Below are positions 1 to 64,000 of a stretch of DNA of 64,000 bases, piece by piece. Both the position numbers and the translations under genes were made by a program. Below the pieces are notes generated by a model that saw only the letters and a list, made by a program, of their open reading frames with translations, had not been told where the DNA came from and did no database searches. The stretch spans positions 32,761 through 96,760 of the IMG/VR virus record IMGVR_UViG_3300010935_000101; one strand, 5' to 3'. This DNA is from a virus. Position 1 is the first letter of the stretch, and each line of letters begins with the position of its first letter.

Positions 1-1
1 T

Positions 2-394
2 GGCGCAGGAATCACTCCTGGTACAGTAACATTTGCCAAAGCAGGCACTAAACAAATTGAAAGATGGACTGCATTTATTGGTAAAACATTTACGGGTATA
101 ACATCATTTCTTGTAACTCTTGATGCTGACGGAAAGAAAGCTTGGAGAAACCAAGAATTGAATATGGATGCATTGTTCACTGCAGCCAGACTATCTCAAC
201 CAGAGATTGATGGTGGCAAAACTGAACCAGTTGCTATTGACGCAGCAGTTGTAGCAGCAAAAGCTAACGCAACTATTGAGTATAAAAACAGAACTAACAA
301 AATCTGTATCCAGGAATTACAGCTTATCAAGGGTGCTGGAAAAGTACCTAAAATGGAAGATGCAACTAAAACTGTTGACGCAGGCATATTCTAG
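2..394 (+). CDS. Partial hypothetical protein (C-terminal part)
   Basis: The reading frame is open from the left edge of the window to a TAG at 392-394, so the start lies outside. About 130 residues are visible, with no transmembrane segment and a mixed beta/alpha look. It leads a tightly packed plus-strand unit, and the next gene starts at a GTG overlapping its stop. In N4 a single-stranded DNA-binding protein lies upstream of the late block, and the length would allow that here, but I see no diagnostic motif. Function is unknown. Confidence 0.75.
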   Translation, partial: GAGITPGTVTFAKAGTKQIERWTAFIGKTFTGITSFLVTLDADGKKAWRNQELNMDALFTAARLSQPEIDGGKTEPVAIDAAVVAAKANATIEYKNRTNKICIQELQLIKGAGKVPKMEDATKTVDAGIF

Positions 395-603
395 TGGTGC
401 AACCAGAGATCCTAAACAAGTACCAAGACATTCTTGAGGGAACTCTTGGTGCTATTGCAGCGCATTCTATATGCACTAGCAAGGCTTCTAGCAAAGTAAT
501 CAGAGACTGTTCTAAACAACTGGACAACATGTCAGTTGAACTTAGAAAGACTTTACTTGAGCTGGATAAAACTATAGTGGTCCAGCATGACCAAACAAAT
601 TAA
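394..603 (+). CDS. Small helical hypothetical protein
   Basis: This 69-residue product starts at GTG overlapping the previous stop (TAGTG) and is predicted to be mostly helical, with two cysteines. Its 3' end overlaps the next gene by 17 bases, which suggests translational coupling in a three-gene unit that ends at the terminator near 1018. I do not recognise the family. Confidence 0.6.
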   Translation: MVQPEILNKYQDILEGTLGAIAAHSICTSKASSKVIRDCSKQLDNMSVELRKTLLELDKTIVVQHDQTN

Positions 604-1012
604 ACACATAAGGAAAGCACAACAAATGGAATTAATTAAATCACAAATTCAATTATCTCTCACTAAAACTGAACTAAACCAGCTTATTATGGAAGCATTA
701 GCTGATCCAGAATCATCTGCAGCTATTAAGAAAGTTCTTAATCCACTTCTAGCAGGGCAATTCTCACAATTTCCTGACTTTACCAATATTATGATTGGTG
801 ATACAGATGAAGTTTCTGGAGCAACTTTGGTTACTCTTAAACAACCAGCAACACCAAGAACTGTAGCTACCAAAGTAGCTGAAGCAGTCGAGAAACCAGT
901 AATGGATCCAGACGAAATGAGGAATGTAGAAGAAGCACTAGTGCCAGAGACTAAACCTGACTATGATGTACCTATAACATCTGGTACAGCGTACATTGAT
1001 CCAATCTCTTAA
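587..1012 (+). CDS. Hypothetical protein
   Basis: A 141-residue protein starts at ATG inside the end of the previous gene. It has a basic helical N-terminus, a Pro/Ala/Glu-rich linker around residues 90-115 and an acidic C-terminal tail. It lacks cysteine and membrane segments. It is the last gene before a strong factor-independent terminator. I do not recognise the family. Confidence 0.65.
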   Translation: MTKQIKHIRKAQQMELIKSQIQLSLTKTELNQLIMEALADPESSAAIKKVLNPLLAGQFSQFPDFTNIMIGDTDEVSGATLVTLKQPATPRTVATKVAEAVEKPVMDPDEMRNVEEALVPETKPDYDVPITSGTAYIDPIS

Positions 1013-1017
1013 TCTGT

Positions 1018-1045
1018 GAACACTCTTTCGGGAGTGTTCCTTTTA
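1018..1045 (+). terminator. Factor-independent terminator
   Basis: An 8-bp stem (1018-1025 with 1032-1039), a TTTCGG loop and a following T tract lie just after the stop codon of the preceding gene. Confidence 0.85.
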
Positions 1046-1354
1046 ACTCAGCAATGAGCGTATTTATGAAAGTCAGATTCTATTGAATGACTACATAATG
1101 TAGTGGAAATTTACAATACGTTCTTTGGTGAGTTAATTACCACCAAGTCTAACTACAATTAAATAGACATAAAACTTTTAATGGGAAGCGCCAGTTATAT
1201 AACGCAGTCTATTACTCAAGGAACACTATCTTGGGTATTACGTGCCGGCATCGTGAAGGACTTTAACCGAATGTCACCCCAATTATTTTTAGTGTTTACT
1301 TCAACCTTGTTTTCATGTTCAAGGTTGTATTAAACACTTATTAAGGAACACCAA
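1046..1354 (+). ncRNA. Non-coding, hairpin-rich leader or small RNA region
   Basis: No open frame is supported here. Several successive inverted repeats are visible: CTACAT/ATGTAG near 1091, TTGGTG/CACCAA near 1126-1145, TAGAC/GTCTA enclosing 1163-1211, CTCAAG/CTTGGG near 1216-1235, and a two-part hairpin at 1291-1338 (AGTGTTTA/TAAACACT enclosing CAACCTTG/CAAGGTTG). It sits between a terminator and a small gene, so it could be a structured 5' leader, a free small RNA or promoter DNA. No known riboswitch class is matched. Confidence 0.4.
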
Positions 1355-1660
1355 ATGCAAGTTAATACTGTATCACGAATTGAGGTTATTTATCCCTGTG
1401 GCAGTTCGTTTACTGTGCGCTCATTATAACATCCTATGTACATGCCTATGATAAGTGATAAACATCCAATAGCATTTATCTGGCACGATTCATATCTCTG
1501 CCCAGCAACACCAAAGCTAGTCAAGTGGATTGACAATGAGTTCAAGCCAATTTTTGATTATGACCCGCTTATGTGGTTAGCAAGTGTAGGCACTTGTTCA
1601 CCAGAATTACGACCTTATTTAAAGGATTTTTATGGAACACCAAGAGTTAGTACCTGTTAA
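1355..1660 (+). pseudogene. Small-protein gene interrupted by an in-frame TAA; tandem paralogue of the next gene
   Basis: An ATG at 1355 with an AAGGA ribosome-binding site opens a 24-codon frame stopped by TAA at 1427-1429. The same frame then continues for 76 codons to 1660. Read across the stop, the product is about 100 residues, the length of the next gene. It aligns with it along the whole length (shared pattern HPxxFxWxDSxL, TPxLxKWIxxEF, FxxD). It is either a nonsense-inactivated duplicate, a readthrough gene, or two small genes, the second starting at ATG 1436. Confidence 0.55.
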
Positions 1661-1934
1661 TATTTTTCAATATATAATTCTTAGTTGGGACGACGGCTAC
1701 ACAGAAACTATAAGACCTCTACTATCATGCAGAGGAATTACACATAAACAGAAACGTCCTGTTGGATTCAAGTGGGTTGACTCTCATTTAGTTACAGTAA
1801 CACCAGAACTTATTAAGTGGATTAAAACAGAATTTTTATATATTTTTAGACACGACGCTTTCCTTTGGGAAGTAAGCAAACACACCGCACCAAAGGAACT
1901 TCAATGTCATTTAACTGGTCTAACCAACAACTAG
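1632..1934 (+). CDS. Hypothetical protein, intact member of a tandem pair
   Basis: A 100-residue protein has an AAAGGA ribosome-binding site before ATG 1632. It is a clear paralogue of the interrupted frame just upstream and overlaps it by 29 bases. Aromatic and Asp/Trp-rich segments (FKWVDS, LIKWIKTEF) suggest a compact globular fold. The helicase gene starts inside its 3' end at 1904. Function is unknown. Confidence 0.6.
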   Translation: MEHQELVPVNIFQYIILSWDDGYTETIRPLLSCRGITHKQKRPVGFKWVDSHLVTVTPELIKWIKTEFLYIFRHDAFLWEVSKHTAPKELQCHLTGLTNN

Positions 1935-3373
1935 AGATATTCACAGAAATTAATGAACCTACTAAGCCTGTACTTAAGGTTAAGGCAACTGCAGGTGCTG
2001 CTAAATCTAGCTCACTTGTGGAAGGTATTGCTCGTTACAAACACCATAACCCAACAGCAAAAGTACGCTACATTGTGTTTGGTAACTTGGCATCAAAAGA
2101 AGCCAGAGCTGAATTTGGAACAACTGCTATAGTATCAACTTTACACGCTTATGCTTACTCACAAGTAGTTAGGCAGTATGGACTTGGTGAGGTTAAACCA
2201 TTTATAACTTGGAAAGATATTCCTAAAACTGTTCGTAGACCATTTGGAAAAGATTTTGATCTAGCAAAATTAGTTGACGACTATTGTCAATCATCATTCC
2301 TCAGTATGGACTCTTATGTGGACTCTGTTGACGAGGACTCATTTCAATTTAATCTAATTCCAGCAGCAAAGCAAATACTTAACTTAATGGCAACTGGAAA
2401 AATGCCAGTAACCCATTCATTTTATCTCAAGCTTTACCATATATTAGTAATGCGTGGTAGCGAAACTCCTGATGCAGTTGATCGACTATTGATTGATGAA
2501 GCACAGGATATGTCAGCAATGGCATTGGATATAATTGAACGAATCCCAGCTAAACAACTAGTACTTGTTGGTGATCCTAACCAACGTATTTTTAGCTTTA
2601 TGAACCTAATTGATGGATTCACACGATTTCCTGATGCCCAAACTTTAGAGCTATCCCAGTCATTCCGAGTGGACCACAAGTACGCACCAGCTATTCAACA
2701 TTTTTTACATAAACATTTGGATTCAACAGCAATCTTCGAGGGCATGGTATACCCTGATGATGTGGTATCAAAAACCAAAGCTTATTTAACTCGTACTAAT
2801 GCATCACTTATTTCAAAGATGATTAAACTGAACAAATCCGCTACACCTTATCACTTGAGTCATAGCGCAAAAATTAAACAAATGTTTAAAATACCACTAG
2901 CAGTGATATACGCTAAACCAGGATTTATGCAAAGAGACCCTGATTTAAAAGCATTTCAAGAACTAGTCGATGAATGGGGTAAACAACCAATACATAAACA
3001 GGAAACTGGAATGTACAGTTACCTTATGAATCATACGAATGTAGACCCAGCAACTGTTGCTGCTATTAAACTTATGATGAACTTTTCTAAAGAGGATATC
3101 ATTGAAGCTTATGAACAAGCAGAAGCCCACAAAAATGTTGCCTGTAACTTGCAATTAATGACCGCACACACCAGTAAGGGTGTTACTAGGGACATAATTG
3201 AGCTTGACCCAGATATGGACAAAGCCCTAAGTGAGGCACTATCCCCGAAGTTCAAAGGTTCTGAGGATGATCGCAGATCTGAACTATGTCTTTATTTTGT
3301 GAGTTGTACAAGGCATAGGCATCAATTAACTGGTGCAGGACACTTAGAAAAAATTATGAAGGAATTATTATGA
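1904..3373 (+). CDS. UvrD/Rep-like superfamily 1 DNA helicase
   Basis: The 489-residue protein carries the SF1A motif series in order: a Walker A variant (ATAGAAKSSS) near residue 30, Walker B LLIDEAQD, motif III LVGDPNQRIF, a motif IV-like LTRTNAS, motif V TAHTSKGV and motif VI SCTRHRH. It would unwind DNA 3' to 5' using ATP in replication or recombination. I chose ATG 1904, preceded by AAAGGA, over an upstream in-frame ATG at 1865 that overlaps the previous gene further. It overlaps the ligase gene by four bases, so the two are probably coupled. Confidence 0.9.
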   Translation: MSFNWSNQQLEIFTEINEPTKPVLKVKATAGAAKSSSLVEGIARYKHHNPTAKVRYIVFGNLASKEARAEFGTTAIVSTLHAYAYSQVVRQYGLGEVKPFITWKDIPKTVRRPFGKDFDLAKLVDDYCQSSFLSMDSYVDSVDEDSFQFNLIPAAKQILNLMATGKMPVTHSFYLKLYHILVMRGSETPDAVDRLLIDEAQDMSAMALDIIERIPAKQLVLVGDPNQRIFSFMNLIDGFTRFPDAQTLELSQSFRVDHKYAPAIQHFLHKHLDSTAIFEGMVYPDDVVSKTKAYLTRTNASLISKMIKLNKSATPYHLSHSAKIKQMFKIPLAVIYAKPGFMQRDPDLKAFQELVDEWGKQPIHKQETGMYSYLMNHTNVDPATVAAIKLMMNFSKEDIIEAYEQAEAHKNVACNLQLMTAHTSKGVTRDIIELDPDMDKALSEALSPKFKGSEDDRRSELCLYFVSCTRHRHQLTGAGHLEKIMKELL

Positions 3374-4497
3374 CATTACCACTATTATACAAGAAAGCCA
3401 AGACTGGCAAAATTACTCAGTGTTTAATTTACACTGAAGGAGCAACTGTAATTACAGAAACTGGGTATATAGATGGAGTGCAAACTAAGCACACTTATGA
3501 TGCATTACCAAAGAACCCTGGACGCAGCAATGCCACTACAGCTGAACAACAAGCAATTGTTGAAGCCCAAGCAAAGCATGTGAAGAACCTCAAGTCTAAG
3601 TATGTAACTGATCCATCTGGAGAAACTACTCAGCGTTTACCACGCAAAGTAGGAACTTACCAGGACTTATTTGTATCCGACAAGACTATGGAGAAGTTGA
3701 ACACAACTTTCTATGTGGAAAACAAGTACAACGGAGTCAATGGGACTTATCGCGGAACTAGTCTGGAACTAACTTCTCGTGGAGGTGAACAATTCCCATT
3801 AATTGAACACCAAACATACAGCATTATTGATGTAATGGAACACTTTGGATTACCTTCAATTAATGTAGAGCAGTACATTCATGGCATGCATCTGCAGGAC
3901 ATTCAATCAGCAGTTACCAAGACTAACTCTGATTCATCTAAACTTGTTGCAGTTATCTTTGCATTCCCAGACACCCCAGGTGACTATGAATCGCACATCG
4001 AACTGAAACATCAAGTCAAGGACTACTGTGTTTTACAAGGATACCATCATATAGATGTTAGCCTGCCAGTCAAAGTCGAGGCATTACCAGATGGTTATAG
4101 GGATTTTGCTAGGGTGGATAAACTTCATGCCAATGCAATATTACTAGGGTATGAAGGTATCATTGTTGCTAATGGAAGTGATGTATATGAGTACAATGAA
4201 CGCTCATCAAACATTTGGAAGTACAAGATTGCAATGGACGCAGAATTCCTAATTGTTGGGTACGAACTTGACAAGAAAGGTAATCCAAAGCTTATTTGCT
4301 CCTCCAATGGAGGAAACTTTACAGTACGACCAACCGGGGACCAAGCATCTCGCGATGTAATGAAGCTGGAACTAGACTCACTTATTGGGCAGTGGTACAA
4401 ATGCCAATTTGAATGCTACAGTAAGTTAGGAAAACCCACAAAGCCCGTAGGAATCGGTGTGCGTAAGTGTGATTTTAATGGCAAACCATTAATTTAA
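3370..4497 (+). CDS. ATP-dependent DNA ligase
   Basis: This 375-residue protein matches compact phage ATP-dependent ligases that seal nicks during replication. The adenylation motif is KYNGVNG with the putative catalytic Lys near residue 119, where most relatives have KxDG. Motif III-like and IV elements (EGIIV) and motif V (IWKYK) follow, then a C-terminal OB-fold-like region. It overlaps the helicase stop (ATGA). The Asp-to-Asn change in motif I is tolerated in some phage ligases, so I expect activity. Confidence 0.88.
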   Translation: MTLPLLYKKAKTGKITQCLIYTEGATVITETGYIDGVQTKHTYDALPKNPGRSNATTAEQQAIVEAQAKHVKNLKSKYVTDPSGETTQRLPRKVGTYQDLFVSDKTMEKLNTTFYVENKYNGVNGTYRGTSLELTSRGGEQFPLIEHQTYSIIDVMEHFGLPSINVEQYIHGMHLQDIQSAVTKTNSDSSKLVAVIFAFPDTPGDYESHIELKHQVKDYCVLQGYHHIDVSLPVKVEALPDGYRDFARVDKLHANAILLGYEGIIVANGSDVYEYNERSSNIWKYKIAMDAEFLIVGYELDKKGNPKLICSSNGGNFTVRPTGDQASRDVMKLELDSLIGQWYKCQFECYSKLGKPTKPVGIGVRKCDFNGKPLI

Positions 4498-4507
4498 GGA
4501 ACTAATT

Positions 4508-4975
4508 ATGACAACTGAACAGATTAGCTCAATTATTACACAATTTGACATGGGGCAAAAATACTTTGTATGGCAAATGTCTGAATGCAATTCTGATATG
4601 GATGAGGGAGACAGGCTTAACCAATTCTATGAGAATCAACTTTTACCTCATCACATCATCTTTGAGGATGACGAAAAGGTATTAGCACTAATGGAGCACA
4701 CTGGAGACAACTGGGATGATTGTGAATCTGAAATTGACACCAAATACAATGTATACACAGATTCTGAAGCAGATGAATCAGTAGATAACCGACTCGAGGA
4801 ATACTTGGATGACAACTTATTGTATGATATGGATAGTGCAATTGCACAATACTTTGACAGGGACTCTTGGAAATCGGATAACGCTAATGACAGAGGATTT
4901 TGGCTTAGTATTTCCGATAGTGAAGAATATGAAGAAATAATTAATAAAACAACTTATTATATCTATAAGATTTAA
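4508..4975 (+). CDS. Acidic hypothetical protein
   Basis: The 155-residue product is very rich in Asp and Glu and has no cluster of basic residues or membrane helix. An AAGGA site precedes ATG 4508, ten bases after the ligase stop. Strong acidity in a small phage protein can indicate DNA mimicry or inhibition of a host DNA-binding protein, but that is speculation here. It is the last gene before a terminator. Confidence 0.7.
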   Translation: MTTEQISSIITQFDMGQKYFVWQMSECNSDMDEGDRLNQFYENQLLPHHIIFEDDEKVLALMEHTGDNWDDCESEIDTKYNVYTDSEADESVDNRLEEYLDDNLLYDMDSAIAQYFDRDSWKSDNANDRGFWLSISDSEEYEEIINKTTYYIYKI

Positions 4976-5012
4976 TTAGGTATAATTTCAATCTTCCACC
5001 AAACAAGTGGCT

Positions 5013-5036
5013 AAACTGAATCATTTAGTTTGTTTT
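5013..5036 (+). terminator. Weak terminator hairpin after the ligase unit
   Basis: AAACT at 5013-5017 pairs with AGTTT at 5027-5031 and is followed by GTTTT. It separates the acidic-protein gene from the homing-type gene's own promoter. Confidence 0.5.
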
Positions 5037-5056
5037 AAATAATAGTTTGCTATAAT
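5029..5056 (+). promoter_or_regulatory. Extended -10 sigma70-type promoter for the homing-type gene
   Basis: TGCTATAAT (extended -10; TATAAT at 5051-5056) lies 16 bases after a weak -35 (TTTGTT, 5029-5034). The predicted start, near 5061-5064, coincides with the first base of the structured leader, which supports the assignment. Confidence 0.6.
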
Positions 5057-5060
5057 GTTT

Positions 5061-5138
5061 TTAGTACTTTAATCAAGCAGGTCTTCGTCCAGTTGCACCT
5101 GTTTAATTAAGGTACTAAAAGTACAGAAGCAACTGGAC
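5061..5138 (+). ncRNA. Structured, pseudoknot-capable leader RNA
   Basis: The 22-base arm 5061-5082 pairs with 5097-5118, with one mismatch and two G-U pairs. Its loop (5083-5096) contains GTCCAGTTGC, which is the exact reverse complement of GCAACTGGAC at 5129-5138. The pairs can coexist as an H-type pseudoknot or compete as alternative folds. It lies directly downstream of a promoter and upstream of a homing-type gene, where T-even phage relatives use leader hairpins to restrict translation. Confidence 0.6.
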
Positions 5139-5181
5139 ATTCTTCTCAACTTCCTTAAATTTATTAGTCTGAAAGTGTAGT

Positions 5182-5883
5182 ATGCCAAAGAAAGTAACTA
5201 ATATAGATTTTGTTAAAAGGGCTATAAAAGTCCATAATAACACTTATTGTTATGAACAAGTGAATTATGTACATTCCCATAAAAAAGTTATAATTGTATG
5301 CCCAGGACATGGAGAATTTTTACAAAGTCCTAACAATCACTTAAAAGGTAGAGGATGTCCTATTTGTGCAGAAAGTAAAGTACCTCAAAAATCTACCAAA
5401 GAAGAATTTACTAAAAAGGCTTCTTTAGTGCATTCCAATAAGTATTCTTATGATAAAGTGAGTTATGACGGAAACAAAACTAAAGTGATAATTACATGCC
5501 CAACTTGTGGAGATTTTAAACAAAGGCCCGATCATCATTTAATTGGTAAAGGGTGCCCAAGTTGTGCTAAGTATGGATTTAATCCAAGTAAACCCGCAGT
5601 ACTCTATTATTTATCAATAAATAATGGACAAGCTTATAAGATAGGAATTACAAATAATACAGTAAAAAGAAGATTTGATAATGAGTCAGCTGATATTAGG
5701 ATAATAAAACAATGGAAGTACCTTTTAGGAAAGCATGCTTATGAAAAAGAGCAAGAACTTTTGAAAAAGTACAGTGAGTTTAGGTATAGTGGGGACCCTC
5801 TACTAGAAAATGGCAATACAGAGTTATTTAATGAAGATGTGTTGCATTTAAATATTTTTATAAAGGATATAAATTATGACTAG
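5182..5883 (+). CDS. GIY-YIG-like homing-type endonuclease with zinc-finger repeats
   Basis: The 233-residue protein has two N-terminal repeats of about 55-65 residues, each with a CPxHGxFxQ/CPTCGxFxQ segment, an HL(K/I)G motif and a CPxC zinc-binding pair. These resemble the DUF723-type DNA-binding units of phage homing enzymes. The C-terminus has YYLSI, YKIGIT, an Arg in RRF, EKEQ and a late NGNTELF, an order compatible with a GIY-YIG or T5orf172-like nuclease. It has its own promoter and structured leader, and overlaps the HU-like gene by eight bases. A paralogue lies at 50089-50991. Confidence 0.75.
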   Translation: MPKKVTNIDFVKRAIKVHNNTYCYEQVNYVHSHKKVIIVCPGHGEFLQSPNNHLKGRGCPICAESKVPQKSTKEEFTKKASLVHSNKYSYDKVSYDGNKTKVIITCPTCGDFKQRPDHHLIGKGCPSCAKYGFNPSKPAVLYYLSINNGQAYKIGITNNTVKRRFDNESADIRIIKQWKYLLGKHAYEKEQELLKKYSEFRYSGDPLLENGNTELFNEDVLHLNIFIKDINYD

Positions 5884-6133
5884 AAAAGAGTTTATCAAGG
5901 CATTAGCCGAAAAGCAGGAAATAAGTCCAGCCAAAGCTGAGTATGTACTAGATGATATAAAAAGCATCTTAAAAACTGAGCTACTAGCAGGTAACAAAGT
6001 TGTGTTAGGATCTGATTTCGGTACTTTTAAACCAACAAACAGATCTGGTGTAGTCCCAACTACTGGAGCCAAATATAACAGCAAATCTGTCAAATTCGCA
6101 GTCAGTAAACCATTTAAGTGTGAGCTGAAGTAA
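5876..6133 (+). CDS. HU/IHF-family DNA-binding protein
   Basis: The 85-residue product has the HU fold signature: two N-terminal helices, a GSDFGTF turn before the beta arm, an arm region with the Pro-x-Thr-Gly element (VPTTGAKY) and a closing KPFKCELK strand. It would bend and compact phage DNA or assist replication. Its TAA overlaps the RNR start (TAATG), and its own start lies inside the homing-type gene. Confidence 0.85.
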   Translation: MTRKEFIKALAEKQEISPAKAEYVLDDIKSILKTELLAGNKVVLGSDFGTFKPTNRSGVVPTTGAKYNSKSVKFAVSKPFKCELK

Positions 6134-8358
6134 TGTCTAAGACAGCGCAATTAATGGCAGACGCCAAGTTTTACGAATCATACGCAAGGTATGATGATGT
6201 AGAGCATCGATATGAAACTTGGAACGAAGCAGTTGCTCGTGTTATGGATATGCACAGAGCTAAATACTCTGACAAACTATCTAATAGCATAATCATAACA
6301 CCATTTGAAGAGATAACCAAAAGTCTCGATTTGAACTCACTCGTAGATTTTGCACAGCAAGCTTACACAGACAAACTAACACTCGGAGCCCAAAGAGCTC
6401 TACAATTTGGGGGTAAGCAGTTACTGGCAAAAAATGCAAAAATGTACAATTGTACAGCATCTTACTGTGATCGTTCAGATTTCTTCAAAGAAGCTTTCTG
6501 GCTAATGCTATGTGGATGCGGAATTGGATTCTCTGTTCAGCACAGACATCTTGCAGGACTACCAGATATTAAACCCCGTACTAAACAAGCTAAAGCTTTC
6601 GTAGTTGACGATTCCATCGAAGGATGGGCAGATGCTATTGGAGCATTAATGTCATCGTTCTTTGATGAAAGCTCTGAATTTGCAGGACGTAAGCTATACT
6701 TTGATACCACAAACATTCGTAAGAAAGGCTCGGAAATTTCAGGAGGTTTTAAAGCACCTGGACCTGAACCCCTTGACAAAGCACTCAAACTGATTGAGAA
6801 ACTTATCAAGGACGAACTAGCTAGTGGAGCTACTAGATTACGTTCAATTGTAGCATACGATATTTGTATGCATATTGCAGATGCAGTAATTTCTGGAGGT
6901 GTCCGTAGAGCAGCAACTATTTGTCTATTCTCACACGATGACTACGACATGATAACAGCCAAAACTGGTTCATGGTTTGTTGACAACCCACAACGTGGAC
7001 GCAGTAACAACAGTGCTGTACTACTTCGTGATTCAACACAGTTTGAAGAGTTTCAAGCAATCATGCAATCTGTACAACATTCTGGTGAACCAGGATTCGT
7101 ATGGACCGATGATTTAGATATTCTGTTCAATCCTTGTGTGGAAGTTGGTATGTACGCATACACAGCTGACGGACGTTCTGGATGGCAGATGTGTAATTTA
7201 ACTGAATTAGCAGGAGCACGCTCCAATGATTTAGCAACTTTCTTAGCACAGTGTAAAGCCGGAGCAATACTTGGAACACTACAAGCTGGATATACAGATT
7301 TTAGCTATTTAGCACCAGCAACTAAAGAAATTGTGGACCGTGAAGCGCTTATTGGTGTTGGTATAACTGGATGGATGAACAATCCTGATGTGCTATTTAA
7401 TAAAGCTAACCAAAAACTTGGAGCAGAGACTGTTAAGTACTGGAACAAAGTTGTAGCTGAACTAATTGGTATTAACCAAGCAGCAAGAACTTGCGTTGTG
7501 AAGCCAAGCGGAAACGCTAGCGTCCTATTACAGTGTGCTTCTGGCATCCATGGAGAACACGCACCACGATACATCCGTCACGTTCAAATGAACAAAGAAG
7601 CAGAGGTCGGTAAGCTATTTTTAGAAACCAACCCAAGCATGGTGGAGGATTCTGTATGGACTGATTTGGACTATGTGATTGGATTCCCAATTGAACCTAA
7701 AGAGGGCAGTATCTACAAAGCAGACTTACTTGGGGTCAAACAACTTGAGTATGTGAAGAACGCACAGGACAATTGGATTGAACACGGTACTAACAAGCAC
7801 TTGTGTGTCAAGCCATTCTTGAAGCACAATGTATCTAACACCATAACAGTCGACGACTGGGACGAAGTTACTAAGTATATTTTTGAAAATCGCAATTCAC
7901 TTTGTGGAATTTCACTACTATCCGCAGCTGGCGACAAAGCCTACCCACAAGCACCATTCACTGAAGTTCTCACACATAAACAGATAGTAAACTTGTACGG
8001 GGAAAAAGCATTATTCACCTCTGCACTTATCGAAGCTGGATTAACAGCATTTAATAACGATTTGTGGACGGCAATTTCGACTGCACTTGGAGAAGGTGAG
8101 CAACTTACGGATGGTAGCAAAGACTTACATAAGAGGGACTTTGTTCGCAGATTTCACAAGTTTGCAACTAGTTTTAACTCTAATGAGCAATGTGCAAACT
8201 GTCTCAAGGATGTCTACAATCTTCACAAATGGTGGAAAATCACATCATCTGCTAAAGATATTAACTGGACAACAGACCTAGGAAAGAAGGAATTTGTTGA
8301 TGTTGATACACTTGGGAGTCAAGGCTGCAGTGGTGGCGCCTGTGAGATAACATTTTGA
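6133..8358 (+). CDS. Adenosylcobalamin-dependent class II ribonucleotide reductase
   Basis: The 741-residue enzyme reduces ribonucleotides to deoxyribonucleotides using a B12-generated thiyl radical and works under any oxygen level. It matches the monomeric (Lactobacillus RTPR-like) group. The active-site cysteines fit at C107 (NCTAS), the NPCVE loop with radical Cys C335 and neighbouring Glu, and C354 (MCNLTEL). The C-terminal redox pair is C732/C737 (GCSGGACEITF). Motifs GGVRRAA and PSGNASV are also seen. It supplies dNTPs together with ThyX, dNMP kinase and the MazG-like enzyme downstream. The host must make or import B12. Confidence 0.95.
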   Translation: MSKTAQLMADAKFYESYARYDDVEHRYETWNEAVARVMDMHRAKYSDKLSNSIIITPFEEITKSLDLNSLVDFAQQAYTDKLTLGAQRALQFGGKQLLAKNAKMYNCTASYCDRSDFFKEAFWLMLCGCGIGFSVQHRHLAGLPDIKPRTKQAKAFVVDDSIEGWADAIGALMSSFFDESSEFAGRKLYFDTTNIRKKGSEISGGFKAPGPEPLDKALKLIEKLIKDELASGATRLRSIVAYDICMHIADAVISGGVRRAATICLFSHDDYDMITAKTGSWFVDNPQRGRSNNSAVLLRDSTQFEEFQAIMQSVQHSGEPGFVWTDDLDILFNPCVEVGMYAYTADGRSGWQMCNLTELAGARSNDLATFLAQCKAGAILGTLQAGYTDFSYLAPATKEIVDREALIGVGITGWMNNPDVLFNKANQKLGAETVKYWNKVVAELIGINQAARTCVVKPSGNASVLLQCASGIHGEHAPRYIRHVQMNKEAEVGKLFLETNPSMVEDSVWTDLDYVIGFPIEPKEGSIYKADLLGVKQLEYVKNAQDNWIEHGTNKHLCVKPFLKHNVSNTITVDDWDEVTKYIFENRNSLCGISLLSAAGDKAYPQAPFTEVLTHKQIVNLYGEKALFTSALIEAGLTAFNNDLWTAISTALGEGEQLTDGSKDLHKRDFVRRFHKFATSFNSNEQCANCLKDVYNLHKWWKITSSAKDINWTTDLGKKEFVDVDTLGSQGCSGGACEITF

Positions 8359-8849
8359 CTTTTGACAGATGGATATCAACACACACAAAGAAAAAAAATA
8401 AGATATTATTAAAACTAGTAGGTAAAACTGATGTAGAGATAGTTGAGTATTTTAAGTGGGATAACATGGTTCTAACAGAACCTAAATACTGTGAATTATA
8501 CGCAACTAAAAGTAAGTGCCACATAGTAGACAGCTTAAACTGTCTACTATGTGGATGTCCTTTCTTCAAAGTAACACCAGAAGAAGATCTCAGTACAACA
8601 GGCATGCTAGTCATGAGTAGTTGCTCAATAAACTCCAAATATGTGGACATCTTCAATTTCACTAATGATGATGGACGTGTATGTAGTCAATGTGATTGTA
8701 CTAATTGCTCAATTAACCATACCGATAGCTTTGCTCTCAACTCATTAAGAGCAGATAACCCTGATTTCTGTAATGATACGTCCAGCTTTTTGGAACATTT
8801 AAGGGCATATCAATTTTCAGAAATATTAGGAAAGTACAAATTATTTTGA
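8355..8849 (+). CDS. Cysteine-rich small-domain (PF04071-like) protein coupled to the B12 RNR
   Basis: The 164-residue protein starts at TTG overlapping the RNR stop (TTGA). Its middle follows the 'cysteine-rich small domain' pattern: KCH, then NCLLCGCPFF, then a Gly preceding VCSQCDCTNC and an IxH. That family is a probable metal-binding unit known next to or fused with cobalamin-related enzymes. Coupling to a B12-dependent reductase suggests a role in cofactor supply or enzyme maturation (inference). A perfect 15-bp inverted repeat lies within the gene at 8519-8554. Confidence 0.7.
   Translation: MTFDRWISTHTKKKNKILLKLVGKTDVEIVEYFKWDNMVLTEPKYCELYATKSKCHIVDSLNCLLCGCPFFKVTPEEDLSTTGMLVMSSCSINSKYVDIFNFTNDDGRVCSQCDCTNCSINHTDSFALNSLRADNPDFCNDTSSFLEHLRAYQFSEILGKYKLF
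8519..8554. repeat. Perfect 15-bp inverted repeat inside a coding sequence
   Basis: CCACATAGTAGACAG (8519-8533) and CTGTCTACTATGTGG (8540-8554) are exact reverse complements around a 6-base spacer. No T tract follows, so it is not a standard terminator. It codes for part of the metal-binding segment. Confidence 0.95.
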
Positions 8850-8914
8850 ATAATTACACAATGACATTCGCAGGCTTCGTGCCTACTGATGAACTTGAAC
8901 AACAAGGAACTTTA

Positions 8915-9568
8915 ATGAGCACAAAAAAACTATATGATATAGTCTATATAGATCCACCTTGGCAATTTAATGCCAGGAACAACACTGGAACATCATTTGG
9001 TGGAGGTGCAATGGCACATTACCCAACAATGCCAATGAAGGAAATTTCTAACTTGGATTTTACCAAAATTATGAAACCTAATGGACTTATGTACTGTTGG
9101 GTAACGTTAGCTAAATTAGACCAGTGCATAACAGCAATGGCTAAGAAGAACTTAGTCTATGTAACTACCGGATTTGTTTGGATTAAAACTAACAAGAAGG
9201 GTACTTTAGCACCCACATCAAACAAGTTGTCAGTTTTTGACAAGAATGAATATAGAAATGTATTTTACGGAGTAGGCAACTATACAGCTTCCAATGCCGA
9301 GATTTGTTTAATATTCCGTAAAGGTAGAATGGTTAAGCACAAAACCAAGGTTTCCCAAGTAATAATTTCACCACTTGATGTGCATAGTAAAAAACCACAA
9401 GAAGCTAGAGATTTACTAAACATTATGTATCCTTCACCAGAATTTGACAAGATAGAGATATTCGCTAGGACAGAAGCAACTGGATTTGACATTGTGGGTA
9501 ACCAGTCTAACAACATAGATATAAGAGACTTTTTAGCATCTTATACTGAGGAGAACTTTAATGACTAA
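8915..9568 (+). CDS. MT-A70-family DNA adenine N6-methyltransferase
   Basis: The catalytic DPPW motif appears near residue 13 after a hydrophobic strand (YDIVYIDPPW). A SAM-binding segment with GNYTASNAE and a cation-rich strand follow, as in phage MT-A70 enzymes that methylate adenine, often to protect phage DNA from restriction. I prefer ATG 8915 with an AAGGA site (217 residues). An in-frame TTG at 8846 overlapping the previous stop would add 23 residues. It overlaps the next gene by eight bases. Confidence 0.88.
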   Translation: MSTKKLYDIVYIDPPWQFNARNNTGTSFGGGAMAHYPTMPMKEISNLDFTKIMKPNGLMYCWVTLAKLDQCITAMAKKNLVYVTTGFVWIKTNKKGTLAPTSNKLSVFDKNEYRNVFYGVGNYTASNAEICLIFRKGRMVKHKTKVSQVIISPLDVHSKKPQEARDLLNIMYPSPEFDKIEIFARTEATGFDIVGNQSNNIDIRDFLASYTEENFND

Positions 9569-9908
9569 GCAATTAACCATTAACCAATTTAGAGAATGGT
9601 ATGATGAACTTCCAATATTAGCTTATGGGGAACTTAGCAATGAAGATGTACTTTCAGCATTCAAGCAAATATTAATTTGGAAGTCTGAGGGCAGATTTAT
9701 CTCAGGACCAGGAGCCAACCCAGAACATGACATACCTAAGTCAGCACATAACTTTACTGTTACTGAGTATTGGTTATATCTAGGATTGCTTACTGACTGT
9801 ATTGAATACGGTTCATCTCCTCGTGGAGCTTGGTTAACTGATTTTGGTAAACAACTACTTGAGTTTTTGAACTCAGGCAAACATTTAGAATATTTGGAGG
9901 AAAATTAA
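9561..9908 (+). CDS. Hypothetical protein
   Basis: The 115-residue product has no recognisable motif. It is rich in aromatic residues and has two predicted helices around YWLYLGLLTD. It starts within the methylase gene and its stop overlaps the kinase start (TAATG), placing it in the nucleotide-metabolism operon. A role as a partner of the methylase or kinase cannot be judged from sequence. Confidence 0.7.
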   Translation: MTKQLTINQFREWYDELPILAYGELSNEDVLSAFKQILIWKSEGRFISGPGANPEHDIPKSAHNFTVTEYWLYLGLLTDCIEYGSSPRGAWLTDFGKQLLEFLNSGKHLEYLEEN

Positions 9909-10519
9909 TGAAACCCTTAGTTATTCAACTATTAGGCCAGGCTCGATCTGGCAAGGATTGGACAGCAATTCAACTTAAGCACTACTTTGAATCTCAAGGT
10001 AAGTCTGTTGAAATTATGTCCTACGCAGCCCCAATGAAACGTATCACAGCGGCTTTATTTGGAATTTCCTTGGACAAATTGGATGATTTTAAAAATCGTT
10101 CTAATGATGTGATTATAGAAGCTCACGACTATACTGATAGAGCAAGAATGGGTGTAACAAAAGTAGTGAATACCAATTTCAGAACTTTTCTTCAACGCCT
10201 AGGCAATGAAGCAATGAAGCCTGAATTTGGAGATGCTGTTTGGGCCTCTTTAGCAAAAGCACAAATGGCTAAGTCTCCAGCAGATGTATTTATTATGCCT
10301 GACTGTAGATTTAATGTGGAACTAAGCACTTTTCCAGAAGCAGTTACTGTACGTGTAGTTAACGAATCGTTACCAGCACCAATGCAGCATGCTTCGGAAC
10401 TTGAGTTGATGGACACCAAGACTGATTTTATACTAGACAATACGAACCAATGCGCAACTAAAACTTGTGTTGCAAGTTTGGGATATTCAATTTTATTAAA
10501 GGAACAAGCATGCAAGTAG
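9908..10519 (+). CDS. Deoxynucleoside monophosphate kinase
   Basis: The 203-residue protein begins with a P-loop (GQARSGKDWTA). It continues with the T4 gp1-like series: a PMKR segment, RTFLQRLGNEA with a DAVW motif, and a late DCRFxxE segment. Such enzymes phosphorylate dNMPs for phage DNA synthesis. It lies between the methylase and ThyX, consistent with dNTP production. The ThyX start lies within its last codons. Confidence 0.82.
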   Translation: MKPLVIQLLGQARSGKDWTAIQLKHYFESQGKSVEIMSYAAPMKRITAALFGISLDKLDDFKNRSNDVIIEAHDYTDRARMGVTKVVNTNFRTFLQRLGNEAMKPEFGDAVWASLAKAQMAKSPADVFIMPDCRFNVELSTFPEAVTVRVVNESLPAPMQHASELELMDTKTDFILDNTNQCATKTCVASLGYSILLKEQACK

Positions 10520-11103
10520 ACTTATTGTACAACACACCATTGGATTTAATTAACTCTGGTATACGTATGTGCTGGAACTCCGAGTGCAAATCTGATGATA
10601 ATGGACCAATAGATCAGGCTTTGAATGTGCGGATAGCAAATAAGCTTAAACATTCCTCAGTACTGAGGCATTCTATGTATACATTTCGTATTACAGCCTC
10701 AACAAAGACTCTATTAGCATTTACCAGACACCATGCTGGAGTGGAATTTTCTGTGCAATCAACTAGGTACACAACAAAGAAACGTGCTGACCAACTTGAA
10801 TTTACAGAAACACAAAACCCAACTATTAATGGGTATTTGACTACTATTATGGAAATAATACAATTAGCTGTAGCTTCTGGGGCATCTAATGATGATATTG
10901 CTATGTTACTACCACAGGCATATAACTATACTTGGCAAGTTACTATGAATGCCCAATCCATTCAGCATTTTTTGAAACTTAGACTTTCTTCACATGCACA
11001 CTATGACATACGGGCAGTAGCAAATGCTATTTACGAAGTTTTACCAGAATCCCATAAATATCTGTTTTCAGACTGCATTTCGCAGAATGTTCAACCAAAT
11101 TAA
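10510..11103 (+). CDS. thyX: Flavin-dependent thymidylate synthase ThyX
   Basis: The 197-residue protein has the ThyX signature in modified form: RHHAGVEFSVQSTRY, where the usual motif is RHRxxSxNExSxRY, plus the C-terminal LPQAYNYTWQ, NAQSIQHFLKLR and AHYDIR elements. It makes dTMP from dUMP with FAD, NADPH and methylenetetrahydrofolate. ATG 10510 has an AAGGA site and is preferred to an upstream in-frame ATG inside the kinase gene. His replaces the second Arg of the motif, which merits attention. Confidence 0.85.
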   Translation: MQVDLLYNTPLDLINSGIRMCWNSECKSDDNGPIDQALNVRIANKLKHSSVLRHSMYTFRITASTKTLLAFTRHHAGVEFSVQSTRYTTKKRADQLEFTETQNPTINGYLTTIMEIIQLAVASGASNDDIAMLLPQAYNYTWQVTMNAQSIQHFLKLRLSSHAHYDIRAVANAIYEVLPESHKYLFSDCISQNVQPN

Positions 11104-11117
11104 CTAAAGGAGTTTCT

Positions 11118-11567
11118 ATGAAACAACAAATTTACAAGTCAGTATTTACTACTGGACCAGAAGCAACAAAAAGACAGCAAATGTTATTTGCTGCAGACAC
11201 ACAGTTCGCTGTAGACGAGGGATATGGATTTATCACAGATTCTGAAGGATGTACTTTTAAGATAATTAATGCTAAGAATTTAGTAGAAGTTGAACTCACT
11301 GAAGAAGAATTACTTCAGGAACCAACTGAAACTGCATTAGATCCACAAGAGCTTATTGACGCAGCCAATGAGCTTATAAACCTGTGTAGATCTAGTGAAC
11401 TGGAACCTGAGGATTGTGATGCCCCAGAATTCCTTGATAATCAAGCAGCAATAGCAGAGATAATCAACAACACACTGAACCAAGTTGAGCCTTTAAGAGC
11501 TGATCAAATAAACTCTTTACTGAAACTAGCAGCTCTTGCTGGTGAATTGAAGGAATTAGGATTATGA
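11118..11567 (+). CDS. Acidic helical hypothetical protein
   Basis: The 149-residue protein has a short beta-rich N-terminus (about 60 residues) and an acidic Leu/Glu-rich helical C-terminus. AAAGGAG precedes ATG 11118. Its stop overlaps the MazG-like start (ATGA). No family is recognised. Confidence 0.7.
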   Translation: MKQQIYKSVFTTGPEATKRQQMLFAADTQFAVDEGYGFITDSEGCTFKIINAKNLVEVELTEEELLQEPTETALDPQELIDAANELINLCRSSELEPEDCDAPEFLDNQAAIAEIINNTLNQVEPLRADQINSLLKLAALAGELKELGL

Positions 11568-11953
11568 AACCATTAGTGGAAATTATGAAACTGAACCAGA
11601 ATCGTTATGGAACTACATTCAATTACCCAAGAGCAGTTGAAAAACTGTCTGAAGAGATAGATGAATTTGCCTATGGATTTGAAAGAGCAGACACTCATGA
11701 AATGGTAGACGCACTTGCTGATTTAATCGTAATAGCAACTGGAGAACTAGTCAAGCTTGGGTTTAACCCAGAACTATGTTTGAAGCAAACTGTTAAGGAA
11801 ATCTCTAGTAGAGAGCAATTACCTGCACAAGCTTTAGCCTGGGCAGCTAATGACAAAGTAGTTGGCGAGAAATGGTTGAAGAACCCTGATCAGAACCCAG
11901 CAACTTTATATCAAGCAGATTACTCAACTTGTAAACTAAAGGTTATTCAGTAA
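11564..11953 (+). CDS. MazG-like nucleotide pyrophosphohydrolase
   Basis: The 129-residue protein has the all-alpha NTP-PPase metal site: SEEIDEF followed after about 16 residues by HEMVDALAD. These proteins hydrolyse (d)NTPs, non-canonical nucleotides or, in some phages, may affect ppGpp. It closes the nucleotide operon and is followed by a strong terminator. Confidence 0.78.
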   Translation: MKPLVEIMKLNQNRYGTTFNYPRAVEKLSEEIDEFAYGFERADTHEMVDALADLIVIATGELVKLGFNPELCLKQTVKEISSREQLPAQALAWAANDKVVGEKWLKNPDQNPATLYQADYSTCKLKVIQ

Positions 11954-11959
11954 TTAACA

Positions 11960-11980
11960 GAGCACTCTTCGGAGTGTTCT
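11960..11980 (+). terminator. Terminator hairpin with TTCG loop
   Basis: An 8-bp stem, 11960-11967 with 11972-11979 including one G-U pair, and a TTCG tetraloop lie directly after the MazG-like stop. The T tract is weak. Confidence 0.7.
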
Positions 11981-12012
11981 AACTAATTACCAAATTTTAC
12001 GAAGGACTTATT

Positions 12013-12354
12013 ATGAACCCATTTATTGACCAATTTGAGGCTATGAATTCACATTCGGAAATCTCACAGGAAGAAGAAATAGAACTAGTTGAACATTTAT
12101 TCGCTAGCTTTAAATACAATAGTAGTGATAACTATTGCAGAACTCACATTTCTACAGACGATGCTGCTGGAATAGCATTCGCTAACCCAACAGTTTGCAG
12201 CGATTATTTTGAATTGGAGGGAATTGAACCTGACCTAATCGCGGATTGTGTTTTACCAAAAGATTTAGCTCATTATTTAGCGTTTGAACAACCAGACAAA
12301 GCAACTGAACTATTCAACGAATTACTTTATTACCACAAAGTGGGACGTATATAA
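12013..12354 (+). CDS. Hypothetical protein
   Basis: A 113-residue acidic protein is preceded by a GAAGGA site. No motif is recognised. It heads a short operon of three membrane peptides: its stop overlaps the next start (TAATG). Confidence 0.7.
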   Translation: MNPFIDQFEAMNSHSEISQEEEIELVEHLFASFKYNSSDNYCRTHISTDDAAGIAFANPTVCSDYFELEGIEPDLIADCVLPKDLAHYLAFEQPDKATELFNELLYYHKVGRI

Positions 12355-12581
12355 TGTTAATGTTAGCCGCAGTAATTGCAACTGTATTCAACATAGTCAT
12401 CTTAATAATCAAATTCAAGCGCAGGCGTTACGAAGATGCAACATTGGACTCATTACTCCTTGTTGGTGTTTTCTACGTCCTGAGGGGCTCTGAACAAATG
12501 TTATTGATTGGCATATTCAGCTCACTTTGCATTTCAATTTATCTGTGGTTTTCACCACCGAACTTTAGGAGTTTATTATGA
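12354..12581 (+). CDS. Small membrane protein
   Basis: Two hydrophobic stretches (residues 1-18 and about 49-66) flank a basic segment KFKRRRYED in this 75-residue protein. It probably spans the inner membrane twice with a cytoplasmic basic loop. Together with the next two genes it forms a cluster of tiny membrane proteins; their role (lysis, host membrane change, exclusion) is unknown. Confidence 0.7.
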   Translation: MLMLAAVIATVFNIVILIIKFKRRRYEDATLDSLLLVGVFYVLRGSEQMLLIGIFSSLCISIYLWFSPPNFRSLL

Positions 12582-12733
12582 AAGACATATCAATTATAGC
12601 TTGCTGTTTAGTATTGATAGCAGCAGGCTTTTATGCATTTCAGTTTTTAATTCTAGGAATTGTAGGGTTAACCATCTATTGGAGCCTGCCCGTTATCCGA
12701 TTTATTTTAATAAGGAGGCCCAAATGGAAATAG
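12578..12733 (+). CDS. Very small membrane protein (51 aa)
   Basis: ATG 12578 follows TTTAGGAG and overlaps the preceding stop (ATGA). The peptide is hydrophobic over residues 4-36 and ends in a strongly basic tail (IRRPKWK). It probably spans the membrane once or twice. Confidence 0.65.
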   Translation: MKDISIIACCLVLIAAGFYAFQFLILGIVGLTIYWSLPVIRFILIRRPKWK

Positions 12734-12813
12734 TAGCACTGGTGGCATTAGTGATTTTTCTCTATTGGAGAGAGGAACAAACTGATCCATCTACAGATGA
12801 ACTAGCCGAATAG
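12724..12813 (+). CDS. Single-pass micropeptide (29 aa)
   Basis: A strong AAGGAGG site precedes ATG 12724 within the end of the previous gene. Residues 2-15 form a short hydrophobic helix followed by an acidic tail. The bidirectional terminator overlaps its last codons. Confidence 0.6.
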   Translation: MEIVALVALVIFLYWREEQTDPSTDELAE

Positions 12814-12820
12814 CTAGTTC
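12799..12820. terminator. Bidirectional terminator between converging blocks
   Basis: GAACTAGC (12799-12806) pairs with GCTAGTTC (12813-12820) around a 6-base loop, between the plus-strand middle block and the end of the minus-strand late block. T-rich sequence follows on the plus strand. Confidence 0.75.
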
Positions 12821-12825
12821 ACTCT

Positions 12826-15800
12826 TTAATTGAACCTTACAATACTTGATATATCTGGTATTAAATCAAGGATATTTGGCTGTAGGATCTCTCCTGGGGC
12901 ATTATCCATCATCCAACGATAACTCACACCATCCACCCCAGTACGTAAATATGTATCGAATGGATCTTGAAAGTCAATACCTGTTAACTGTTGAGTTCCT
13001 TGCATTAATAGGGACTTAGTCGGATTTCTTTTTACCATTGAGGTTAATGCTTTAGCTTGGCTCAAGTAGTACTTCATAAAGAACAACCCACCAACTCTCT
13101 CAGCGTATTTCCACCATCTGTTCATGGTATATCCATAGTTCACCAACAACTGATCCAAATAATTTAGTATTTCTTTTTCAGTTTTGGATGTAATCTTACC
13201 ATCTTTCTTAATTGCTTTCTCTTCTAACTCTTCTTTAATTATCTGTCTAGTAATTGCATCTCCATAATGCACTGTTTTCAATAGAGTGCCATACAGCGCA
13301 CTTGTTTTATTAATATACGCTACATTTCGGATATTATCTATCGCACCTTTCCAATTCTTTTTCTCTATATATGTATTTACCATTGTTAATAGTTGCCCTT
13401 CACCTTGACCCTCTATGTTGATATCCTCAACCAGTGCGGTATATTGACCATCCTTCACCAACTCATCCCATACATTACCCTCTAATTGTCTCTTTAACTG
13501 TTTTATTCTATTCTCAACTTCTTCACCAGCCATTCTTTTAACTTCTAGCACAGCAAGTTGTTGTGACTTTTTGTTGTAGTCATCCAAATCATCCCATCTC
13601 TGTTTGAACTTCTTTGTATACTTTATTGGGTCTATCCCATGTGTCATTGCAACTATTGCATTTGATGTCTGGTTACCAGCAAGGACATCGAAATTTAACA
13701 CAACCATAGCATTCTTTACATACCTCAGGACCTCACTCAAATATGACTCCAACGCCATTAATCTAGCTCTTGCTACTGGGTATTTTCTTATGTCCAACCC
13801 AAACTTTACAAAATTTCCAATTGTTACATCTTTTTCACCAGTCATTAATTCCACGTAATCTTTGTGAATCATTATGCCTTTAGCGCCAATCCTCTTGAAT
13901 ATGTAGTCCTTTGTATGGTCTGGCAAGTATTCCCATTTATCATGTCTCTTCTCACGTTTAACCCCATTCTTTTTATCTTCATCCGTGTACTCTTCAACTA
14001 GCACATAATCTTCTGGTCTTTCTGATATTCCCTTTGCACTATGTTCTATTATTGTGTCTACTACTCTTTTATTTTCTGTTGCTGTCAAGGTTGTTTTGAT
14101 ACTTCTACTGAATGTATTACTCATTACATCTGCCAACTCAGTTTTTCTATCTGGCAAGTGCAACTCTTTCTCCAATTTATTCAACTGTATTCTATAGTCA
14201 ACTATTTCATTTTTGTGGTCGTACACTGGTATTAGTGTTTGTCCAACTCCTAGTGAGAATTTTTTTATTGTATCAGCATCATTATTGTTGATAGCATTAA
14301 TTACATTTTTTGTTTTTCTTCTCAACTCACCATCTATTAACCCTACTTTACCTTTTAGCTCATTATTTTTTCTTACCAGTGAACTCACCGGTATACCTTC
14401 AGCCGTATGACTAATTAACCCAATTGCACCCTCATTGAACCCAACTGACTTCACCATTCCTGTCATTAAGAAGTATTTCTTACCCTCTACTATTGCGTAG
14501 GGTTCGATTTCTACCAAGTGCATTTTAATGCTCTGTTGAGCCTTTACCTCTTCTTCTGGTATCAACTCGTACTTTACCAATCCATCTTTTGGTCTTGTGT
14601 ACCCTTTTGACACTGGATTATTAGCACCAATTGTTGCATCAGCAATCATATTATCCATATAACTTCTATACAAATGTATTGTTTTATCTAGCACATCCCT
14701 ATCCAGCTTTGCAACTGCTTCTAGTTGTGTCTTATCACTTTTTTGCAGAACCTTCAAAGACACCAACTGATCAATCATCTTGACTAGTTCCTTATCTGGG
14801 CTCTTGTGTTTCTTAGACTGCACATGCAATCTTGCTGCTATGTTGTGTGCATTGATTTGCTGGTTGTGTACTGTTGTCTTACCTGTCACCAAGTAATCAG
14901 CTAATCCGTCTATCTGCTCCATTAGTATTCTATTTTGCTCTGCTGCTTTTGGTGCATGTTTTTCATTTCTTTCTTCTGCGGTGTATTTAACTTCTGCACT
15001 AGTAACTTGTTTTATCAACTCTTTTACTTTTGCTTTTACTTTGTCACCATCATTGATGTATGCTTTTAACTCGTCCACTCCGAACTGGGCCAAGTCACCT
15101 TCTAGCACCACTCTAGTTACTGCTTTCTTAGTTGACTCATCTACATCTTTGTACAATTCATCAGCAACTTGTTTAACCCCATCCCTAATTTTTCCGGTGT
15201 GCTTTTCTACTACCTGCTTTGCTTGGCGGAACACCATGTACATGTCTGCGGCATCTACTGATGTTGTGTCCTGTGTTACCATTCTCCATAAGTACTGGCT
15301 AATTCCTGTTTCTACTAGGTCATTTAGTATTGGTATTTTCTTTATGTGATTTGCTAACCACTTGGCACTGTGCTTTGCACTTAGTTTTTGACTCCACTCT
15401 TCAGCTTTATCTATAGCAGGTTTTAGTGCTTCATCTAGTGCATTTATTTTCACCTTGGCGTAATCACTCATTCCCTCTGGGGCATTTTCTTTCTTATATT
15501 TAGCCTCTAGTGCTTCTGCATCTAATTTTGCTATGGTTTTTACCATATCAGCAATCATTTGACCACCAGTATCTCCTCTACCTGTTAATGTCCTCCACTG
15601 GTCATTAACTATCTTTATCAGTATGTTTAACACTTTCTTGAAAGGCTCTCGTTTATTTGGGTCCATCTTTAGTTGTCTTATTAGTGGTGTTGTTATTTTT
15701 ACATCTTTTATTGCATTATACACTTGTTCATTTGTAGTTGCATATGCGTAGAACTCTTCTGGATCTGCTGTTTTATCGAATGTGTATTCAAACTTCATCT

Positions 15801-16695
15801 TAGCTATTGCTACTTCTTCGACTGTTGGGTTTTCAATTCCTTCCAAGAACAATTTATATGTAGCCCCACTATCTACTGCGCTATCTCGCAAATCTTCCAT
15901 CAACTTTTTGAGTTTTCTATTTTTACTGAATACATGTGCTGACATCAAGTGGTTTATTTCATGTAGAAATATCTCACTAACTCTGCTCAATCTACTCATT
16001 TTATTCCATCTAATATGCATTTCTTTTGTTCGTAAGTCCATTTGTCCAGCAGTTTGATCTTTTGCACTCTCAAACATTCGCAATTTTACGTTACCAGTTC
16101 CCAGGTTTTGCATAGTTTCTGTGTATGTGTCTATTATTGTATTTTGTAGGTCAGCAAATTCTATGTTTGTTATCGTGTTGCCTTCCTGCACATCTAATCC
16201 GTAGTAGTTATTGAACTCATCTCTCAACACTTCACCCAGACTTAGTTCTTCCTGTCCAAGGAACACGTCACTTTCTGTACTACCAATTCCAATGTCTGCT
16301 TCACTACCACGTATATTAACAGCTGCCATTGACGGCATTAACACTGACTGTTTTAATTCTGTTTCTTGACTTCTTATTTCACCTTTGGTAAATGTGTAGT
16401 TTTTGCCATCCATTAAGTGAATCACATGTGAACCGCCAATGTCTTTAACTAGCACCAATGGCTGATTTAGTTGCCCTGTTCCACCTAAGTTTATCCTAGC
16501 TACATTGTCTGTTTGTTCTACTAACTGTCTATACAACACTTTCTCAGTATCAGTCATTATGTTGTTCTTTAATCCCAACCAATATTCATTTATTGCTTTT
16601 TGCAATCGAACTGAATCCACTTTAAGATTCAATTCTTTTAATTTTTTATCAATTGCTTTGTAACCTGCTATTTGGTCTTGTGCTGAACAACCCAT
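12826..16695 (-). CDS. Giant virion protein with HExxH metallopeptidase motif
   Basis: The 1289-residue product starts two bases after the vRNAP stop, with an AAGGA site. Residues 245-249 are HEINH within a helix (EIFLHEINHLMSAH), the zinc-binding HExxH of metallopeptidases; a distal ligand could be one of several Glu residues within the next 100 residues. The rest is long, charged and helical. The only cysteine is residue 3. By position it should be packaged in the head and ejected with vRNAP; a peptidase could process virion proteins or act on the cell envelope. N4 has a large structural protein gene next to vRNAP, but I cannot show homology. Confidence 0.75.
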   Translation of the reverse strand: MGCSAQDQIAGYKAIDKKLKELNLKVDSVRLQKAINEYWLGLKNNIMTDTEKVLYRQLVEQTDNVARINLGGTGQLNQPLVLVKDIGGSHVIHLMDGKNYTFTKGEIRSQETELKQSVLMPSMAAVNIRGSEADIGIGSTESDVFLGQEELSLGEVLRDEFNNYYGLDVQEGNTITNIEFADLQNTIIDTYTETMQNLGTGNVKLRMFESAKDQTAGQMDLRTKEMHIRWNKMSRLSRVSEIFLHEINHLMSAHVFSKNRKLKKLMEDLRDSAVDSGATYKLFLEGIENPTVEEVAIAKMKFEYTFDKTADPEEFYAYATTNEQVYNAIKDVKITTPLIRQLKMDPNKREPFKKVLNILIKIVNDQWRTLTGRGDTGGQMIADMVKTIAKLDAEALEAKYKKENAPEGMSDYAKVKINALDEALKPAIDKAEEWSQKLSAKHSAKWLANHIKKIPILNDLVETGISQYLWRMVTQDTTSVDAADMYMVFRQAKQVVEKHTGKIRDGVKQVADELYKDVDESTKKAVTRVVLEGDLAQFGVDELKAYINDGDKVKAKVKELIKQVTSAEVKYTAEERNEKHAPKAAEQNRILMEQIDGLADYLVTGKTTVHNQQINAHNIAARLHVQSKKHKSPDKELVKMIDQLVSLKVLQKSDKTQLEAVAKLDRDVLDKTIHLYRSYMDNMIADATIGANNPVSKGYTRPKDGLVKYELIPEEEVKAQQSIKMHLVEIEPYAIVEGKKYFLMTGMVKSVGFNEGAIGLISHTAEGIPVSSLVRKNNELKGKVGLIDGELRRKTKNVINAINNNDADTIKKFSLGVGQTLIPVYDHKNEIVDYRIQLNKLEKELHLPDRKTELADVMSNTFSRSIKTTLTATENKRVVDTIIEHSAKGISERPEDYVLVEEYTDEDKKNGVKREKRHDKWEYLPDHTKDYIFKRIGAKGIMIHKDYVELMTGEKDVTIGNFVKFGLDIRKYPVARARLMALESYLSEVLRYVKNAMVVLNFDVLAGNQTSNAIVAMTHGIDPIKYTKKFKQRWDDLDDYNKKSQQLAVLEVKRMAGEEVENRIKQLKRQLEGNVWDELVKDGQYTALVEDINIEGQGEGQLLTMVNTYIEKKNWKGAIDNIRNVAYINKTSALYGTLLKTVHYGDAITRQIIKEELEEKAIKKDGKITSKTEKEILNYLDQLLVNYGYTMNRWWKYAERVGGLFFMKYYLSQAKALTSMVKRNPTKSLLMQGTQQLTGIDFQDPFDTYLRTGVDGVSYRWMMDNAPGEILQPNILDLIPDISSIVRFN

Positions 16696-16697
16696 AT

Positions 16698-19600
16698 TTA
16701 GTCCTTACATTCTATTTTTTTATTCACATTCTTATTAAATACTTCACTTGGAGCTATTATAACTTCTTCTTGCTTAGCAGTTTCTTTTGATTTATTAATT
16801 ACTGCTTCTAACTGTTTTCTCCAATCTTTATCCATCATATTAATTGTTGGTATTCCCTTTACTCTGGCCATTTCAACTGCTTGTCCAGTTCCACCTTTTG
16901 GTCTCATTGGATTTTTAGTCTCTTCTGAGTTGAATAGCACAAAGTCAACTGGAGTGTCCAGATTTTTACCAAACACTTGATTAGTATTTCTAGCCATCAA
17001 CTTTAATCCGCCTTCTCTCAAGTACTGTGGAGCGGGATGTAATTCTTTAGCAATTGCTTTTGTTTTCTCAGTAGCCATTTCTGGACCGAACAACTCTTTA
17101 TTTGTTGTGCCATCACTGAATGCTTTATCTGCACCCTCTTCTTTGTTACCGAATGTTTTACCAGTTTGTAGTTTGTAACCTTTTTTCGCTAACCAAGCAG
17201 CAACTTTAGTCATCAGTATTAGTGTTTCTTTTGATGTTTGTCTACTACCAATCCCAGCATATGTCATTGTGTTTTGACCTTTTTGGTAACTTGGCAAACT
17301 ATCGAATATTGGTCTATTTGAACTTTCTACAGCAGTCTCTTTTGTATCATTTGATATACTTTTTATGTCACTCTTAACCCACACCCCATTTACCAATTCT
17401 CTACCAAACTTTGTTAAGTCTATTTTTGTGACTATCTTAGCATCAGAGTTTGCTAATTTGTTTGTTATGTTGTTGTAGTGCCAGCTTTGGCTATCCTTCT
17501 TTTTTGACTCTGAATATTCACCAATTATCTCAACTGTATCATTCGCACTTAGTAAATCCCATAACTTATTATCAACTTTCAGTTTACCGTCTGATTTTTC
17601 ACTAATCTGCGCAATGTTTGCTTTGGACTCAACTTGTGTTTTCTTATTTGCTATATCACTCAAGTTGAACACATAATCAGTATTTGCATTTAATTTTATT
17701 CCCTTATTAGCAAACTCTTTTTTCGTTACTTTTCTGTCTGCTGCTAACTTATTCTGTAGCAATCTCTTAATTGTTTCAATTGCTGGGAATTCTTTAGCTC
17801 TAGTTTCACTAGCATCTATTTTAGCTATTCCTGAACCCATCTGGAATAAGTGTCCTGAGTAGTAGCCCTTAGCACTATTTGCTAATCTCTCTTTATTCAC
17901 TTCTTCTGCTGTTTCCAGGCTATCTAACATCTTACCAATTCCTAACCCAATTCTGTTTGTTTCGTTAGTGTAGTCCTCTCTTAACTCACCTTCTGGGCGT
18001 AATCCTATGTTAGCAAACATTCTTTTCTTTTGTTTTTCATCCATTGTTGCAAGCATATTTTCTAGCATTCCTAGTTGGTCAGCAACTATTGATCTATTGA
18101 ATCCTGTCTCAATCATGTTTGTATTGTAACTATCTGCTGTATCTGTTAGCATTGCTTTGTCTAAGCTCAGCACTACTGCATCGTATACGTTTCCTCCAGC
18201 ATATTTGCCACCTAACTCTCTATTTAGCACATCTAGCATCATTCTGCCATCAATTGCGTGTATTGATATCGTTGGTGCTGCACCAGTATTTACTGCTGGC
18301 TTAAACTGCTTGATTTGACCACCAACTGATGTATTCCCAACTGTAACCTTAGTTGAGTGAATTCCGCCTTTGTCACCAGTCTTGTTCAGTGATTGATTAA
18401 CTCTTCCTTCAGTTTCATCCCATACTATATTGTGCCCATGTCCTTCTGCAGTTAATTTAGCATTTATGCTCTGCATATCTTCTTTACTTAATCTGTATGT
18501 CTCACCTTTGTGTCTACCTTTACCGTACTTAGCATCTAGGAACTTATTTACCTCATCTGCCAGTCTTATTTGATATGCTTCGAACACCAACATTTCTATT
18601 GCTTTAGCGGCATCTCTATTTTTATTAACGAATCCTAATCTGCTATCGAATGCAGTTTCTATTGCTGTACCGAAAGTTTCCTTAATTACTGAGTCTATTG
18701 TGTCGATTGCTGGCTGTATGTCTAGTGCAAGCAGTTGTTCCCATCTCTCAGAAGGCGTTTCAACTTTAGCACCGAACTCATTCACGTACTTCTCTTTTGG
18801 AATGAATGTTTTTACGAACTCTAACTCTTTATCAGCATTTTCACCAGCTTTTAATTTCTTACTAGCTGTCTTTATTGCTTTTACTAATGTATTAACACCT
18901 AGTGAATATGTCAATTTCTTTTTAATTGAACTGATACTAGCACCGTATATGTACACCATAACTGGACTTTTTGCTATTGAACGAATGTTCTTCAAGTTTA
19001 ACTCACCAATTTGATTTAGCATTGCTAGTTGTTGTATTTCTAACTCACTTGGTTTATCCAATCCCTCTAACTTAGTTTTGTACGCTTGTACTTCACCAAT
19101 CATTGCCACACCAATTGTTGAGTACAGATCTTTGAACGTATCATCTGATTCTAATTCTTTCCTTAATTCTGCAAGTTTTTCGCCTGATAAACCTTTCATT
19201 TTCTCTTCAATTTCAGCAGCATGCTTCTTACCAGCTTCAATTAGTGCTCCTGGTGTGAACTCAACTGTATCCCCCAACCATTTCTTAACATATGCCTCTA
19301 ACTGTGGCTTTCTAGCCTCTGTGTATATACCACCTTTTTCTGCCAATCTTAGTGCTAAGTCACTACCAATCTGTAGTAGTGTAAGTATCATACCACTTGT
19401 TATCGCATCTATCTCTAAGTTCGCGTGTGTTTCTATTTTCGTGCCATCTTTTATTGCCTGGTCCCAGTCTACTAGCAACTCTATTGAGCTTATTCCGTGG
19501 TGCCCTTCTGAATCAGCAAACACTTCTGCCATTGCTTCAGCATCTATCTTACCATCTCTCAGTGCTTCGTATGCTTGTTTTATTGCTACTTGAGTTTTAT

Positions 19601-22600
19601 TCGGATCCCCATCTTTATCTAGTTGTGGTTCAATCTCAATTCCTTTGTCTGTTACTTTGAATACGTCATTGAAGTTAGCAGTAGCTGTTTCAGCACTTAG
19701 CTTGTCTGGATCCATATCTAACCCTTGCATGATGCTTGCCTCTAGCATTTGTCTGCTATCTGCATCATTTACGTCCACTGACTCTGTACTACCTTCAGCA
19801 ACTACGAATTCTCTATGTAGTTTACTCTCTTGGTATTGTATGTCATTCAGTATTGTGTATCTTCCACTTACTGTTTGGCCCCAATCTAAGTAAAACTCTT
19901 TACCTTTTGTTGCTTTAGCGAATGTCTTTAATATCTCCCATTCCCTAACTAATTTGTCATTTCTAGCCCTTTGTGCATCTATTTCACTTACGTGCAATCC
20001 GGCAGTATCTACATCTACGTAACCCATTGCTTTTAGTGCTTCTTTTTCATCCATCTCTAACCATCTTTGTAATCTTGGACTAATTTTGTATGCAGTCTTT
20101 TCAGTGTTATTTAGGAATTCTACTGACTTTGCATCCATTGGATTCTTAGTATTCATCACTGTTCTATTAGCATTATCTTTTGGTGCTTTCAAACTTGGTA
20201 ATGGCCTATTTCTATTTTCATTCAGGTATTGTAGTTTATTGATTGCTTTAGTTAATGCACCTCTTTCCACTCCAATATTTTCCCAATTTGTTTTTATTAA
20301 GTTTTGGTTTTTTCCACCAGCTTCTAGTGGTTTACCATCCATTGAACCATTTTCAGTTGCTATCACCTGTACTAGTACACCCAACGTTGACTTGAATGAC
20401 TCCTCTGTGAACTCTGGAGTAGTCTCATTTAGTCTGATTCCTAAGGCTTGATATACTTCACCACCAATGTCTTTTCTAATACTTGCTGAATTCACGTATC
20501 CTTGAGCAGCTTCTTGCTTTACTCGGATTTGCTCATCTGGATCTGTAATTCCTAAGTACTGCGCCATTTCTGACTCATCAAAGCTTAGTATCTTACCAAT
20601 CATTGCTTGTGAATCTGCAAGCATCTTAGCTGTGAAGAACTTTAGTATATTTTTTGTTTGCTCATCAATCTGCAATTTGCCATCTTTTGTTGTACCAAGT
20701 AACTCTATTATGTCAACCGGAGCTGACGTTTCTTGTTGCTCTAGCACTCCTGTGAATTCACTAACTTGTTTTATTGACTTAACTGGATTTCTGCCTGATG
20801 TTTTAACGTGCACTTTGTCACCATCTGCTGATTCCACTATGTATGCTTGTTTATCCGCATCTTGTAGTTTATCACCTTTTACCACTACTTTCTTGATTGG
20901 CACATACTTATTAATGTGTTTTATTACTAACCCATTATTATCTATGTTTTTACTGAGGGTATTATTACCAACTATTATCGTGCCAATTTTGGTATTGTTT
21001 AAGTAATCGGCCATTGTCTTGAAGTTCTCTAGCAGCTCAACTTTACTCTCAGCATCTGTTATGAAGAACTCTTTGAATCCTTTTGGAAGCACTTCTAGTA
21101 GTCTATCAGCCTTAGCGAACGGATTTCCAGTTAATTGTCCGAACACACTATCATTTGCTCTCTTAACTAGTCTGTGTATTGGGCTATTTGCTGGGTAGTT
21201 AATTAGCAATCTGCCTATTAATTTAGCACTTAAGCTTGTCTTACCAGCTTCTATTTCTTTTAGTTCATCTCTTAGTTCAGCTATTTTATCATTTTTAACT
21301 AATTCTAGTGCTCGATTCATTGCTGTTCCAGGAGCTTCTAGCTTACCGTCTTTCTTTAATTGTCTTTTAGCTATTACTCTTTCACCATTAACATCAACTA
21401 CTGGTGTACCATACAATTCTTCATCTATTTTAGTAATCGTACCAATTGTTGTCTTAACTGGCTCACTTGTAAACTCAGCTTCAATTGCATTGATAGCATC
21501 TAGTATTGTTTGTAGCTCAGCATTAACTTTACGGTATTGCTTGTTTGTTTTCTTTAGCATTTTATCTAATCTATTGATTTGCTTTATCATTTGCTTCACT
21601 AACTTATCAATCTGTGCAACCAATCCAGCAAGTATACTTTTTGCTTCTGTGTCGTACTTTCTGTTCATTCTTTTATCTAGGGCTGTCTCAAGTCTGTCAA
21701 GCATCTTACCAAGTCTTGTTCTATCCTCTTGTAAGTCCCCAAGCTTCTTAGCGTAGTACTCTTTCACATGCTTTTTAACATTCATATCTTTAACACCATC
21801 AATTAATGCACTTAACTCTTTATTAACAAATTCTATCTTTGCTCTAACTTCACTTAGCGGTCCATTATCTGATTCAACTTGTTCTGGGAGGACACCATCA
21901 TCTATTGTTGCTTCGACTGGTTCTTGGATAAGTCTTTCCTCTTCCAGTCGAGTAAGCTCTGCTATGTCTTCTTCACTCATATTTTTGTAGTCTGAGTCGA
22001 ACCCTTTTTCATTCATTATCTTTTTAACTTCTTGCTTAGGTTCATCTTCACTTTGACCCATCTTCACTTCTGAAGCTTCTTTCATTCTTTGTTGTTTTGT
22101 AGTACTTTCTAAGCTGCCTTTTGGCTTAGCAACTTTCTTTGGTTGTTTAGCTTTCTCTATTAACTCATTATATCTTTTAGTCTGGCCTGGAGTAAGTTTT
22201 AACTCACCAGCAGCGTATCTAGTCACGAACTCTTGTTGTTTCTTAGTTAAGTTACTTAGGTCTTGAGTTTCTTTTACCTCTGTCTTAGTAGGCTTCACAG
22301 GGACCCCAACATCAGCAGACTTCTGATTAGCTTTAAGTTTTTCTGAACGTGCAATCTCCGCTTCTCTTTTTTCTTTTTTAATACGTTCTACATCTTTTAC
22401 ATAAGTCGTATCTTTATACTTTTGATCATTTAACATAGTGGTTTCTCTATTAGTCACTGTAACATATATACTTCTAAGACGTTTTCGCTCTTTACCATTA
22501 GCATTTATGGCTGCTTCAGTCAGAGCATTTTTATATTCTTCCAATTCTTTTACAGTCATCTTTTTAACGTTTTTAATAACTTTAAATTTAACCTCTGTTT

Positions 22601-25600
22601 TTTCAGTAACTGATGCTACTTTTTCTGAGTTTTTGTACTCATCCATCAGCACTGCTTTGTTATCTACTACATCGCCAATCTTTGTCTTATTTTCGCCTGC
22701 AACTAGTTGGATTGATTCTGAACCATCTGTTTCAACTTGGAATGCAAGTGCACCTTTTATTCCCTTTGGTTTTGTGGTTTCATTTAGTATTTTTTGTCTT
22801 CTTTCTAGTTCTTTATTAGCCTCTAGTGCAGCATTTCCAGCAGTTTCTAGCTCTGCTTCATACGATTTTCTATCAGTTTCACTAATACTTTTTAACCCTT
22901 TAGCAGTCTTCAGTAAGTTCTTAATAGTTACCAACATTGCGCCATTTTCTTTTGCCAGTGTACCGATAAGTACATCAGTCTGGTATGCTACTTTATTTTT
23001 GGTTGCTCGTAACTTTCTTAGTCTACTAGCAGCAAATCCAGTCAATCCTTTTAGCGTTACTGCAGTTGTACCCTTGGCCTCTATCACAGCAGCTGCTTTA
23101 GCTTTTGGGTTCAACATCTTCTTAGTTAATTCATTCTCATATACTGTCAATCCTGGTCTATTTGGGTCTGCATGCAGATTATTACCTGATTCGCTAACTA
23201 TGAATCCCAGATCAGCAAACTCACTGTTTACTGCAGTTGAATCTTTGTTTTCTAGGTAATTCTTTATTGTATTTTTTAACTTTGTTATTGATTCTGTTGT
23301 ATCCCCAATATCTTCTGAACCTCTAATAGATTTAACTGCAGCTTCAGTAGCATCAATTGTGTCCTGTATTTCTTTTATTTGAGATACTATTGTTTCTTGA
23401 ATACCTGTTTTTTCATTAACTGCTTCACCCAAGTCTTTTAGCTTCTCAGATGACACGTCTGTATTCTGGTTTATTGCTTCAACTAGTTTTCTAGAGCTCT
23501 CATACACAGTCTCATCAACCATATCTTTAAGGTTGAAATCTACTTTTTCATCTTTATCTAGTTTTGCTATTGTTTTGTACACATTATCAATTGCTGTTGC
23601 ATCGCCAGATTTAGTTGCTTTATCTAGTGCTTCTTTAATTATCACACCATATGTTGTCTTCTTACTAGCACTTGCATCCAAGTTGTCAACCATTTTACCG
23701 TGTATAGCTTCAACCTGTGACACAACATTCTCAGTATCACCTGCTATTATTGTATCAATTGTTTTAACTTTTAGTGGTGTTACATATTCTCTATCTTCTC
23801 TCAGTCTTTTTTGTACTGGGGTTTCTGTTGCTCTCTCAACAGCTGTCTTACCAGCATTGAATACTTTTGGGGCTGCGTTTATAACCACCCCTGGAGTTGA
23901 ACCAGCAACTGATTGGCCTATACCTATTAACAGTCCTTGATAACCAGCGTGGCGTATAGCTTTTTGAGATGCCTCATCCAATAGACCCCATACTTTTTTA
24001 CCATCATATTTAGTAGTGCCAACCCTCTCAATTAACATTCCAAGAACCTCTTGAAAAGATTCAGTACTGAATTCTTCAGTACCTGCAGCAGCAAGTTTAG
24101 TAGAACTTTTAACTATTGCTCCAATGGTCTTAGCAACGATACTCTCTCCGGCCTTTATTGGAAGGGCTTTAAACATGATATCAATGACCTTCTTATTAAC
24201 TCCACCCAAACCTTTACCAACACCAAAAGACAGTTTAGCTGCAACAAAATCTGCACCTAATTCTACTGCTGTACCACCAGCTACTGCTAAGGTAGTTTTT
24301 AAATCAGCCGCTTCCCCTGTCACTTTTAATCTTTCATCCAGATGTTGATTAGTAGCACCTGCTAACATTGCCATAGGCTGTTTACCTAATGCGTACATGT
24401 ACGATAATGAATCTGCTATAGCTTGAGGTATAGCTTCTTTGTGGTTATATACTTCCTTGAGTGTGTTAGCTACTTTTGTATAGATTGGTTCATTACTACC
24501 CCATATTCCGTCCATGCTATTATTAAAGTCCTCTGTAATTTTTTGGTATTTAACATCATTAGCTCCGATCAGTGTATTGAATGCTTGTTTTGATGTCTTA
24601 CCATCTTTTTCATAACCCCAGTAGTGTCTGACTTGTCCATCACTATCTACTTGGAATCCTAATTTACTTAAATTTGGTAAATCTTCTTTGGTTATATCTC
24701 CACCAAAAGCTCTTGCAGTTTTTTGTGCTAAATTAGCTCCAGCATCAAAGAAACCATCTGCTACATCAGCAGCAGTAGCTCCTATTGTTGCAGCAACACT
24801 CTTAGCAGCATTTTCCCAGTATGGAGCATTAGCTTCTTGTTCTTGTATGTATTTAGCCAATGCTTCTTTAGTTGGTGTATTATTATCACTTCTGGAATTT
24901 TTTACTTTACCTGCAAAGGCATTTTGCAATGGATCTATTGTTGCTTGTACTGTTACTTCTTCACCATACAAGTTTCCTAATGCTGCTCCACCTCTTGAAC
25001 CGATGTCTCCAAGCTTTTGACTAATTATTGGCACGTTTAAGGGTACTTGCTGTGTATTGCCAAATTCATCTTTGTACTTCCCAGTTAGATTAGTTTGTTC
25101 CACACCTCGAATTAGTGGAGCAACCCATCTATCTTCTCCAGGAGTTCTTGCTAAGTCAGCAAGTTTTTGTATTTGTTGTTGATTAGCTACATCTAACATA
25201 TCTTGTTCTGTGACTGTGTCTACAGGCTTATTAAGTATCATTCCAACTTGATTTCGTTGCATTTGCATGGAATACGTTGATTTACCAATCTCTCCAGCAG
25301 CTCTACGCTCTTTACTAATTCCTTGCATGTCATAAGGATTAGTGCCATGCTGTGTTTCAACAGCATCATACCTATTTCCATATGGATCTACTTCTCTAGA
25401 GTAGCCTAGGTTTTTAGTAATTGCTGTATCAGCATCGTATAGACCTTGTAGTGTATCTTTAGAGTATTTGGAAGTGTCTCCTAGTTTAGCAACTTTTTCT
25501 GCTGTTCTTTGATTTAGTTTATCTATTTTCTCTTGGAGGGTATCTTTTTGAGCTGTTGGACTGTATCCTGCAATCAGTGTTGCGAATTCTTCATTAGTCA

Positions 25601-25601
25601 T
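16698..25601 (-). CDS. Virion-packaged RNA polymerase (N4 vRNAP-like) with C-terminal SLOG-like domain
   Basis: At 2967 residues this is the largest gene. The polymerase motifs of the N4 branch of T7-like enzymes are present: TVSGR (1910-1914) followed by an N-x-Q-x-S-K-L-x-R stretch, motif A around D2065 (EIDAITSG), and motif B RSIAKSPVMVYIYG (2207-2220). The probable motif C Asp is D2474 (NVYDAVV). In N4 this enzyme is ejected with the DNA and transcribes early genes from hairpin promoters. The first ~1750 residues contain a hydrophobic stretch (about 250-520) and long coiled coils, probably for ejection. Residues ~2779-2945 look like a SLOG/DprA-type Rossmann fold (YAGIGSR, GADKAF, GGTGQAVEMA). 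Only one cysteine is present, near the C-terminus. Confidence 0.9.
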   Translation of the reverse strand: MTNEEFATLIAGYSPTAQKDTLQEKIDKLNQRTAEKVAKLGDTSKYSKDTLQGLYDADTAITKNLGYSREVDPYGNRYDAVETQHGTNPYDMQGISKERRAAGEIGKSTYSMQMQRNQVGMILNKPVDTVTEQDMLDVANQQQIQKLADLARTPGEDRWVAPLIRGVEQTNLTGKYKDEFGNTQQVPLNVPIISQKLGDIGSRGGAALGNLYGEEVTVQATIDPLQNAFAGKVKNSRSDNNTPTKEALAKYIQEQEANAPYWENAAKSVAATIGATAADVADGFFDAGANLAQKTARAFGGDITKEDLPNLSKLGFQVDSDGQVRHYWGYEKDGKTSKQAFNTLIGANDVKYQKITEDFNNSMDGIWGSNEPIYTKVANTLKEVYNHKEAIPQAIADSLSYMYALGKQPMAMLAGATNQHLDERLKVTGEAADLKTTLAVAGGTAVELGADFVAAKLSFGVGKGLGGVNKKVIDIMFKALPIKAGESIVAKTIGAIVKSSTKLAAAGTEEFSTESFQEVLGMLIERVGTTKYDGKKVWGLLDEASQKAIRHAGYQGLLIGIGQSVAGSTPGVVINAAPKVFNAGKTAVERATETPVQKRLREDREYVTPLKVKTIDTIIAGDTENVVSQVEAIHGKMVDNLDASASKKTTYGVIIKEALDKATKSGDATAIDNVYKTIAKLDKDEKVDFNLKDMVDETVYESSRKLVEAINQNTDVSSEKLKDLGEAVNEKTGIQETIVSQIKEIQDTIDATEAAVKSIRGSEDIGDTTESITKLKNTIKNYLENKDSTAVNSEFADLGFIVSESGNNLHADPNRPGLTVYENELTKKMLNPKAKAAAVIEAKGTTAVTLKGLTGFAASRLRKLRATKNKVAYQTDVLIGTLAKENGAMLVTIKNLLKTAKGLKSISETDRKSYEAELETAGNAALEANKELERRQKILNETTKPKGIKGALAFQVETDGSESIQLVAGENKTKIGDVVDNKAVLMDEYKNSEKVASVTEKTEVKFKVIKNVKKMTVKELEEYKNALTEAAINANGKERKRLRSIYVTVTNRETTMLNDQKYKDTTYVKDVERIKKEKREAEIARSEKLKANQKSADVGVPVKPTKTEVKETQDLSNLTKKQQEFVTRYAAGELKLTPGQTKRYNELIEKAKQPKKVAKPKGSLESTTKQQRMKEASEVKMGQSEDEPKQEVKKIMNEKGFDSDYKNMSEEDIAELTRLEEERLIQEPVEATIDDGVLPEQVESDNGPLSEVRAKIEFVNKELSALIDGVKDMNVKKHVKEYYAKKLGDLQEDRTRLGKMLDRLETALDKRMNRKYDTEAKSILAGLVAQIDKLVKQMIKQINRLDKMLKKTNKQYRKVNAELQTILDAINAIEAEFTSEPVKTTIGTITKIDEELYGTPVVDVNGERVIAKRQLKKDGKLEAPGTAMNRALELVKNDKIAELRDELKEIEAGKTSLSAKLIGRLLINYPANSPIHRLVKRANDSVFGQLTGNPFAKADRLLEVLPKGFKEFFITDAESKVELLENFKTMADYLNNTKIGTIIVGNNTLSKNIDNNGLVIKHINKYVPIKKVVVKGDKLQDADKQAYIVESADGDKVHVKTSGRNPVKSIKQVSEFTGVLEQQETSAPVDIIELLGTTKDGKLQIDEQTKNILKFFTAKMLADSQAMIGKILSFDESEMAQYLGITDPDEQIRVKQEAAQGYVNSASIRKDIGGEVYQALGIRLNETTPEFTEESFKSTLGVLVQVIATENGSMDGKPLEAGGKNQNLIKTNWENIGVERGALTKAINKLQYLNENRNRPLPSLKAPKDNANRTVMNTKNPMDAKSVEFLNNTEKTAYKISPRLQRWLEMDEKEALKAMGYVDVDTAGLHVSEIDAQRARNDKLVREWEILKTFAKATKGKEFYLDWGQTVSGRYTILNDIQYQESKLHREFVVAEGSTESVDVNDADSRQMLEASIMQGLDMDPDKLSAETATANFNDVFKVTDKGIEIEPQLDKDGDPNKTQVAIKQAYEALRDGKIDAEAMAEVFADSEGHHGISSIELLVDWDQAIKDGTKIETHANLEIDAITSGMILTLLQIGSDLALRLAEKGGIYTEARKPQLEAYVKKWLGDTVEFTPGALIEAGKKHAAEIEEKMKGLSGEKLAELRKELESDDTFKDLYSTIGVAMIGEVQAYKTKLEGLDKPSELEIQQLAMLNQIGELNLKNIRSIAKSPVMVYIYGASISSIKKKLTYSLGVNTLVKAIKTASKKLKAGENADKELEFVKTFIPKEKYVNEFGAKVETPSERWEQLLALDIQPAIDTIDSVIKETFGTAIETAFDSRLGFVNKNRDAAKAIEMLVFEAYQIRLADEVNKFLDAKYGKGRHKGETYRLSKEDMQSINAKLTAEGHGHNIVWDETEGRVNQSLNKTGDKGGIHSTKVTVGNTSVGGQIKQFKPAVNTGAAPTISIHAIDGRMMLDVLNRELGGKYAGGNVYDAVVLSLDKAMLTDTADSYNTNMIETGFNRSIVADQLGMLENMLATMDEKQKKRMFANIGLRPEGELREDYTNETNRIGLGIGKMLDSLETAEEVNKERLANSAKGYYSGHLFQMGSGIAKIDASETRAKEFPAIETIKRLLQNKLAADRKVTKKEFANKGIKLNANTDYVFNLSDIANKKTQVESKANIAQISEKSDGKLKVDNKLWDLLSANDTVEIIGEYSESKKKDSQSWHYNNITNKLANSDAKIVTKIDLTKFGRELVNGVWVKSDIKSISNDTKETAVESSNRPIFDSLPSYQKGQNTMTYAGIGSRQTSKETLILMTKVAAWLAKKGYKLQTGKTFGNKEEGADKAFSDGTTNKELFGPEMATEKTKAIAKELHPAPQYLREGGLKLMARNTNQVFGKNLDTPVDFVLFNSEETKNPMRPKGGTGQAVEMARVKGIPTINMMDKDWRKQLEAVINKSKETAKQEEVIIAPSEVFNKNVNKKIECKD

Positions 25602-25605
25602 TTAT

Positions 25606-25650
25606 AAGCCTTCTTTTGGTATTTTTCTTTATTTTACCGCAAGAAGGCTT
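25606..25650 (-). promoter_or_regulatory. Hairpin sequestering the vRNAP ribosome-binding site
   Basis: A perfect 10-bp inverted repeat (25606-25615 and 25641-25650) lies before the vRNAP start. On the minus-strand transcript its 3' arm contains AAGAAGG, the Shine-Dalgarno of vRNAP, so the stem would mask translation. It could also attenuate transcription from upstream. Confidence 0.6.
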
Positions 25651-25659
25651 AATTATAAG

Positions 25660-26931
25660 TTATTTACTAATATTTCTTAGATTTTTTTCTACTGCTTTAA
25701 TAAAACCTTTATGGTCAACACCAATTATGGAATTACCAAACACACCTCTTGAAGCATTAATAGCCTTTTTCATTTGAGTATCTGAATAACCTTGACCTTG
25801 CAATCCTGCTAATTGATTTTCTATCCAAGGCCTATCATATGAACCAGGATCACCAAAGTCGTCAAACATGCTCTTTAGTGCAGTTCTAATACCACTTCCA
25901 TCCCCACTTTTTGGAGTAATTTTGTTACTCCAATAGTTGTTATCTATTTTATTATCAGTTTCTGATTGTTTTCTGGCTTGTTCAAGTTCTGCAATCTTCT
26001 CTGCATTTGTTTTTTTAACATTTATTTTATTGGAGATTTCAACAGCTGTTGTAGCAGATATTTTACCATCTTTATACAATTGTTTAAGCTCGTTGAGTTG
26101 ATTTTGAACTGATTCCTCAGGACTTAACTTTTTAGATATTGATTTAGTAGTTCCTTTACTTAGTTTCTTAACATTTGCTTCATCAACTGTAATTTCTTTA
26201 CCATCCATATATTCAGTTAATCCAGCCTTTTCCAATGCAATTTTAGCGGCTTCTTCATTGGACATTTGTACTGGAGCAGGAGTCTTAACAAAGTCTTTTA
26301 AGTTTGGAGTTACTCCCATTAGCACATCAGTCTCATAACCACTGCCCTTAGTAGTGGTAGGTGTCGGAGTAGCTATTAAATGATCATAAGTATCACTGAA
26401 TATTTGCCCCATTTTTTCTAATTTAGCATCTAACAATCTTTGTCTATCAGCATCTACATCAGCTTGTGTGATCACACCTGTAGTTGTAGTAATGGTTTTA
26501 TTAGTTGGCAGTCCTATAAAGGCTTCAGCAACCTTCTTTTGTTCAGCTCTGTTTCTAACGCCTTCGTTTATCAATCTCAGTTTTTCTTTCCATTCTGGAT
26601 CAGCAGCTCTCTCTTTTTTTAATGTTTCCATAGCAAACTGTTGTTTAGCATTTTGAGCAGCATTCCATTCTGGTGTGCCTGGAGTGTTTCTTTTATCTAT
26701 TCCTGCCTGTCTAGCATCTTGTGCAGCTTGTCTAGCATGAATTAAGTCTTTCTCATTTAAGAGATCTTGCCTAAGAGCATCTTGTCTAATTGTTTTCTGT
26801 CTATTATCAATACCTGCAATAGCTTGTTTAGCCAAGTTCCCAATTAAATTGGGACCACTATTATACGGTGTGCTAGTAGGAAGTCTAGGCATACTTACTT
26901 GTTGTAATCTTATTGGATCATAGAATCCCAT
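25660..26931 (-). CDS. Probable internal virion protein
   Basis: The 423-residue protein is hydrophilic, cysteine-free and helical, with Gln/Arg-rich repeats near residues 45-110. It is located between vRNAP and structural genes, as N4 gp52-gp54 are, and is probably part of the ejected or neck-associated set. GGAG precedes its ATG. No enzymatic motif is seen. Confidence 0.65.
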   Translation of the reverse strand: MGFYDPIRLQQVSMPRLPTSTPYNSGPNLIGNLAKQAIAGIDNRQKTIRQDALRQDLLNEKDLIHARQAAQDARQAGIDKRNTPGTPEWNAAQNAKQQFAMETLKKERAADPEWKEKLRLINEGVRNRAEQKKVAEAFIGLPTNKTITTTTGVITQADVDADRQRLLDAKLEKMGQIFSDTYDHLIATPTPTTTKGSGYETDVLMGVTPNLKDFVKTPAPVQMSNEEAAKIALEKAGLTEYMDGKEITVDEANVKKLSKGTTKSISKKLSPEESVQNQLNELKQLYKDGKISATTAVEISNKINVKKTNAEKIAELEQARKQSETDNKIDNNYWSNKITPKSGDGSGIRTALKSMFDDFGDPGSYDRPWIENQLAGLQGQGYSDTQMKKAINASRGVFGNSIIGVDHKGFIKAVEKNLRNISK

Positions 26932-26940
26932 GATTTCTCC

Positions 26941-27426
26941 TTATCTAGCGTATGGAAGCGCTTGGCTACCATTCACTGAACCACCAGATTGTTGGAATGC
27001 CAATTCTGCTTCTTTTCTTCTAGCTTCAGCAGCATCTGCATCACTAAATTGTCTATCTTGGTATGCTTGTGATAATGCCATTTGTTGATTGAATCTATCG
27101 TTAGTAGAATCTTGTGCATCTTTTTGTAAACCGTAATCGGCTAATCCACCAAGTACACCAAGACCTAACTTAGCTGTTTCAGGATTACTCTCTAACCAAT
27201 TACCAGCGGTACTCAACAATCCAGGAGTCGCTTCTGAGCCTACCCAATTACCACTTTTACTATCAAAAACTCTATTACCAGCTGTACCAGTTAACCAATC
27301 TCCAACACCACCAATAGCCCCACTTTCTCCACCAATGCCATCAGATCCAAATGCCCAAGTTCCCAGATCACCTAATCCACCTACTGCCTTTGTACCAAAA
27401 TCTGCTAATCCATCATACCATGCCAT
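26941..27426 (-). CDS. Gly/Trp-rich probable virion protein
   Basis: The 161-residue protein has a Gly-, Trp- and Asp-rich first half with repeated G-D/N-W elements (GDLGTWAFG, GVGDWLTG, GNWVGS, GNWLES). A charged helical tail of about 45 residues follows. It contains no cysteine. This layout is typical of internal core or neck proteins of podoviruses. Its stop lies nine bases before the next gene's start. Confidence 0.6.
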   Translation of the reverse strand: MAWYDGLADFGTKAVGGLGDLGTWAFGSDGIGGESGAIGGVGDWLTGTAGNRVFDSKSGNWVGSEATPGLLSTAGNWLESNPETAKLGLGVLGGLADYGLQKDAQDSTNDRFNQQMALSQAYQDRQFSDADAAEARRKEAELAFQQSGGSVNGSQALPYAR

Positions 27427-27482
27427 ATCATTCTCCTATTATCTATTTACTGCATCTTACCATAGTTTATATTAATTATTAC

Positions 27483-28991
27483 TTATAATTTTTCTGCTAA
27501 TGCATTTGCTTTAGTAGTTGCATCTTCAATAGCCTTACCAGTAGAGTCTAAGAATAACTGAGCAGCCGTGTAATCGAATGCCGCTTTTTGTGCTGCCATC
27601 TTTGCAGTTGTTTCATTATAGCTAGCCTGTGTTTTATTAGTACTACTATTGTATGAGTCGGATATTGCATTTATTGCAGCATTATTGCCTTCCCATGCAC
27701 TTAACTTCTCATTATAATCATCCATTAATGAATTTATTGTGCCTTGGAGCACTTGTATTTTTCTGTATATCGCTTTTTTTGTGGTAACTATTGCACTTGA
27801 GTTACTCCCATTTGCAGAACCCTTTGTGGTTTTTGTGTTGGACAGGAATACTCTTTCACTACCTAGTAATGCAGGCATTGCCGCTGCTTCGAATACAGTA
27901 TCATATCCAACTGCTGCCATATTCTGCTCTTGTTGCTGTAAGGGGTGGAAAAATATACCACCACCAAAGAATGCATTGTATAACACTCCTCCTGCCATTT
28001 TATCAAAAACATCTTCAGCATCTAGAGGTGACTCTTTACCGGAAGTGATATTATGTAATGCTTTCCATTTAACAAGGTTTTGAAAGGATTGTTCAACACT
28101 CGGAAATTGATGTCCACTATCTCCTTCTCTATCCACACTCATATCAAATCCTGCTAAATCACTAGCGTTAATATCACTAGTATTTATTCCCATGGCATTT
28201 GCCATTGCTTGTAATGTTGTGAATTGGTCATATACAGAATATAATGAAATAGCAGTGACCGCCACAGCTGCTAACTTGCCTGTGGAAGTTAAGTATCCTG
28301 ACACACTTGCTAGCGTTTCTAGTGTCTGTATAGTAGTAAACACTCCATAAGCAAACTGTAGTATAGCTACTGTAAATTCGATTTGTTGTTGCGCTTCAAA
28401 AGATATTACCCCTGTCAAGGCTGCTTGTTTAGATACAGCAACCACTGCAGATGCTATAGTCGCAATTGCGGGGGCTCCAATTAATGCCCCAGCAGCTATA
28501 GTTGCGAGTGACTCTAGTCCTATAGCAACTGAGGCAGGAACTCCTTGCGAGTACAGATGAGAAGCTAGTGAACCACTTGATAGAGAAGTGTAGGATTTAG
28601 TATTAGTGACTGTAAGTGAGTCAAAATCAAAATCTAAGTACCCCGTAGTTACTCTATTACTCTCAATAGTAATATCATCTCCAACTTTACCAAAAGCATG
28701 AGTTGTAACTGATTTAAGATCCATATCATAGGAATATTCGTATTCTGTAGCAGGAGCAATATCGGTATTTAGAGTACTGTATTCTTTACTAAAACTCTCT
28801 TCTACAGTTCCCCAATCGTTATTCCCACCAGAGCCTCCATCTGCTGCGTCACTAGCATTTGAGGAGCCCCCACCTGCAGATTGTCCACCAGCGTCACCGC
28901 CAGCGTTACCAACATCGTAAAACGTAGATAGCTGCTCTAGTGGGTTGTACTTGGCTCTTCTAACAAGGCCATCATTAAAGAGCTCAAACAT
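27483..28991 (-). CDS. Probable structural/ejection protein with hydrophobic core
   Basis: In this 502-residue protein, residues 25-55 are Gly/Ser/Asp-rich and low-complexity. A long hydrophobic stretch (about 155-245, Ala/Ile/Val/Thr-rich) could insert in a membrane, and a C-terminal coiled coil follows. There is no cysteine. By order it corresponds to the N4 gp53/gp54 region, so an ejected pore-forming or channel protein is possible, but I have no direct evidence. Confidence 0.6.
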   Translation of the reverse strand: MFELFNDGLVRRAKYNPLEQLSTFYDVGNAGGDAGGQSAGGGSSNASDAADGGSGGNNDWGTVEESFSKEYSTLNTDIAPATEYEYSYDMDLKSVTTHAFGKVGDDITIESNRVTTGYLDFDFDSLTVTNTKSYTSLSSGSLASHLYSQGVPASVAIGLESLATIAAGALIGAPAIATIASAVVAVSKQAALTGVISFEAQQQIEFTVAILQFAYGVFTTIQTLETLASVSGYLTSTGKLAAVAVTAISLYSVYDQFTTLQAMANAMGINTSDINASDLAGFDMSVDREGDSGHQFPSVEQSFQNLVKWKALHNITSGKESPLDAEDVFDKMAGGVLYNAFFGGGIFFHPLQQQEQNMAAVGYDTVFEAAAMPALLGSERVFLSNTKTTKGSANGSNSSAIVTTKKAIYRKIQVLQGTINSLMDDYNEKLSAWEGNNAAINAISDSYNSSTNKTQASYNETTAKMAAQKAAFDYTAAQLFLDSTGKAIEDATTKANALAEKL

Positions 28992-29052
28992 TATTTATTT
29001 TTCTTAATATACTTTCGAATAGGGTAAACTCTCGTTAAAAAATGTACATGCA

Positions 29053-29466
29053 TTAGTTTACCCCTCCTGTAGTTCTCACTGTATCACCACTAGCACCACT
29101 ACCATCTGCGGTATCAGTAATAGTAGCATCATTATAATTATGTGTATGTGTAGCATACGCTGCAAGTGCTAACTCTAGTGCCGCTAGTCGTGTTTCTAAA
29201 TCATCTATATGTGTATTTATAACTACAGTATAACTGGCATTAGTTGCATCGAGAATAGCTTTATTTGTGTGTGTATGTGTATCATTCTCTAGAGAACCAA
29301 TCCTAGTAGTAGTTGTATTATTGAGTATATTATTGTTTCCATCATATGTCACCCCAAAACTTTGACTAAGTGGGCTTACTCGAGGATCACTAACTAAGGT
29401 GGATCCCCTTTCAATATTTCTCACATGGGCAATTGCAATTTTTGCAAGTTTAGAACCATCCGCCAT
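29053..29466 (-). CDS. Structural protein with HxH motifs
   Basis: The 137-residue protein ends in a Gly/Thr-rich tail and has two HTH-type His clusters, DTHTHTN and YATHTHNYN, flanking a coiled-coil segment (DDLETRLAALELALAAY). Phage fibres and spikes use HxH triplets to bind iron at trimer axes, so this is probably a trimeric decoration or fibre protein. It ends close to the gene for the 305-residue protein. Confidence 0.6.
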   Translation of the reverse strand: MADGSKLAKIAIAHVRNIERGSTLVSDPRVSPLSQSFGVTYDGNNNILNNTTTTRIGSLENDTHTHTNKAILDATNASYTVVINTHIDDLETRLAALELALAAYATHTHNYNDATITDTADGSGASGDTVRTTGGVN

Positions 29467-29467
29467 A

Positions 29468-30385
29468 TTACACCACTACACTAACAGTAGTACTTGCTGG
29501 AGTACTATCTAGTTTCTTCCATTTAGCCCCATCGTAGTACGTAATATCACCTGCTGTCCATACTTTAATACCATCTAACATTATACTACCACCAACAGAA
29601 ACTACATAGAAATCACCAAGGACTCCATCAGCTGCTCCAGGGAATACACCAGTGGCATCCCATTCACCTTTGTAATCTCTCAAATCCTCTACTAATTCAC
29701 CTATTAACGTATAGTATTTATTCCATTGATCACTACTAACTGTAAGTCCACCAGCTCCAAATGTTCCATAAGTGCTAGATAAACTATCAATAGCTTTAAT
29801 ATATCTATTGTCTATAACTTGTTCTTCTAATGCAGTTTGTTGAGCACCAGTCATATTGACATCTGCTAATGCTTTATCACTTTGGTATTTTCCTAATGTT
29901 ATTTTGTATGGTTCCACACCAAGAGTAACAGCTAATGCACTTTTGGATGTGTCTATTTTATCTTGTTTAGAACTGTCATCTACGAGATTTGATATTCGTA
30001 GTTTATTAGTGTTCTCTTCAGCAGACTGTTTGCTCATTATAAATCGCATAGATTCACTTAATGCAGCACTCATGGATCCTAAGTACACCTTAGCGTAATT
30101 AGCACCTGTCAATCTAGTACTCCTATGTTGAGCCTTTGTCTGAGCATTAATTGATTCCATCAATTTATCGAATACACCATCACCTGTTACAACATACTCT
30201 GCATCCGTTTGAACATTATCAGTTAGATCTGTTATTAGTATTTCAGTAGGTACTAGCGCAGTACCAGTTTTATACTCAACCAGAGTAGTATCTATATATG
30301 GAGGTACATCTGTAGTCGTGGCCCAACTACCCCAAACATCTGTTATTAGTGCTCTTGTTCGTTTTTCTATTGTAATTGTAGACAT
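29468..30385 (-). CDS. Structural protein with fibre-type C-terminal domain
   Basis: The last ~65 residues of this 305-residue protein follow a pattern common at the ends of phage fibre and decoration proteins: YKGEWDATG, GDFYVVS, then WxxGDxxYYDGxKW. The first part is alpha/beta and unrecognised. There is no cysteine. It probably functions as a head or appendage component; it sits two bases from the 137-residue protein gene. Confidence 0.6.
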   Translation of the reverse strand: MSTITIEKRTRALITDVWGSWATTTDVPPYIDTTLVEYKTGTALVPTEILITDLTDNVQTDAEYVVTGDGVFDKLMESINAQTKAQHRSTRLTGANYAKVYLGSMSAALSESMRFIMSKQSAEENTNKLRISNLVDDSSKQDKIDTSKSALAVTLGVEPYKITLGKYQSDKALADVNMTGAQQTALEEQVIDNRYIKAIDSLSSTYGTFGAGGLTVSSDQWNKYYTLIGELVEDLRDYKGEWDATGVFPGAADGVLGDFYVVSVGGSIMLDGIKVWTAGDITYYDGAKWKKLDSTPASTTVSVVV

Positions 30386-30440
30386 TCAGCTATCCTTATA
30401 TAATTCATTATAGAATCCACCTTAGTGGACTCTAACTGAA

Positions 30441-31046
30441 TTAGTCCTTAAATTTTCTAGTATTTTGGGCTCTTTTCATTTCATCTATCTCATCTTGTGT
30501 CCATCCTTCAGTCTTAGTTACTCTGAATCTTGGCTGTGACTTTACAACTGGTTCCCCTTTACCATTTTTAGTATGTACTGACATCATAATTGCAGCTAGT
30601 TTTTTAGCAACTGTAAATGGTAATGCTTGTTCGTTACCATGCAATCCAACATTCCAGTTCTTTGGACCTGTTGTGAGGTTACCATACTGGATTGGGAATG
30701 TTCTTGTTTCATCATCATCATCAATTTGAATTGAATTCTGATGATCTGTGACAATGTACTTAAATTTCACTTGTTTCAGTTTAGCTCTTTCATGTTGATC
30801 CACAACTTTCTTGAGTGACACTTCTTTTGTAGCCTCAGGATTATTTTCAGGCTTAGCAAGTTCTTTTTTAGTCTCTTCGTTTATCTCATCTTGAGAAGCT
30901 TTGAATTCTTCTAATACTGTTACGTATTCAGCATTAGTAATCTTTTCTTTGTCTTTAGCAGATTCCACTACTTTATCAGTTAGTTTTAAACTTTCCGCAG
31001 CTTTAATCAGCTCTTCTTTATTCATTTGTTTAAATGTCTTTTCCAT
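30441..31046 (-). CDS. Hypothetical protein downstream of the capsid gene
   Basis: The 201-residue protein has a Lys/Glu-rich helical N-terminal half and a more globular C-terminal half. AAGGA precedes ATG. Its place after the capsid gene matches a virion or assembly gene of N4-like phages (gp55 region), but no domain is recognised. Confidence 0.65.
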   Translation of the reverse strand: MEKTFKQMNKEELIKAAESLKLTDKVVESAKDKEKITNAEYVTVLEEFKASQDEINEETKKELAKPENNPEATKEVSLKKVVDQHERAKLKQVKFKYIVTDHQNSIQIDDDDETRTFPIQYGNLTTGPKNWNVGLHGNEQALPFTVAKKLAAIMMSVHTKNGKGEPVVKSQPRFRVTKTEGWTQDEIDEMKRAQNTRKFKD

Positions 31047-31154
31047 TTTGTCTTTCCTTATTTTATAGTTAGCTATTACGCCATTGCTACGATCTCCAGA
31101 TATCTCAATCTGTACATTTTGTATTCTATCTTAATTCATCTTAAGGGGAGCTAA

Positions 31155-31172
31155 GTGGGAAATTAATCCCAC
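31155..31172 (-). terminator. Hairpin after the capsid gene
   Basis: GTGGGA and TCCCAC form a 6-bp stem with an AATTAA loop 15 bases past the capsid stop. There is no T tract, so it may stabilise the abundant capsid mRNA or terminate only partly. Confidence 0.45.
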
Positions 31173-31187
31173 CTAACTATTTAGTAA

Positions 31188-32609
31188 CTACGCAGCAGCT
31201 ACAATTGCAGGGTTTTTAGAAACCGAGAACTTCAATGAAGCAATTCTCTCAGGACGGTAAATTAACATACCATAACTCCAGTTAGCTGAAATACCAGCCA
31301 TTTGAGCATGCATATCATTATGTACGTCTTTCTTAGGAGCGATGTATGAAGCAGCAGTACTGTTTCCACCGAATCCTGTGATTGTAAACGAATCATCACC
31401 AACTACTAATGCAGTAAATACATCATAGTCCCCATTAGTTTGGTAAGCAGCAGCTTGAGTTGCAGCATTTGCAGCATCAGTACCATTACCACCATCTACA
31501 GCTAGACCAACTTGTAGTCCAGCTCCATATTCTCTCTCAAAGTCTTTACAAGTTACGAATCTGAATTGACCAATTTTACCTTGCTCACCATCTACTAGTT
31601 CTGTACCAGCAGCATACATTTCTTTTGGTGTCCATACTAGAACTCCACCAGGACCTGTCATTGCACGTAATGTTGGTAATACTTCAGTATTTACATAGAT
31701 AATCCATGCATCTGATACTGTTTTAGTATCTACTAAGTCAACACCAGTAAGAATTTCTGTATCCATTGGAACATCGTTGTTCAATAGGTATTGCTCTAAT
31801 GTTTCAAGTGCAGAGTAAGTTAACACATCTAAACCATCAATTTCAGCAATTGTGTCTGTAGCTGGATTTACAGCAGCATTACATACGATTGCATTTACAC
31901 TACCTGCAGCAATTAGATCTCTACGAACTTGCATTTCTTTTAAGTCTTGAACTGCATCAGCCATATACTGAATCTTTCTTGCAATTAAGCCTTTTCTTGA
32001 ATCTAAGTCTACAGATCTCATTGAGAATTTGTGACCAATTCCGTGGAATGTGATGTTAGCAGTAACCATTTTACTGTAATGGTTTAGTAAGTTAATTACT
32101 CCACCTTCTTCTGGCATCTCAACTAATGGACCTTCTGTAGCAGCATAAGCAGCTTCACCATTAACCATACCACCTGAACCTGATACTACTTCTTCACCAC
32201 CATTAGCTGCAGCAGCAGCAGCAGCTTTTGCAGCAGCTCTAGCTAGGGTCCATGTTGCGTATGTACCAGTTGCCCAATAGGCTTTTGTGTCGAATGAAGA
32301 TGTTGCAGATGTGATATCTTTTGAACCTATTGGAACAACATACCATACATCTTGTAGAATTGTTGCTGTATTAGCATCAACACCACCATCAATTAGTACA
32401 CGCTTGTCTAGCATACCATAACTTACTTCTCTTGATAACTTATCACCACGATTTTTTGGCATTGAGAATCTATCAGCTCTCACTGAAAAATATCTTTTTC
32501 TTTTTGGTACTTCTACTACCGCTTTTGTAACGAATTCATCGTTAAACTGTCTATCTATTGTTGTAGATGTTAACACACCAGTGTTAAATTCTCCTAATAA
32601 TTCAGCCAT
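31188..32609 (-). CDS. Major capsid protein (N4 gp56 family)
   Basis: The 473-residue protein has features of the N4-gp56 capsid family: an N-terminal segment YFSVRADRFSMPKNRGDKLS leading to a 'DGGVDAN' element, a central helical domain and a late EQGKIGQFRFVTCKDF strand. It would form the HK97-fold shell. An Ala-rich stretch around residues 125-140 looks like a loop insertion. It follows the acidic scaffold-like gene, as expected for head morphogenesis. Confidence 0.88.
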   Translation of the reverse strand: MAELLGEFNTGVLTSTTIDRQFNDEFVTKAVVEVPKRKRYFSVRADRFSMPKNRGDKLSREVSYGMLDKRVLIDGGVDANTATILQDVWYVVPIGSKDITSATSSFDTKAYWATGTYATWTLARAAAKAAAAAAANGGEEVVSGSGGMVNGEAAYAATEGPLVEMPEEGGVINLLNHYSKMVTANITFHGIGHKFSMRSVDLDSRKGLIARKIQYMADAVQDLKEMQVRRDLIAAGSVNAIVCNAAVNPATDTIAEIDGLDVLTYSALETLEQYLLNNDVPMDTEILTGVDLVDTKTVSDAWIIYVNTEVLPTLRAMTGPGGVLVWTPKEMYAAGTELVDGEQGKIGQFRFVTCKDFEREYGAGLQVGLAVDGGNGTDAANAATQAAAYQTNGDYDVFTALVVGDDSFTITGFGGNSTAASYIAPKKDVHNDMHAQMAGISANWSYGMLIYRPERIASLKFSVSKNPAIVAAA

Positions 32610-32647
32610 TTTTATTTCCTTTTTGTATTACCCTAATCTAATAAGTC

Positions 32648-33865
32648 TTAACTCATTAGCATATTTCTGAATGCTGCCTTGAAGTCATCGCCCTGTAACT
32701 CTTCGAGTTTAGCGGGTGCCTTCTTAGGCTTCTTAACCATTTTCTTTTTACTCATAGAAGCTGCTTTCTTTCTATCTTCAGCAATCTTTGCTTCTTTTGC
32801 AGCTGCTTTCTTTTTGAACTCTTCAGCTTTTTTAGCTTCAGCAACTTTATCAACCACAACTTCAGCAGGTTTTACAACCTTAGCCGGAGCAGGTCTTTGT
32901 TGATTAAGTCTAGCCATAGCCATTCTGTATTTTTCAACAGAACTTACATCATCTAATATACCACTAGAGTCCAATAATTCCATCCTGTTGACTTCATTCT
33001 GTACAATATCATAGGTACCGTTTTGTAGATGTGTTAATAAGTCACTTCTCATTTTACCATCTTTAACAAACTCTTGTAGACTAGGAACATCCCAGTCTCT
33101 ACCAATCACATTGTTGAACTTGTCACCAATTCCCAGGTTAACAGCTTGTTCCTGTGCTTCCTCTATAAGCATCTGTGCACTTGAAGGCAATGTATTCTTT
33201 GGAGTATATTGAATATCTTCCAAGTCAAACTCCATCGGGTCCATATTCTTCTCTTTTAGCACTTTCTTAATTGCTTCAGGATCACCGTCCAACAAACTCA
33301 TCGCTAAGTTGAATTTATCTGGGTCAGATACCATACCACGCTCTTCTAATGGTTTTAGGAATTTCTTGTATTCTTTGAATACCTTCATTTTGTCACTATA
33401 CCCATGTAGCATTTGCTGTGCTCTAACCAAATCCTCAGGATTTTTGAATCCTTCAACTTCTTTGCCATTAGCTGTAAACTTAGCTAATGCCACTTTTTCA
33501 TAGAACTCTTTATAATTGATTTCTTCAGCATCATCTGACGTTTCTTCAGATTCTTCTTCGCTTGTTTGAGTGTCTTCTTCCTGGTCTTCCTCTGCAGTTT
33601 CCGAAGTATCCTCAGTAGAACCGTCGCTCTCCTGGTCTGTGTCTTCTTCCTCTTCAGTATCAGTTTCCTGGTCTGTGTCCTCAATGTCGTTTTCAGTTTC
33701 CTCAATGTCATCTATTTCTGATTCTGATTCTTCAACTTCAGTAGTCTCTTCTGTTTCTACTTCCTCGAATTCATCTTCATCTTCATTAATATCTGTAACT
33801 TCTCTATTCTTATGAGTGCCATTGATCATTTGGTTCAGCTCTTCTCTTGCAGTTAATTCAGCCAT
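32648..33865 (-). CDS. Acidic scaffold-like head protein
   Basis: Residues about 20-120 of this 405-residue protein are almost continuous Glu/Asp/Thr/Ser. A helical middle and a Lys/Ala-rich basic tail (about residues 330-390, many KK pairs) follow. An acidic N-terminus with a basic C-terminus that can dock on capsid protein is typical of scaffolding proteins, and the gene directly precedes the capsid gene. It ends just upstream of it with no strong terminator between. Confidence 0.75.
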   Translation of the reverse strand: MAELTAREELNQMINGTHKNREVTDINEDEDEFEEVETEETTEVEESESEIDDIEETENDIEDTDQETDTEEEEDTDQESDGSTEDTSETAEEDQEEDTQTSEEESEETSDDAEEINYKEFYEKVALAKFTANGKEVEGFKNPEDLVRAQQMLHGYSDKMKVFKEYKKFLKPLEERGMVSDPDKFNLAMSLLDGDPEAIKKVLKEKNMDPMEFDLEDIQYTPKNTLPSSAQMLIEEAQEQAVNLGIGDKFNNVIGRDWDVPSLQEFVKDGKMRSDLLTHLQNGTYDIVQNEVNRMELLDSSGILDDVSSVEKYRMAMARLNQQRPAPAKVVKPAEVVVDKVAEAKKAEEFKKKAAAKEAKIAEDRKKAASMSKKKMVKKPKKAPAKLEELQGDDFKAAFRNMLMS

Positions 33866-33867
33866 AA

Positions 33868-34242
33868 TTATTCTCCCTTCTTAGCAAACAACTCTTGTTT
33901 TTGCTTTATAAGGATATCTCTATCAATTGCAGAATTTGCAGCTGATATTTTAACTGTACCTTTGTACTCTGGAGAACCCAAATATCTACTCAAGTTTTTG
34001 ATTGTATCTAATTGACTTAAGTAACTATCTTTATCATCCGGTTTAACTGTGAGTGGGTGGGTTAGTAAACTAAAAACTCTATTAGCTTCAATTTCTAAGT
34101 ACCCTTCCATCATTACCAAACGGAACTCTTCCATACCCATTAACTTATCCAATGCCTTAGCTCTTTGGATATTCCAATCTAGAACTTCTAAGTTCTTATC
34201 TATGTTCTCAATTTCTTCATCAATGTTAAGTATCTCACTCAT
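33868..34242 (-). CDS. Hypothetical head-region protein
   Basis: The 124-residue helical protein has an acidic N-terminus and a basic end. Its stop lies three bases before the scaffold-like gene's start, so the two are probably coupled. No family is recognised. Confidence 0.65.
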   Translation of the reverse strand: MSEILNIDEEIENIDKNLEVLDWNIQRAKALDKLMGMEEFRLVMMEGYLEIEANRVFSLLTHPLTVKPDDKDSYLSQLDTIKNLSRYLGSPEYKGTVKISAANSAIDRDILIKQKQELFAKKGE

Positions 34243-34297
34243 TGCATTAATCCTTTAGTTTACAGCTTTTAGGGACGGTCAGTTTATGGTCCAATTA

Positions 34298-34687
34298 CTA
34301 TGCTAGTTGACCTAGCCCTTGACTTTGTCTCATTTGATTTGCTAATCCAGCTTTAACTTGATCTGGAATCTTAGCGTCCGCCATTACTGCCTCAGCAGGT
34401 ACTTGACCTTTCATAACAGCATTCACCATTGTTCTGGCGTATGTTTCTTGATCTGGAACACTCTTAGCAATACTATCTGACATTGCAGCATACTCCATTC
34501 TTGGGTCTCTAGGAGATAATCCTTGTGGTTCTTTATTTTTATTCATGTAATCGGCAAGTACTGAGTTTGGTGTACTCATATTTCCCACTTCCTGAGCAAC
34601 ACTTGCTTTTTGGTCTACTTGAGATTGTGTAGCAGCATTCTCAGCTCTTTGTCTGTTTAACTCTTGGTATGTAGGTGCTTTAGCCAT
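34298..34687 (-). CDS. Hypothetical head-region protein
   Basis: The 129-residue protein is Gln/Ala-rich and helical, without cysteine. Two ATGs lie six bases apart; I chose the second, which has GGAG at proper spacing. It is located between the portal and scaffold genes, the position of small head or neck proteins in N4-like phages. Confidence 0.65.
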   Translation of the reverse strand: MAKAPTYQELNRQRAENAATQSQVDQKASVAQEVGNMSTPNSVLADYMNKNKEPQGLSPRDPRMEYAAMSDSIAKSVPDQETYARTMVNAVMKGQVPAEAVMADAKIPDQVKAGLANQMRQSQGLGQLA

Positions 34688-34742
34688 TATCATTCTCCTA
34701 TCATTTTGGTAATTTTATCATTCTGAACCTTAGAAGCAGCTT

Positions 34743-35201
34743 TTACTGCCATACTGTACCGTCTGGTAGTACGACTTTATCAATGCCTTTTCCTTGTTCT
34801 CTCTCAAAGTAGCCTCTTAGTTCATTAACATAATTCGGATTTCTTTTGAATTGACTCTCACTTGGAGCGTACACCCATCCGGATTTATCCTTTGACCAAG
34901 TGCCTCCTTCAGCTGCTTCCAGTCCTTTTATTGCGTAGGGACTTTCATCACTGAATGTAGGATGTCCTGGTAGCTTACCACCAGGGAGCCCAGTTAACCC
35001 CAATCCTCCTGGGTTATCTGCAGCGTGGAGTCCTTTAGCACGTCTATTGACTTCATTAGCTGCTTGACTATTAGTTAATACATAATTTCCTAATAGTGCA
35101 GAATCCCTTTGCAGGGAAGCTGAGTCTAGTCCAGTACTGTTTTTAGCAGCATTAACTAATTCCATAGCGTCTGCTAATGTTAGCATATTTGGACTAGCCA
35201 T
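34743..35201 (-). CDS. Hypothetical portal-adjacent protein
   Basis: The 152-residue protein has a helical first half, a Gly/Pro/Leu-rich linker (GGLGLTGLPGGKLPG) and a compact aromatic end. It overlaps the portal gene by eight bases, so it is probably translated in coupling with it. It may be a neck or head-completion component. Confidence 0.65.
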   Translation of the reverse strand: MASPNMLTLADAMELVNAAKNSTGLDSASLQRDSALLGNYVLTNSQAANEVNRRAKGLHAADNPGGLGLTGLPGGKLPGHPTFSDESPYAIKGLEAAEGGTWSKDKSGWVYAPSESQFKRNPNYVNELRGYFEREQGKGIDKVVLPDGTVWQ

Positions 35202-37353
35202 TTGGTTGACCCTTGTCTTTCTCAGCTAACTTTGTAGCCGCATCAAACTCTTTGTCTAACTCGTGTTCATTTCTTTTTTGTCCTGACACATCTTTTACGA
35301 ATTCATTTGCAAGTGCATCAGCTTCTTCTTTTAACTTATCAGCATTAGCAAGTGCTTCCTCCGCTCTACCAAGTGCTTCTTTTGATTTAGCGTTTTTTAG
35401 TACTCTGTCAAATTTATTTTCTTCTGCTCTAGAAACTCTTTCTACAATTCTTGAATCCATTTCTTCTAATTCTTTTCTCGCAATTACTATTTTCAACTTA
35501 GCTTCTTCTAGTGCAAGCATTTGTAATTCCTCTTGAACTGGGTTTGGTTTTGGTTCATAACTCTCTATTGACTTAGCCAATCCAGGTTGTTTCCACAACT
35601 TAGCAATCTTCGCTCTGTATATCCTTGCCTCAGCAGGATCCATGCTAGCAGCATTTGTTTGTAATAACGTATTTAGTTTGTTAGCAGTATCTTGATCTTT
35701 CTCTGGTGTAGATACATCAATTTTTAAGTCGAATTCTCCGGCCAAGTCATCTCTACGAATAGTAACGAATTCTTCATTAGTTACCCTAACTACTTCTTCT
35801 TCACTTAAGTATGCTTGGTTCATAGCAATTGTAAGTCTTGCCATATCTTTGAATAGCTCACTTAATCTTCTTAGTATACTCAACTCTCTTTGACTTGTAG
35901 CATCTAGTGCTGATCTAACCCCGCCTACGCTATCTCCAAGTGCATTACCTGATATCCCACCAGCAAATGCTTTCGTACCAGTTAGCGACTCAGCATCCGA
36001 TTGTTGCCATTGAATCATATTGAATACGCTTGACGGAACTGGAGCAACTGTGTTTTTGTATATTGAATTTTTTGGGTTTAATCCAGCTCTATAATAAACT
36101 GTATTACCTTTTTCGTATTGTTGTCTAACGGACATATTTGGGAATAGTGTTTCATCTATGAACTCTTGTCCAACTGCTTGTTCACTTGTTATGTCATGCG
36201 CAGCTCTTGTCAATTTACCAATTGATTCTTGATTTTCCCTCAATAACTCAGCATCTGGTTCACCCATTACTTCTTTTTTGATTGGCATGTATTGTGCTAT
36301 ACTGAATGGCAACCTTTTGTGTGGGAATGGATTTTCCTCTAATCTAATTAGTATCTCTCCAACCCATGTAGCAACTATTGGCACTAATTCATCATCACCA
36401 TTAATATCCCAATAGCCCCAGTATTCATAGGCTGTTAATTTCTTTCTAGCTTTATCTGTAAATTTAAAATTATTATATGCGCTACTTTTGTGTTCATCAT
36501 ATATAGCTTTACCATCTTCATCTTTCAGTAATTCCAAGTTGTGATAGACACCAGAAACTTCTCCAGATTCTGCATCCTTGAAGTACTCTTCTTTTTTTAA
36601 TTCAGCAATATTAACATCATATTCATGAATTATGAAATTAGCATCTTCAATATACCCTTCACATGTAGGGTCAATTATTATATTAGCAGTATTACATACT
36701 TCGTATTTTGGTTGGTTTTTTACTATCTTTGGAACTTCAACTTCAACTTCTCGAACCCCAGTTTGCATTGGTTCACCAGAAGCCATCCTTTGTTGGAATT
36801 CAGCCATAGGCATTTGTCCACTTCTAACTGCCTGCTCCATTAGCATTAACGATTCTTCTGGACTAGCATACACTGGCTCTTCTTGCATTACTTTGACTAA
36901 TTTTTCTTCAACTTCCCAACCAGTTTTAGTTATCACAGTACCATCATCAACAACATATCTAACTATGTCATTTATTAATTTAACTTTATTGACTTTAGTA
37001 GACCATTGATAATTTAGCAGCAATTCGTTTTGTTCTGCTGCTTTAACATCTTCCCATGTTCTTGGGTTAATCTCAAACATATCTTCGGTATTTAGGAATG
37101 GATCTTCTAATTTTGGATACTTCCACTCAGCATTTTTTCTAACTACCTTTGGTCTGGCAGTAGACTTACCTGGTCTGGCACTAATTTGTGGCCCACCATC
37201 TCTATCTTCTTCATACTGCAGTAATTTCTTTTTGTAATCTTCATGGAATGATGAGGACCCATCTAAGTCATTTTTGAAATCATTATATGTCGGCTCATTT
37301 TCCCACGTTGTGAGTTTTTTAGCCTCATTAAGTTTTGTTTTTTGTACTTTCAT
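35194..37353 (-). CDS. Portal protein (N4 gp59-like)
   Basis: At 719 residues, this has the size and layout of podovirus portals: an N-terminal clip/wing region, a NIIIDPTCEGYI segment, a central stem region with QWQQSDAESLTGT and a Gly-rich SGNALGDSVGG turn, and a long charged coiled-coil 'barrel' tail (about residues 600-719). It would form the 12-mer through which DNA is packaged. It is located between the lysis genes and head genes. Confidence 0.82.
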   Translation of the reverse strand: MKVQKTKLNEAKKLTTWENEPTYNDFKNDLDGSSSFHEDYKKKLLQYEEDRDGGPQISARPGKSTARPKVVRKNAEWKYPKLEDPFLNTEDMFEINPRTWEDVKAAEQNELLLNYQWSTKVNKVKLINDIVRYVVDDGTVITKTGWEVEEKLVKVMQEEPVYASPEESLMLMEQAVRSGQMPMAEFQQRMASGEPMQTGVREVEVEVPKIVKNQPKYEVCNTANIIIDPTCEGYIEDANFIIHEYDVNIAELKKEEYFKDAESGEVSGVYHNLELLKDEDGKAIYDEHKSSAYNNFKFTDKARKKLTAYEYWGYWDINGDDELVPIVATWVGEILIRLEENPFPHKRLPFSIAQYMPIKKEVMGEPDAELLRENQESIGKLTRAAHDITSEQAVGQEFIDETLFPNMSVRQQYEKGNTVYYRAGLNPKNSIYKNTVAPVPSSVFNMIQWQQSDAESLTGTKAFAGGISGNALGDSVGGVRSALDATSQRELSILRRLSELFKDMARLTIAMNQAYLSEEEVVRVTNEEFVTIRRDDLAGEFDLKIDVSTPEKDQDTANKLNTLLQTNAASMDPAEARIYRAKIAKLWKQPGLAKSIESYEPKPNPVQEELQMLALEEAKLKIVIARKELEEMDSRIVERVSRAEENKFDRVLKNAKSKEALGRAEEALANADKLKEEADALANEFVKDVSGQKRNEHELDKEFDAATKLAEKDKGQPNG

Positions 37354-37390
37354 GGTAATCCTCTATTAGTTATTGCTTTATTATATCGTT

Positions 37391-37888
37391 TTAATTCTTA
37401 AGTTGCACTAAGATAGGTGTTACATATAACATGTAGTTATTAATGAATTCTTCCGGGGTTGCTTTACCAGCAGAACTATTGTACCATTTTTTGTAATACT
37501 GTGCCATCAATTCCAACTCAATTGGAATAATACTAGGTACTAATTTGTACTTCAATCTAACAAACAACACTGCCAGAAATGGGTTATGCCATATTTCTCT
37601 CCATGTTATTTTCTTAACATCAATATCCCATGCATCAATGCATCTTTGTCTATCCTTTTCACTAGTTCTATCTACTACATCATTGAACGGCATCTCATCG
37701 AATTGTGCAATGCTTTGTCCGGCACTTGTGGGAGTGGGGTCTTTGTATGTTCCTAAATGGGTTTCTTGTGCTATTGTACCTAGTATCAGTAAATCTGCAT
37801 TTGCATTATTACCATTGCCAAGTACTGTGCATACTTCTTTAACATAATCTAGTAGATGTTCTTTTTTAATTAACCCGTAATAGATCAT
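37391..37888 (-). CDS. Putative lysozyme-like peptidoglycan hydrolase (endolysin)
   Basis: The 165-residue protein has a lysozyme-fold pattern. AQETHLGTY would carry the catalytic Glu, followed by SAGQSIAQFDEMPF, a typical 'G-I-x-Q-F' segment, and a buried-helix C-terminal half. There is no signal peptide, so a holin would be needed for release. It is last in a four-gene lysis-like operon with ATGA overlap to the gene upstream. A transglycosylase activity is equally possible. Confidence 0.6.
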   Translation of the reverse strand: MIYYGLIKKEHLLDYVKEVCTVLGNGNNANADLLILGTIAQETHLGTYKDPTPTSAGQSIAQFDEMPFNDVVDRTSEKDRQRCIDAWDIDVKKITWREIWHNPFLAVLFVRLKYKLVPSIIPIELELMAQYYKKWYNSSAGKATPEEFINNYMLYVTPILVQLKN

Positions 37889-38334
37889 TTTGTAATCCTT
37901 AATTTGACCATTGGCAATTCAAAACTGTGTCTCCACCAAGGTGGTGTATAAGTAACTATGTATGTTCTGAAATCCCATTTACCTGGATGGGTGTCATCTG
38001 GAATAAGTACACTTCTACATATATTTTTTAATCCCTTTTTTCTTGGAACATAAACTGTTGGAAAAATAACAGGGGCAACAACAATTTTGTCGTCTTCGTC
38101 TGGTTCTGCTGTTAAAGCTCGACTAATATCCAAATCTACATCTCTAGTATATTCTACTGTTCTGCATAACAGAAATGAAGTTCCTCTTTTAACTACTATT
38201 TCACCATTTGGATTATGTGTAATAATTATAGGATTTTGTGTAGACAACACAAACGTCCAAAATAAAAGTAGCATAGTAGAGCCAATAAGTATGGCTAACT
38301 TATCCGTGAGTATTTGCTTAAAAATCCTTTTCAT
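37885..38334 (-). CDS. Membrane-anchored periplasmic protein in the lysis operon
   Basis: A hydrophobic segment (about 13-33) in this 149-residue protein is followed by a beta-rich exported domain with two cysteines that could pair. It overlaps both neighbours by four bases. The position between holin and endolysin suggests a role in lysis or lysis control, perhaps spanin-like, although no lipobox or coiled coil is seen. Confidence 0.65.
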   Translation of the reverse strand: MKRIFKQILTDKLAILIGSTMLLLFWTFVLSTQNPIIITHNPNGEIVVKRGTSFLLCRTVEYTRDVDLDISRALTAEPDEDDKIVVAPVIFPTVYVPRKKGLKNICRSVLIPDDTHPGKWDFRTYIVTYTPPWWRHSFELPMVKLRITK

Positions 38335-38561
38335 TTTGCTGCTACCTCTTGGATAAACCTTACTGCTGCATACCCAAGTACACTCATAAGTGACATAGTT
38401 CCAAACCAGATTATTGCAAAAGTTATAGAAGTTCTAACTTTCTCTTTTCTTTCTTTTCTAACTTTACTTTCTATCATTTCACCCTCTACCCAATAATGAT
38501 GCTTCTTATGCACTTCAAAAGGTATTCTTCCATCTTCATTATCTGGTATGAACTCACTCAT
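38331..38561 (-). CDS. Small membrane protein in the lysis operon
   Basis: The 76-residue product has a charged, highly basic N-terminal 40 residues and one C-terminal hydrophobic helix with a short basic tail. It may be an antiholin or a pinholin-like partner. A candidate promoter lies just upstream. Confidence 0.65.
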   Translation of the reverse strand: MSEFIPDNEDGRIPFEVHKKHHYWVEGEMIESKVRKERKEKVRTSITFAIIWFGTMSLMSVLGYAAVRFIQEVAAK

Positions 38562-38592
38562 TACTTACCACCCTCACTTAATTTTTTTTAGT

Positions 38593-38601
38593 ATTATACC
38601 A
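38593..38601 (-). promoter_or_regulatory. Extended -10 promoter upstream of the lysis genes
   Basis: On the minus strand TGGTATAAT lies about 32 bases before the start of the 76-residue membrane protein. This is a perfect extended -10 for host sigma70; the -35 is weak. Confidence 0.5.
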
Positions 38602-38609
38602 TATTTTTA

Positions 38610-39095
38610 CTAGTTAATCCCAATATTTTTGGTATCTACGCCTTTTTCTTTATCTCTTGATCTTAATATAGCCATACCTAGCATAGAACCAAGCAATGCT
38701 ATAACATCTCCTACTCCTAAATCAGGGAATACTGGGAGTGCTGGTATAATAACTCCTGCTTCTACAGAGAATGTTAAATACACTTGATAACACCAAAATC
38801 CTGTCATTACCAAGGCTTTAGGAACATACATTACAAACAATGATATTACTCCTACCCAGCCGACAGCAGGCCTCCACCCACTTACGAACCAACTGGGGTT
38901 CTTAGCTTCTTCTCTATTTATCTCTAACTGCCCTACCATCAGTTGTACATGAGCATTTAGCTGTGCCAAATCCCCAGTTTGTTTTAATGTCTCTAACTTT
39001 AGCAATTCTTCAGCCTGTTTAGTTGGGTCTGGCCATATTTTTTCTATAGCAATCTTTCCTAAGTCAAACGCAGCTGTTAATGGATCAAAACTCAT
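38610..39095 (-). CDS. Holin (three-transmembrane, gene-transfer-agent type)
   Basis: After an N-terminal charged helix, the 161-residue protein has the WFVSGWRPAVGWVG signature of the three-TM holin family, with TM segments near residues 73-93, 95-115 and 125-145. A basic C-terminal tail lies in the cytoplasm. It would permeabilise the inner membrane for the downstream hydrolase. GGAG precedes ATG. Confidence 0.8.
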   Translation of the reverse strand: MSFDPLTAAFDLGKIAIEKIWPDPTKQAEELLKLETLKQTGDLAQLNAHVQLMVGQLEINREEAKNPSWFVSGWRPAVGWVGVISLFVMYVPKALVMTGFWCYQVYLTFSVEAGVIIPALPVFPDLGVGDVIALLGSMLGMAILRSRDKEKGVDTKNIGIN

Positions 39096-39107
39096 AATAT
39101 CTCCTTA

Positions 39108-39479
39108 TTAATATTTACTCTCATGGGCTTGGCAAACTCTTAAATTATGGCAGATAAAGTCAAACTTTTCACACCATACTCTACCACCGCCATCTATATC
39201 ATACTTGTTATATGGAACATGTTCCATAGCTTCAAGTGCACCTTCTGAATAGTCTCCATATTCACAGTTACCACATCTCTTACGTCTTCCCTCTTTTTCA
39301 CTAACCATCATTTTGTCCGCAAAAGTTACCCAGAATCTCTTATTCCCATTTACAGAAACTTCTGCCTCTGCTGGTCCAAGAGTCCAGTCTTTTACAAGTG
39401 AACGCATTATAACCATATTATCTTTCTTGGTCAACTCTCTTGCTTCTTTGTATCTTCCATTATATTCTACTGTATCCAT
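39108..39479 (-). CDS. Cysteine-containing hypothetical protein, possible metal binding
   Basis: The 123-residue protein has C-x2-C (CGNCEYGD) and later WCEKFDFIC...VCQAH, a CxxC plus spaced Cys/His set able to bind zinc or iron. I set the start at ATG 39479, which has GGAG at good spacing; an upstream in-frame start would overlap the next gene. It lies between the holin and the radical-SAM unit, but its function is unknown. Confidence 0.6.
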   Translation of the reverse strand: MDTVEYNGRYKEARELTKKDNMVIMRSLVKDWTLGPAEAEVSVNGNKRFWVTFADKMMVSEKEGRRKRCGNCEYGDYSEGALEAMEHVPYNKYDIDGGGRVWCEKFDFICHNLRVCQAHESKY

Positions 39480-39480
39480 T

Positions 39481-39729
39481 TTATTCTCCTTCACTTTTAA
39501 AGCAGTGATTTTGTTCAAACTTTCTAAGTAAGCAACATAAAGCTTTCTCAAACAAGTTAGCTTCGTTCCTTTGAATCTTTCTTCCTATATAACTACTTAT
39601 TGTTTCATCTTGTGATTTGTTCCACCCAACACAACCAATGGCTTGGTCAAAGGATATTACTATCCTCATAACCCTACTCCTCTTAGCTATATCTCTATCA
39701 AACTTACTAAAGAGTTCTTCTTTTACCAT
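39481..39729 (-). CDS. Hypothetical protein
   Basis: The 82-residue product is rich in Arg and Lys with four cysteines (AIGCVGW, ALCCLL, NHCF). It overlaps the 284-residue gene by seven bases, so it is part of the radical-SAM operon. No family is recognised. Confidence 0.55.
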   Translation of the reverse strand: MVKEELFSKFDRDIAKRSRVMRIVISFDQAIGCVGWNKSQDETISSYIGRKIQRNEANLFEKALCCLLRKFEQNHCFKSEGE

Positions 39730-40577
39730 ACTATTGCCTTAACTTCATCTACAGTTGTACAAGCATCTACTTGTTTTATAAGTCGTTGAAATTTACCAAT
39801 TTGACCAGCATAAAACACAGAGTAAGCATCCGCTTTGGTGATCACTTTATCTATAAGTTGGGATTTAGTTTCACCATTAGCTCTTGAAGCCAGTAACACA
39901 TCTATAAAAGGAGTAGCTGCCAAGTTATCTAATAACCAAGCCCTAGCTTCTTTTTCTTGCGTTGTAAAACTAGCAATTTCCCATGAGGCGGTATCTCCTA
40001 GAATGCCACGCAGCTCCTTATCTTGTTCAGTTTTTAGCCATATCTTCATATCATTCTTAGCATCTATTATGCTTATATTCCAAGCTGTAGTGTAGAAGTA
40101 ATGGCTTCTTAAAAAAGGGTACTCAGATAATGTATCTGGGGCATACTTTGTGCCTTTATTATACCTAGTATCTCCATAACCAATATACATGCCTGTTACT
40201 GAGTCCACCAAGCAGCATACTGCCCATGAGCCCTCATACCATTTTTCATTCTCTCCGGATGGTGCAGTATCAACAACTAAATACTTATCAGTATTATTAA
40301 GCTCTCCTACATAGTTCCCCCCAGCATCAACACAGTGATATAGTAATATAGGTTTTGGCTCAACTACAGCAGCAATAGGAGGAGTGAAACTGTCTATGAA
40401 TGCTTCTGCATTTAAAATCTGCTCATCGTTTAATGGTATATCATCCATCATCTTTAGTGTTGGTTCATAGTAAAAATTTACACCTGTAATAAAACTAGGT
40501 TTTATTGCGGTATCACTATAAAAACCAATATCGTTTATTACAGTTATCTTTCCTTCGACATAGGTAAGTACTCTCAT
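39723..40577 (-). CDS. Tail-fibre-type protein with C-terminal helical domain
   Basis: Residues about 200-284 follow the pattern of a helical domain frequent at the C-terminus of phage tail fibre and fibre-assembly proteins: ARAWLLDNLAATPFID, ASRANGE, LIDKVITKADAY, GKFQRLIKQVDACTTVDEVKAI. The middle has Cys/aromatic-rich strands (LLYHCVDAGGNY, WAVCCLVD). It overlaps the radical-SAM gene stop by four bases. It may be an appendage component or a chaperone for it. Confidence 0.65.
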   Translation of the reverse strand: MRVLTYVEGKITVINDIGFYSDTAIKPSFITGVNFYYEPTLKMMDDIPLNDEQILNAEAFIDSFTPPIAAVVEPKPILLYHCVDAGGNYVGELNNTDKYLVVDTAPSGENEKWYEGSWAVCCLVDSVTGMYIGYGDTRYNKGTKYAPDTLSEYPFLRSHYFYTTAWNISIIDAKNDMKIWLKTEQDKELRGILGDTASWEIASFTTQEKEARAWLLDNLAATPFIDVLLASRANGETKSQLIDKVITKADAYSVFYAGQIGKFQRLIKQVDACTTVDEVKAIVW

Positions 40578-42394
40578 TTGTCATCCTTCATATATACAAA
40601 TTTTAAATTATGAAAAGGTATATTTATGGCTTGTATATGGTAAAAAGCATTTTTTGCATGTTTTTCGTAATGGTAAATTCTTGCTTGTTTTGTTGTGAAA
40701 AATATACTGTTAAATACACCATCTAAATAGCTATCTTTATGCCTATGTATAATGTCTGAAATATCTAAAATAATTTTATCACCATCCACAGACTCGCTCA
40801 TTTCTAGGATTTGATTATAATAAATTCCCTCTTCCCATAAATGCTCTTGTTTAGTTCTTTTCTCTTCACCATAAGTTGTTGCAGTATTTCTAAGCATACT
40901 GATTTTAAGCTCATTACCTGAAAGACTATCCTCTTCACAGTTTGCTAAAAAGTATTTTTTATCCATCTCTAATTTAATCTCATCACTGGACTTAATGCCA
41001 TATATGGTTTGAAAGCTAAACTCTTGTGGCTCTAGTGGATATACCTCTCCATTCACTATTATCTTAAATATACCACTCTCATAGATAACCTTGAGCTTTT
41101 CGTCGTTATCGATAATACTTTGTAACTTTTGTTCCTCTGAGTAAAGTTCAGGAGTAATGATATGGTGATCTCTTTTTGGATATACCTCAGTAAATTTTTT
41201 TATGTACTTTGGGTTATTTGACAATACAAAATCTTTTACATATTCCTCTATCTCCTTAGTTTCCATCATTGGGTATCGTCTAGGGTTATCTCTATAGAGT
41301 GCTCTTTGAACTCCACACGTATAACTTCTATTAAGTCCTGTCTCTTTGCGGACTAACGAGCAACCTTGTTGACAGTATTTAAAGTAAGGGCAGGTAAAAC
41401 AATCATCACTAATCTCAAGAGTGCTCTCATTTTTCTCTATTACTTTTGTTGCATTTTCTTTTATCTTCGAGAAGCCATCCTTAAATATATTTCCATATTT
41501 GTACTCTGGGTCTGGCTGTGTTCTGTGGCAGGGATACACATCTCCATTCTTTTGTAGTATCAATTGGGTTGTTCCACAATTTTTAACATCAGTACAGTAA
41601 CCACTTTGAAACTCTTTGAACCAACCATACTTGATGGCTTGCTCATATGGAGTGCCTATAAATTCTTGCTTTATCTTTTGATAAAACTCTACCATCTCGT
41701 CCTGTGATAGCATTTCTGTGCCCTCTATCTTCTCTTGAAACTTGTCTTCACTTGCTTTAGAGTCATATCCAAACATGAAGTAAAAGTTTTCTATCATATT
41801 AAACCCTATCACTTCATGCATGTACCTCAAGTCCTTGACGACTTCATCAATCTTCTCTAGGTGTGCTTTGGTAATAACACAAGACAAGCCTTTGCCATAC
41901 TTATAGTCTTTTAATAGGGATATGTTCTTCAGTGTTTTTTCGAGTGTTGAATTGCCTTGCTTATCTACTCTATATTTAGCGTGTAGACTAAATGGTAAAT
42001 CAAAAGAACCACTTACTGTTACTTTGTGCTTACTATACAGCGCTTGCAATTTAGCAAAGTTATGTAAGTTTGTTTTAATATGGATATTAGCCATCCGGAC
42101 AGATCCAGCAGTCGCCACGTTTCTTTCTAGACTGTTCTCACTTAACTTATTTGTCATATACTCAAACATTTCAGACAAATATTTTTCAGGTATAGTAGAT
42201 ACTTCTGCTCCATGCAACTGAAATCTAGATATACCATAACCGGCTTTTTCAATCTCTTGTACAGCCTGCTCTAGTTTTGTGGTTATGTCAGTATGTGTAT
42301 CTTTATTATCTGTAAGGCTACCTAAGTAACAATATTTGCAGCCAAAGTTACAGTATTGGTTTGGCACATATATAAGCGCTATATGTTCTTTCAT
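40574..42394 (-). CDS. Radical SAM/SPASM enzyme, peptide-maturase type
   Basis: In this 606-residue protein the radical-SAM cluster motif is C15-x3-C19-x2-C22 (CNFGCKYC). A SPASM region (about 265-370) has the order YCTDVKNCG, NGDVYPCH, GNIF, then CFTCPYFKYCQQGC, which would bind auxiliary Fe-S clusters as in enzymes that form thioether or C-C crosslinks in peptides. The last ~200 residues are an unassigned domain. ATGA couplings link it to the 200-residue protein before it and the fibre-type protein after it. Its likely substrates are the 34-residue peptide or the Cys-rich tail protein upstream (inference). Confidence 0.9.
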   Translation of the reverse strand: MKEHIALIYVPNQYCNFGCKYCYLGSLTDNKDTHTDITTKLEQAVQEIEKAGYGISRFQLHGAEVSTIPEKYLSEMFEYMTNKLSENSLERNVATAGSVRMANIHIKTNLHNFAKLQALYSKHKVTVSGSFDLPFSLHAKYRVDKQGNSTLEKTLKNISLLKDYKYGKGLSCVITKAHLEKIDEVVKDLRYMHEVIGFNMIENFYFMFGYDSKASEDKFQEKIEGTEMLSQDEMVEFYQKIKQEFIGTPYEQAIKYGWFKEFQSGYCTDVKNCGTTQLILQKNGDVYPCHRTQPDPEYKYGNIFKDGFSKIKENATKVIEKNESTLEISDDCFTCPYFKYCQQGCSLVRKETGLNRSYTCGVQRALYRDNPRRYPMMETKEIEEYVKDFVLSNNPKYIKKFTEVYPKRDHHIITPELYSEEQKLQSIIDNDEKLKVIYESGIFKIIVNGEVYPLEPQEFSFQTIYGIKSSDEIKLEMDKKYFLANCEEDSLSGNELKISMLRNTATTYGEEKRTKQEHLWEEGIYYNQILEMSESVDGDKIILDISDIIHRHKDSYLDGVFNSIFFTTKQARIYHYEKHAKNAFYHIQAINIPFHNLKFVYMKDDK

Positions 42395-42993
42395 ATTTTG
42401 TCCCCATTAAAAATTTCACCAGAATTTCTCAAATCTATTAAAACTTTAAAATACTCATTATCCCAACTCTTTGCCCTATAGGTATATGGAACACTTCCTC
42501 CGGGTACTTGTCCTAAAACATAATGTAGAAAATCACAAATGACCGTTGCTTTATCGATGTTATTTTGAAGATACAGTTTCGCTTTTGTGAACATCTTCAT
42601 TCTAATAGTATTTTTGTCCTCTTTTGCTCTATTGTAGTAACCGTCAATTAATCTGAATGTTTCTTCTAGTGACAAGTAACCATCAGCATGTCTATCATCT
42701 TTGTTTTGTAAAAATCCATTAGTAAAATACTTACTTAATTTTTCTTTGTACTCTGGCTGCCAAGTTCTTTTAACTTCATCACCAATAGGGGACTTACCAT
42801 CACAAAATCTATGAACAGCCAGTCTCATCATCTCTGGCATAATTGAGTTATCTGCTTGTATTACAGATATTATCTTGTTAAGAGTTTGTGGCTTATTCAT
42901 CTTTCCGGAGTCCAAGGCCATGTCCCGTCCTTTTTCTAAGGCAGATATAGCTGTTTTTACATCCACCCCATTTATTTTGCTATTTATCCCCAT
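42391..42993 (-). CDS. Unknown protein coupled to the radical-SAM enzyme
   Basis: The 200-residue protein is mostly helical with two cysteines. Notable segments are RFCDGKSPIGDEVKRTW, a DGYLSLEETFRLID stretch resembling an EF-hand-like loop and a C-terminal aromatic region. It overlaps the enzyme start by four bases and follows the 34-residue peptide with an AAGGA site. A substrate-recognition or scaffold role is possible by position only. Confidence 0.7.
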   Translation of the reverse strand: MGINSKINGVDVKTAISALEKGRDMALDSGKMNKPQTLNKIISVIQADNSIMPEMMRLAVHRFCDGKSPIGDEVKRTWQPEYKEKLSKYFTNGFLQNKDDRHADGYLSLEETFRLIDGYYNRAKEDKNTIRMKMFTKAKLYLQNNIDKATVICDFLHYVLGQVPGGSVPYTYRAKSWDNEYFKVLIDLRNSGEIFNGDKI

Positions 42994-43004
42994 TGTATTT
43001 TCCT

Positions 43005-43109
43005 TTAGTGATTGCTGTTGTTTGTACAGTTAGTTGTTATACACGTACCATATGTTGTGGTTGTATTTACTACATAACTTAAATTCTCTGCTACTGCTAC
43101 TGTTGTCAT
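43005..43109 (-). CDS. 34-residue two-cysteine peptide, candidate radical-SAM substrate
   Basis: ATG 43109 follows GGAG at 7-base spacing and lies three bases after, and in frame with, the stop of the Cys-rich tail protein. The peptide has 34 residues: an Ala/Val/Leu N-terminal half, a TTTT run, then YGTC, four residues and a second Cys (C23, C28), ending in an Asn/Thr-rich tail. It has no Lys or Arg. Location directly before the 200-residue protein and radical-SAM enzyme, and a leader/core-like layout, suggest a modified peptide. It could also be a readthrough tail of the upstream gene. Confidence 0.6.
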   Translation of the reverse strand: MTTVAVAENLSYVVNTTTTYGTCITTNCTNNSNH

Positions 43110-43112
43110 ATT

Positions 43113-43616
43113 TTATCTCCATTCATATCTATTGTAATATATATCTCTTTTACAGGCTGGGAAAGAATAAGAACATGGACACCCAGAGCAAGATGCACAT
43201 AGTGCACATGTGCTGTACCTATAAAGTAACCAGTCCTTATTATCTGCTACCCTATTACCATTCGCATAAGCATAACATTGATTTATGTACTGTGCAGCAT
43301 TAATTGCGTAGGCATCAGTTGTGAACCACACATCCATCAATTTGCCTAATCTAGAACCATCTGCTGCCTGAAGTACGCCAGCCCCATTAACGAATAGTTC
43401 CCCCTTGTCTGCATACTCAACTATGTCTCCGGCAGCACTAACAGCGTATGCATCCACATTATTATCTACCAGAATTGCACCGCTATGAACAATAGTCCAC
43501 GTTCCTGCAATCTTACGATACACTTTTTTAGCTTCCGTCCATACGCTAGCTATATTTCTGTATACCTTTTTAATAGGAGTCCAAACTCCTGCTATTTTTT
43601 TATATGTCTTTGCCAT
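43113..43616 (-). CDS. Tail-tip-like protein with C-terminal six-cysteine cluster
   Basis: In this 167-residue protein, three 14-residue repeats of the form KIAGVWTPIKKVYR (residues about 6-45) resemble tip repeats of phage fibre proteins. A repeated DAYAxxAA segment follows. The C-terminus has Cys at 137, 140, 143, 146, 148 and 155, a C-x2 ladder, then an aromatic/basic end. Its ATG overlaps the repeat-fibre gene stop (TAATG), so it is translated with it. The ladder could hold a metal cluster, disulfides, or be crosslinked by the nearby radical-SAM enzyme (inference). Confidence 0.75.
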   Translation of the reverse strand: MAKTYKKIAGVWTPIKKVYRNIASVWTEAKKVYRKIAGTWTIVHSGAILVDNNVDAYAVSAAGDIVEYADKGELFVNGAGVLQAADGSRLGKLMDVWFTTDAYAINAAQYINQCYAYANGNRVADNKDWLLYRYSTCALCASCSGCPCSYSFPACKRDIYYNRYEWR

Positions 43617-45016
43617 TATGTCATGTACCACCAGTCATTATCTACTCCACCACTTGGTGCGGAAACTGAAACACTTATAGTTCCACCTAACACTTTAGTT
43701 GTATCTGCTGCTGTGGCAGTCGTCGCCAACTTACCGGCTAAAGCAGTGTCAACTTCTGTCTTTGTATATGTTGTAGCTTGGTCTGCTTTTAATACATCCT
43801 TAGCATCTATACTAGCTTTAGTATATGTATCTGCTATACTAAATGTACCATAAGCTACTATATCTACTATATCATTTAGATTAGCACCTAAAGTTAAAGT
43901 TATGCTTGTGCCATTAGTAGCTGTAAAGTCTACTGTTGCTTGTAACTTACCACTATTTAAATATACATCTACAAACCCTACATCATATGTAACATTGAAT
44001 ATAGTTTGTCCAGCTGTTGCAATATAAACTTGCCTCTCTGATGTACCGTTTACTGAACTACCAGCTAATTTCCATATTGCACCATCATATATTTTCATAA
44101 GAAATGTAGTTTCATCAAACCATAAATTACCTAGTACAGGAGTTACTGGTTCTGTTGGTGAACTTTTATATTGTCCTTGAAATGTATTTAAACTATTTAA
44201 GGCACTAGCTGCACTTGCAGCTGTTTCACCTGCTTTGGTTGTAGCTATTCCTGCCTGTGCTGTACTTATAGTAGCATTAGTAAGAGCATTTAATATAGCA
44301 CTATCAGTAGGTTGATTAGTACCTATTCCTTTTACTATATCTGCATATAATGCATCTAAGGTTACTTTGTCTGTAAAGATGCTATCTAGCTTAGCTTTAT
44401 CAGCGTATATACTATCTAACTTGGTCTTATCAGCATATAAACTATCTAACTTTATTTTATCAACAAACAAACTGTCCAGAACTGCTTTACTTGCGTATAG
44501 ACTGTCTAATGTTAATTTATCAGCGTATAGAGAGTCAAGTTTAATCTTATCAGCATATAATGAGTCTAATGTTGCTTTATCAGTAAATAAAGAATCTAGT
44601 TTTGCTTTATCAGTAAAGATAGAGTCAAAAGTTAATTTATCTGCATATAAACTATCCAATGTAATTTTATCTGCATATAAACTATCCAATGTAATTTTAT
44701 CTGCATATAAACTATCCAATGTAATTTTATCTGCGTATAAGCTATCTAATGTAGCTTTGTCTGCATATAAGCTTTGCAATACAGCAGACATGGCTTCTAG
44801 TACCAATAACTGATCTAGAGAATTAATGGTAGCACCAACATTAGAGTACATAGTCTGTATAGAACCATATATACCAGCACCTAATCTTGGGGCATTATCA
44901 CTATCAGTTGTTTTACTTACTATGTCATGATAAATACCGTCTGTATATACATCACCTGGTGCACCACTTCCTCTAATTTCCCGTAAAATTTCAATAAAAT
45001 CTTTATTTCCGGCCAT
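43616..45016 (-). CDS. Repeat-containing tail fibre/appendage protein
   Basis: The 466-residue protein carries about 14 consecutive decapeptides of the type ADKITLDSLY (roughly residues 80-225). A helical linker, a GNLWFDETTF-IYDGAIWK domain, a DVYLNSGKLQ domain common in T7-type fibres and a C-terminal DWWYMT end follow. It probably forms the long part of the N4-like appendage. ATG 45016 has GGGGAG at 7 bases and is preferred to an upstream TTG. Confidence 0.8.
   Translation of the reverse strand: MAGNKDFIEILREIRGSGAPGDVYTDGIYHDIVSKTTDSDNAPRLGAGIYGSIQTMYSNVGATINSLDQLLVLEAMSAVLQSLYADKATLDSLYADKITLDSLYADKITLDSLYADKITLDSLYADKLTFDSIFTDKAKLDSLFTDKATLDSLYADKIKLDSLYADKLTLDSLYASKAVLDSLFVDKIKLDSLYADKTKLDSIYADKAKLDSIFTDKVTLDALYADIVKGIGTNQPTDSAILNALTNATISTAQAGIATTKAGETAASAASALNSLNTFQGQYKSSPTEPVTPVLGNLWFDETTFLMKIYDGAIWKLAGSSVNGTSERQVYIATAGQTIFNVTYDVGFVDVYLNSGKLQATVDFTATNGTSITLTLGANLNDIVDIVAYGTFSIADTYTKASIDAKDVLKADQATTYTKTEVDTALAGKLATTATAADTTKVLGGTISVSVSAPSGGVDNDWWYMT
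44350..44780 (-). repeat. Tandem 30-bp repeats coding the fibre decapeptides
   Basis: Degenerate 30-bp units code the decapeptide array. Three successive units at about 44640-44730 are identical at DNA level, so they arose recently and could change in number by slippage without changing frame. Confidence 0.9.
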
Positions 45017-45018
45017 AT

Positions 45019-45477
45019 CTATACTCCCCAAACATGCATTGTATCATAACAGCTATCTTTATCGAACTTCAGTGTTTCAGCATATGCCCAATCACTTAGT
45101 GTTCTAACCACTAGTTCCGATGCTATATGTATTATACTAACTTCATACTGTGTCTTAGCTTCAGCGTCTACTTGAGCATCAGTCCACAAAGGATTTGCAA
45201 ACATTATTGTGTTAACTATTCCTTGGTAATTTATATAGTCCCAATAAGTCTCTTTTTCTAATTGGCTCATTTTAGCTAAACACTCATTACTATCAGCATC
45301 TCTCAGCACCATTATAAAGTGCTCTGTGAATACTACTTTAGTATTTGCACCATCCACAGTATCTTTGAATATGAACGGCTTATTATTTGATTTGAATAGA
45401 TTCTTAGCCTCTTGTGTAGAAGTCGTTACAGTTGTTGTAATAGCAGCATTAAGAGGGTCAACTAACAATTTAATCAT
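45019..45477 (-). CDS. Probable tail/connector protein
   Basis: The 152-residue protein starts at ATG 45477 with AAGGAG and overlaps the previous stop (ATGA). Mixed alpha/beta. It sits between a connector-like gene and the fibre gene, the place of tail-tube or neck proteins in N4-like phages. No specific motif is seen. Confidence 0.6.
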   Translation of the reverse strand: MIKLLVDPLNAAITTTVTTSTQEAKNLFKSNNKPFIFKDTVDGANTKVVFTEHFIMVLRDADSNECLAKMSQLEKETYWDYINYQGIVNTIMFANPLWTDAQVDAEAKTQYEVSIIHIASELVVRTLSDWAYAETLKFDKDSCYDTMHVWGV

Positions 45478-45880
45478 TTGTGACTCCTTCTGTTGAACCA
45501 TATGTTTCTACAAATTCATCAACTTGTGCATTATAGCTTCTAATTATATCATCAGCAGTACCTTTATGCATTCCCATTTTCTTTTCTGATATATAACTAG
45601 CAATCAAACTTGCAGCAGCATACCCTAATTCGTGGTCTATATCCAATAAGTCTGTATCACTAGTAGGTAACTCTGGTCTTCTAACCAAGAAATTGCCTCT
45701 ACCAAGTCTTTGGATAACAGCACTCTTATCTTCTGTTTGTAAATTTAGCACTTGACATTTCTCAGCTATATAGTTATATGCCATTCCAAGTAATGCTTTT
45801 ATAGAGTCATCACTTTCTGGCAATGGAAAATCACTACTAAGCAAAGCTTTTGTAAGTGTCTTTAATTCAATATACATCAT
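45470..45880 (-). CDS. Probable head-tail connector protein
   Basis: The 136-residue protein is helical with the segment DIDHELGYAAASLIASYIS, typical of connector or adaptor proteins of the gp6-like sort. AGGAA precedes ATG. It follows the large terminase gene. Confidence 0.55.
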   Translation of the reverse strand: MMYIELKTLTKALLSSDFPLPESDDSIKALLGMAYNYIAEKCQVLNLQTEDKSAVIQRLGRGNFLVRRPELPTSDTDLLDIDHELGYAAASLIASYISEKKMGMHKGTADDIIRSYNAQVDEFVETYGSTEGVTND

Positions 45881-45938
45881 TTGACTTTCCTACTAATTAG
45901 TTTTTCTTAATTTTAACTAAAATAAACTTGCATATAGC

Positions 45939-47795
45939 TTAGTAACTATCATATGCACTAATTTCATTTGAAGTCTTTGCTTCATAGTAGTGTAATCCAT
46001 CTGGAGTTGTCATTTTATTCAATGGAGCTTCATATGTTGGATAGTACACATGCATAGTCACAACCGCCTGGGTTATCAAGTCTGGACCATCATCAGATCT
46101 AGTAAACGTACTGTGTGTAGCACCTTTTATCTGTGCAATAAATTCAACTATATCCGGAGTATTTTTGAGATGCTCTGGAAACCACATCTTTTGATTCAAC
46201 AACACTTGACTAGCAATTCTGAATCTCTCATGTTTGTCGATACCAGTATTCTTACTTAACAGTCCCTTTCTTGTGCTATCTAATTGACCTTTTTGTTTAG
46301 CAAAGCTGTAGAATGTTCCTTGATCTCTCATTAGTTTTTCCAATGCATTGACATGTGCACTTTGATTACCATCTACTTCAACACCAATTTCTACATTTTT
46401 ACCTCTACGTTTCCACTTAGCAGCTTCCTCTAATGTTAAAGCATACTGAGTATCCATTCCCATTCTCCGCAAACTCAAGTTCAACAGGAACCAGTCTTCA
46501 TTACTACTTACTGCCCAAGTTGCAATACCACTAAAGTTTGATTTCTCACCACTCGTCGTTGTATAATCCGTTGTTATATACACATTATAAGCTTCTATGT
46601 TCTTCTCTATTACTTTAGTATCACAAAACTGTAAACAATTATCTGGAATTAATCTTTCACTACCACTGGTTAGTCTAAGCATACGCTCTTGCAAGAATAA
46701 CTTTAACTCTTTAGCTTTTTTAGCACGTTTTAATAAGCCAATTATAGACACCCTAGGATGCATTGCTTCCCAACTACTATGTATTGCAGTTGCTTTCAAG
46801 TTTGGATCCTCAGCATCAAATGTTTTGGCCATTGGTATGATTATTGGTGTGAATGAACCATTAAGTATTGCTCTAGTATTAACATCACCATAGTGGAATG
46901 GTGTAAAATACAACAGTACCCTGCCTTTTCCTCCACCTTTTAGCGCATTCACAGCATCGGAATGTAACACAGTATGTAAGTTATCACTCATTACTTTTGA
47001 GTATGCTGCAGCCGTATTTAGTATTGTGTCATCAAATAATAACGCACAGGGTCTTCTTTCACCATATCTACTACCACGAATACCAGTGTTCAATCCTTGG
47101 TATCTTATTAGGAATGACCTATCTTTCTTTTGTACTTTACCTGTGGGGTCTTTTCTAATGAACTCACTTTCTGTCTCTGTAAATCGCATATCCTCGAAGT
47201 AATCATTCAAGTATACACTTTCTTCACACATTGCTTTTACTGCCAGTGCATTAACTCTGGCACCACCTTTACTTGATGCAGCTATTAGTAAATAAAACCA
47301 CACTTTACCAATCCCATTTGGCAACTTCCCTTTTAACGCACTGTATACGCCAAAAAATGATATACCAACTGTTGATTTTGCTAAACCACGACTCGCCATA
47401 AATCCTAATGCATTAATATCTATCTCTATTGTCTTACATATCTCTTCACTGTATGGAAACATCATTGGATCTGTTATATAACCCAATAACATATCCACCA
47501 TAAAATAGTGAGCTATTGGAGTGTCGAACTCGAAGTCTCCACCTTGTACTAATCTCATTAATATGAAGAACTCGAACGCATCCTTGCTTGGAGTGTATCT
47601 TGGGAATGTTGGGTCATAACTATCCAATGCACCATCTAAGTCGAACTCTGCATTTTCCAGTAGCTCTACAGCTTCTACAGCAGCTTGTCTCTTAGCTGCT
47701 TCATCAACGACATTCCTTACCATGTCCTCACCGTAGAGTTCAATCAGCTCAGCAAGCTCTTCTCGTTTCTGTTCTTCAGTTAGTTCAATCTTCAT
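45939..47795 (-). CDS. Terminase large subunit (N4 gp68-like)
   Basis: The 618-residue packaging motor has a Walker A variant SRGLAKST near residues 134-141, Walker B CALLFDD, and a nuclease-domain acidic motif YITTDYTTTSGEKSNF with further Asp in the C-terminal part (DDGPD). It would cut concatemers and drive DNA into the prohead. It overlaps the preceding gene by 11 bases. In N4 this gene also follows the appendage genes. Confidence 0.88.
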   Translation of the reverse strand: MKIELTEEQKREELAELIELYGEDMVRNVVDEAAKRQAAVEAVELLENAEFDLDGALDSYDPTFPRYTPSKDAFEFFILMRLVQGGDFEFDTPIAHYFMVDMLLGYITDPMMFPYSEEICKTIEIDINALGFMASRGLAKSTVGISFFGVYSALKGKLPNGIGKVWFYLLIAASSKGGARVNALAVKAMCEESVYLNDYFEDMRFTETESEFIRKDPTGKVQKKDRSFLIRYQGLNTGIRGSRYGERRPCALLFDDTILNTAAAYSKVMSDNLHTVLHSDAVNALKGGGKGRVLLYFTPFHYGDVNTRAILNGSFTPIIIPMAKTFDAEDPNLKATAIHSSWEAMHPRVSIIGLLKRAKKAKELKLFLQERMLRLTSGSERLIPDNCLQFCDTKVIEKNIEAYNVYITTDYTTTSGEKSNFSGIATWAVSSNEDWFLLNLSLRRMGMDTQYALTLEEAAKWKRRGKNVEIGVEVDGNQSAHVNALEKLMRDQGTFYSFAKQKGQLDSTRKGLLSKNTGIDKHERFRIASQVLLNQKMWFPEHLKNTPDIVEFIAQIKGATHSTFTRSDDGPDLITQAVVTMHVYYPTYEAPLNKMTTPDGLHYYEAKTSNEISAYDSY

Positions 47796-48558
47796 CGTCC
47801 ACTACCTCAGCATCAGTAACTATACCGATTTTTTGTATCTTTCTAATATCCCCACCATTTGCCATCTGTTTTACCATAATAGCAGCCATATTTTCAACTT
47901 GATCTGCCAAATTTTGTTGAGCATTCTTAGTTTCTGTATCTAACCCATGTGTTAAACTAATCGACATAGTCTCTGGGACTTTTACTATCTCTCTTAGCGC
48001 TATTATAGCATTCAGCTGTACAGTGGCACTGGCAGGACCATCTGCAGCTTGGCCATTTGACAATTGCAATAATTTTTCAACTATCTGGTGATTCAATGGA
48101 GCGTAGGTTATTGAATCTGCAATTTGTATATTCTCCATCACCGTTCTTGGAATTTTTGTTCCTGCATATTGACTAGCGAATGAACTTGGATCACCATTTC
48201 TCTCAAGAATCTCCTGAGCTTTTTCTGGGAATGTGACCATCCATGCTTTTGTTTGGGTCATTTTCGGGGTTAAACTCAATGTAACAAACTGAATACCCTT
48301 CAGTAGTTGCTTCATACCAACCCCAGGTCCTAATAGATGCAGATGACTCATTAACCTTTCTTCCATAAGTCCCCTGTGTACTGAGGATTCATCAATTAAT
48401 CTATTCACCAGTTCCACAGTTTGTTCAGTTACTTTTACCCTACTGCCCTTTGGGAGGAAATATTTTAACTTCTCAGTAGTTATCTTTTGCTCATCCATAG
48501 CCAGGTCCTCCCAATCTTGTGGAGCTGGTAAGTTTTTCATCTCATCTTTTAGTCCCAT
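47785..48558 (-). CDS. Probable terminase-associated protein (small-subunit candidate)
   Basis: The 257-residue helical protein is directly upstream of and overlaps the large terminase gene. The C-terminus is acidic. In N4 a gene in this position (gp69) partners with gp68. No helix-turn-helix is evident, so small-subunit function rests on position. Confidence 0.5.
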   Translation of the reverse strand: MGLKDEMKNLPAPQDWEDLAMDEQKITTEKLKYFLPKGSRVKVTEQTVELVNRLIDESSVHRGLMEERLMSHLHLLGPGVGMKQLLKGIQFVTLSLTPKMTQTKAWMVTFPEKAQEILERNGDPSSFASQYAGTKIPRTVMENIQIADSITYAPLNHQIVEKLLQLSNGQAADGPASATVQLNAIIALREIVKVPETMSISLTHGLDTETKNAQQNLADQVENMAAIMVKQMANGGDIRKIQKIGIVTDAEVVDDED

Positions 48559-48561
48559 TGA

Positions 48562-48696
48562 TTAATCCTCTTTACTATCTAATATATAATCTAAAGTATC
48601 CCTTATACTATCTAACTCATCTGTTGTTAGTTCTATCCCCAGAGTTTCCAGGTCTGCCTCTATTTTTTCTAGTAGTTTATCAACTATCTCTGTCAT
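48562..48696 (-). CDS. Small acidic helical protein (44 aa)
   Basis: ATG 48696 lies one base after the PhoH gene stop, with GAGATG before it; the frame ends at 48562, three bases before the next gene. The peptide is an amphipathic, acidic helix pair without cysteine. Tight spacing supports it as real. Confidence 0.6.
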   Translation of the reverse strand: MTEIVDKLLEKIEADLETLGIELTTDELDSIRDTLDYILDSKED

Positions 48697-48697
48697 G

Positions 48698-50092
48698 TCA
48701 TCTCTTTTCCATAAATAATTTTTCAGCAAATTCTGCCATTTTTCCTCTTACAACTTTCTTTAATTCAATTGCAAATATGCTCACACTTGTACCAAGTGAC
48801 TGGTCTCTAGCCTCACCCATTAGTACAGCAAGGCCATTATTGTACTTACTTGTATACTTATTATCTATCTGTGCTTGACTACCAGTAATTATTATCTTAC
48901 AGTCTTTACCAACTCTTGTCAAGGTCTTTTGGGAAGTTGCTTGACTAGCATTTTGCCACTCATCCAGAATAACTATAGTGTTGTGGAATGTTTTACCCCT
49001 AAGTCCTGTAGTAATTCTAGACTGCATATTGCATTTTTCTTTTAGGTCTAGTATCTCTTCCGCAACTCTAGCTTCGAACTCTTGTTGTTTCTCACTTGGT
49101 TTTTGTTTGATTTTTTGACGAACTAGGAAATCTAGTGTATCTTCCATGGGTCCTAGATACATAGCCAATTTTTCATCATTGCCCGCAAGGTACCCAATAT
49201 CTTCACCAGGCTCCTCATCATTCTGTGGAGTTCTTATATACATAATTGCTTTATATTTATCTCTATTAGTTTTTAGTAATTTAATAGCATTGCTGAGTGC
49301 TACTATATTTTTACCACTACCAGCCTGTCCTTCCATAATCACCAAGTCTACAAACGGATCTAGTATTGCTCGACTGGCCAATAATTGTTCACTATTTACA
49401 GGAGGGCAGTCCTGTCGTCTAATCGCTTTTTCAGTTTCCTTGCCAAGTACTTTTATAAACCCATTAGTCACAGTTGCTAGTTTAACTTGTTCTGTGTCCA
49501 ATTGGATAAACTTATAACTATAATTCTCTGGTTTGTAGTCTTTATCAACTTTAAAAATATCCTCATCGTGTAAAGTCTTGAACACATCTGGGTCTGTAAC
49601 TACAAATTCCTTTGTAAATTTGAATTCAGTATCATCAACCAACTTCAAGTCTATTGCAGTTAACCCAATAGCCAGCCCACGAATTCTAGCGAGCACATCG
49701 TTAGTCATGAATGTTGTGTTACCATACAACTCCTGCATTCTTTGGGCCACTTGGATTATTTTTTGATCATTTGCTCCTGAATCATTAGGGTCAATATTGA
49801 CATATTCATCCAATGTTACAATTTCTAATGTCACATTTTCACCCTTGTGGTACATTGTTGTGATTGTGATACCATCAATATTAGTGGTATTTACCAAGTT
49901 GCACATTGACAATATCCTGCCCATCTGACGAGCTTGGTATGCTAACTCACCGTAGCCTGATTTCTTATTATCTACTTCTTTTATAGTAGTCTCTGGAAGC
50001 ACTATAATATTTTCTTTTCCTAATGTGAATAAATTTGTAGAATCTAATAGCACTATATTAGAATCTAACACTAATCTTGGTTTAGTTTTCAT
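48698..50092 (-). CDS. PIN-PhoH ATPase/ribonuclease
   Basis: This 464-residue PhoH2-type protein has an N-terminal PIN domain (LDSNIVLLD, TIKEVDNKK with acidic residues) and a C-terminal P-loop domain with EGQAGSGKN near residue 255, Walker B VILDEWQ and sensor ITGSQAQID. Such proteins couple RNA cleavage to ATP use; phage copies are thought to aid RNA turnover under stress. A homing-type gene lies just upstream, next to a second copy of its 5' end. Confidence 0.85.
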   Translation of the reverse strand: MKTKPRLVLDSNIVLLDSTNLFTLGKENIIVLPETTIKEVDNKKSGYGELAYQARQMGRILSMCNLVNTTNIDGITITTMYHKGENVTLEIVTLDEYVNIDPNDSGANDQKIIQVAQRMQELYGNTTFMTNDVLARIRGLAIGLTAIDLKLVDDTEFKFTKEFVVTDPDVFKTLHDEDIFKVDKDYKPENYSYKFIQLDTEQVKLATVTNGFIKVLGKETEKAIRRQDCPPVNSEQLLASRAILDPFVDLVIMEGQAGSGKNIVALSNAIKLLKTNRDKYKAIMYIRTPQNDEEPGEDIGYLAGNDEKLAMYLGPMEDTLDFLVRQKIKQKPSEKQQEFEARVAEEILDLKEKCNMQSRITTGLRGKTFHNTIVILDEWQNASQATSQKTLTRVGKDCKIIITGSQAQIDNKYTSKYNNGLAVLMGEARDQSLGTSVSIFAIELKKVVRGKMAEFAEKLFMEKR

Positions 50093-50991
50093 TTTAATCC
50101 TTCTGGGAGCACATTTATAATAAACATTTCTGAATTACCTGCATACAAAATAGAGGGGCCATCATATTTATTTATTATATTGCTCTTTATTATTCTTTGT
50201 TCATGTTTCCATGCCGAGTACCCATCAGGATACACCTTTTGTGCAAGCACTGTATAATTAACTTTATTTCCTGCGAATCTTTTTTCTATGCTCCTATTAG
50301 TAATTCCTATTTTATATATATCATAATCAGGAAAATAAACATAATATAGTATAGTCTCTTTTAATGGGTTAAACTGCCAAGCTTTTAATTTTTCAGCACA
50401 ACTAGGACAATTTGATCCTGACAAATGATCTCTAGGAATTTGCCAAAATGGTCCGTGTTCTGCACAAATTATCAGTATTGGTTCTTTCATCTTTGTATAT
50501 ACAGCATCACAATAATTATATTTATTTCCATGTACTAATAAAGCCCTTTTAGTAAATTCTTCAGTATTCAGTGTATTCTTTAGTCCTCTAGTAATATCAG
50601 AACACCTAGGACATCCGTGACCACTTAAGTGTCCTGCTGGGGATTGTTGAAAGGCCCCATGTTCCGGGCAAGTAATTGTCAATGGAGTATGTCCATTTTT
50701 GTACTCGGCATTTGAATAAGTGTACTTCATATTATGTACATCGTTAGCTTGTTCTATGAATGTTTTAATTGATTTTCTAGTTTTGGAATAAGCAGCACTT
50801 TTACCACACTCCTTACATCCTTTCCCTGCCACATGTTCACTAGGCTTTTGCCAAAATACTCCATGAACCTTACACATTATCTTAACTTTAGTTGAAGCAT
50901 TCACATAATCCACCTCATTGTAGGTATACTTATTTTTATGTTCATCAATTGCTTTTTTTATAAATTCTTCTTTAGTTTGTTTTCTTGGCAT
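50089..50991 (-). CDS. GIY-YIG-like homing-type endonuclease with three zinc-finger repeats
   Basis: The 300-residue protein has three N-terminal repeats with HGxFxQxPxxHLxGxGCPxC-type zinc motifs (one more than the paralogue at 5182) and a C-terminal nuclease-like domain: LYYVYFPDYDIYKIGITN, EKRF, HEQRII and AGNSEMF. It overlaps the PhoH start by four bases. The 5' remnant upstream suggests it inserted into the PhoH gene. Confidence 0.8.
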   Translation of the reverse strand: MPRKQTKEEFIKKAIDEHKNKYTYNEVDYVNASTKVKIMCKVHGVFWQKPSEHVAGKGCKECGKSAAYSKTRKSIKTFIEQANDVHNMKYTYSNAEYKNGHTPLTITCPEHGAFQQSPAGHLSGHGCPRCSDITRGLKNTLNTEEFTKRALLVHGNKYNYCDAVYTKMKEPILIICAEHGPFWQIPRDHLSGSNCPSCAEKLKAWQFNPLKETILYYVYFPDYDIYKIGITNRSIEKRFAGNKVNYTVLAQKVYPDGYSAWKHEQRIIKSNIINKYDGPSILYAGNSEMFIINVLPEGLK

Positions 50992-51045
50992 CTACCACCC
51001 TTTTTACTTTATTTCATAGTTAGTATACTTTAATTATTATTAATT

Positions 51046-51171
51046 TTACCTTAAATTATCTACTTCTTTTATCACTGTTTCGGCAAGTACGATTACTCTA
51101 TCTTTGCCTAATGTCAACATATTTTGCGCATCCAATAGGATTATATTACTATCTATTACTAATCTTTTCAT
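51046..51171 (-). pseudogene. Diverged 5' remnant of the PIN-PhoH gene
   Basis: ATG overlaps the ClpP-like stop (ATGA). The 41-residue frame aligns with the start of PhoH: shared LVxDSN, LLD, LTLGK, ET and IKEVDN. The last shared stretch, ATAAAAGAAGTAGATAAT, is identical in DNA, then similarity ends and a stop follows. This marks an insertion point of the homing-type gene. Confidence 0.8.
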
Positions 51172-51737
51172 TTAGCAGCCTTCATTTTATTAAATCTTTC
51201 TATTACTTCATTTGAATTCAACCAAATGTCTTTTCCATCAATTACTCGTTTAATTTCATTTACTGTGAGGAAATCCTTATGAATTGCTTTAAACATTTTA
51301 GGGATTTCGACTTTGTCAAACTTATGTTTGGCATCTATCTCGTTCCCCTTACCGATATTTCCACCACTGTAATAATGTGTCAACCAACTTGTATGTGGAG
51401 CGACCTCAATCTTATCACATGCCAGTGTTATCATTGTTGCAGCACTTGCCACAATCCCACTTAATACTGCTGTGACTGTTGCGTTTGACTTATTTATACT
51501 TTCACGAATTGTTAGCATACTATGCATCAACCCGCCACCATTGTTTATAATTAGTCGTACTTCATCCGCTTGGGTATGTTCTAGTGTATAGCACAACTCA
51601 TTGTATTCTTCGGTTTCATACACTTCACTCATTAAGTAAGCAGTAACTATCGTACCTCTACTTACTATGGGAACTAATTTGTCCCATTCACTAATGATGT
51701 CCTCTTTTTCTTCCTTAAACAATAGTTCTAACTCCAT
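51168..51737 (-). CDS. ClpP-like serine protease
   Basis: In this 189-residue protein the ClpP fold is recognisable: INNGGGL (oxyanion loop), the nucleophile Ser98 in GIVASAAT, His121 in HTSWLTHYY, and a candidate Asp in GKDIWLNSNEV. In phages such proteins often process head proteins or host targets. I chose the second ATG, which has proper spacing to AAAGG. It is encoded ahead of the PhoH and terminase genes, not next to the capsid. Confidence 0.75.
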   Translation of the reverse strand: MELELLFKEEKEDIISEWDKLVPIVSRGTIVTAYLMSEVYETEEYNELCYTLEHTQADEVRLIINNGGGLMHSMLTIRESINKSNATVTAVLSGIVASAATMITLACDKIEVAPHTSWLTHYYSGGNIGKGNEIDAKHKFDKVEIPKMFKAIHKDFLTVNEIKRVIDGKDIWLNSNEVIERFNKMKAAK

Positions 51738-51789
51738 AGTCATCCTTTTTTAGTTTGTTGACTACATTTTATCGAGTATTGCCTTAATT

Positions 51790-52182
51790 CTATATCAATT
51801 TGGCCATGAAATTTTGATAAACAAATACTTTTTTTGCTCCTGGCAACTGTATTTTACCATTATACTTATATTTTTGGAGTAATAAGTACATCGCATCGGC
51901 TCTAACCTGGCCCAAGTAGGACTCTTCAGACGATTCCCCCACTATAGAGGTAATACCAACATCAGCCCATAACCTATCAATGGCTTCTTGACCATCTATT
52001 ATTGACTTTACTGCTGCTATTAGTACTAACCCAGTTTGCACACCAGCCTTTAGTAGGTGGTAGAACACTACTGTGGTTTCAATTTCACTATATCTATCAG
52101 GCTCTAACACTTCTATGGCCATTTGTTCCATTTCACTATCACTGAAGGCCCAGTCAGGAAGTCTATCTTCTCTTTCTATCAT
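51790..52182 (-). CDS. Hypothetical protein
   Basis: The 130-residue acidic helical protein has its start overlapping the next upstream gene's stop (ATGA). No motif is recognised. It is part of a run of small minus-strand genes before ClpP. Confidence 0.6.
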   Translation of the reverse strand: MIEREDRLPDWAFSDSEMEQMAIEVLEPDRYSEIETTVVFYHLLKAGVQTGLVLIAAVKSIIDGQEAIDRLWADVGITSIVGESSEESYLGQVRADAMYLLLQKYKYNGKIQLPGAKKVFVYQNFMAKLI

Positions 52183-52571
52183 AAACTCACCTCGAATTTC
52201 TTTGTGGGTGCAAAGCCTTCAGCAATACACCTGTCATATATGTCTAGCAACTCACTCTCTGGCATGCTCCTCAACTCTGATTCTCCAGCCCACTCACAGA
52301 ACCCCAAACTGCACCTTTGCTTTTGGGTTTTACTCAGCACAGCCGCCTCTATTTTGTAGTTATCTTTAGTTTGCTTTTGTCTGAGCAACTCTATCTTTGG
52401 TATGAACCCAAGGACACCCAGTAACTCACCAGCAATTTCTAATATTCTGGTCTTCACCAACCTATTAGTTGTCCCCACTTTCAGTACTACGCCATTAGGA
52501 GCATGAATCTTTGCTATGTACACAAACCCGTCGTATTTTATTTTCGGCTTGGACCACTTGTTTTGGGTCAT
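52179..52571 (-). CDS. Possible GIY-YIG-like small protein
   Basis: The 130-residue protein begins FVYIAKI, then VLKVGTTN with an Arg (KTRI) and a later Glu, an order like the GIY-YIG or T5orf172 core, but without zinc fingers. Similarity is weak. It may be a relative of the two homing-type genes or unrelated. It is coupled to both neighbours by four-base overlaps. Confidence 0.5.
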   Translation of the reverse strand: MTQNKWSKPKIKYDGFVYIAKIHAPNGVVLKVGTTNRLVKTRILEIAGELLGVLGFIPKIELLRQKQTKDNYKIEAAVLSKTQKQRCSLGFCEWAGESELRSMPESELLDIYDRCIAEGFAPTKKFEVSL

Positions 52572-52816
52572 TGCATTTGTACCTTATCGTCGCCTAACGG
52601 CTCCTCAACAGCAACTACCTGCTCTACTCCAGATTCAACTAGCCATCGCCCGTACATTTCCCAGCTGGCTCCTGACCAACACCTCTTTAATTCCTTAGCA
52701 ATTGTATTTTCCTTACGTGCATTTCCAAGCTTTGCCTCTTCAGCCACTATGTATCTAGCAGCTGCTCTAGCACTTGGGAACATTATAAGGTTCACCTCTA
52801 TTGGTATTGGTTTCAT
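52568..52816 (-). CDS. Hypothetical protein
   Basis: I place the start at ATG 52816, with AGGAAG at proper spacing (82 residues); an in-frame ATG at 52849 has no good ribosome-binding site. A helical region with FPSARAAARYI and a Lys-rich segment may bind nucleic acid. No family is recognised. Confidence 0.55.
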   Translation of the reverse strand: MKPIPIEVNLIMFPSARAAARYIVAEEAKLGNARKENTIAKELKRCWSGASWEMYGRWLVESGVEQVVAVEEPLGDDKVQMQ

Positions 52817-52889
52817 TTGTTTCTTCCTATCTGACTTATGAATTGACATCTTTGTAGTATGTCTGTAATATCTAACTTTTTGTTTGATT

Positions 52890-53210
52890 TTATATGAATT
52901 CTACTAGTGTCTTACCAGTCTGTTCACCTACGGGTGTTAGTATTCTGATCCCAAGGAATTTATCCTCAGATTCAGCTATTCTTTGTTTGTATCCTGCTGA
53001 ATAGTATCCTGCATTCTCCAATTCTCTGTTATTTCGGAATCTATGAAATGTTTGGTAGTTCAGCACTAAAGCCACTGGCAAACGACCATGGAGGTCTGTG
53101 TATTTATCTAGCATGTGTTCAATCTCATGTACAAGTAAGTGTACTTCTGTAACTTCCTTTGCCCATTCTGGTCTATTAAATATATCACGCATAGTCACTT
53201 TACTTAACAT
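52890..53210 (-). CDS. Hypothetical protein
   Basis: The 106-residue protein starts at ATG 53210 (AAAGG upstream; an in-frame GTG at 53219 is less likely). Contains VHEIEHML, which resembles HExxH, but the lack of a conserved distal ligand and its short length make protease function doubtful. The second half (VALVLNYQTFHRFRN) recalls small phage proteins of unknown role. Confidence 0.55.
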   Translation of the reverse strand: MLSKVTMRDIFNRPEWAKEVTEVHLLVHEIEHMLDKYTDLHGRLPVALVLNYQTFHRFRNNRELENAGYYSAGYKQRIAESEDKFLGIRILTPVGEQTGKTLVEFI

Positions 53211-53265
53211 TTGCTTCACCTTTATTGAATTTTAGTACTTCTACTTTTGTACCTTCTGGCACCAT
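53200..53265 (-). CDS. Possible 21-residue peptide
   Basis: ATG overlaps the preceding stop (TAATG) and the frame ends over the next gene's start. Tight fit suggests coupling, but the sequence is too short to judge and there is no separate strong ribosome-binding site. Confidence 0.3.
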   Translation of the reverse strand: MVPEGTKVEVLKFNKGEANVK

Positions 53266-53290
53266 TATAACAGCACCATTATAACAGCAC
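53259..53290. repeat. 14-bp tandem direct repeat
   Basis: GCACCATTATAACA occurs twice in tandem plus four bases. On the minus strand each unit gives TTATAATGG, a -10-like box, and the second copy spans a gene end. Confidence 0.85.
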
Positions 53291-53471
53291 AATTATATGC
53301 CTCAGTTAAGTCCTCCACAACGGAAATCATGAGTTTTATGTACCGTCTGTATGTTGCCGCATTAGTATAACTCTCAGAATTTTTAACATGCACTAATATA
53401 GTATCTTCAGCTGCTATGCTTTTTATAACAGTGCCATTTAGCACCAATTGGACGGGTTCTTTAGTTTCCAT
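53265..53471 (-). CDS. Hypothetical protein (68 aa)
   Basis: Beta-rich N-terminus and helical C-terminus; the tandem repeat codes its last residues. The start lies within the previous small gene with AAAGGAG before it. No family is recognised. Confidence 0.55.
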   Translation of the reverse strand: METKEPVQLVLNGTVIKSIAAEDTILVHVKNSESYTNAATYRRYIKLMISVVEDLTEAYNCAVIMVLL

Positions 53472-53622
53472 TTGTGGACTCCTTTAATAAGTTTTTTGGT
53501 TTTTGTATATTGAGTATAATGACCTCACCGTTTTCATATTTATTGTATTGCCACACAGGTACTTGAATAGTTACTGTGAGGGTTTTGTATTCTATAGGAA
53601 TATTATTAGTAAATGCTTCCAT
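53461..53622 (-). CDS. Hypothetical protein (53 aa)
   Basis: ATG 53622 has a strong AAGGAG site. The peptide is beta-rich (KTLTVTIQVPVWQ) with a basic end. It is the first gene of the minus-strand block, and its stop overlaps the next start. Confidence 0.6.
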   Translation of the reverse strand: MEAFTNNIPIEYKTLTVTIQVPVWQYNKYENGEVIILNIQKPKNLLKESTNGN

Positions 53623-53886
53623 ATGTAACTCCTTTTTAATATTAATAAGTATACTACTTAACCCCTTAAGTATACCTTAGGTATGAGGGGAATAATTATA
53701 GAAGTGCAAATCTATATAATATGAGGGGATAGCTTATTACTTATTTTTCGCTCGGGTATGTTTGCAGTACACACCTTAACACGCCTTCGAAGACAAACTG
53801 CCCCCCCATAGCCAGACCTAGTAACGTCCCTTGATTTCTACAGCTAACGCTGTTTTATTAGTACTAGATTACTATAGGAGGTTATT
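53623..53886. promoter_or_regulatory. Divergent intergenic region; possible genome-end junction
   Basis: Transcription diverges here. Visible are AAGTATAC twice (53647 and 53668), a nested hairpin at 53662-53690 (CCCCT/AGGGG enclosing ATACC-TTA-GGTAT) and TATGAGGGGA twice (53682 and 53720). A C tract follows near 53800, and then the first early hairpin at 53840. In N4 the genome termini lie between late and early blocks, so the ends may fall here. Confidence 0.45.
53840..53853 (+). promoter_or_regulatory. Early hairpin 1 (ACAGC-TAAC-GCTGT)
   Basis: 5-bp stem with TAAC loop followed by TTTATT, 34 bases before the first early gene. Member of a hairpin family that could be vRNAP promoters or terminators. 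Confidence 0.5.
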
Positions 53887-53937
53887 ATGACTGAAGAGCA
53901 GTACGACGCATACTTGGAGTCAATCAACAAGCATTAG
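53887..53937 (+). CDS. 16-residue early micropeptide
   Basis: A near-perfect TAGGAGGT site precedes ATG 53887. The acidic peptide (TEEQYDAYLESINKH) ends where hairpin 2 begins. It is either a true early peptide or a leader peptide. Confidence 0.5.
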   Translation: MTEEQYDAYLESINKH

Positions 53938-53954
53938 AGCCTAACGGCTCTTTT
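53937..53954 (+). promoter_or_regulatory. Early hairpin 2 (GAGCC-TAAC-GGCTC)
   Basis: 5-bp stem, TAAC loop, then TTTTACTTATA; 66 bases before the next start. It resembles both a terminator and an N4-type hairpin promoter. Confidence 0.6.
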
Positions 53955-54019
53955 ACTTATATTACAGTTGCCTTACATTAGTAGGGCTTATCCAATCATA
54001 TATCTGTAGGAGGATTAAT

Positions 54020-54298
54020 ATGTTAGTAGCAATAGACCGCAATTCAAGAGAGTATATTCAAAAGAACCCAGTTCGTTCTAGTATAGGTGCAGTAGGCTTT
54101 GGTGTATGCCAATCAGTTAACTTAGCAGTAGATATAGTAGATGTTAGTAGGGATGTAGTTAAGTTGGCTAAGCTATCTATACAAACATCAGTCATTGAAG
54201 CTGAAGAAGAAGCATTAACTGCTCAACTAGAATCAGCAGACAGATTAGCAACTCTAAAAGCTCAGTTAGCTAAGAAGCAAGCTGAGTTAGCTAAGTAG
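54020..54298 (+). CDS. Early protein with amphipathic helices
   Basis: The 92-residue protein has a strong GTAGGAGG site. It has a hydrophobic/Ser-Val region (about 20-50) and an Ala/Lys/Gln coiled-coil tail. Its layout and several positions resemble the 107-residue protein at 58141 (IxRNxxE, then VxDIVDxxRxVVxL), so they may be paralogues. Function is unknown. Confidence 0.7.
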   Translation: MLVAIDRNSREYIQKNPVRSSIGAVGFGVCQSVNLAVDIVDVSRDVVKLAKLSIQTSVIEAEEEALTAQLESADRLATLKAQLAKKQAELAK

Positions 54299-54303
54299 TA
54301 TTA

Positions 54304-54321
54304 GGGCTTAACAGCCCTTTT
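54304..54321 (+). promoter_or_regulatory. Early hairpin 3 (GGGCT-TAAC-AGCCC)
   Basis: 5-bp stem, TAAC loop, then TTTTACTTATA, matching hairpin 2 in loop and tail; 59 bases before the next start. Confidence 0.6.
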
Positions 54322-54379
54322 ACTTATATCAGGTGCTAGTAATAGCTTATCAATTATTAATCCATAGGAGGATATTATA

Positions 54380-54700
54380 ATGGCAAAGTTAAATTTAAAA
54401 GACAATCAAGTAAATGAAGTATTAGGCAAGTTGACTCCAGCTTGGCAAGGCTGTGTTAGTGTAGATACGCTAGCTAAAGCACAAGTACCAAAGTCATCTA
54501 GCCGTAATTGGCTATTTGGAACTTTAATGAACAAGAAATTCATTAAGCTATCAAGAGCTTGTAATGGTTTTAAGAAAGGAGAAGTTGTATCATTGGTTGA
54601 TATATATGACTCAGACTCAGCATCTAATCTTGCTAGTCTAATGATATATAGACTTGGTCATAGCGGTCTTAGCAAGACCCCACAAATAGTGGAGGCCTAA
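54380..54700 (+). CDS. Early hypothetical protein
   Basis: The 106-residue basic protein has ATAGGAGG before ATG. Residues 20-60 have a winged-helix-like alternation ending in KKFIKLSRACNGFKKGE, and it may bind DNA. The segment SCNGF/ACNGF also occurs in the fused RNA polymerase, perhaps by chance. Confidence 0.65.
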   Translation: MAKLNLKDNQVNEVLGKLTPAWQGCVSVDTLAKAQVPKSSSRNWLFGTLMNKKFIKLSRACNGFKKGEVVSLVDIYDSDSASNLASLMIYRLGHSGLSKTPQIVEA

Positions 54701-54702
54701 CA

Positions 54703-54879
54703 ATGGCTTCCTACTACAAAGTTTGGCAATCATCCGGAGATATTGAGGAAACTCAGTATCGTCCGGAGGATCTTGAAGATGAAGAGTATATGTGGGAGTT
54801 TCAATACTGCGAATGGTATGAAACTTTAGTAGAGGCTATCAATGCCTCTATTGATACAAAACTAGCTCTAAAGGATTAA
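54703..54879 (+). CDS. Acidic early protein (58 aa)
   Basis: ATG 54703 follows GGAGGCC directly after the previous stop. The peptide is acidic and aromatic (EDEEYMWEFQYCEWYE). Small acidic early proteins of this type often block host proteins, but nothing more can be inferred. Confidence 0.65.
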   Translation: MASYYKVWQSSGDIEETQYRPEDLEDEEYMWEFQYCEWYETLVEAINASIDTKLALKD

Positions 54880-54880
54880 T

Positions 54881-54967
54881 ATGTATTATAAATTCAAGCG
54901 TTTATATGTTGTATATTCAACTGCATTATATATGCGGTTCAAAATACTTGCGTATAAAATATTCTAG
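54881..54967 (+). CDS. Basic early micropeptide (28 aa)
   Basis: ATG 54881 follows AAAGGATTAAT. The peptide is aromatic and basic with a hydrophobic centre and may associate with the membrane. Its stop lies in the terminator stem. Confidence 0.45.
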   Translation: MYYKFKRLYVVYSTALYMRFKILAYKIF

Positions 54968-54987
54968 GCTCTTCGGAGTCTAGTTTG
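54964..54987 (+). terminator. Terminator hairpin with TTCG loop
   Basis: CTAGGCTC (54964-54971), TTCG, GAGTCTAG (54976-54983), then TTTGTTT. It ends the first early unit. Confidence 0.8.
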
Positions 54988-55011
54988 TTTCCCTCAATAC
55001 AAAACACACGC

Positions 55012-55156
55012 TACACTACTCTGATAGTAGGTCCAGGACGGATTTACAAATATTTACATTTATTTGGAGTGATCCGTTTGCTACGCTGCGCTACGCAAGC
55101 CGGTAGCAACTATCAACCTGTTGAACCTGGACTCAGTACACTACGCCGATAGTAGT
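55012..55156. ncRNA. Four-way-junction element flanked by direct-repeat hairpins
   Basis: A closing stem GTCCAGG/CCTGGAC (55031-55037 with 55126-55132) encloses three arms that abut one another: ACGGAT/ATCCGT (55038-55077), TTGCTAC/GTAGCAA (55078-55109, with further inner GC and TGC/GCA pairs), and TCAA/TTGA (55113-55124). 20-base direct repeats (55012-55031, 55137-55156, three mismatches) flank it, and each contains its own CTACT/AGTAG-type hairpin. It lies between converging genes. It could be a structured RNA or a DNA site. Confidence 0.6.
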
Positions 55157-55158
55157 TG

Positions 55159-55521
55159 TCAGTTATGTTTGAGTTTATCTACTGTAGTTCTAATGGCCTG
55201 TTCTTGTTTTTCTGTGATAGTTCCATTAGTCTGCAACCATTTAGCTACGCTCTGAGTAAACTCATTACTTGGTATTGTTTCTACTCCCACATAAGCACAC
55301 AGTACTACCAAATGTTCTTGTTCTTTTTGTAGCTTCTCCAATTTTTGCTGTTTTATTTCCTCTATAGCAACTTCTTTGTAAGCTTGCTTTTGGATTTCTT
55401 CATTACGCTTATCTTCTGCACTGAGTGTAACTGATATCTGGACCATGCTTAGTTCGGTAGCATCTAAACCACTTATTAGTAGCTTTAGTGCTTTTTGTTT
55501 TACTTTATCTCTATTTCTCAT
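55159..55521 (-). CDS. Coiled-coil hypothetical protein
   Basis: The 120-residue protein is Lys/Glu/Gln-rich, helical, with a coiled-coil centre. It overlaps the ParB-like gene by 11 bases, so the two form an operon against the direction of the early block. It may be a partner of the ParB-like protein. Confidence 0.65.
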   Translation of the reverse strand: MRNRDKVKQKALKLLISGLDATELSMVQISVTLSAEDKRNEEIQKQAYKEVAIEEIKQQKLEKLQKEQEHLVVLCAYVGVETIPSNEFTQSVAKWLQTNGTITEKQEQAIRTTVDKLKHN

Positions 55522-56245
55522 TGTAAATTAGTCCCTTAACAAATTTATAGTTAGCTAGTTCAACTAATGCTATTCTAGTTTGCACATCAGTAATCTTATT
55601 TATCTTTACAAACTCATAGTACCACTCTTTACCTTTTTGAGTCTTAATTGCTGAGTCTTCAGACCATACATGCTCTTCATCAGCAACTGCTTTTTCTAAG
55701 TCTCTTTTGATATAAGCATAGATTGTTGATACTTTATTACTAGTTGTGTCGAACCCTTCAGCACTAACTATGTTTACTGAGTGCCCATCGAACAATGGTT
55801 GAATGAATTCTGGTCTATGCTTAGCTATGAATTTACCATTCTTTAGTAATCCTTCACTTATTCCCCAAGCTCTTGCTACCTTTAGGTTATTTCCAGAACC
55901 TGGTCTGAGTGAGTCTCGGACGGCACTAATAACCTTCTGAGTGTGGGACAAGTTTCTCCTAGTATTCACTGACTTCACATAGATTCTTACTTCAGCTTCA
56001 GTAAGCTTATCATCTAATTCTCTGTACATTATATGGGAACCCAGCATCACTAATGATTTTTGCCTGCATCTACCATCAATTACTTTACCATGCCATAGCA
56101 CTATTGGGTCTTGTTGTTGGTTATCAGCAATATCTTGTGTTAGCACAGCTTGTTCAACCTCATCTGCCATTGGCACTAAACCAGCCAACTCATCATTTAT
56201 CTCAAACGGTCCATCTTTACTCAATCTAACTTTTACATCTGTCAT
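55511..56245 (-). CDS. ParB-like nuclease-fold DNA-binding protein
   Basis: The 244-residue protein contains the ParB/sulfiredoxin-like core: QDPIVLWHGKVIDGRCRQKSLVMLG followed by YVKSVNTRRNLSHTQK and a helix-turn-helix-like region (KVARAWGISEGLLKNGK). Such proteins bind palindromic sites or cut DNA. It is transcribed away from a region with palindromes and tandem iterons, the probable binding sites. It may control early transcription, replication or partition. Confidence 0.78.
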   Translation of the reverse strand: MTDVKVRLSKDGPFEINDELAGLVPMADEVEQAVLTQDIADNQQQDPIVLWHGKVIDGRCRQKSLVMLGSHIMYRELDDKLTEAEVRIYVKSVNTRRNLSHTQKVISAVRDSLRPGSGNNLKVARAWGISEGLLKNGKFIAKHRPEFIQPLFDGHSVNIVSAEGFDTTSNKVSTIYAYIKRDLEKAVADEEHVWSEDSAIKTQKGKEWYYEFVKINKITDVQTRIALVELANYKFVKGLIYNEK

Positions 56246-56349
56246 ATCAACTCCTTTGTTTTATTACTGTAATTGTATCAATCTCTAGCTTAAATTCACC
56301 TTATTTTATAGGGAATCAAGTATGATTTGAGGAAGGTTGCTAGTTCAAT

Positions 56350-56370
56350 CGGACAAATCTGTCCGTTTTT
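56350..56370. promoter_or_regulatory. Palindrome CGGACA-AATC-TGTCCG with T tract
   Basis: A perfect 6-bp inverted repeat is followed by five T. A half-site, CTGTCCGATTT, recurs near 56402. Located about 105 bases upstream of the ParB-like gene, so operator or terminator. Confidence 0.6.
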
Positions 56371-56506
56371 GACTCCTGTTAAGTGTAATATATACATGTT
56401 CTGTCCGATTTCCCCTCATAATTTAATTTATCATGAGGGAGTGTCTCACTCTCGTTTGGTTACAATACAAAACCACCAAACCAACCCTTTATTTTATCAT
56501 TTCCAA

Positions 56507-56590
56507 ATTGTACTAAAATTGTACATAATTTATCAAATTGTACAATAATTGTACATAAATTCCAAAACTGTACAATTTCTATACATTTCT
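56507..56590. repeat. Three tandem ~30-bp iterons with ATTGTACA boxes
   Basis: ATTGTAC-type boxes begin at 56507, 56518, 56537, 56548, 56567 and (degenerate) 56578, alternating 11 and 19 bases, so a 30-bp unit occurs three times. ATTGTACAAT at 56537 is a perfect palindrome. Boxes one helical turn apart suggest cooperative protein binding. The region 56246-56861 holds no convincing gene. Confidence 0.8.
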
Positions 56591-56610
56591 CCTAATTCTC
56601 ATAACTTTCT

Positions 56611-56626
56611 TAATGCTTACGCATTA
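56611..56626 (+). promoter_or_regulatory. Early hairpin 4 (TAATGC-TTAC-GCATTA)
   Basis: 6-bp stem with TTAC loop followed by TTATTTATATT, in the iteron region. Confidence 0.55.
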
Positions 56627-56705
56627 TTATTTATATTACATTCTCCTATGGAGTATTTACCTTTACTTTAGCTTATTGCTATTGTAGAGGTATTGCTTTT
56701 TTCTC

Positions 56706-56721
56706 TAGTGCTTACGCACTA
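56706..56721 (+). promoter_or_regulatory. Early hairpin 5 (TAGTGC-TTAC-GCACTA)
   Basis: 6-bp stem with TTAC loop followed by TTATTTTTA. It repeats hairpin 4 95 bases downstream, and a strong terminator follows it. Confidence 0.6.
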
Positions 56722-56784
56722 TTATTTTTAAAGAATATTGTAATTCTAGCTTGCCAGCTTTTTGAGAGACCATATTCAACTCGT

Positions 56785-56817
56785 AGTAGCCTTTAAGTAG
56801 GCTACTATTCTTTTTTT
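56785..56817 (+). terminator. Strong factor-independent terminator
   Basis: AGTAGCCT (56785-56792) pairs with AGGCTACT (56799-56806), followed by ATTCTTTTTTT. It would end any short transcript started at hairpins 4 or 5. A second stem, GCCAA/TTGGC, follows. Confidence 0.85.
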
Positions 56818-56861
56818 AATTGCCAACCCGTTTGGCCCACCTTAAATACATAGGAGTATAA

Positions 56862-57188
56862 ATGAACAAGTACATAAAACAATTAAATACTACAGGGAAT
56901 ATAACTTCACCCTATTCAGAAGTGGAAGCTTATGGAGACAAGTTGCTTATGGAACTTATGAAACTGAACACATATGGGTATACACCATCAGACTCTAAAG
57001 TAATAGAGTTTATCAATCAAATGGATTCTAGAATTGGAGAGACTCAATCAGAGGAATTGAAGAAACAGTATGTTGAAGGAATGACTTATATAAAAAATGT
57101 AATAAAATTTGATATAACAAGTCAATTTCAGGATCTGGTACTAAACATAGAACTAGAAGCAGATAAAGAATGTGCAGGTATTTTATAA
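56862..57188 (+). CDS. Early hypothetical protein
   Basis: The 108-residue helical acidic protein has ATAGGAG before ATG. It contains one Cys near the end. No family is recognised. It is first in a run of small genes. Confidence 0.65.
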   Translation: MNKYIKQLNTTGNITSPYSEVEAYGDKLLMELMKLNTYGYTPSDSKVIEFINQMDSRIGETQSEELKKQYVEGMTYIKNVIKFDITSQFQDLVLNIELEADKECAGIL

Positions 57189-57240
57189 CCTGCTCAACCC
57201 AGGCTTAAATGCCTATAACCAAAATACACAGGAGCACAAT

Positions 57241-57399
57241 ATGAAAGTAGAACAAGCAGAACAAGTACAAGAAACAATAACAATGTATAAACATTGTATG
57301 TTAAGTTTAAAGGAAGTCGAGCAACGCTTAGGAACCATAATGGGTGGTGCTTGGTCAATAAGTTATATACTAGGGTCATTTACCTTAGTAAGCAAATAA
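57241..57399 (+). CDS. Early hypothetical protein (52 aa)
   Basis: AGGAG precedes ATG 57241. It has a helical Glu/Gln N-terminus and a small hydrophobic end (GGAWSISYILGSF). An open frame extends upstream but lacks a good start there. Confidence 0.6.
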   Translation: MKVEQAEQVQETITMYKHCMLSLKEVEQRLGTIMGGAWSISYILGSFTLVSK

Positions 57400-57424
57400 C
57401 CCTACCAAATTTAAGGAAAATTAC

Positions 57425-57664
57425 ATGAAGTTAAAAGACATCGCAAAGTTACCCTTCTCAGTCCGCTATATAAAAACTACCGACATACACAGTCAAACTT
57501 ATACTATAAATGTCAATGGCACAGAATTAATAGACCTACGTTTGGATAATCATATCCAACATGATGAGGTTATGTCAGATGGAGCATTAGCAGATTATTA
57601 CTACGCACAGTATCCGATAGATAGTTGGGAACCTTGTAGTAAGTATGGACATACCGTAAATTAG
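57425..57664 (+). CDS. Early hypothetical protein (79 aa)
   Basis: AAGGAAAA precedes ATG. The protein is beta-rich, with an acidic middle and aromatic end. No family is recognised. Confidence 0.65.
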   Translation: MKLKDIAKLPFSVRYIKTTDIHSQTYTINVNGTELIDLRLDNHIQHDEVMSDGALADYYYAQYPIDSWEPCSKYGHTVN

Positions 57665-57711
57665 CCTCATTCCCGTCTGAGCAATGGCGGGACAATCTAA
57701 AGGAGATTAAC

Positions 57712-58038
57712 ATGGCATTTAAACGTAAGTGGGAATGTGAATATTGTGGTTATGAAATAACAGCAACAACAGAGGAAGCAGAAGGTATGTTATGTCCTTC
57801 CTGTGAGGGATATGAGCCTGCACCAGAACCTGAAGAGAGCCCTAAATGGTCAAAAGAAGAGCGTAACGAAAGATATAGAATTGCCTATCATTTACGTGGA
57901 AGTTCTTGGGAAGGAACTGAATCTTATATGTACTTAGGAAATTTAATAGATGGTCAAGCCGAAGTTTATCTTGCATTGAATGAACCTAGATCAGACAAAA
58001 AACATAGACTTAACAAGGCTATAAGAGAGGGAAAGTAG
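57712..58038 (+). CDS. Early zinc-ribbon protein
   Basis: In this 108-residue protein, CEYCGYE and, 17 residues later, CPSCEGY form a classical four-Cys zinc ribbon at the N-terminus. A Pro/Glu linker and a helical basic half follow. AAGGAG precedes ATG. Such small ribbons often touch host RNA polymerase or nucleic acid; that is inference. Confidence 0.7.
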   Translation: MAFKRKWECEYCGYEITATTEEAEGMLCPSCEGYEPAPEPEESPKWSKEERNERYRIAYHLRGSSWEGTESYMYLGNLIDGQAEVYLALNEPRSDKKHRLNKAIREGK

Positions 58039-58044
58039 GTTAAT

Positions 58045-58070
58045 AAAGAATTCATTTTGAGTTCTTTTTT
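58045..58070 (+). terminator. Terminator after the zinc-ribbon gene
   Basis: AAAGAA pairs with TTCTTT around an 11-base loop and runs into a T tract. Confidence 0.6.
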
Positions 58071-58084
58071 TCAACCAACCATTT

Positions 58085-58100
58085 TGTGCCTTACGGCACA
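58085..58100 (+). promoter_or_regulatory. Early hairpin 6 (TGTGCC-TTAC-GGCACA)
   Basis: 6-bp stem, TTAC loop, then TTATTTTTATT; 41 bases before the next start. Since a terminator lies just upstream, a second terminator seems redundant, which favours a promoter role. Confidence 0.6.
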
Positions 58101-58140
58101 TTATTTTTATTGATTTGAATCAAACCACAAAGGAAATCAT

Positions 58141-58464
58141 ATGATTATCAGAAACGAATACAAAGGTGACCTAGCATTGGGTCGTAGAGTCAAAACAACT
58201 GCTGTGGCATCGTTAGATACCATAACAGAGACTGCACAAGGTATTGCGGATGTTGTAACAACTGCTAGATCAGTAGTTGAATTAGTTCATGGTAGCTTAC
58301 AACCAGCTATCATGGAACAACGAATTGAACTAGCCACTGTTGGTGCCAAAGGTCTAAGAGACCTAGTAGCATTGGGAATGACTAATGAAGAAGCTCACAG
58401 CTATCTACAAATGTCATATCAAGCATCAACTAGTACAATTGCTAAAGCCGCTAAGTCAGCATAG
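58141..58464 (+). CDS. Early protein, possible paralogue of the 54020 gene product
   Basis: The 107-residue Ala/Val/Thr-rich helical protein has AAAGGAA before ATG. Its first 60 residues resemble those of the 92-residue early protein. No family is recognised. Confidence 0.65.
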   Translation: MIIRNEYKGDLALGRRVKTTAVASLDTITETAQGIADVVTTARSVVELVHGSLQPAIMEQRIELATVGAKGLRDLVALGMTNEEAHSYLQMSYQASTSTIAKAAKSA

Positions 58465-58467
58465 TAA

Positions 58468-58487
58468 GAGCCTACTTCGGTAGGTTC
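58468..58487 (+). terminator. Hairpin with TTCG loop
   Basis: GAGCCTAC, TTCG, GTAGGTTC; no T tract, so termination may be partial. Confidence 0.55.
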
Positions 58488-58525
58488 TATGGTGTGTTCA
58501 CCAAATCAAATTTCTAAGGAAAAAC

Positions 58526-59194
58526 ATGAGTAAGAAAACAACAGCTAAGGCTGTAGAACTAACAGTTGCGCAAAAGATGGCAGTAGCAATTGCTAAAGCA
58601 AGAGAGTCTAGAAAGCAAGCTAAGGATGAGGCTAGATTGGCATTACTAGAAAATGGTAAATACGTGGACTATTTAGCATCTATCGAAGATGAAGCTGACC
58701 AAGTAGTTAAGTTAGCAACAATTATGGAACAGCTTAACAAGATGAAACCGATAGTAACCAACGATGGTACTAAGTATGGTGTCAATATATTTCCAATAGC
58801 GGAATACGCGTTTGGACCAGTAATGAGCAGAGTTGTTGGTATTATCAATGGTGCATCATCAATGTTTACTGATGAACGACAAGCTGAGTTTGAAGCGATA
58901 ACTGGGGTATCCCACTTATCAGCAACCAAAGCAGGGGATACTATTGGTAGCCCAGCATATTATTCAAAGGGCAACTTAGCAAATGCAATTCCAGCTAATG
59001 GTGCTTGTATAAATACAGCAATAACTGCAGTGTCTGATGCATTGGGCATTGATATAGCATATGCATCTAAAGTGAATGCTGATACTGTAGAGAGATGGTT
59101 TACTGTAGCTAAGAACAAAGCTGATAAACAGTATGCGGAATTTAAGAAAATTGAGATAGTGGACTCCGAGAACAACTTCGTTCTCGAGGATTAA
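58526..59194 (+). CDS. Hypothetical protein upstream of RNA polymerase
   Basis: The 222-residue protein has a Lys/Ala-rich N-terminus, a globular middle with Gly/Ala-rich strands and an acidic end. Its last codons form a CGAGAAC/GTTCTCG hairpin. It lies directly before the fused RNA polymerase. In N4, gp2 is the activator that recruits RNAPII to middle promoters; a similar role is possible but unsupported by motifs. Confidence 0.65.
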   Translation: MSKKTTAKAVELTVAQKMAVAIAKARESRKQAKDEARLALLENGKYVDYLASIEDEADQVVKLATIMEQLNKMKPIVTNDGTKYGVNIFPIAEYAFGPVMSRVVGIINGASSMFTDERQAEFEAITGVSHLSATKAGDTIGSPAYYSKGNLANAIPANGACINTAITAVSDALGIDIAYASKVNADTVERWFTVAKNKADKQYAEFKKIEIVDSENNFVLED

Positions 59195-59200
59195 CAACAT

Positions 59201-59218
59201 AGGGCTGTAACAGGCCCT
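59201..59218 (+). terminator. Hairpin between the 222-residue gene and RNA polymerase
   Basis: AGGGC/GCCCT stem with a TGTAACAG loop 21 bases before the RNA polymerase start; may be a partial terminator or a translational element. Confidence 0.45.
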
Positions 59219-59238
59219 TAACTAACCAAGGGGAAAAT

Positions 59239-61221
59239 ATGATACTAGCACAGATATTGGCAGGCAGACTAAGAATGCCTAACATACATGACATGAAAAG
59301 TGTATATGGATTGGAAGTATACAAACAATTAGACGGTATGTTCTCAGCAATGTGGGAGGCATATCTAAGCAGAGGTCAGAGACAACTTGATAATGGTAGT
59401 ATGACAAATACTATATCTTTACCATATTGGGCTAAGAGAATTAAACATCCAAAAGCAATGAACCAAGCGCTCAAGCTATTGAGTGACCATGGTTGGATCA
59501 CAGTATCAACTAGACCTAATAACAATTGGTCTGAAGCGCATATCAATGAATCTAAGTTACTTACTTATGTAACTCAATCTCAACTTAACAAAGTGCGTAT
59601 GTATAACAAATTTAACAAGTATAAACTAGAATTCCATAATCTTGACCAAGACTTTGGTGCTAACAAAATGAAAATTAATGGAGCAGTACATACAGTTAAA
59701 CATAGCTGTAACGGCTTTGCAAAAGCTGGTAAAGTACCATTTCAGTATGATACTAACAAACTATTTGTTAACTTTGATGTCGTATTACGTGAAGTTAACA
59801 AGGGCATCGAAAATATGATTGAGACTTATCCAGCAATCATTGATGACTATGCTAATTATCGTGAGATAGGTAAGAATGTACTTGAATCATTAATCTATGA
59901 CGAAGGAACATACAATGCTGGTCCTAGAACATCTGACCCTAGACATCGTAATAACTCTGGGTATCTCAACAAGGTAGCAAATCCAGTTGGGTTCAAAGTA
60001 ATGCGTGGATTGCTAACTATCCCAGTTGAGCACCGTAACATATGTACTCCAAATGGGCTTCGCAATAAATACTTATTCATAGCTGAATTAGTTGGCTTCA
60101 AAGCAGGTTCAGTTGATGCTAAAACACAGTTCGGTAGATTAGCATATTATAATAGAACTATAACAAAGTGTGATGTCGAGGACATCTGGTTAGAGCGTTT
60201 GTATGCTGACATCGACAGTGCGTTTGGTAACAAATGGACTATGACAAGAAGTAACAAATTAGCAAAGATTAGTGAGTATAAATCAGGTTCTAATTGGCAT
60301 ATAGCTAGAGTACCATCATTAATTACAGATTTGATTAAACTTGAAGAGTCAATCATTCGTGAGTCTACTTACAAATGGCAAGTACCTATAGAGATAGATA
60401 TGAGCGCGTCAGTGCTTGGATATATTGGATTACTTCTAAATCACAAACCATTCCTTGATAGGTGTAACATAACTCAAGGTGACTTAAGTGATGCTTGGGG
60501 ACATAAAGTTATAACTAATCGTCTTCAATTCAAGACTATCATGCGTCAATGCTATGGTAGTCAAATGTCAGCTCAACAAATGTGGGATGACATGGAGATG
60601 ACATATACCAAGGAAGAAGTAGTAGCGTTCAACCAGGAAATGGAATCTGGCGACTTAGCAATAGCAATTGCTTTCAAGGACTTCTTCATCAACAATGCAC
60701 AAATGCACCCAGTAATGGAGCTTAATGTGCTTGGTGACAGAGTTACAACTTACTGTAACAAATTCCACAATGTTGGGGAAACTACATCAATCTTCGACTT
60801 GTATGATACGTCAACTAACTCAATTCGTAGAATCCATAATACCCAAATCAAGCGTGTACCAGACTTAAAGTCATTCAAACGCTATACCGTAACAGGCTTA
60901 ATACATGGCCTTGATGGCAGAGTTATGGATAATACAGTTGACGCAGTAATAGACAGATATGGATTCTGCCTAGATGTACATGATGCAGACATACTATGTT
61001 GTGAGGCTGCAGACTACGCAAGGGAAGTATATACTAATGGCAGAACATCAGAAGAACCAAGTTTAGCATATATACGCACCAACCGTAATAGCATACTATC
61101 ACAGTACTTCACAAGCTTGAATATCCCAGCTAGTCGAATAGCAGATTGGAAAGCAAACGTAGTACCACTAGTGGAGCCATTCATCGGCGAGTTAGACATC
61201 AATCCAATGGTCCTCAAATGA
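59239..61221 (+). CDS. Middle-gene RNA polymerase, N4 RNAP1-RNAP2-like fusion
   Basis: The 660-residue single-subunit polymerase of T7/N4 type has a region (about 230-260) that fits the T/DxxGR element (RTSDPRHR, then NPVGFKVMRGLLT). Motif A is EIDMSASVLGYIG, motif B NRLQFKTIMRQCYGS and motif C FCLDVHDADIL. In N4 the first element lies in RNAP1 and motifs A-C in RNAP2, two separate proteins of about 270 and 400 residues. Here one chain covers both. It would transcribe middle genes. AAGGGG precedes ATG. Confidence 0.85.
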   Translation: MILAQILAGRLRMPNIHDMKSVYGLEVYKQLDGMFSAMWEAYLSRGQRQLDNGSMTNTISLPYWAKRIKHPKAMNQALKLLSDHGWITVSTRPNNNWSEAHINESKLLTYVTQSQLNKVRMYNKFNKYKLEFHNLDQDFGANKMKINGAVHTVKHSCNGFAKAGKVPFQYDTNKLFVNFDVVLREVNKGIENMIETYPAIIDDYANYREIGKNVLESLIYDEGTYNAGPRTSDPRHRNNSGYLNKVANPVGFKVMRGLLTIPVEHRNICTPNGLRNKYLFIAELVGFKAGSVDAKTQFGRLAYYNRTITKCDVEDIWLERLYADIDSAFGNKWTMTRSNKLAKISEYKSGSNWHIARVPSLITDLIKLEESIIRESTYKWQVPIEIDMSASVLGYIGLLLNHKPFLDRCNITQGDLSDAWGHKVITNRLQFKTIMRQCYGSQMSAQQMWDDMEMTYTKEEVVAFNQEMESGDLAIAIAFKDFFINNAQMHPVMELNVLGDRVTTYCNKFHNVGETTSIFDLYDTSTNSIRRIHNTQIKRVPDLKSFKRYTVTGLIHGLDGRVMDNTVDAVIDRYGFCLDVHDADILCCEAADYAREVYTNGRTSEEPSLAYIRTNRNSILSQYFTSLNIPASRIADWKANVVPLVEPFIGELDINPMVLK

Positions 61222-61249
61222 GGGCTATTGGGCAACTTTAAGGAATATC

Positions 61250-61612
61250 ATGAGTAAGAATTACAACGATTGGAGACTACCAACTGTACAAGAGTTATTA
61301 ACATTAGTTGATTATACTAGAGAACACCCAGCAAGTTTAATAATAGATAGAAACTCATTTAAAACAATGTGGACTTCGACCCCAAACGCAAACCCATACT
61401 CAAATGTACAATGGGCTGTTGATTTTGGAAGGGGTAATGCATGTGGAGTGTTTCTTAGTAAAAAATATGATGTGAGATGTGTGAGAGTAAACAAATCTAA
61501 CAAATTACAATGGAGCCGAGTAAGTGAAGAATCAATGAAGTATGACGAAGCAATAAGATATGCTGAAGAATTAGTTACAAAGCCCACTAAGGGATGGATT
61601 CCAAAAATATAA
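61250..61612 (+). CDS. DUF1566-type (Lcl C-terminal-like) protein
   Basis: The 120-residue protein matches the DUF1566 pattern: DWRLPTVQELLTLVDY, MWTSTP, WAVDFGRG and VRCVR. This C-type-lectin-like fold occurs in surface and phage proteins. A location directly after RNA polymerase and an AAGGA site place it in the early/middle unit. Binding partner is unknown. Confidence 0.75.
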   Translation: MSKNYNDWRLPTVQELLTLVDYTREHPASLIIDRNSFKTMWTSTPNANPYSNVQWAVDFGRGNACGVFLSKKYDVRCVRVNKSNKLQWSRVSEESMKYDEAIRYAEELVTKPTKGWIPKI

Positions 61613-61638
61613 ATCATTTACAACTCTTATATAAGCAT

Positions 61639-61671
61639 AGCACCATTATGGTGTTGTGCTTTATTTTTTTT
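61639..61671 (+). terminator. Terminator after the DUF1566 gene
   Basis: AGCAC...GTGCT stem with an inner CCAT/ATGG, followed by a long T run. Confidence 0.75.
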
Positions 61672-61698
61672 CTTTTTAAGAAATACAGAGGAGTTTAC

Positions 61699-62199
61699 AT
61701 GATATATTGGCTAATTATCATTATTATTTTATGGATCGTATCCTCTTATTTGTACCATACAAGTACTTTTGAGCCACCAGAAGAATCTGATAAAGAATTT
61801 TTTACTAGACATTTTAAAGAATATATAGCAAAACAAACACCAAAAGTGAATAAACCTATTTCTTCTAAACATAAGGATAGTACTGCAGAATTATGGGATT
61901 TGCAACCCATTAAGTCTACTATGTTTATTAGCGCTGAAGTCAAACAGACTTACCTTAATTCCTCAGAATGGTGGAAATTAAGAGATAAGCGTATGATTCT
62001 AGCACAATACAAATGTGAATGCTGTGGATCAACATGGATGTTAAGCTGTCACCACGTCACTTATATACGATTAACTCGTGAAGAACTTAATGATGTTGTC
62101 ATTTTATGCGGAGGATCGGACGGCTGTCACCAAAAGATTCATGATATTCTAGGATACGACAGGGCTACAGAATATCCAATTTCAACTATTAAGAAATAG
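61699..62199 (+). CDS. Membrane-anchored HNH endonuclease
   Basis: The 166-residue protein starts at ATG 61699 with AGAGGAG. Residues 2-18 form a hydrophobic anchor. The C-terminal HNH domain has SSEWWKLRDKR, CECCG, CHHVTY and CGGSDGCHQKIHD, with zinc cysteines and catalytic His. The membrane anchor is unusual for a phage HNH protein and suggests action near the injection site. The next gene also codes an HNH-like protein. Confidence 0.78.
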   Translation: MIYWLIIIIILWIVSSYLYHTSTFEPPEESDKEFFTRHFKEYIAKQTPKVNKPISSKHKDSTAELWDLQPIKSTMFISAEVKQTYLNSSEWWKLRDKRMILAQYKCECCGSTWMLSCHHVTYIRLTREELNDVVILCGGSDGCHQKIHDILGYDRATEYPISTIKK

Positions 62200-62201
62200 C
62201 T

Positions 62202-62504
62202 ATGATAAAATTACCAAAACAGTACAAACTACCAGTAAACTATAATGATTTAGCTGCATTCGAACGAAGATTAGTTCGTGCTCAATATACATTACAACAG
62301 AACAATTTATGTGCTTATTGTAAAGTATCTTTAGCATTAGGTCCTCCAAAGAGTGTCACAGATAAACCAATCAATTGGGATTTATTTCCACCAAATTTTC
62401 TACGCTATCCCATTCATCTACAGCATAATCATACAACAGAAATGACTGAAGGAGCGGTACACGCATACTGTAACGCAGTAATGTGGCAATATGAAGGCAA
62501 ATAA
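62202..62504 (+). CDS. HNH/endonuclease VII-like protein
   Basis: In this 100-residue protein, LCAYCKVSL and the late LQHNHTTEMTEGAVHAYCN give a C-x2-C plus HNH and a final C-N, similar to recombination endonuclease VII-type nucleases that resolve branched DNA. It begins two bases after the membrane HNH gene. Confidence 0.7.
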   Translation: MIKLPKQYKLPVNYNDLAAFERRLVRAQYTLQQNNLCAYCKVSLALGPPKSVTDKPINWDLFPPNFLRYPIHLQHNHTTEMTEGAVHAYCNAVMWQYEGK

Positions 62505-62521
62505 ACTATTAAGGAACACAT

Positions 62522-62773
62522 ATGAAAGAATTTAACGGAATCAAATTTAGTCCAATCACAAAAATATACTATTGTTTTAAAGACGGAGAACTCTATAAAT
62601 TTCCATACTATGAACGAATTAAACCAAAATGCTGGGAACTGAGCAGTTTTACAGATAAAAATGGCAGAGCCAAAAAATGGGTTAAAGCTAAAGCAAAATT
62701 TAAAAAAGAAGTGTACGATCAACTTCCTATTAAATTTCAAACCAAAATGGTACATGATGGATTTATAGAATAA
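62522..62773 (+). CDS. Basic hypothetical protein
   Basis: The 83-residue protein is rich in Lys, Phe and Tyr, with beta strands near the start (FSPITKIYYCFKDGELYKF), resembling AP2/homing-associated DNA-binding segments only vaguely. AAGGA precedes ATG. Confidence 0.6.
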   Translation: MKEFNGIKFSPITKIYYCFKDGELYKFPYYERIKPKCWELSSFTDKNGRAKKWVKAKAKFKKEVYDQLPIKFQTKMVHDGFIE

Positions 62774-62823
62774 ATTACCAGAAAACTCAATACTATATAA
62801 TTCATTTTCCCTTATACCTTACT

Positions 62824-62839
62824 TAGTACTTATGTATTA
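62824..62839 (+). promoter_or_regulatory. Early hairpin 7 (TAGTAC-TTAT-GTATTA)
   Basis: A degenerate family member with one G-U pair, followed by TTTTTAA; 52 bases before the SleB-like gene. Confidence 0.45.
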
Positions 62840-62890
62840 TTTTTAACTAATACTTCAATACTAATGCAATCTAACCAAAAGGATACCATT

Positions 62891-63403
62891 ATGACTATTT
62901 TTAAGCACTTATTACTACTGGCTTATTTAACAACTTTATCTAATGCTACTGTAATTGACAAGCAATTAAAGTGCCTTGCATTGAATATATACTACGAAGC
63001 ACGAAGCTCCAATTTAGCTGATCAAGCAGCAGTGGCAGATGTAGTTTTGAATCGAGTCAGATCAGCAGATTATCCAAACACCATTTGTAAAGTAGTCAAG
63101 CAGGGTAAAATATCTAAGTGGCAATTACAAATCAATGGTAAACGAATTCCACTTAGGAATAGGTGTCAGTTCAGCTGGTTTTGTGACGGCAAACCGGACA
63201 TACCACTCGATCAAGATGCCTGGGAAAAAGCAAAACTACTAGCAGTTCAAATATATAAGTATATGGTGTTCCGAGGAATCACAGAAGGATCTCTATTTTA
63301 TCATGCAACTTATGTCAATCCATTTTGGGCACTGCATTATCAGTTGGTAGGAACCATAGGTAAGCACAAGTATTACCGCAAATTTAGAAAGGATACTGAA
63401 TGA
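62891..63403 (+). CDS. Secreted SleB-type cell wall hydrolase
   Basis: The 170-residue protein starts at ATG 62891 with AAAGGA. Residues 1-19 are a signal peptide (FKHLLLLAYLTTLSNA). The domain follows the SleB/Hydrolase_2 pattern: CLALNIYYEAR with the catalytic Glu, QAAVADVVLNRV, CQFSWFCDG, FYHAxYVxPxWA and a final IGKHKYYRKF. It would cut peptidoglycan in the periplasm without a holin. Its location in the early block is separate from the late lysis genes. Confidence 0.85.
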   Translation: MTIFKHLLLLAYLTTLSNATVIDKQLKCLALNIYYEARSSNLADQAAVADVVLNRVRSADYPNTICKVVKQGKISKWQLQINGKRIPLRNRCQFSWFCDGKPDIPLDQDAWEKAKLLAVQIYKYMVFRGITEGSLFYHATYVNPFWALHYQLVGTIGKHKYYRKFRKDTE

Positions 63404-63561
63404 CACATAAAAATAAAAGAAACAAGCTAAAACTAAAAAGGTGGAATAAAATTTTAAATTCAGAACATCATACAGACAAAGCAATGATTGAAGTTTATGA
63501 CATTTGTACTGATGTAATAAACGACATATTTGGGTTTTATGTTTCGAAAGCATTTTTATAA
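63400..63561 (+). CDS. Small basic hypothetical protein (53 aa)
   Basis: ATG overlaps the hydrolase stop (ATGA). The N-terminus is strongly basic (Lys/Arg in about half of the first 20 residues), followed by an acidic/hydrophobic helix. No family is recognised. Confidence 0.55.
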   Translation: MTHKNKRNKLKLKRWNKILNSEHHTDKAMIEVYDICTDVINDIFGFYVSKAFL

Positions 63562-63585
63562 AACTAATATAATGAAAGGAAATTT

Positions 63586-64000
63586 ATGATAACTTTAAAA
63601 GAGGCAATAAAACTTGCCGAAGCGGCACATAAAGGACAGTGGCGCAATCCTAGAAGAGCAAACGCAAATGAGCAATATATATTTAGACATTTAGAAAGTA
63701 ACCCAACTTATTCGTTAGACAAGACTCAAATTTATAAGAAAACTGGTGAACCTATTATGTCAAGAGAGCCCTACATCACTCATCCGCTAGCAGTAATGGA
63801 CATGATGAATACTAATGAAGAGAAAATTACAGCAGTGTTGCACGACATTATTGAGAAAACAGAAGCAATTACTGCTATATGTGACGAACAAGGATACATA
63901 ATAGCGTATAATAGAAAATCTTATATGATTGATAAAACAGTATGGAAAGCCTTGGATTTATTAACACATAACAAATCATTATCTTATACTAAATATATAA
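63586..64000 (+). CDS. RelA/SpoT-type HD hydrolase, partial
   Basis: ATG 63586 follows AAAGGA, and the frame runs off the right edge (138 codons visible). The order AHKGQ, PYITHPLAV, AVLHDIIEKT and LTHNKSLSYTKYI fits the HD ppGpp-hydrolase domain of SpoT/MESH1. An insertion of about 35 residues follows the first His. The usual HDxxED is HDIIEK here, so one acidic residue differs. It may lower host alarmone, but this is inference. Confidence 0.75.
   Translation, partial: MITLKEAIKLAEAAHKGQWRNPRRANANEQYIFRHLESNPTYSLDKTQIYKKTGEPIMSREPYITHPLAVMDMMNTNEEKITAVLHDIIEKTEAITAICDEQGYIIAYNRKSYMIDKTVWKALDLLTHNKSLSYTKYI

Follow-up and report, generated by a model that had tools for sequence, protein, structure and literature searches.

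A radical-SAM/SPASM enzyme among the tail genes of a distant N4-like phage and its candidate Asn-tailed substrates

INTRODUCTION

Which protein or peptide is modified by a radical-SAM/SPASM enzyme whose gene lies among the tail genes of a phage? The question is raised by a gene run in a stretch of viral DNA of 64,000 nt (positions 32,761 to 96,760 of IMGVR_UViG_3300010935_000101; whole record, 96.8 kb), here called the window. The initial annotation of the window proposed that this phage modifies a tail protein or peptide after translation, with cysteines as the target. The comparisons described here support the idea of such a modification but not the Cys target. The genes of the run are as follows, in their order on the minus strand.

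43616..45031, minus strand: 471-aa repeat fiber with LDSLYADKxT repeats; matches phrog_21412 (tail fiber)
43113..43616, minus strand: 167-aa Cys-rich protein (ATG at 43616); matches phrog_25859
43005..43109, minus strand: 34-aa peptide, MTTVAVAENLSYVVNTTTTYGTCITTNCTNNSNH; proposed substrate via its Asn-rich C-terminus
42391..42993, minus strand: 200-aa protein, between the 34-aa peptide and the enzyme
40574..42394, minus strand: 606-aa radical-SAM/SPASM enzyme (Pfam, NCBIfam, PHROG, alignments, AF2 model, and Foldseek)
39723..40577, minus strand: 284-aa protein with a C-terminus (...TVDEVKAIVW) like that of DUF4376-type tail-fiber chaperones

RESULTS

A tightly coupled gene run in a distant N4-like phage

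The run was confirmed as the tightly coupled minus-strand unit that had been described, in the same order and with every named ORF present; it had been counted as five genes, but the accompanying list has six. The stop codon of the fiber and the start codon of the 167-aa protein overlap by 1 base (TAATG, as read from the sequence). Gaps of 3 and 11 bases separate the 34-aa peptide from the 167-aa and 200-aa proteins, respectively, and 4-base ATGA overlaps join the enzyme to the 200-aa protein on one side and to the 284-aa protein on the other. The ORF of the 167-aa protein is listed as 43113-43631 when begun at a GTG; the ATG at 43616 is the start that overlaps the fiber stop. The run lies between genes for the terminase (45939-47795) and the portal protein (35194-37353).

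The window phage is a distant N4-like virus, as had been suggested. The window encodes the virion RNA polymerase of N4-like phages (Schitoviridae; phrog_2206), a portal protein (phrog_1216, 2e-177), a major head protein, and a terminase. The polymerase, portal, and terminase matches are mostly distant, as are the nearest records to this phage, with 28% identity in the terminase. The virion RNA polymerase is encoded by two adjacent minus-strand ORFs (12826-16695 and 16698-25601), each matching a different part of phrog_2206; close to its C-terminus, at residues 2778 to 2941, the first polymerase ORF has a DprA-like domain.

The description of the run as a phage appendage module was a fair one. 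The N-terminus of the 167-aa protein has repeats of the K-IAGVW type, a phage tail element, and partially matches EVC27_082 of Rhizobium phage RHph_I1_6 (Schitoviridae), which also lies between terminase and portal. Its C-terminus carries a Cys ladder, CALCASCSGCPC...C, and most of its 7 Cys lie within 19 residues. The last gene had been called fiber-type; the gene is there, but its identity as a fiber is not clear, and its C-terminus is chaperone-like, matching phrog_2618 (8e-16) and, weakly, the Campylobacter DUF4376 chaperones (hhalign, E of 0.003). For the 200-aa protein, neither phages nor viral contigs gave a match, and it could not be aligned with the 211-aa protein at the equivalent position in the Campylobacter phages, to which homology was not detectable; it is possibly an accessory or fiber-assembly protein. 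Elsewhere in the window, a 164-aa ORF on the plus strand (8355-8849) contains 11 Cys (6.7%), the highest Cys content among gene-like ORFs of at least 60 aa.

The enzyme is intact by its motifs and has an additional domain

The 606-aa protein has the radical-SAM motif CX3CX2C at residues 15 to 22, scores above the gathering thresholds of Pfam Radical_SAM and SPASM, and exceeds the cutoff of the NCBIfam SPASM domain. It matches phrog_1802 over its full length (residues 4 to 601 of 606, 1.5e-49). Alignments showed that all eight SPASM cysteines (C267, C273, C289, C332, C335, C341, C345, and C360) are invariant in the family, with the spacing given for the anaerobic sulfatase maturase anSME (PMC5682303), and two auxiliary clusters are therefore expected. 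As judged from these motifs, the enzyme is intact, with ligands for one radical-SAM cluster and two auxiliary clusters.

A further domain of ~235 aa begins at approximately residue 372. It is strongly conserved in the family, with invariant YG-E-R-K--H and TT---R--HY-K---N--YH----N-PF motifs, and was modeled by AF2 as a mixed, beta-rich fold (mean pLDDT of 78). No PDB structure matched this domain below an E value of 0.001. The enzyme scores far below the cutoffs of all NCBIfam equivalog models among the matches listed, and no NCBIfam or Pfam model names the enzyme group or covers the Corynebacterium or L074 precursors tested (see below).

In sequence and among solved structures, the enzyme is closest to anSME, which likewise has eight SPASM cysteines, and it might thus be a sulfatase-maturase-like protein that oxidizes a Ser or Cys residue of some enzyme of the host or the phage. 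However, the score against the NCBIfam anSME model (TIGR03942) is 82.8 bits, compared to a cutoff of 349.45, and no sulfatase was noticed near the window enzyme. The family also has the additional domain, and the residue after C289, presumably the position of the catalytic Asp277 of anSME, is His or Val. Cutoff and gene context argue against identity as a sulfatase maturase, and a related role in oxidizing Ser or Cys is very improbable.

Full-length relatives occur in Campylobacter phages or prophages and in Actinomycetota

Full-length relatives were found at 36 to 43% identity. Of 50,697 annotated phage records, only that of Campylobacter phage CAM-P21, which is Mu-like, encodes one, so that the earlier statement that no such system was known in N4-like phages held in this search. 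Scans of viral contigs found full-length relatives in Campylobacter Mu-like prophages only, together with two matches (L015 and L016) that were far weaker, at 22% identity. A gut phage-like contig (L002, 22.9% identity) was rejected as a family member; its gene adjoins a sulfatase gene and belongs to an ordinary sulfatase maturase.

Genome contigs yielded relatives in Campylobacter and in two Corynebacterium species, and targeted genome searches found the enzyme in 8 of 242 Corynebacterium and 5 of 49 Campylobacter genomes. One further enzyme-bearing genome came from 396 Actinomycetota genomes drawn across the phylum; in its family, 3 of 138 genomes carry the enzyme. In a tree built from 11 family members, the branch of the window enzyme is long and not firmly placed. 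Two copies of the enzyme gene, in the second prophage of C. jejuni 414 (L031, 5959-7751) and in C. suicordis (L035, 1165-3266), are split into two ORFs; these are decayed genes or sequencing errors, and an Asn-tailed partner is still nearby in both.

Proteins with Asn-rich C-termini are encoded beside the enzyme

In every family locus with a readable neighbor, a gene adjacent to that of the enzyme, or one gene away, encodes a protein with an Asn tract at its C-terminus. Such a candidate partner was seen in three host groups as well as in the window, where one gene (that of the 200-aa protein) intervenes.

In Corynebacterium, an ORF of 58 to 111 aa lies immediately upstream of each enzyme gene and ends in SN(n)G or DN(n)G, where n is 5 to 14. 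A C-terminal run of at least five Asn followed by Gly adjoins the enzyme in all eight enzyme-bearing genomes. When the Corynebacterium genomes were scanned for N5-G-stop codons, exactly these eight genomes and none of the other 234 were recovered (Fisher, 4e-15); enzyme-bearing genomes include close relatives, and these counts and this P value, like those for Campylobacter below, overstate independence. No phage genes were recognized near the enzyme at the two Corynebacterium loci read with wide flanks (L085 and L086). A second actinobacterial family showed the same association: the N5-G ending was found in the same three enzyme-bearing genomes and nowhere else, on a protein encoded just downstream of the enzyme.

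Membrane proteins are also encoded near the actinobacterial precursors. In the Corynebacterium loci read, the gene before that of the Asn-tailed precursor encodes a DUF3592-like membrane protein (L017, 1185-1874, and its counterparts); at L074, a different membrane protein, of 178 aa, comes after the precursor. These are possibly export or immunity partners.

The Campylobacter partner is a tail fiber, encoded two genes upstream of the enzyme. Fibers linked to the enzyme end in NNNNY, GNNF, GNNS, NNNNN, or GNNGGSS. An NN end was present on 13 of 13 fibers beside the enzyme and on none of 5 sister fibers, which have the same N-terminal domain and no enzyme (P = 1.2e-4; background, 4/146). The NN end is also kept on fibers with unrelated N-termini (L001, L011, L013, and L014), and fiber-matched phages without the enzyme have a DUF4376 chaperone and a different fiber end at the same site. 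Two Campylobacter Mu-like prophages without the enzyme (L089, 1208-2737; L090, 1268-2598) have a two-gene fiber instead of a single-gene one.

From these associations, we infer that the Asn-tailed neighbors are substrates of the enzyme. The pattern scan and the fiber comparison are two independent tests in favor of the pairing, and a stronger argument than their P values is its recurrence over three host groups and on several nonhomologous carrier proteins.

The 34-aa peptide is the likely substrate in the window

A good ribosome-binding site (ggagataaaatATG, with ggag) lies just upstream of the 34-aa ORF, which is therefore unlikely to be a product of chance. The peptide ends in ...TYGTCITTNCTNNSNH (...CTNNSNH), and no other gene-like ORF in the 96.8-kb record has NN among its final six residues. 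At least three Asn within the last eight residues occur in 4 of 437 six-frame ORFs of the window, approximately 1% by chance. Since neither the fiber (...DNDWWYMT) nor the Cys-rich protein (...RYEWR) carries an Asn tail, the 34-aa peptide was taken as the partner, and it is likely, on the pattern of its C-terminus, to be the enzyme's substrate through the TNNSNH tail rather than through its two cysteines. Most other Asn tails of enzyme partners are longer and purer than this one, and the viral contig scans found no second phage with a stand-alone Asn-tailed peptide, so that the window case is one locus. For both reasons, the assignment is less certain than that of the Corynebacterium pair.

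The same comparison bears on cysteine cross-linking, by which the enzyme would form thioether bridges of the sactipeptide or ranthipeptide kind in the Cys ladder of the 167-aa protein, between the two Cys of the 34-aa peptide, or in both. The ladder is real and unusual, and the weak NCBIfam matches of the enzyme include maturases of ranthipeptides and of Cys-rich targets; however, these matches are far below cutoff and stand alongside matches to most other SPASM maturases. None of the enzyme's relatives has a Cys-rich neighbor, and many of the Asn-tailed partners lack Cys close to the tail. The initial annotation had named, as evidence against its proposal, homologues of the enzyme that consistently lack the small Cys-containing genes; this is the pattern observed, the partners in Campylobacter and Actinomycetota being without a Cys ladder. 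The ladder as the substrate of the family is rejected on this comparison, in which the relatives' partners have no Cys-rich cores; the 167-aa protein is probably a structural neighbor, and cysteine cross-linking by the window enzyme is quite unlikely. Asn rather than Cys is the favored target because the Asn-rich C-terminus is what the partners share, a feature that the 34-aa peptide alone shows in the window.

The Asn tail might instead serve as a recognition signal, with the modification falling on residues that precede it, such as a Tyr, Thr, or Cys of TYGTCITTNC or a beta-hairpin of the Campylobacter fibers. Short beta-hairpin-like stretches are indeed shared by the Campylobacter fibers ahead of the tail, and an SE-S-F-GW-like motif is common to the Corynebacterium precursors upstream of theirs. 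Between groups, however, the upstream sequences differ completely, and the Asn tail alone is common to all. The tail is also the extreme C-terminus, where RiPP cores are usually found. A target upstream of the tail is thus unlikely.

DISCUSSION

Our preferred reading is that the enzyme is probably a peptide maturase that acts on Asn-rich C-termini and is used by phages on tail tips. In the window, it would bind the Asn tail of the 34-aa peptide, generate a 5'-deoxyadenosyl radical, and remove H from the alpha or beta carbon of at least one terminal Asn. A second electron would pass to the auxiliary clusters, giving an oxidized product, desaturated or cross-linked. Passage of an electron through the auxiliary clusters has been proposed for SPASM enzymes with eight cysteines, such as anSME (PMC5682303), and oxidation of the substrate, with a shift of -2 Da for each event, would therefore be expected; epimerization (0 Da) would be the next choice of chemistry. 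The modified peptide is probably mounted at the tip of a tail appendage, a role suggested by the Campylobacter phages, in which the Asn tail is fused to the fiber C-terminus. There, it would stiffen or protect the tip or sharpen host recognition.

Taken further, the comparisons may point to an undescribed class of modification on C-terminal Asn tracts, which would give a small RiPP-like product in free-living Actinomycetota and modified fiber tips in unrelated phages, with the enzyme-plus-tail cassette moving between bacterial and viral gene pools; we regard this wider proposal as evenly balanced between right and wrong. To our knowledge, no enzymatic chemistry on phage tail tips is known apart from glycosylation. 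Tail tips decide which bacteria are infected, and a radical-SAM enzyme aimed at the C-termini of tail proteins would, if true, add a new layer to receptor binding. The Corynebacterium loci offer a clean precursor/enzyme pair with perfect co-occurrence, an easily handled system for the chemistry, and the phage hypothesis is directly testable.

As far as sequence comparison can place it, the enzyme is a radical-SAM/SPASM peptide maturase with a new apparent target, the Asn tract, and, in phages, in a new setting. The portions of the open-access full-text literature consulted describe no radical-SAM system acting on Asn tracts and no radical-SAM enzyme acting on tail fibers; the CJIE1 paper, which mentions radical SAM, concerns capsule genes. 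Within PHROG, phrog_1802 (radical SAM domain-containing protein) matches the enzyme, including the extra C-terminal domain, and has the Campylobacter phage enzyme as its best match; it is a sequence cluster only, with no assigned function or substrate, and the Asn-tailed partner is not recorded there. The anSME proteins (TIGR03942; PDB 4k36 to 4k39), the best PDB match by sequence and fold, have the radical-SAM and SPASM core and the eight auxiliary-cluster cysteines in common with the window enzyme, which differs in its extra C-terminal domain, in the residue after the third SPASM cysteine, and in an Asn-tailed partner in place of a sulfatase. Maturases of the DynA/DarE type, which form cyclophanes (NF041298 and others), are among the top NCBIfam matches of the enzyme core, below cutoff. 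These maturases need aromatic residues in the core, whereas the actinobacterial partners of the present family offer a pure Asn tract. A counterpart in setting is the fiber cassette of Campylobacter Mu-like phages (CAM-P21 and CJIE1-like prophages), in which the same enzyme family lies beside tail-fiber genes; the Asn tail forms the fiber C-terminus there, whereas in the N4-like window phage it is carried by the separate 34-aa peptide.
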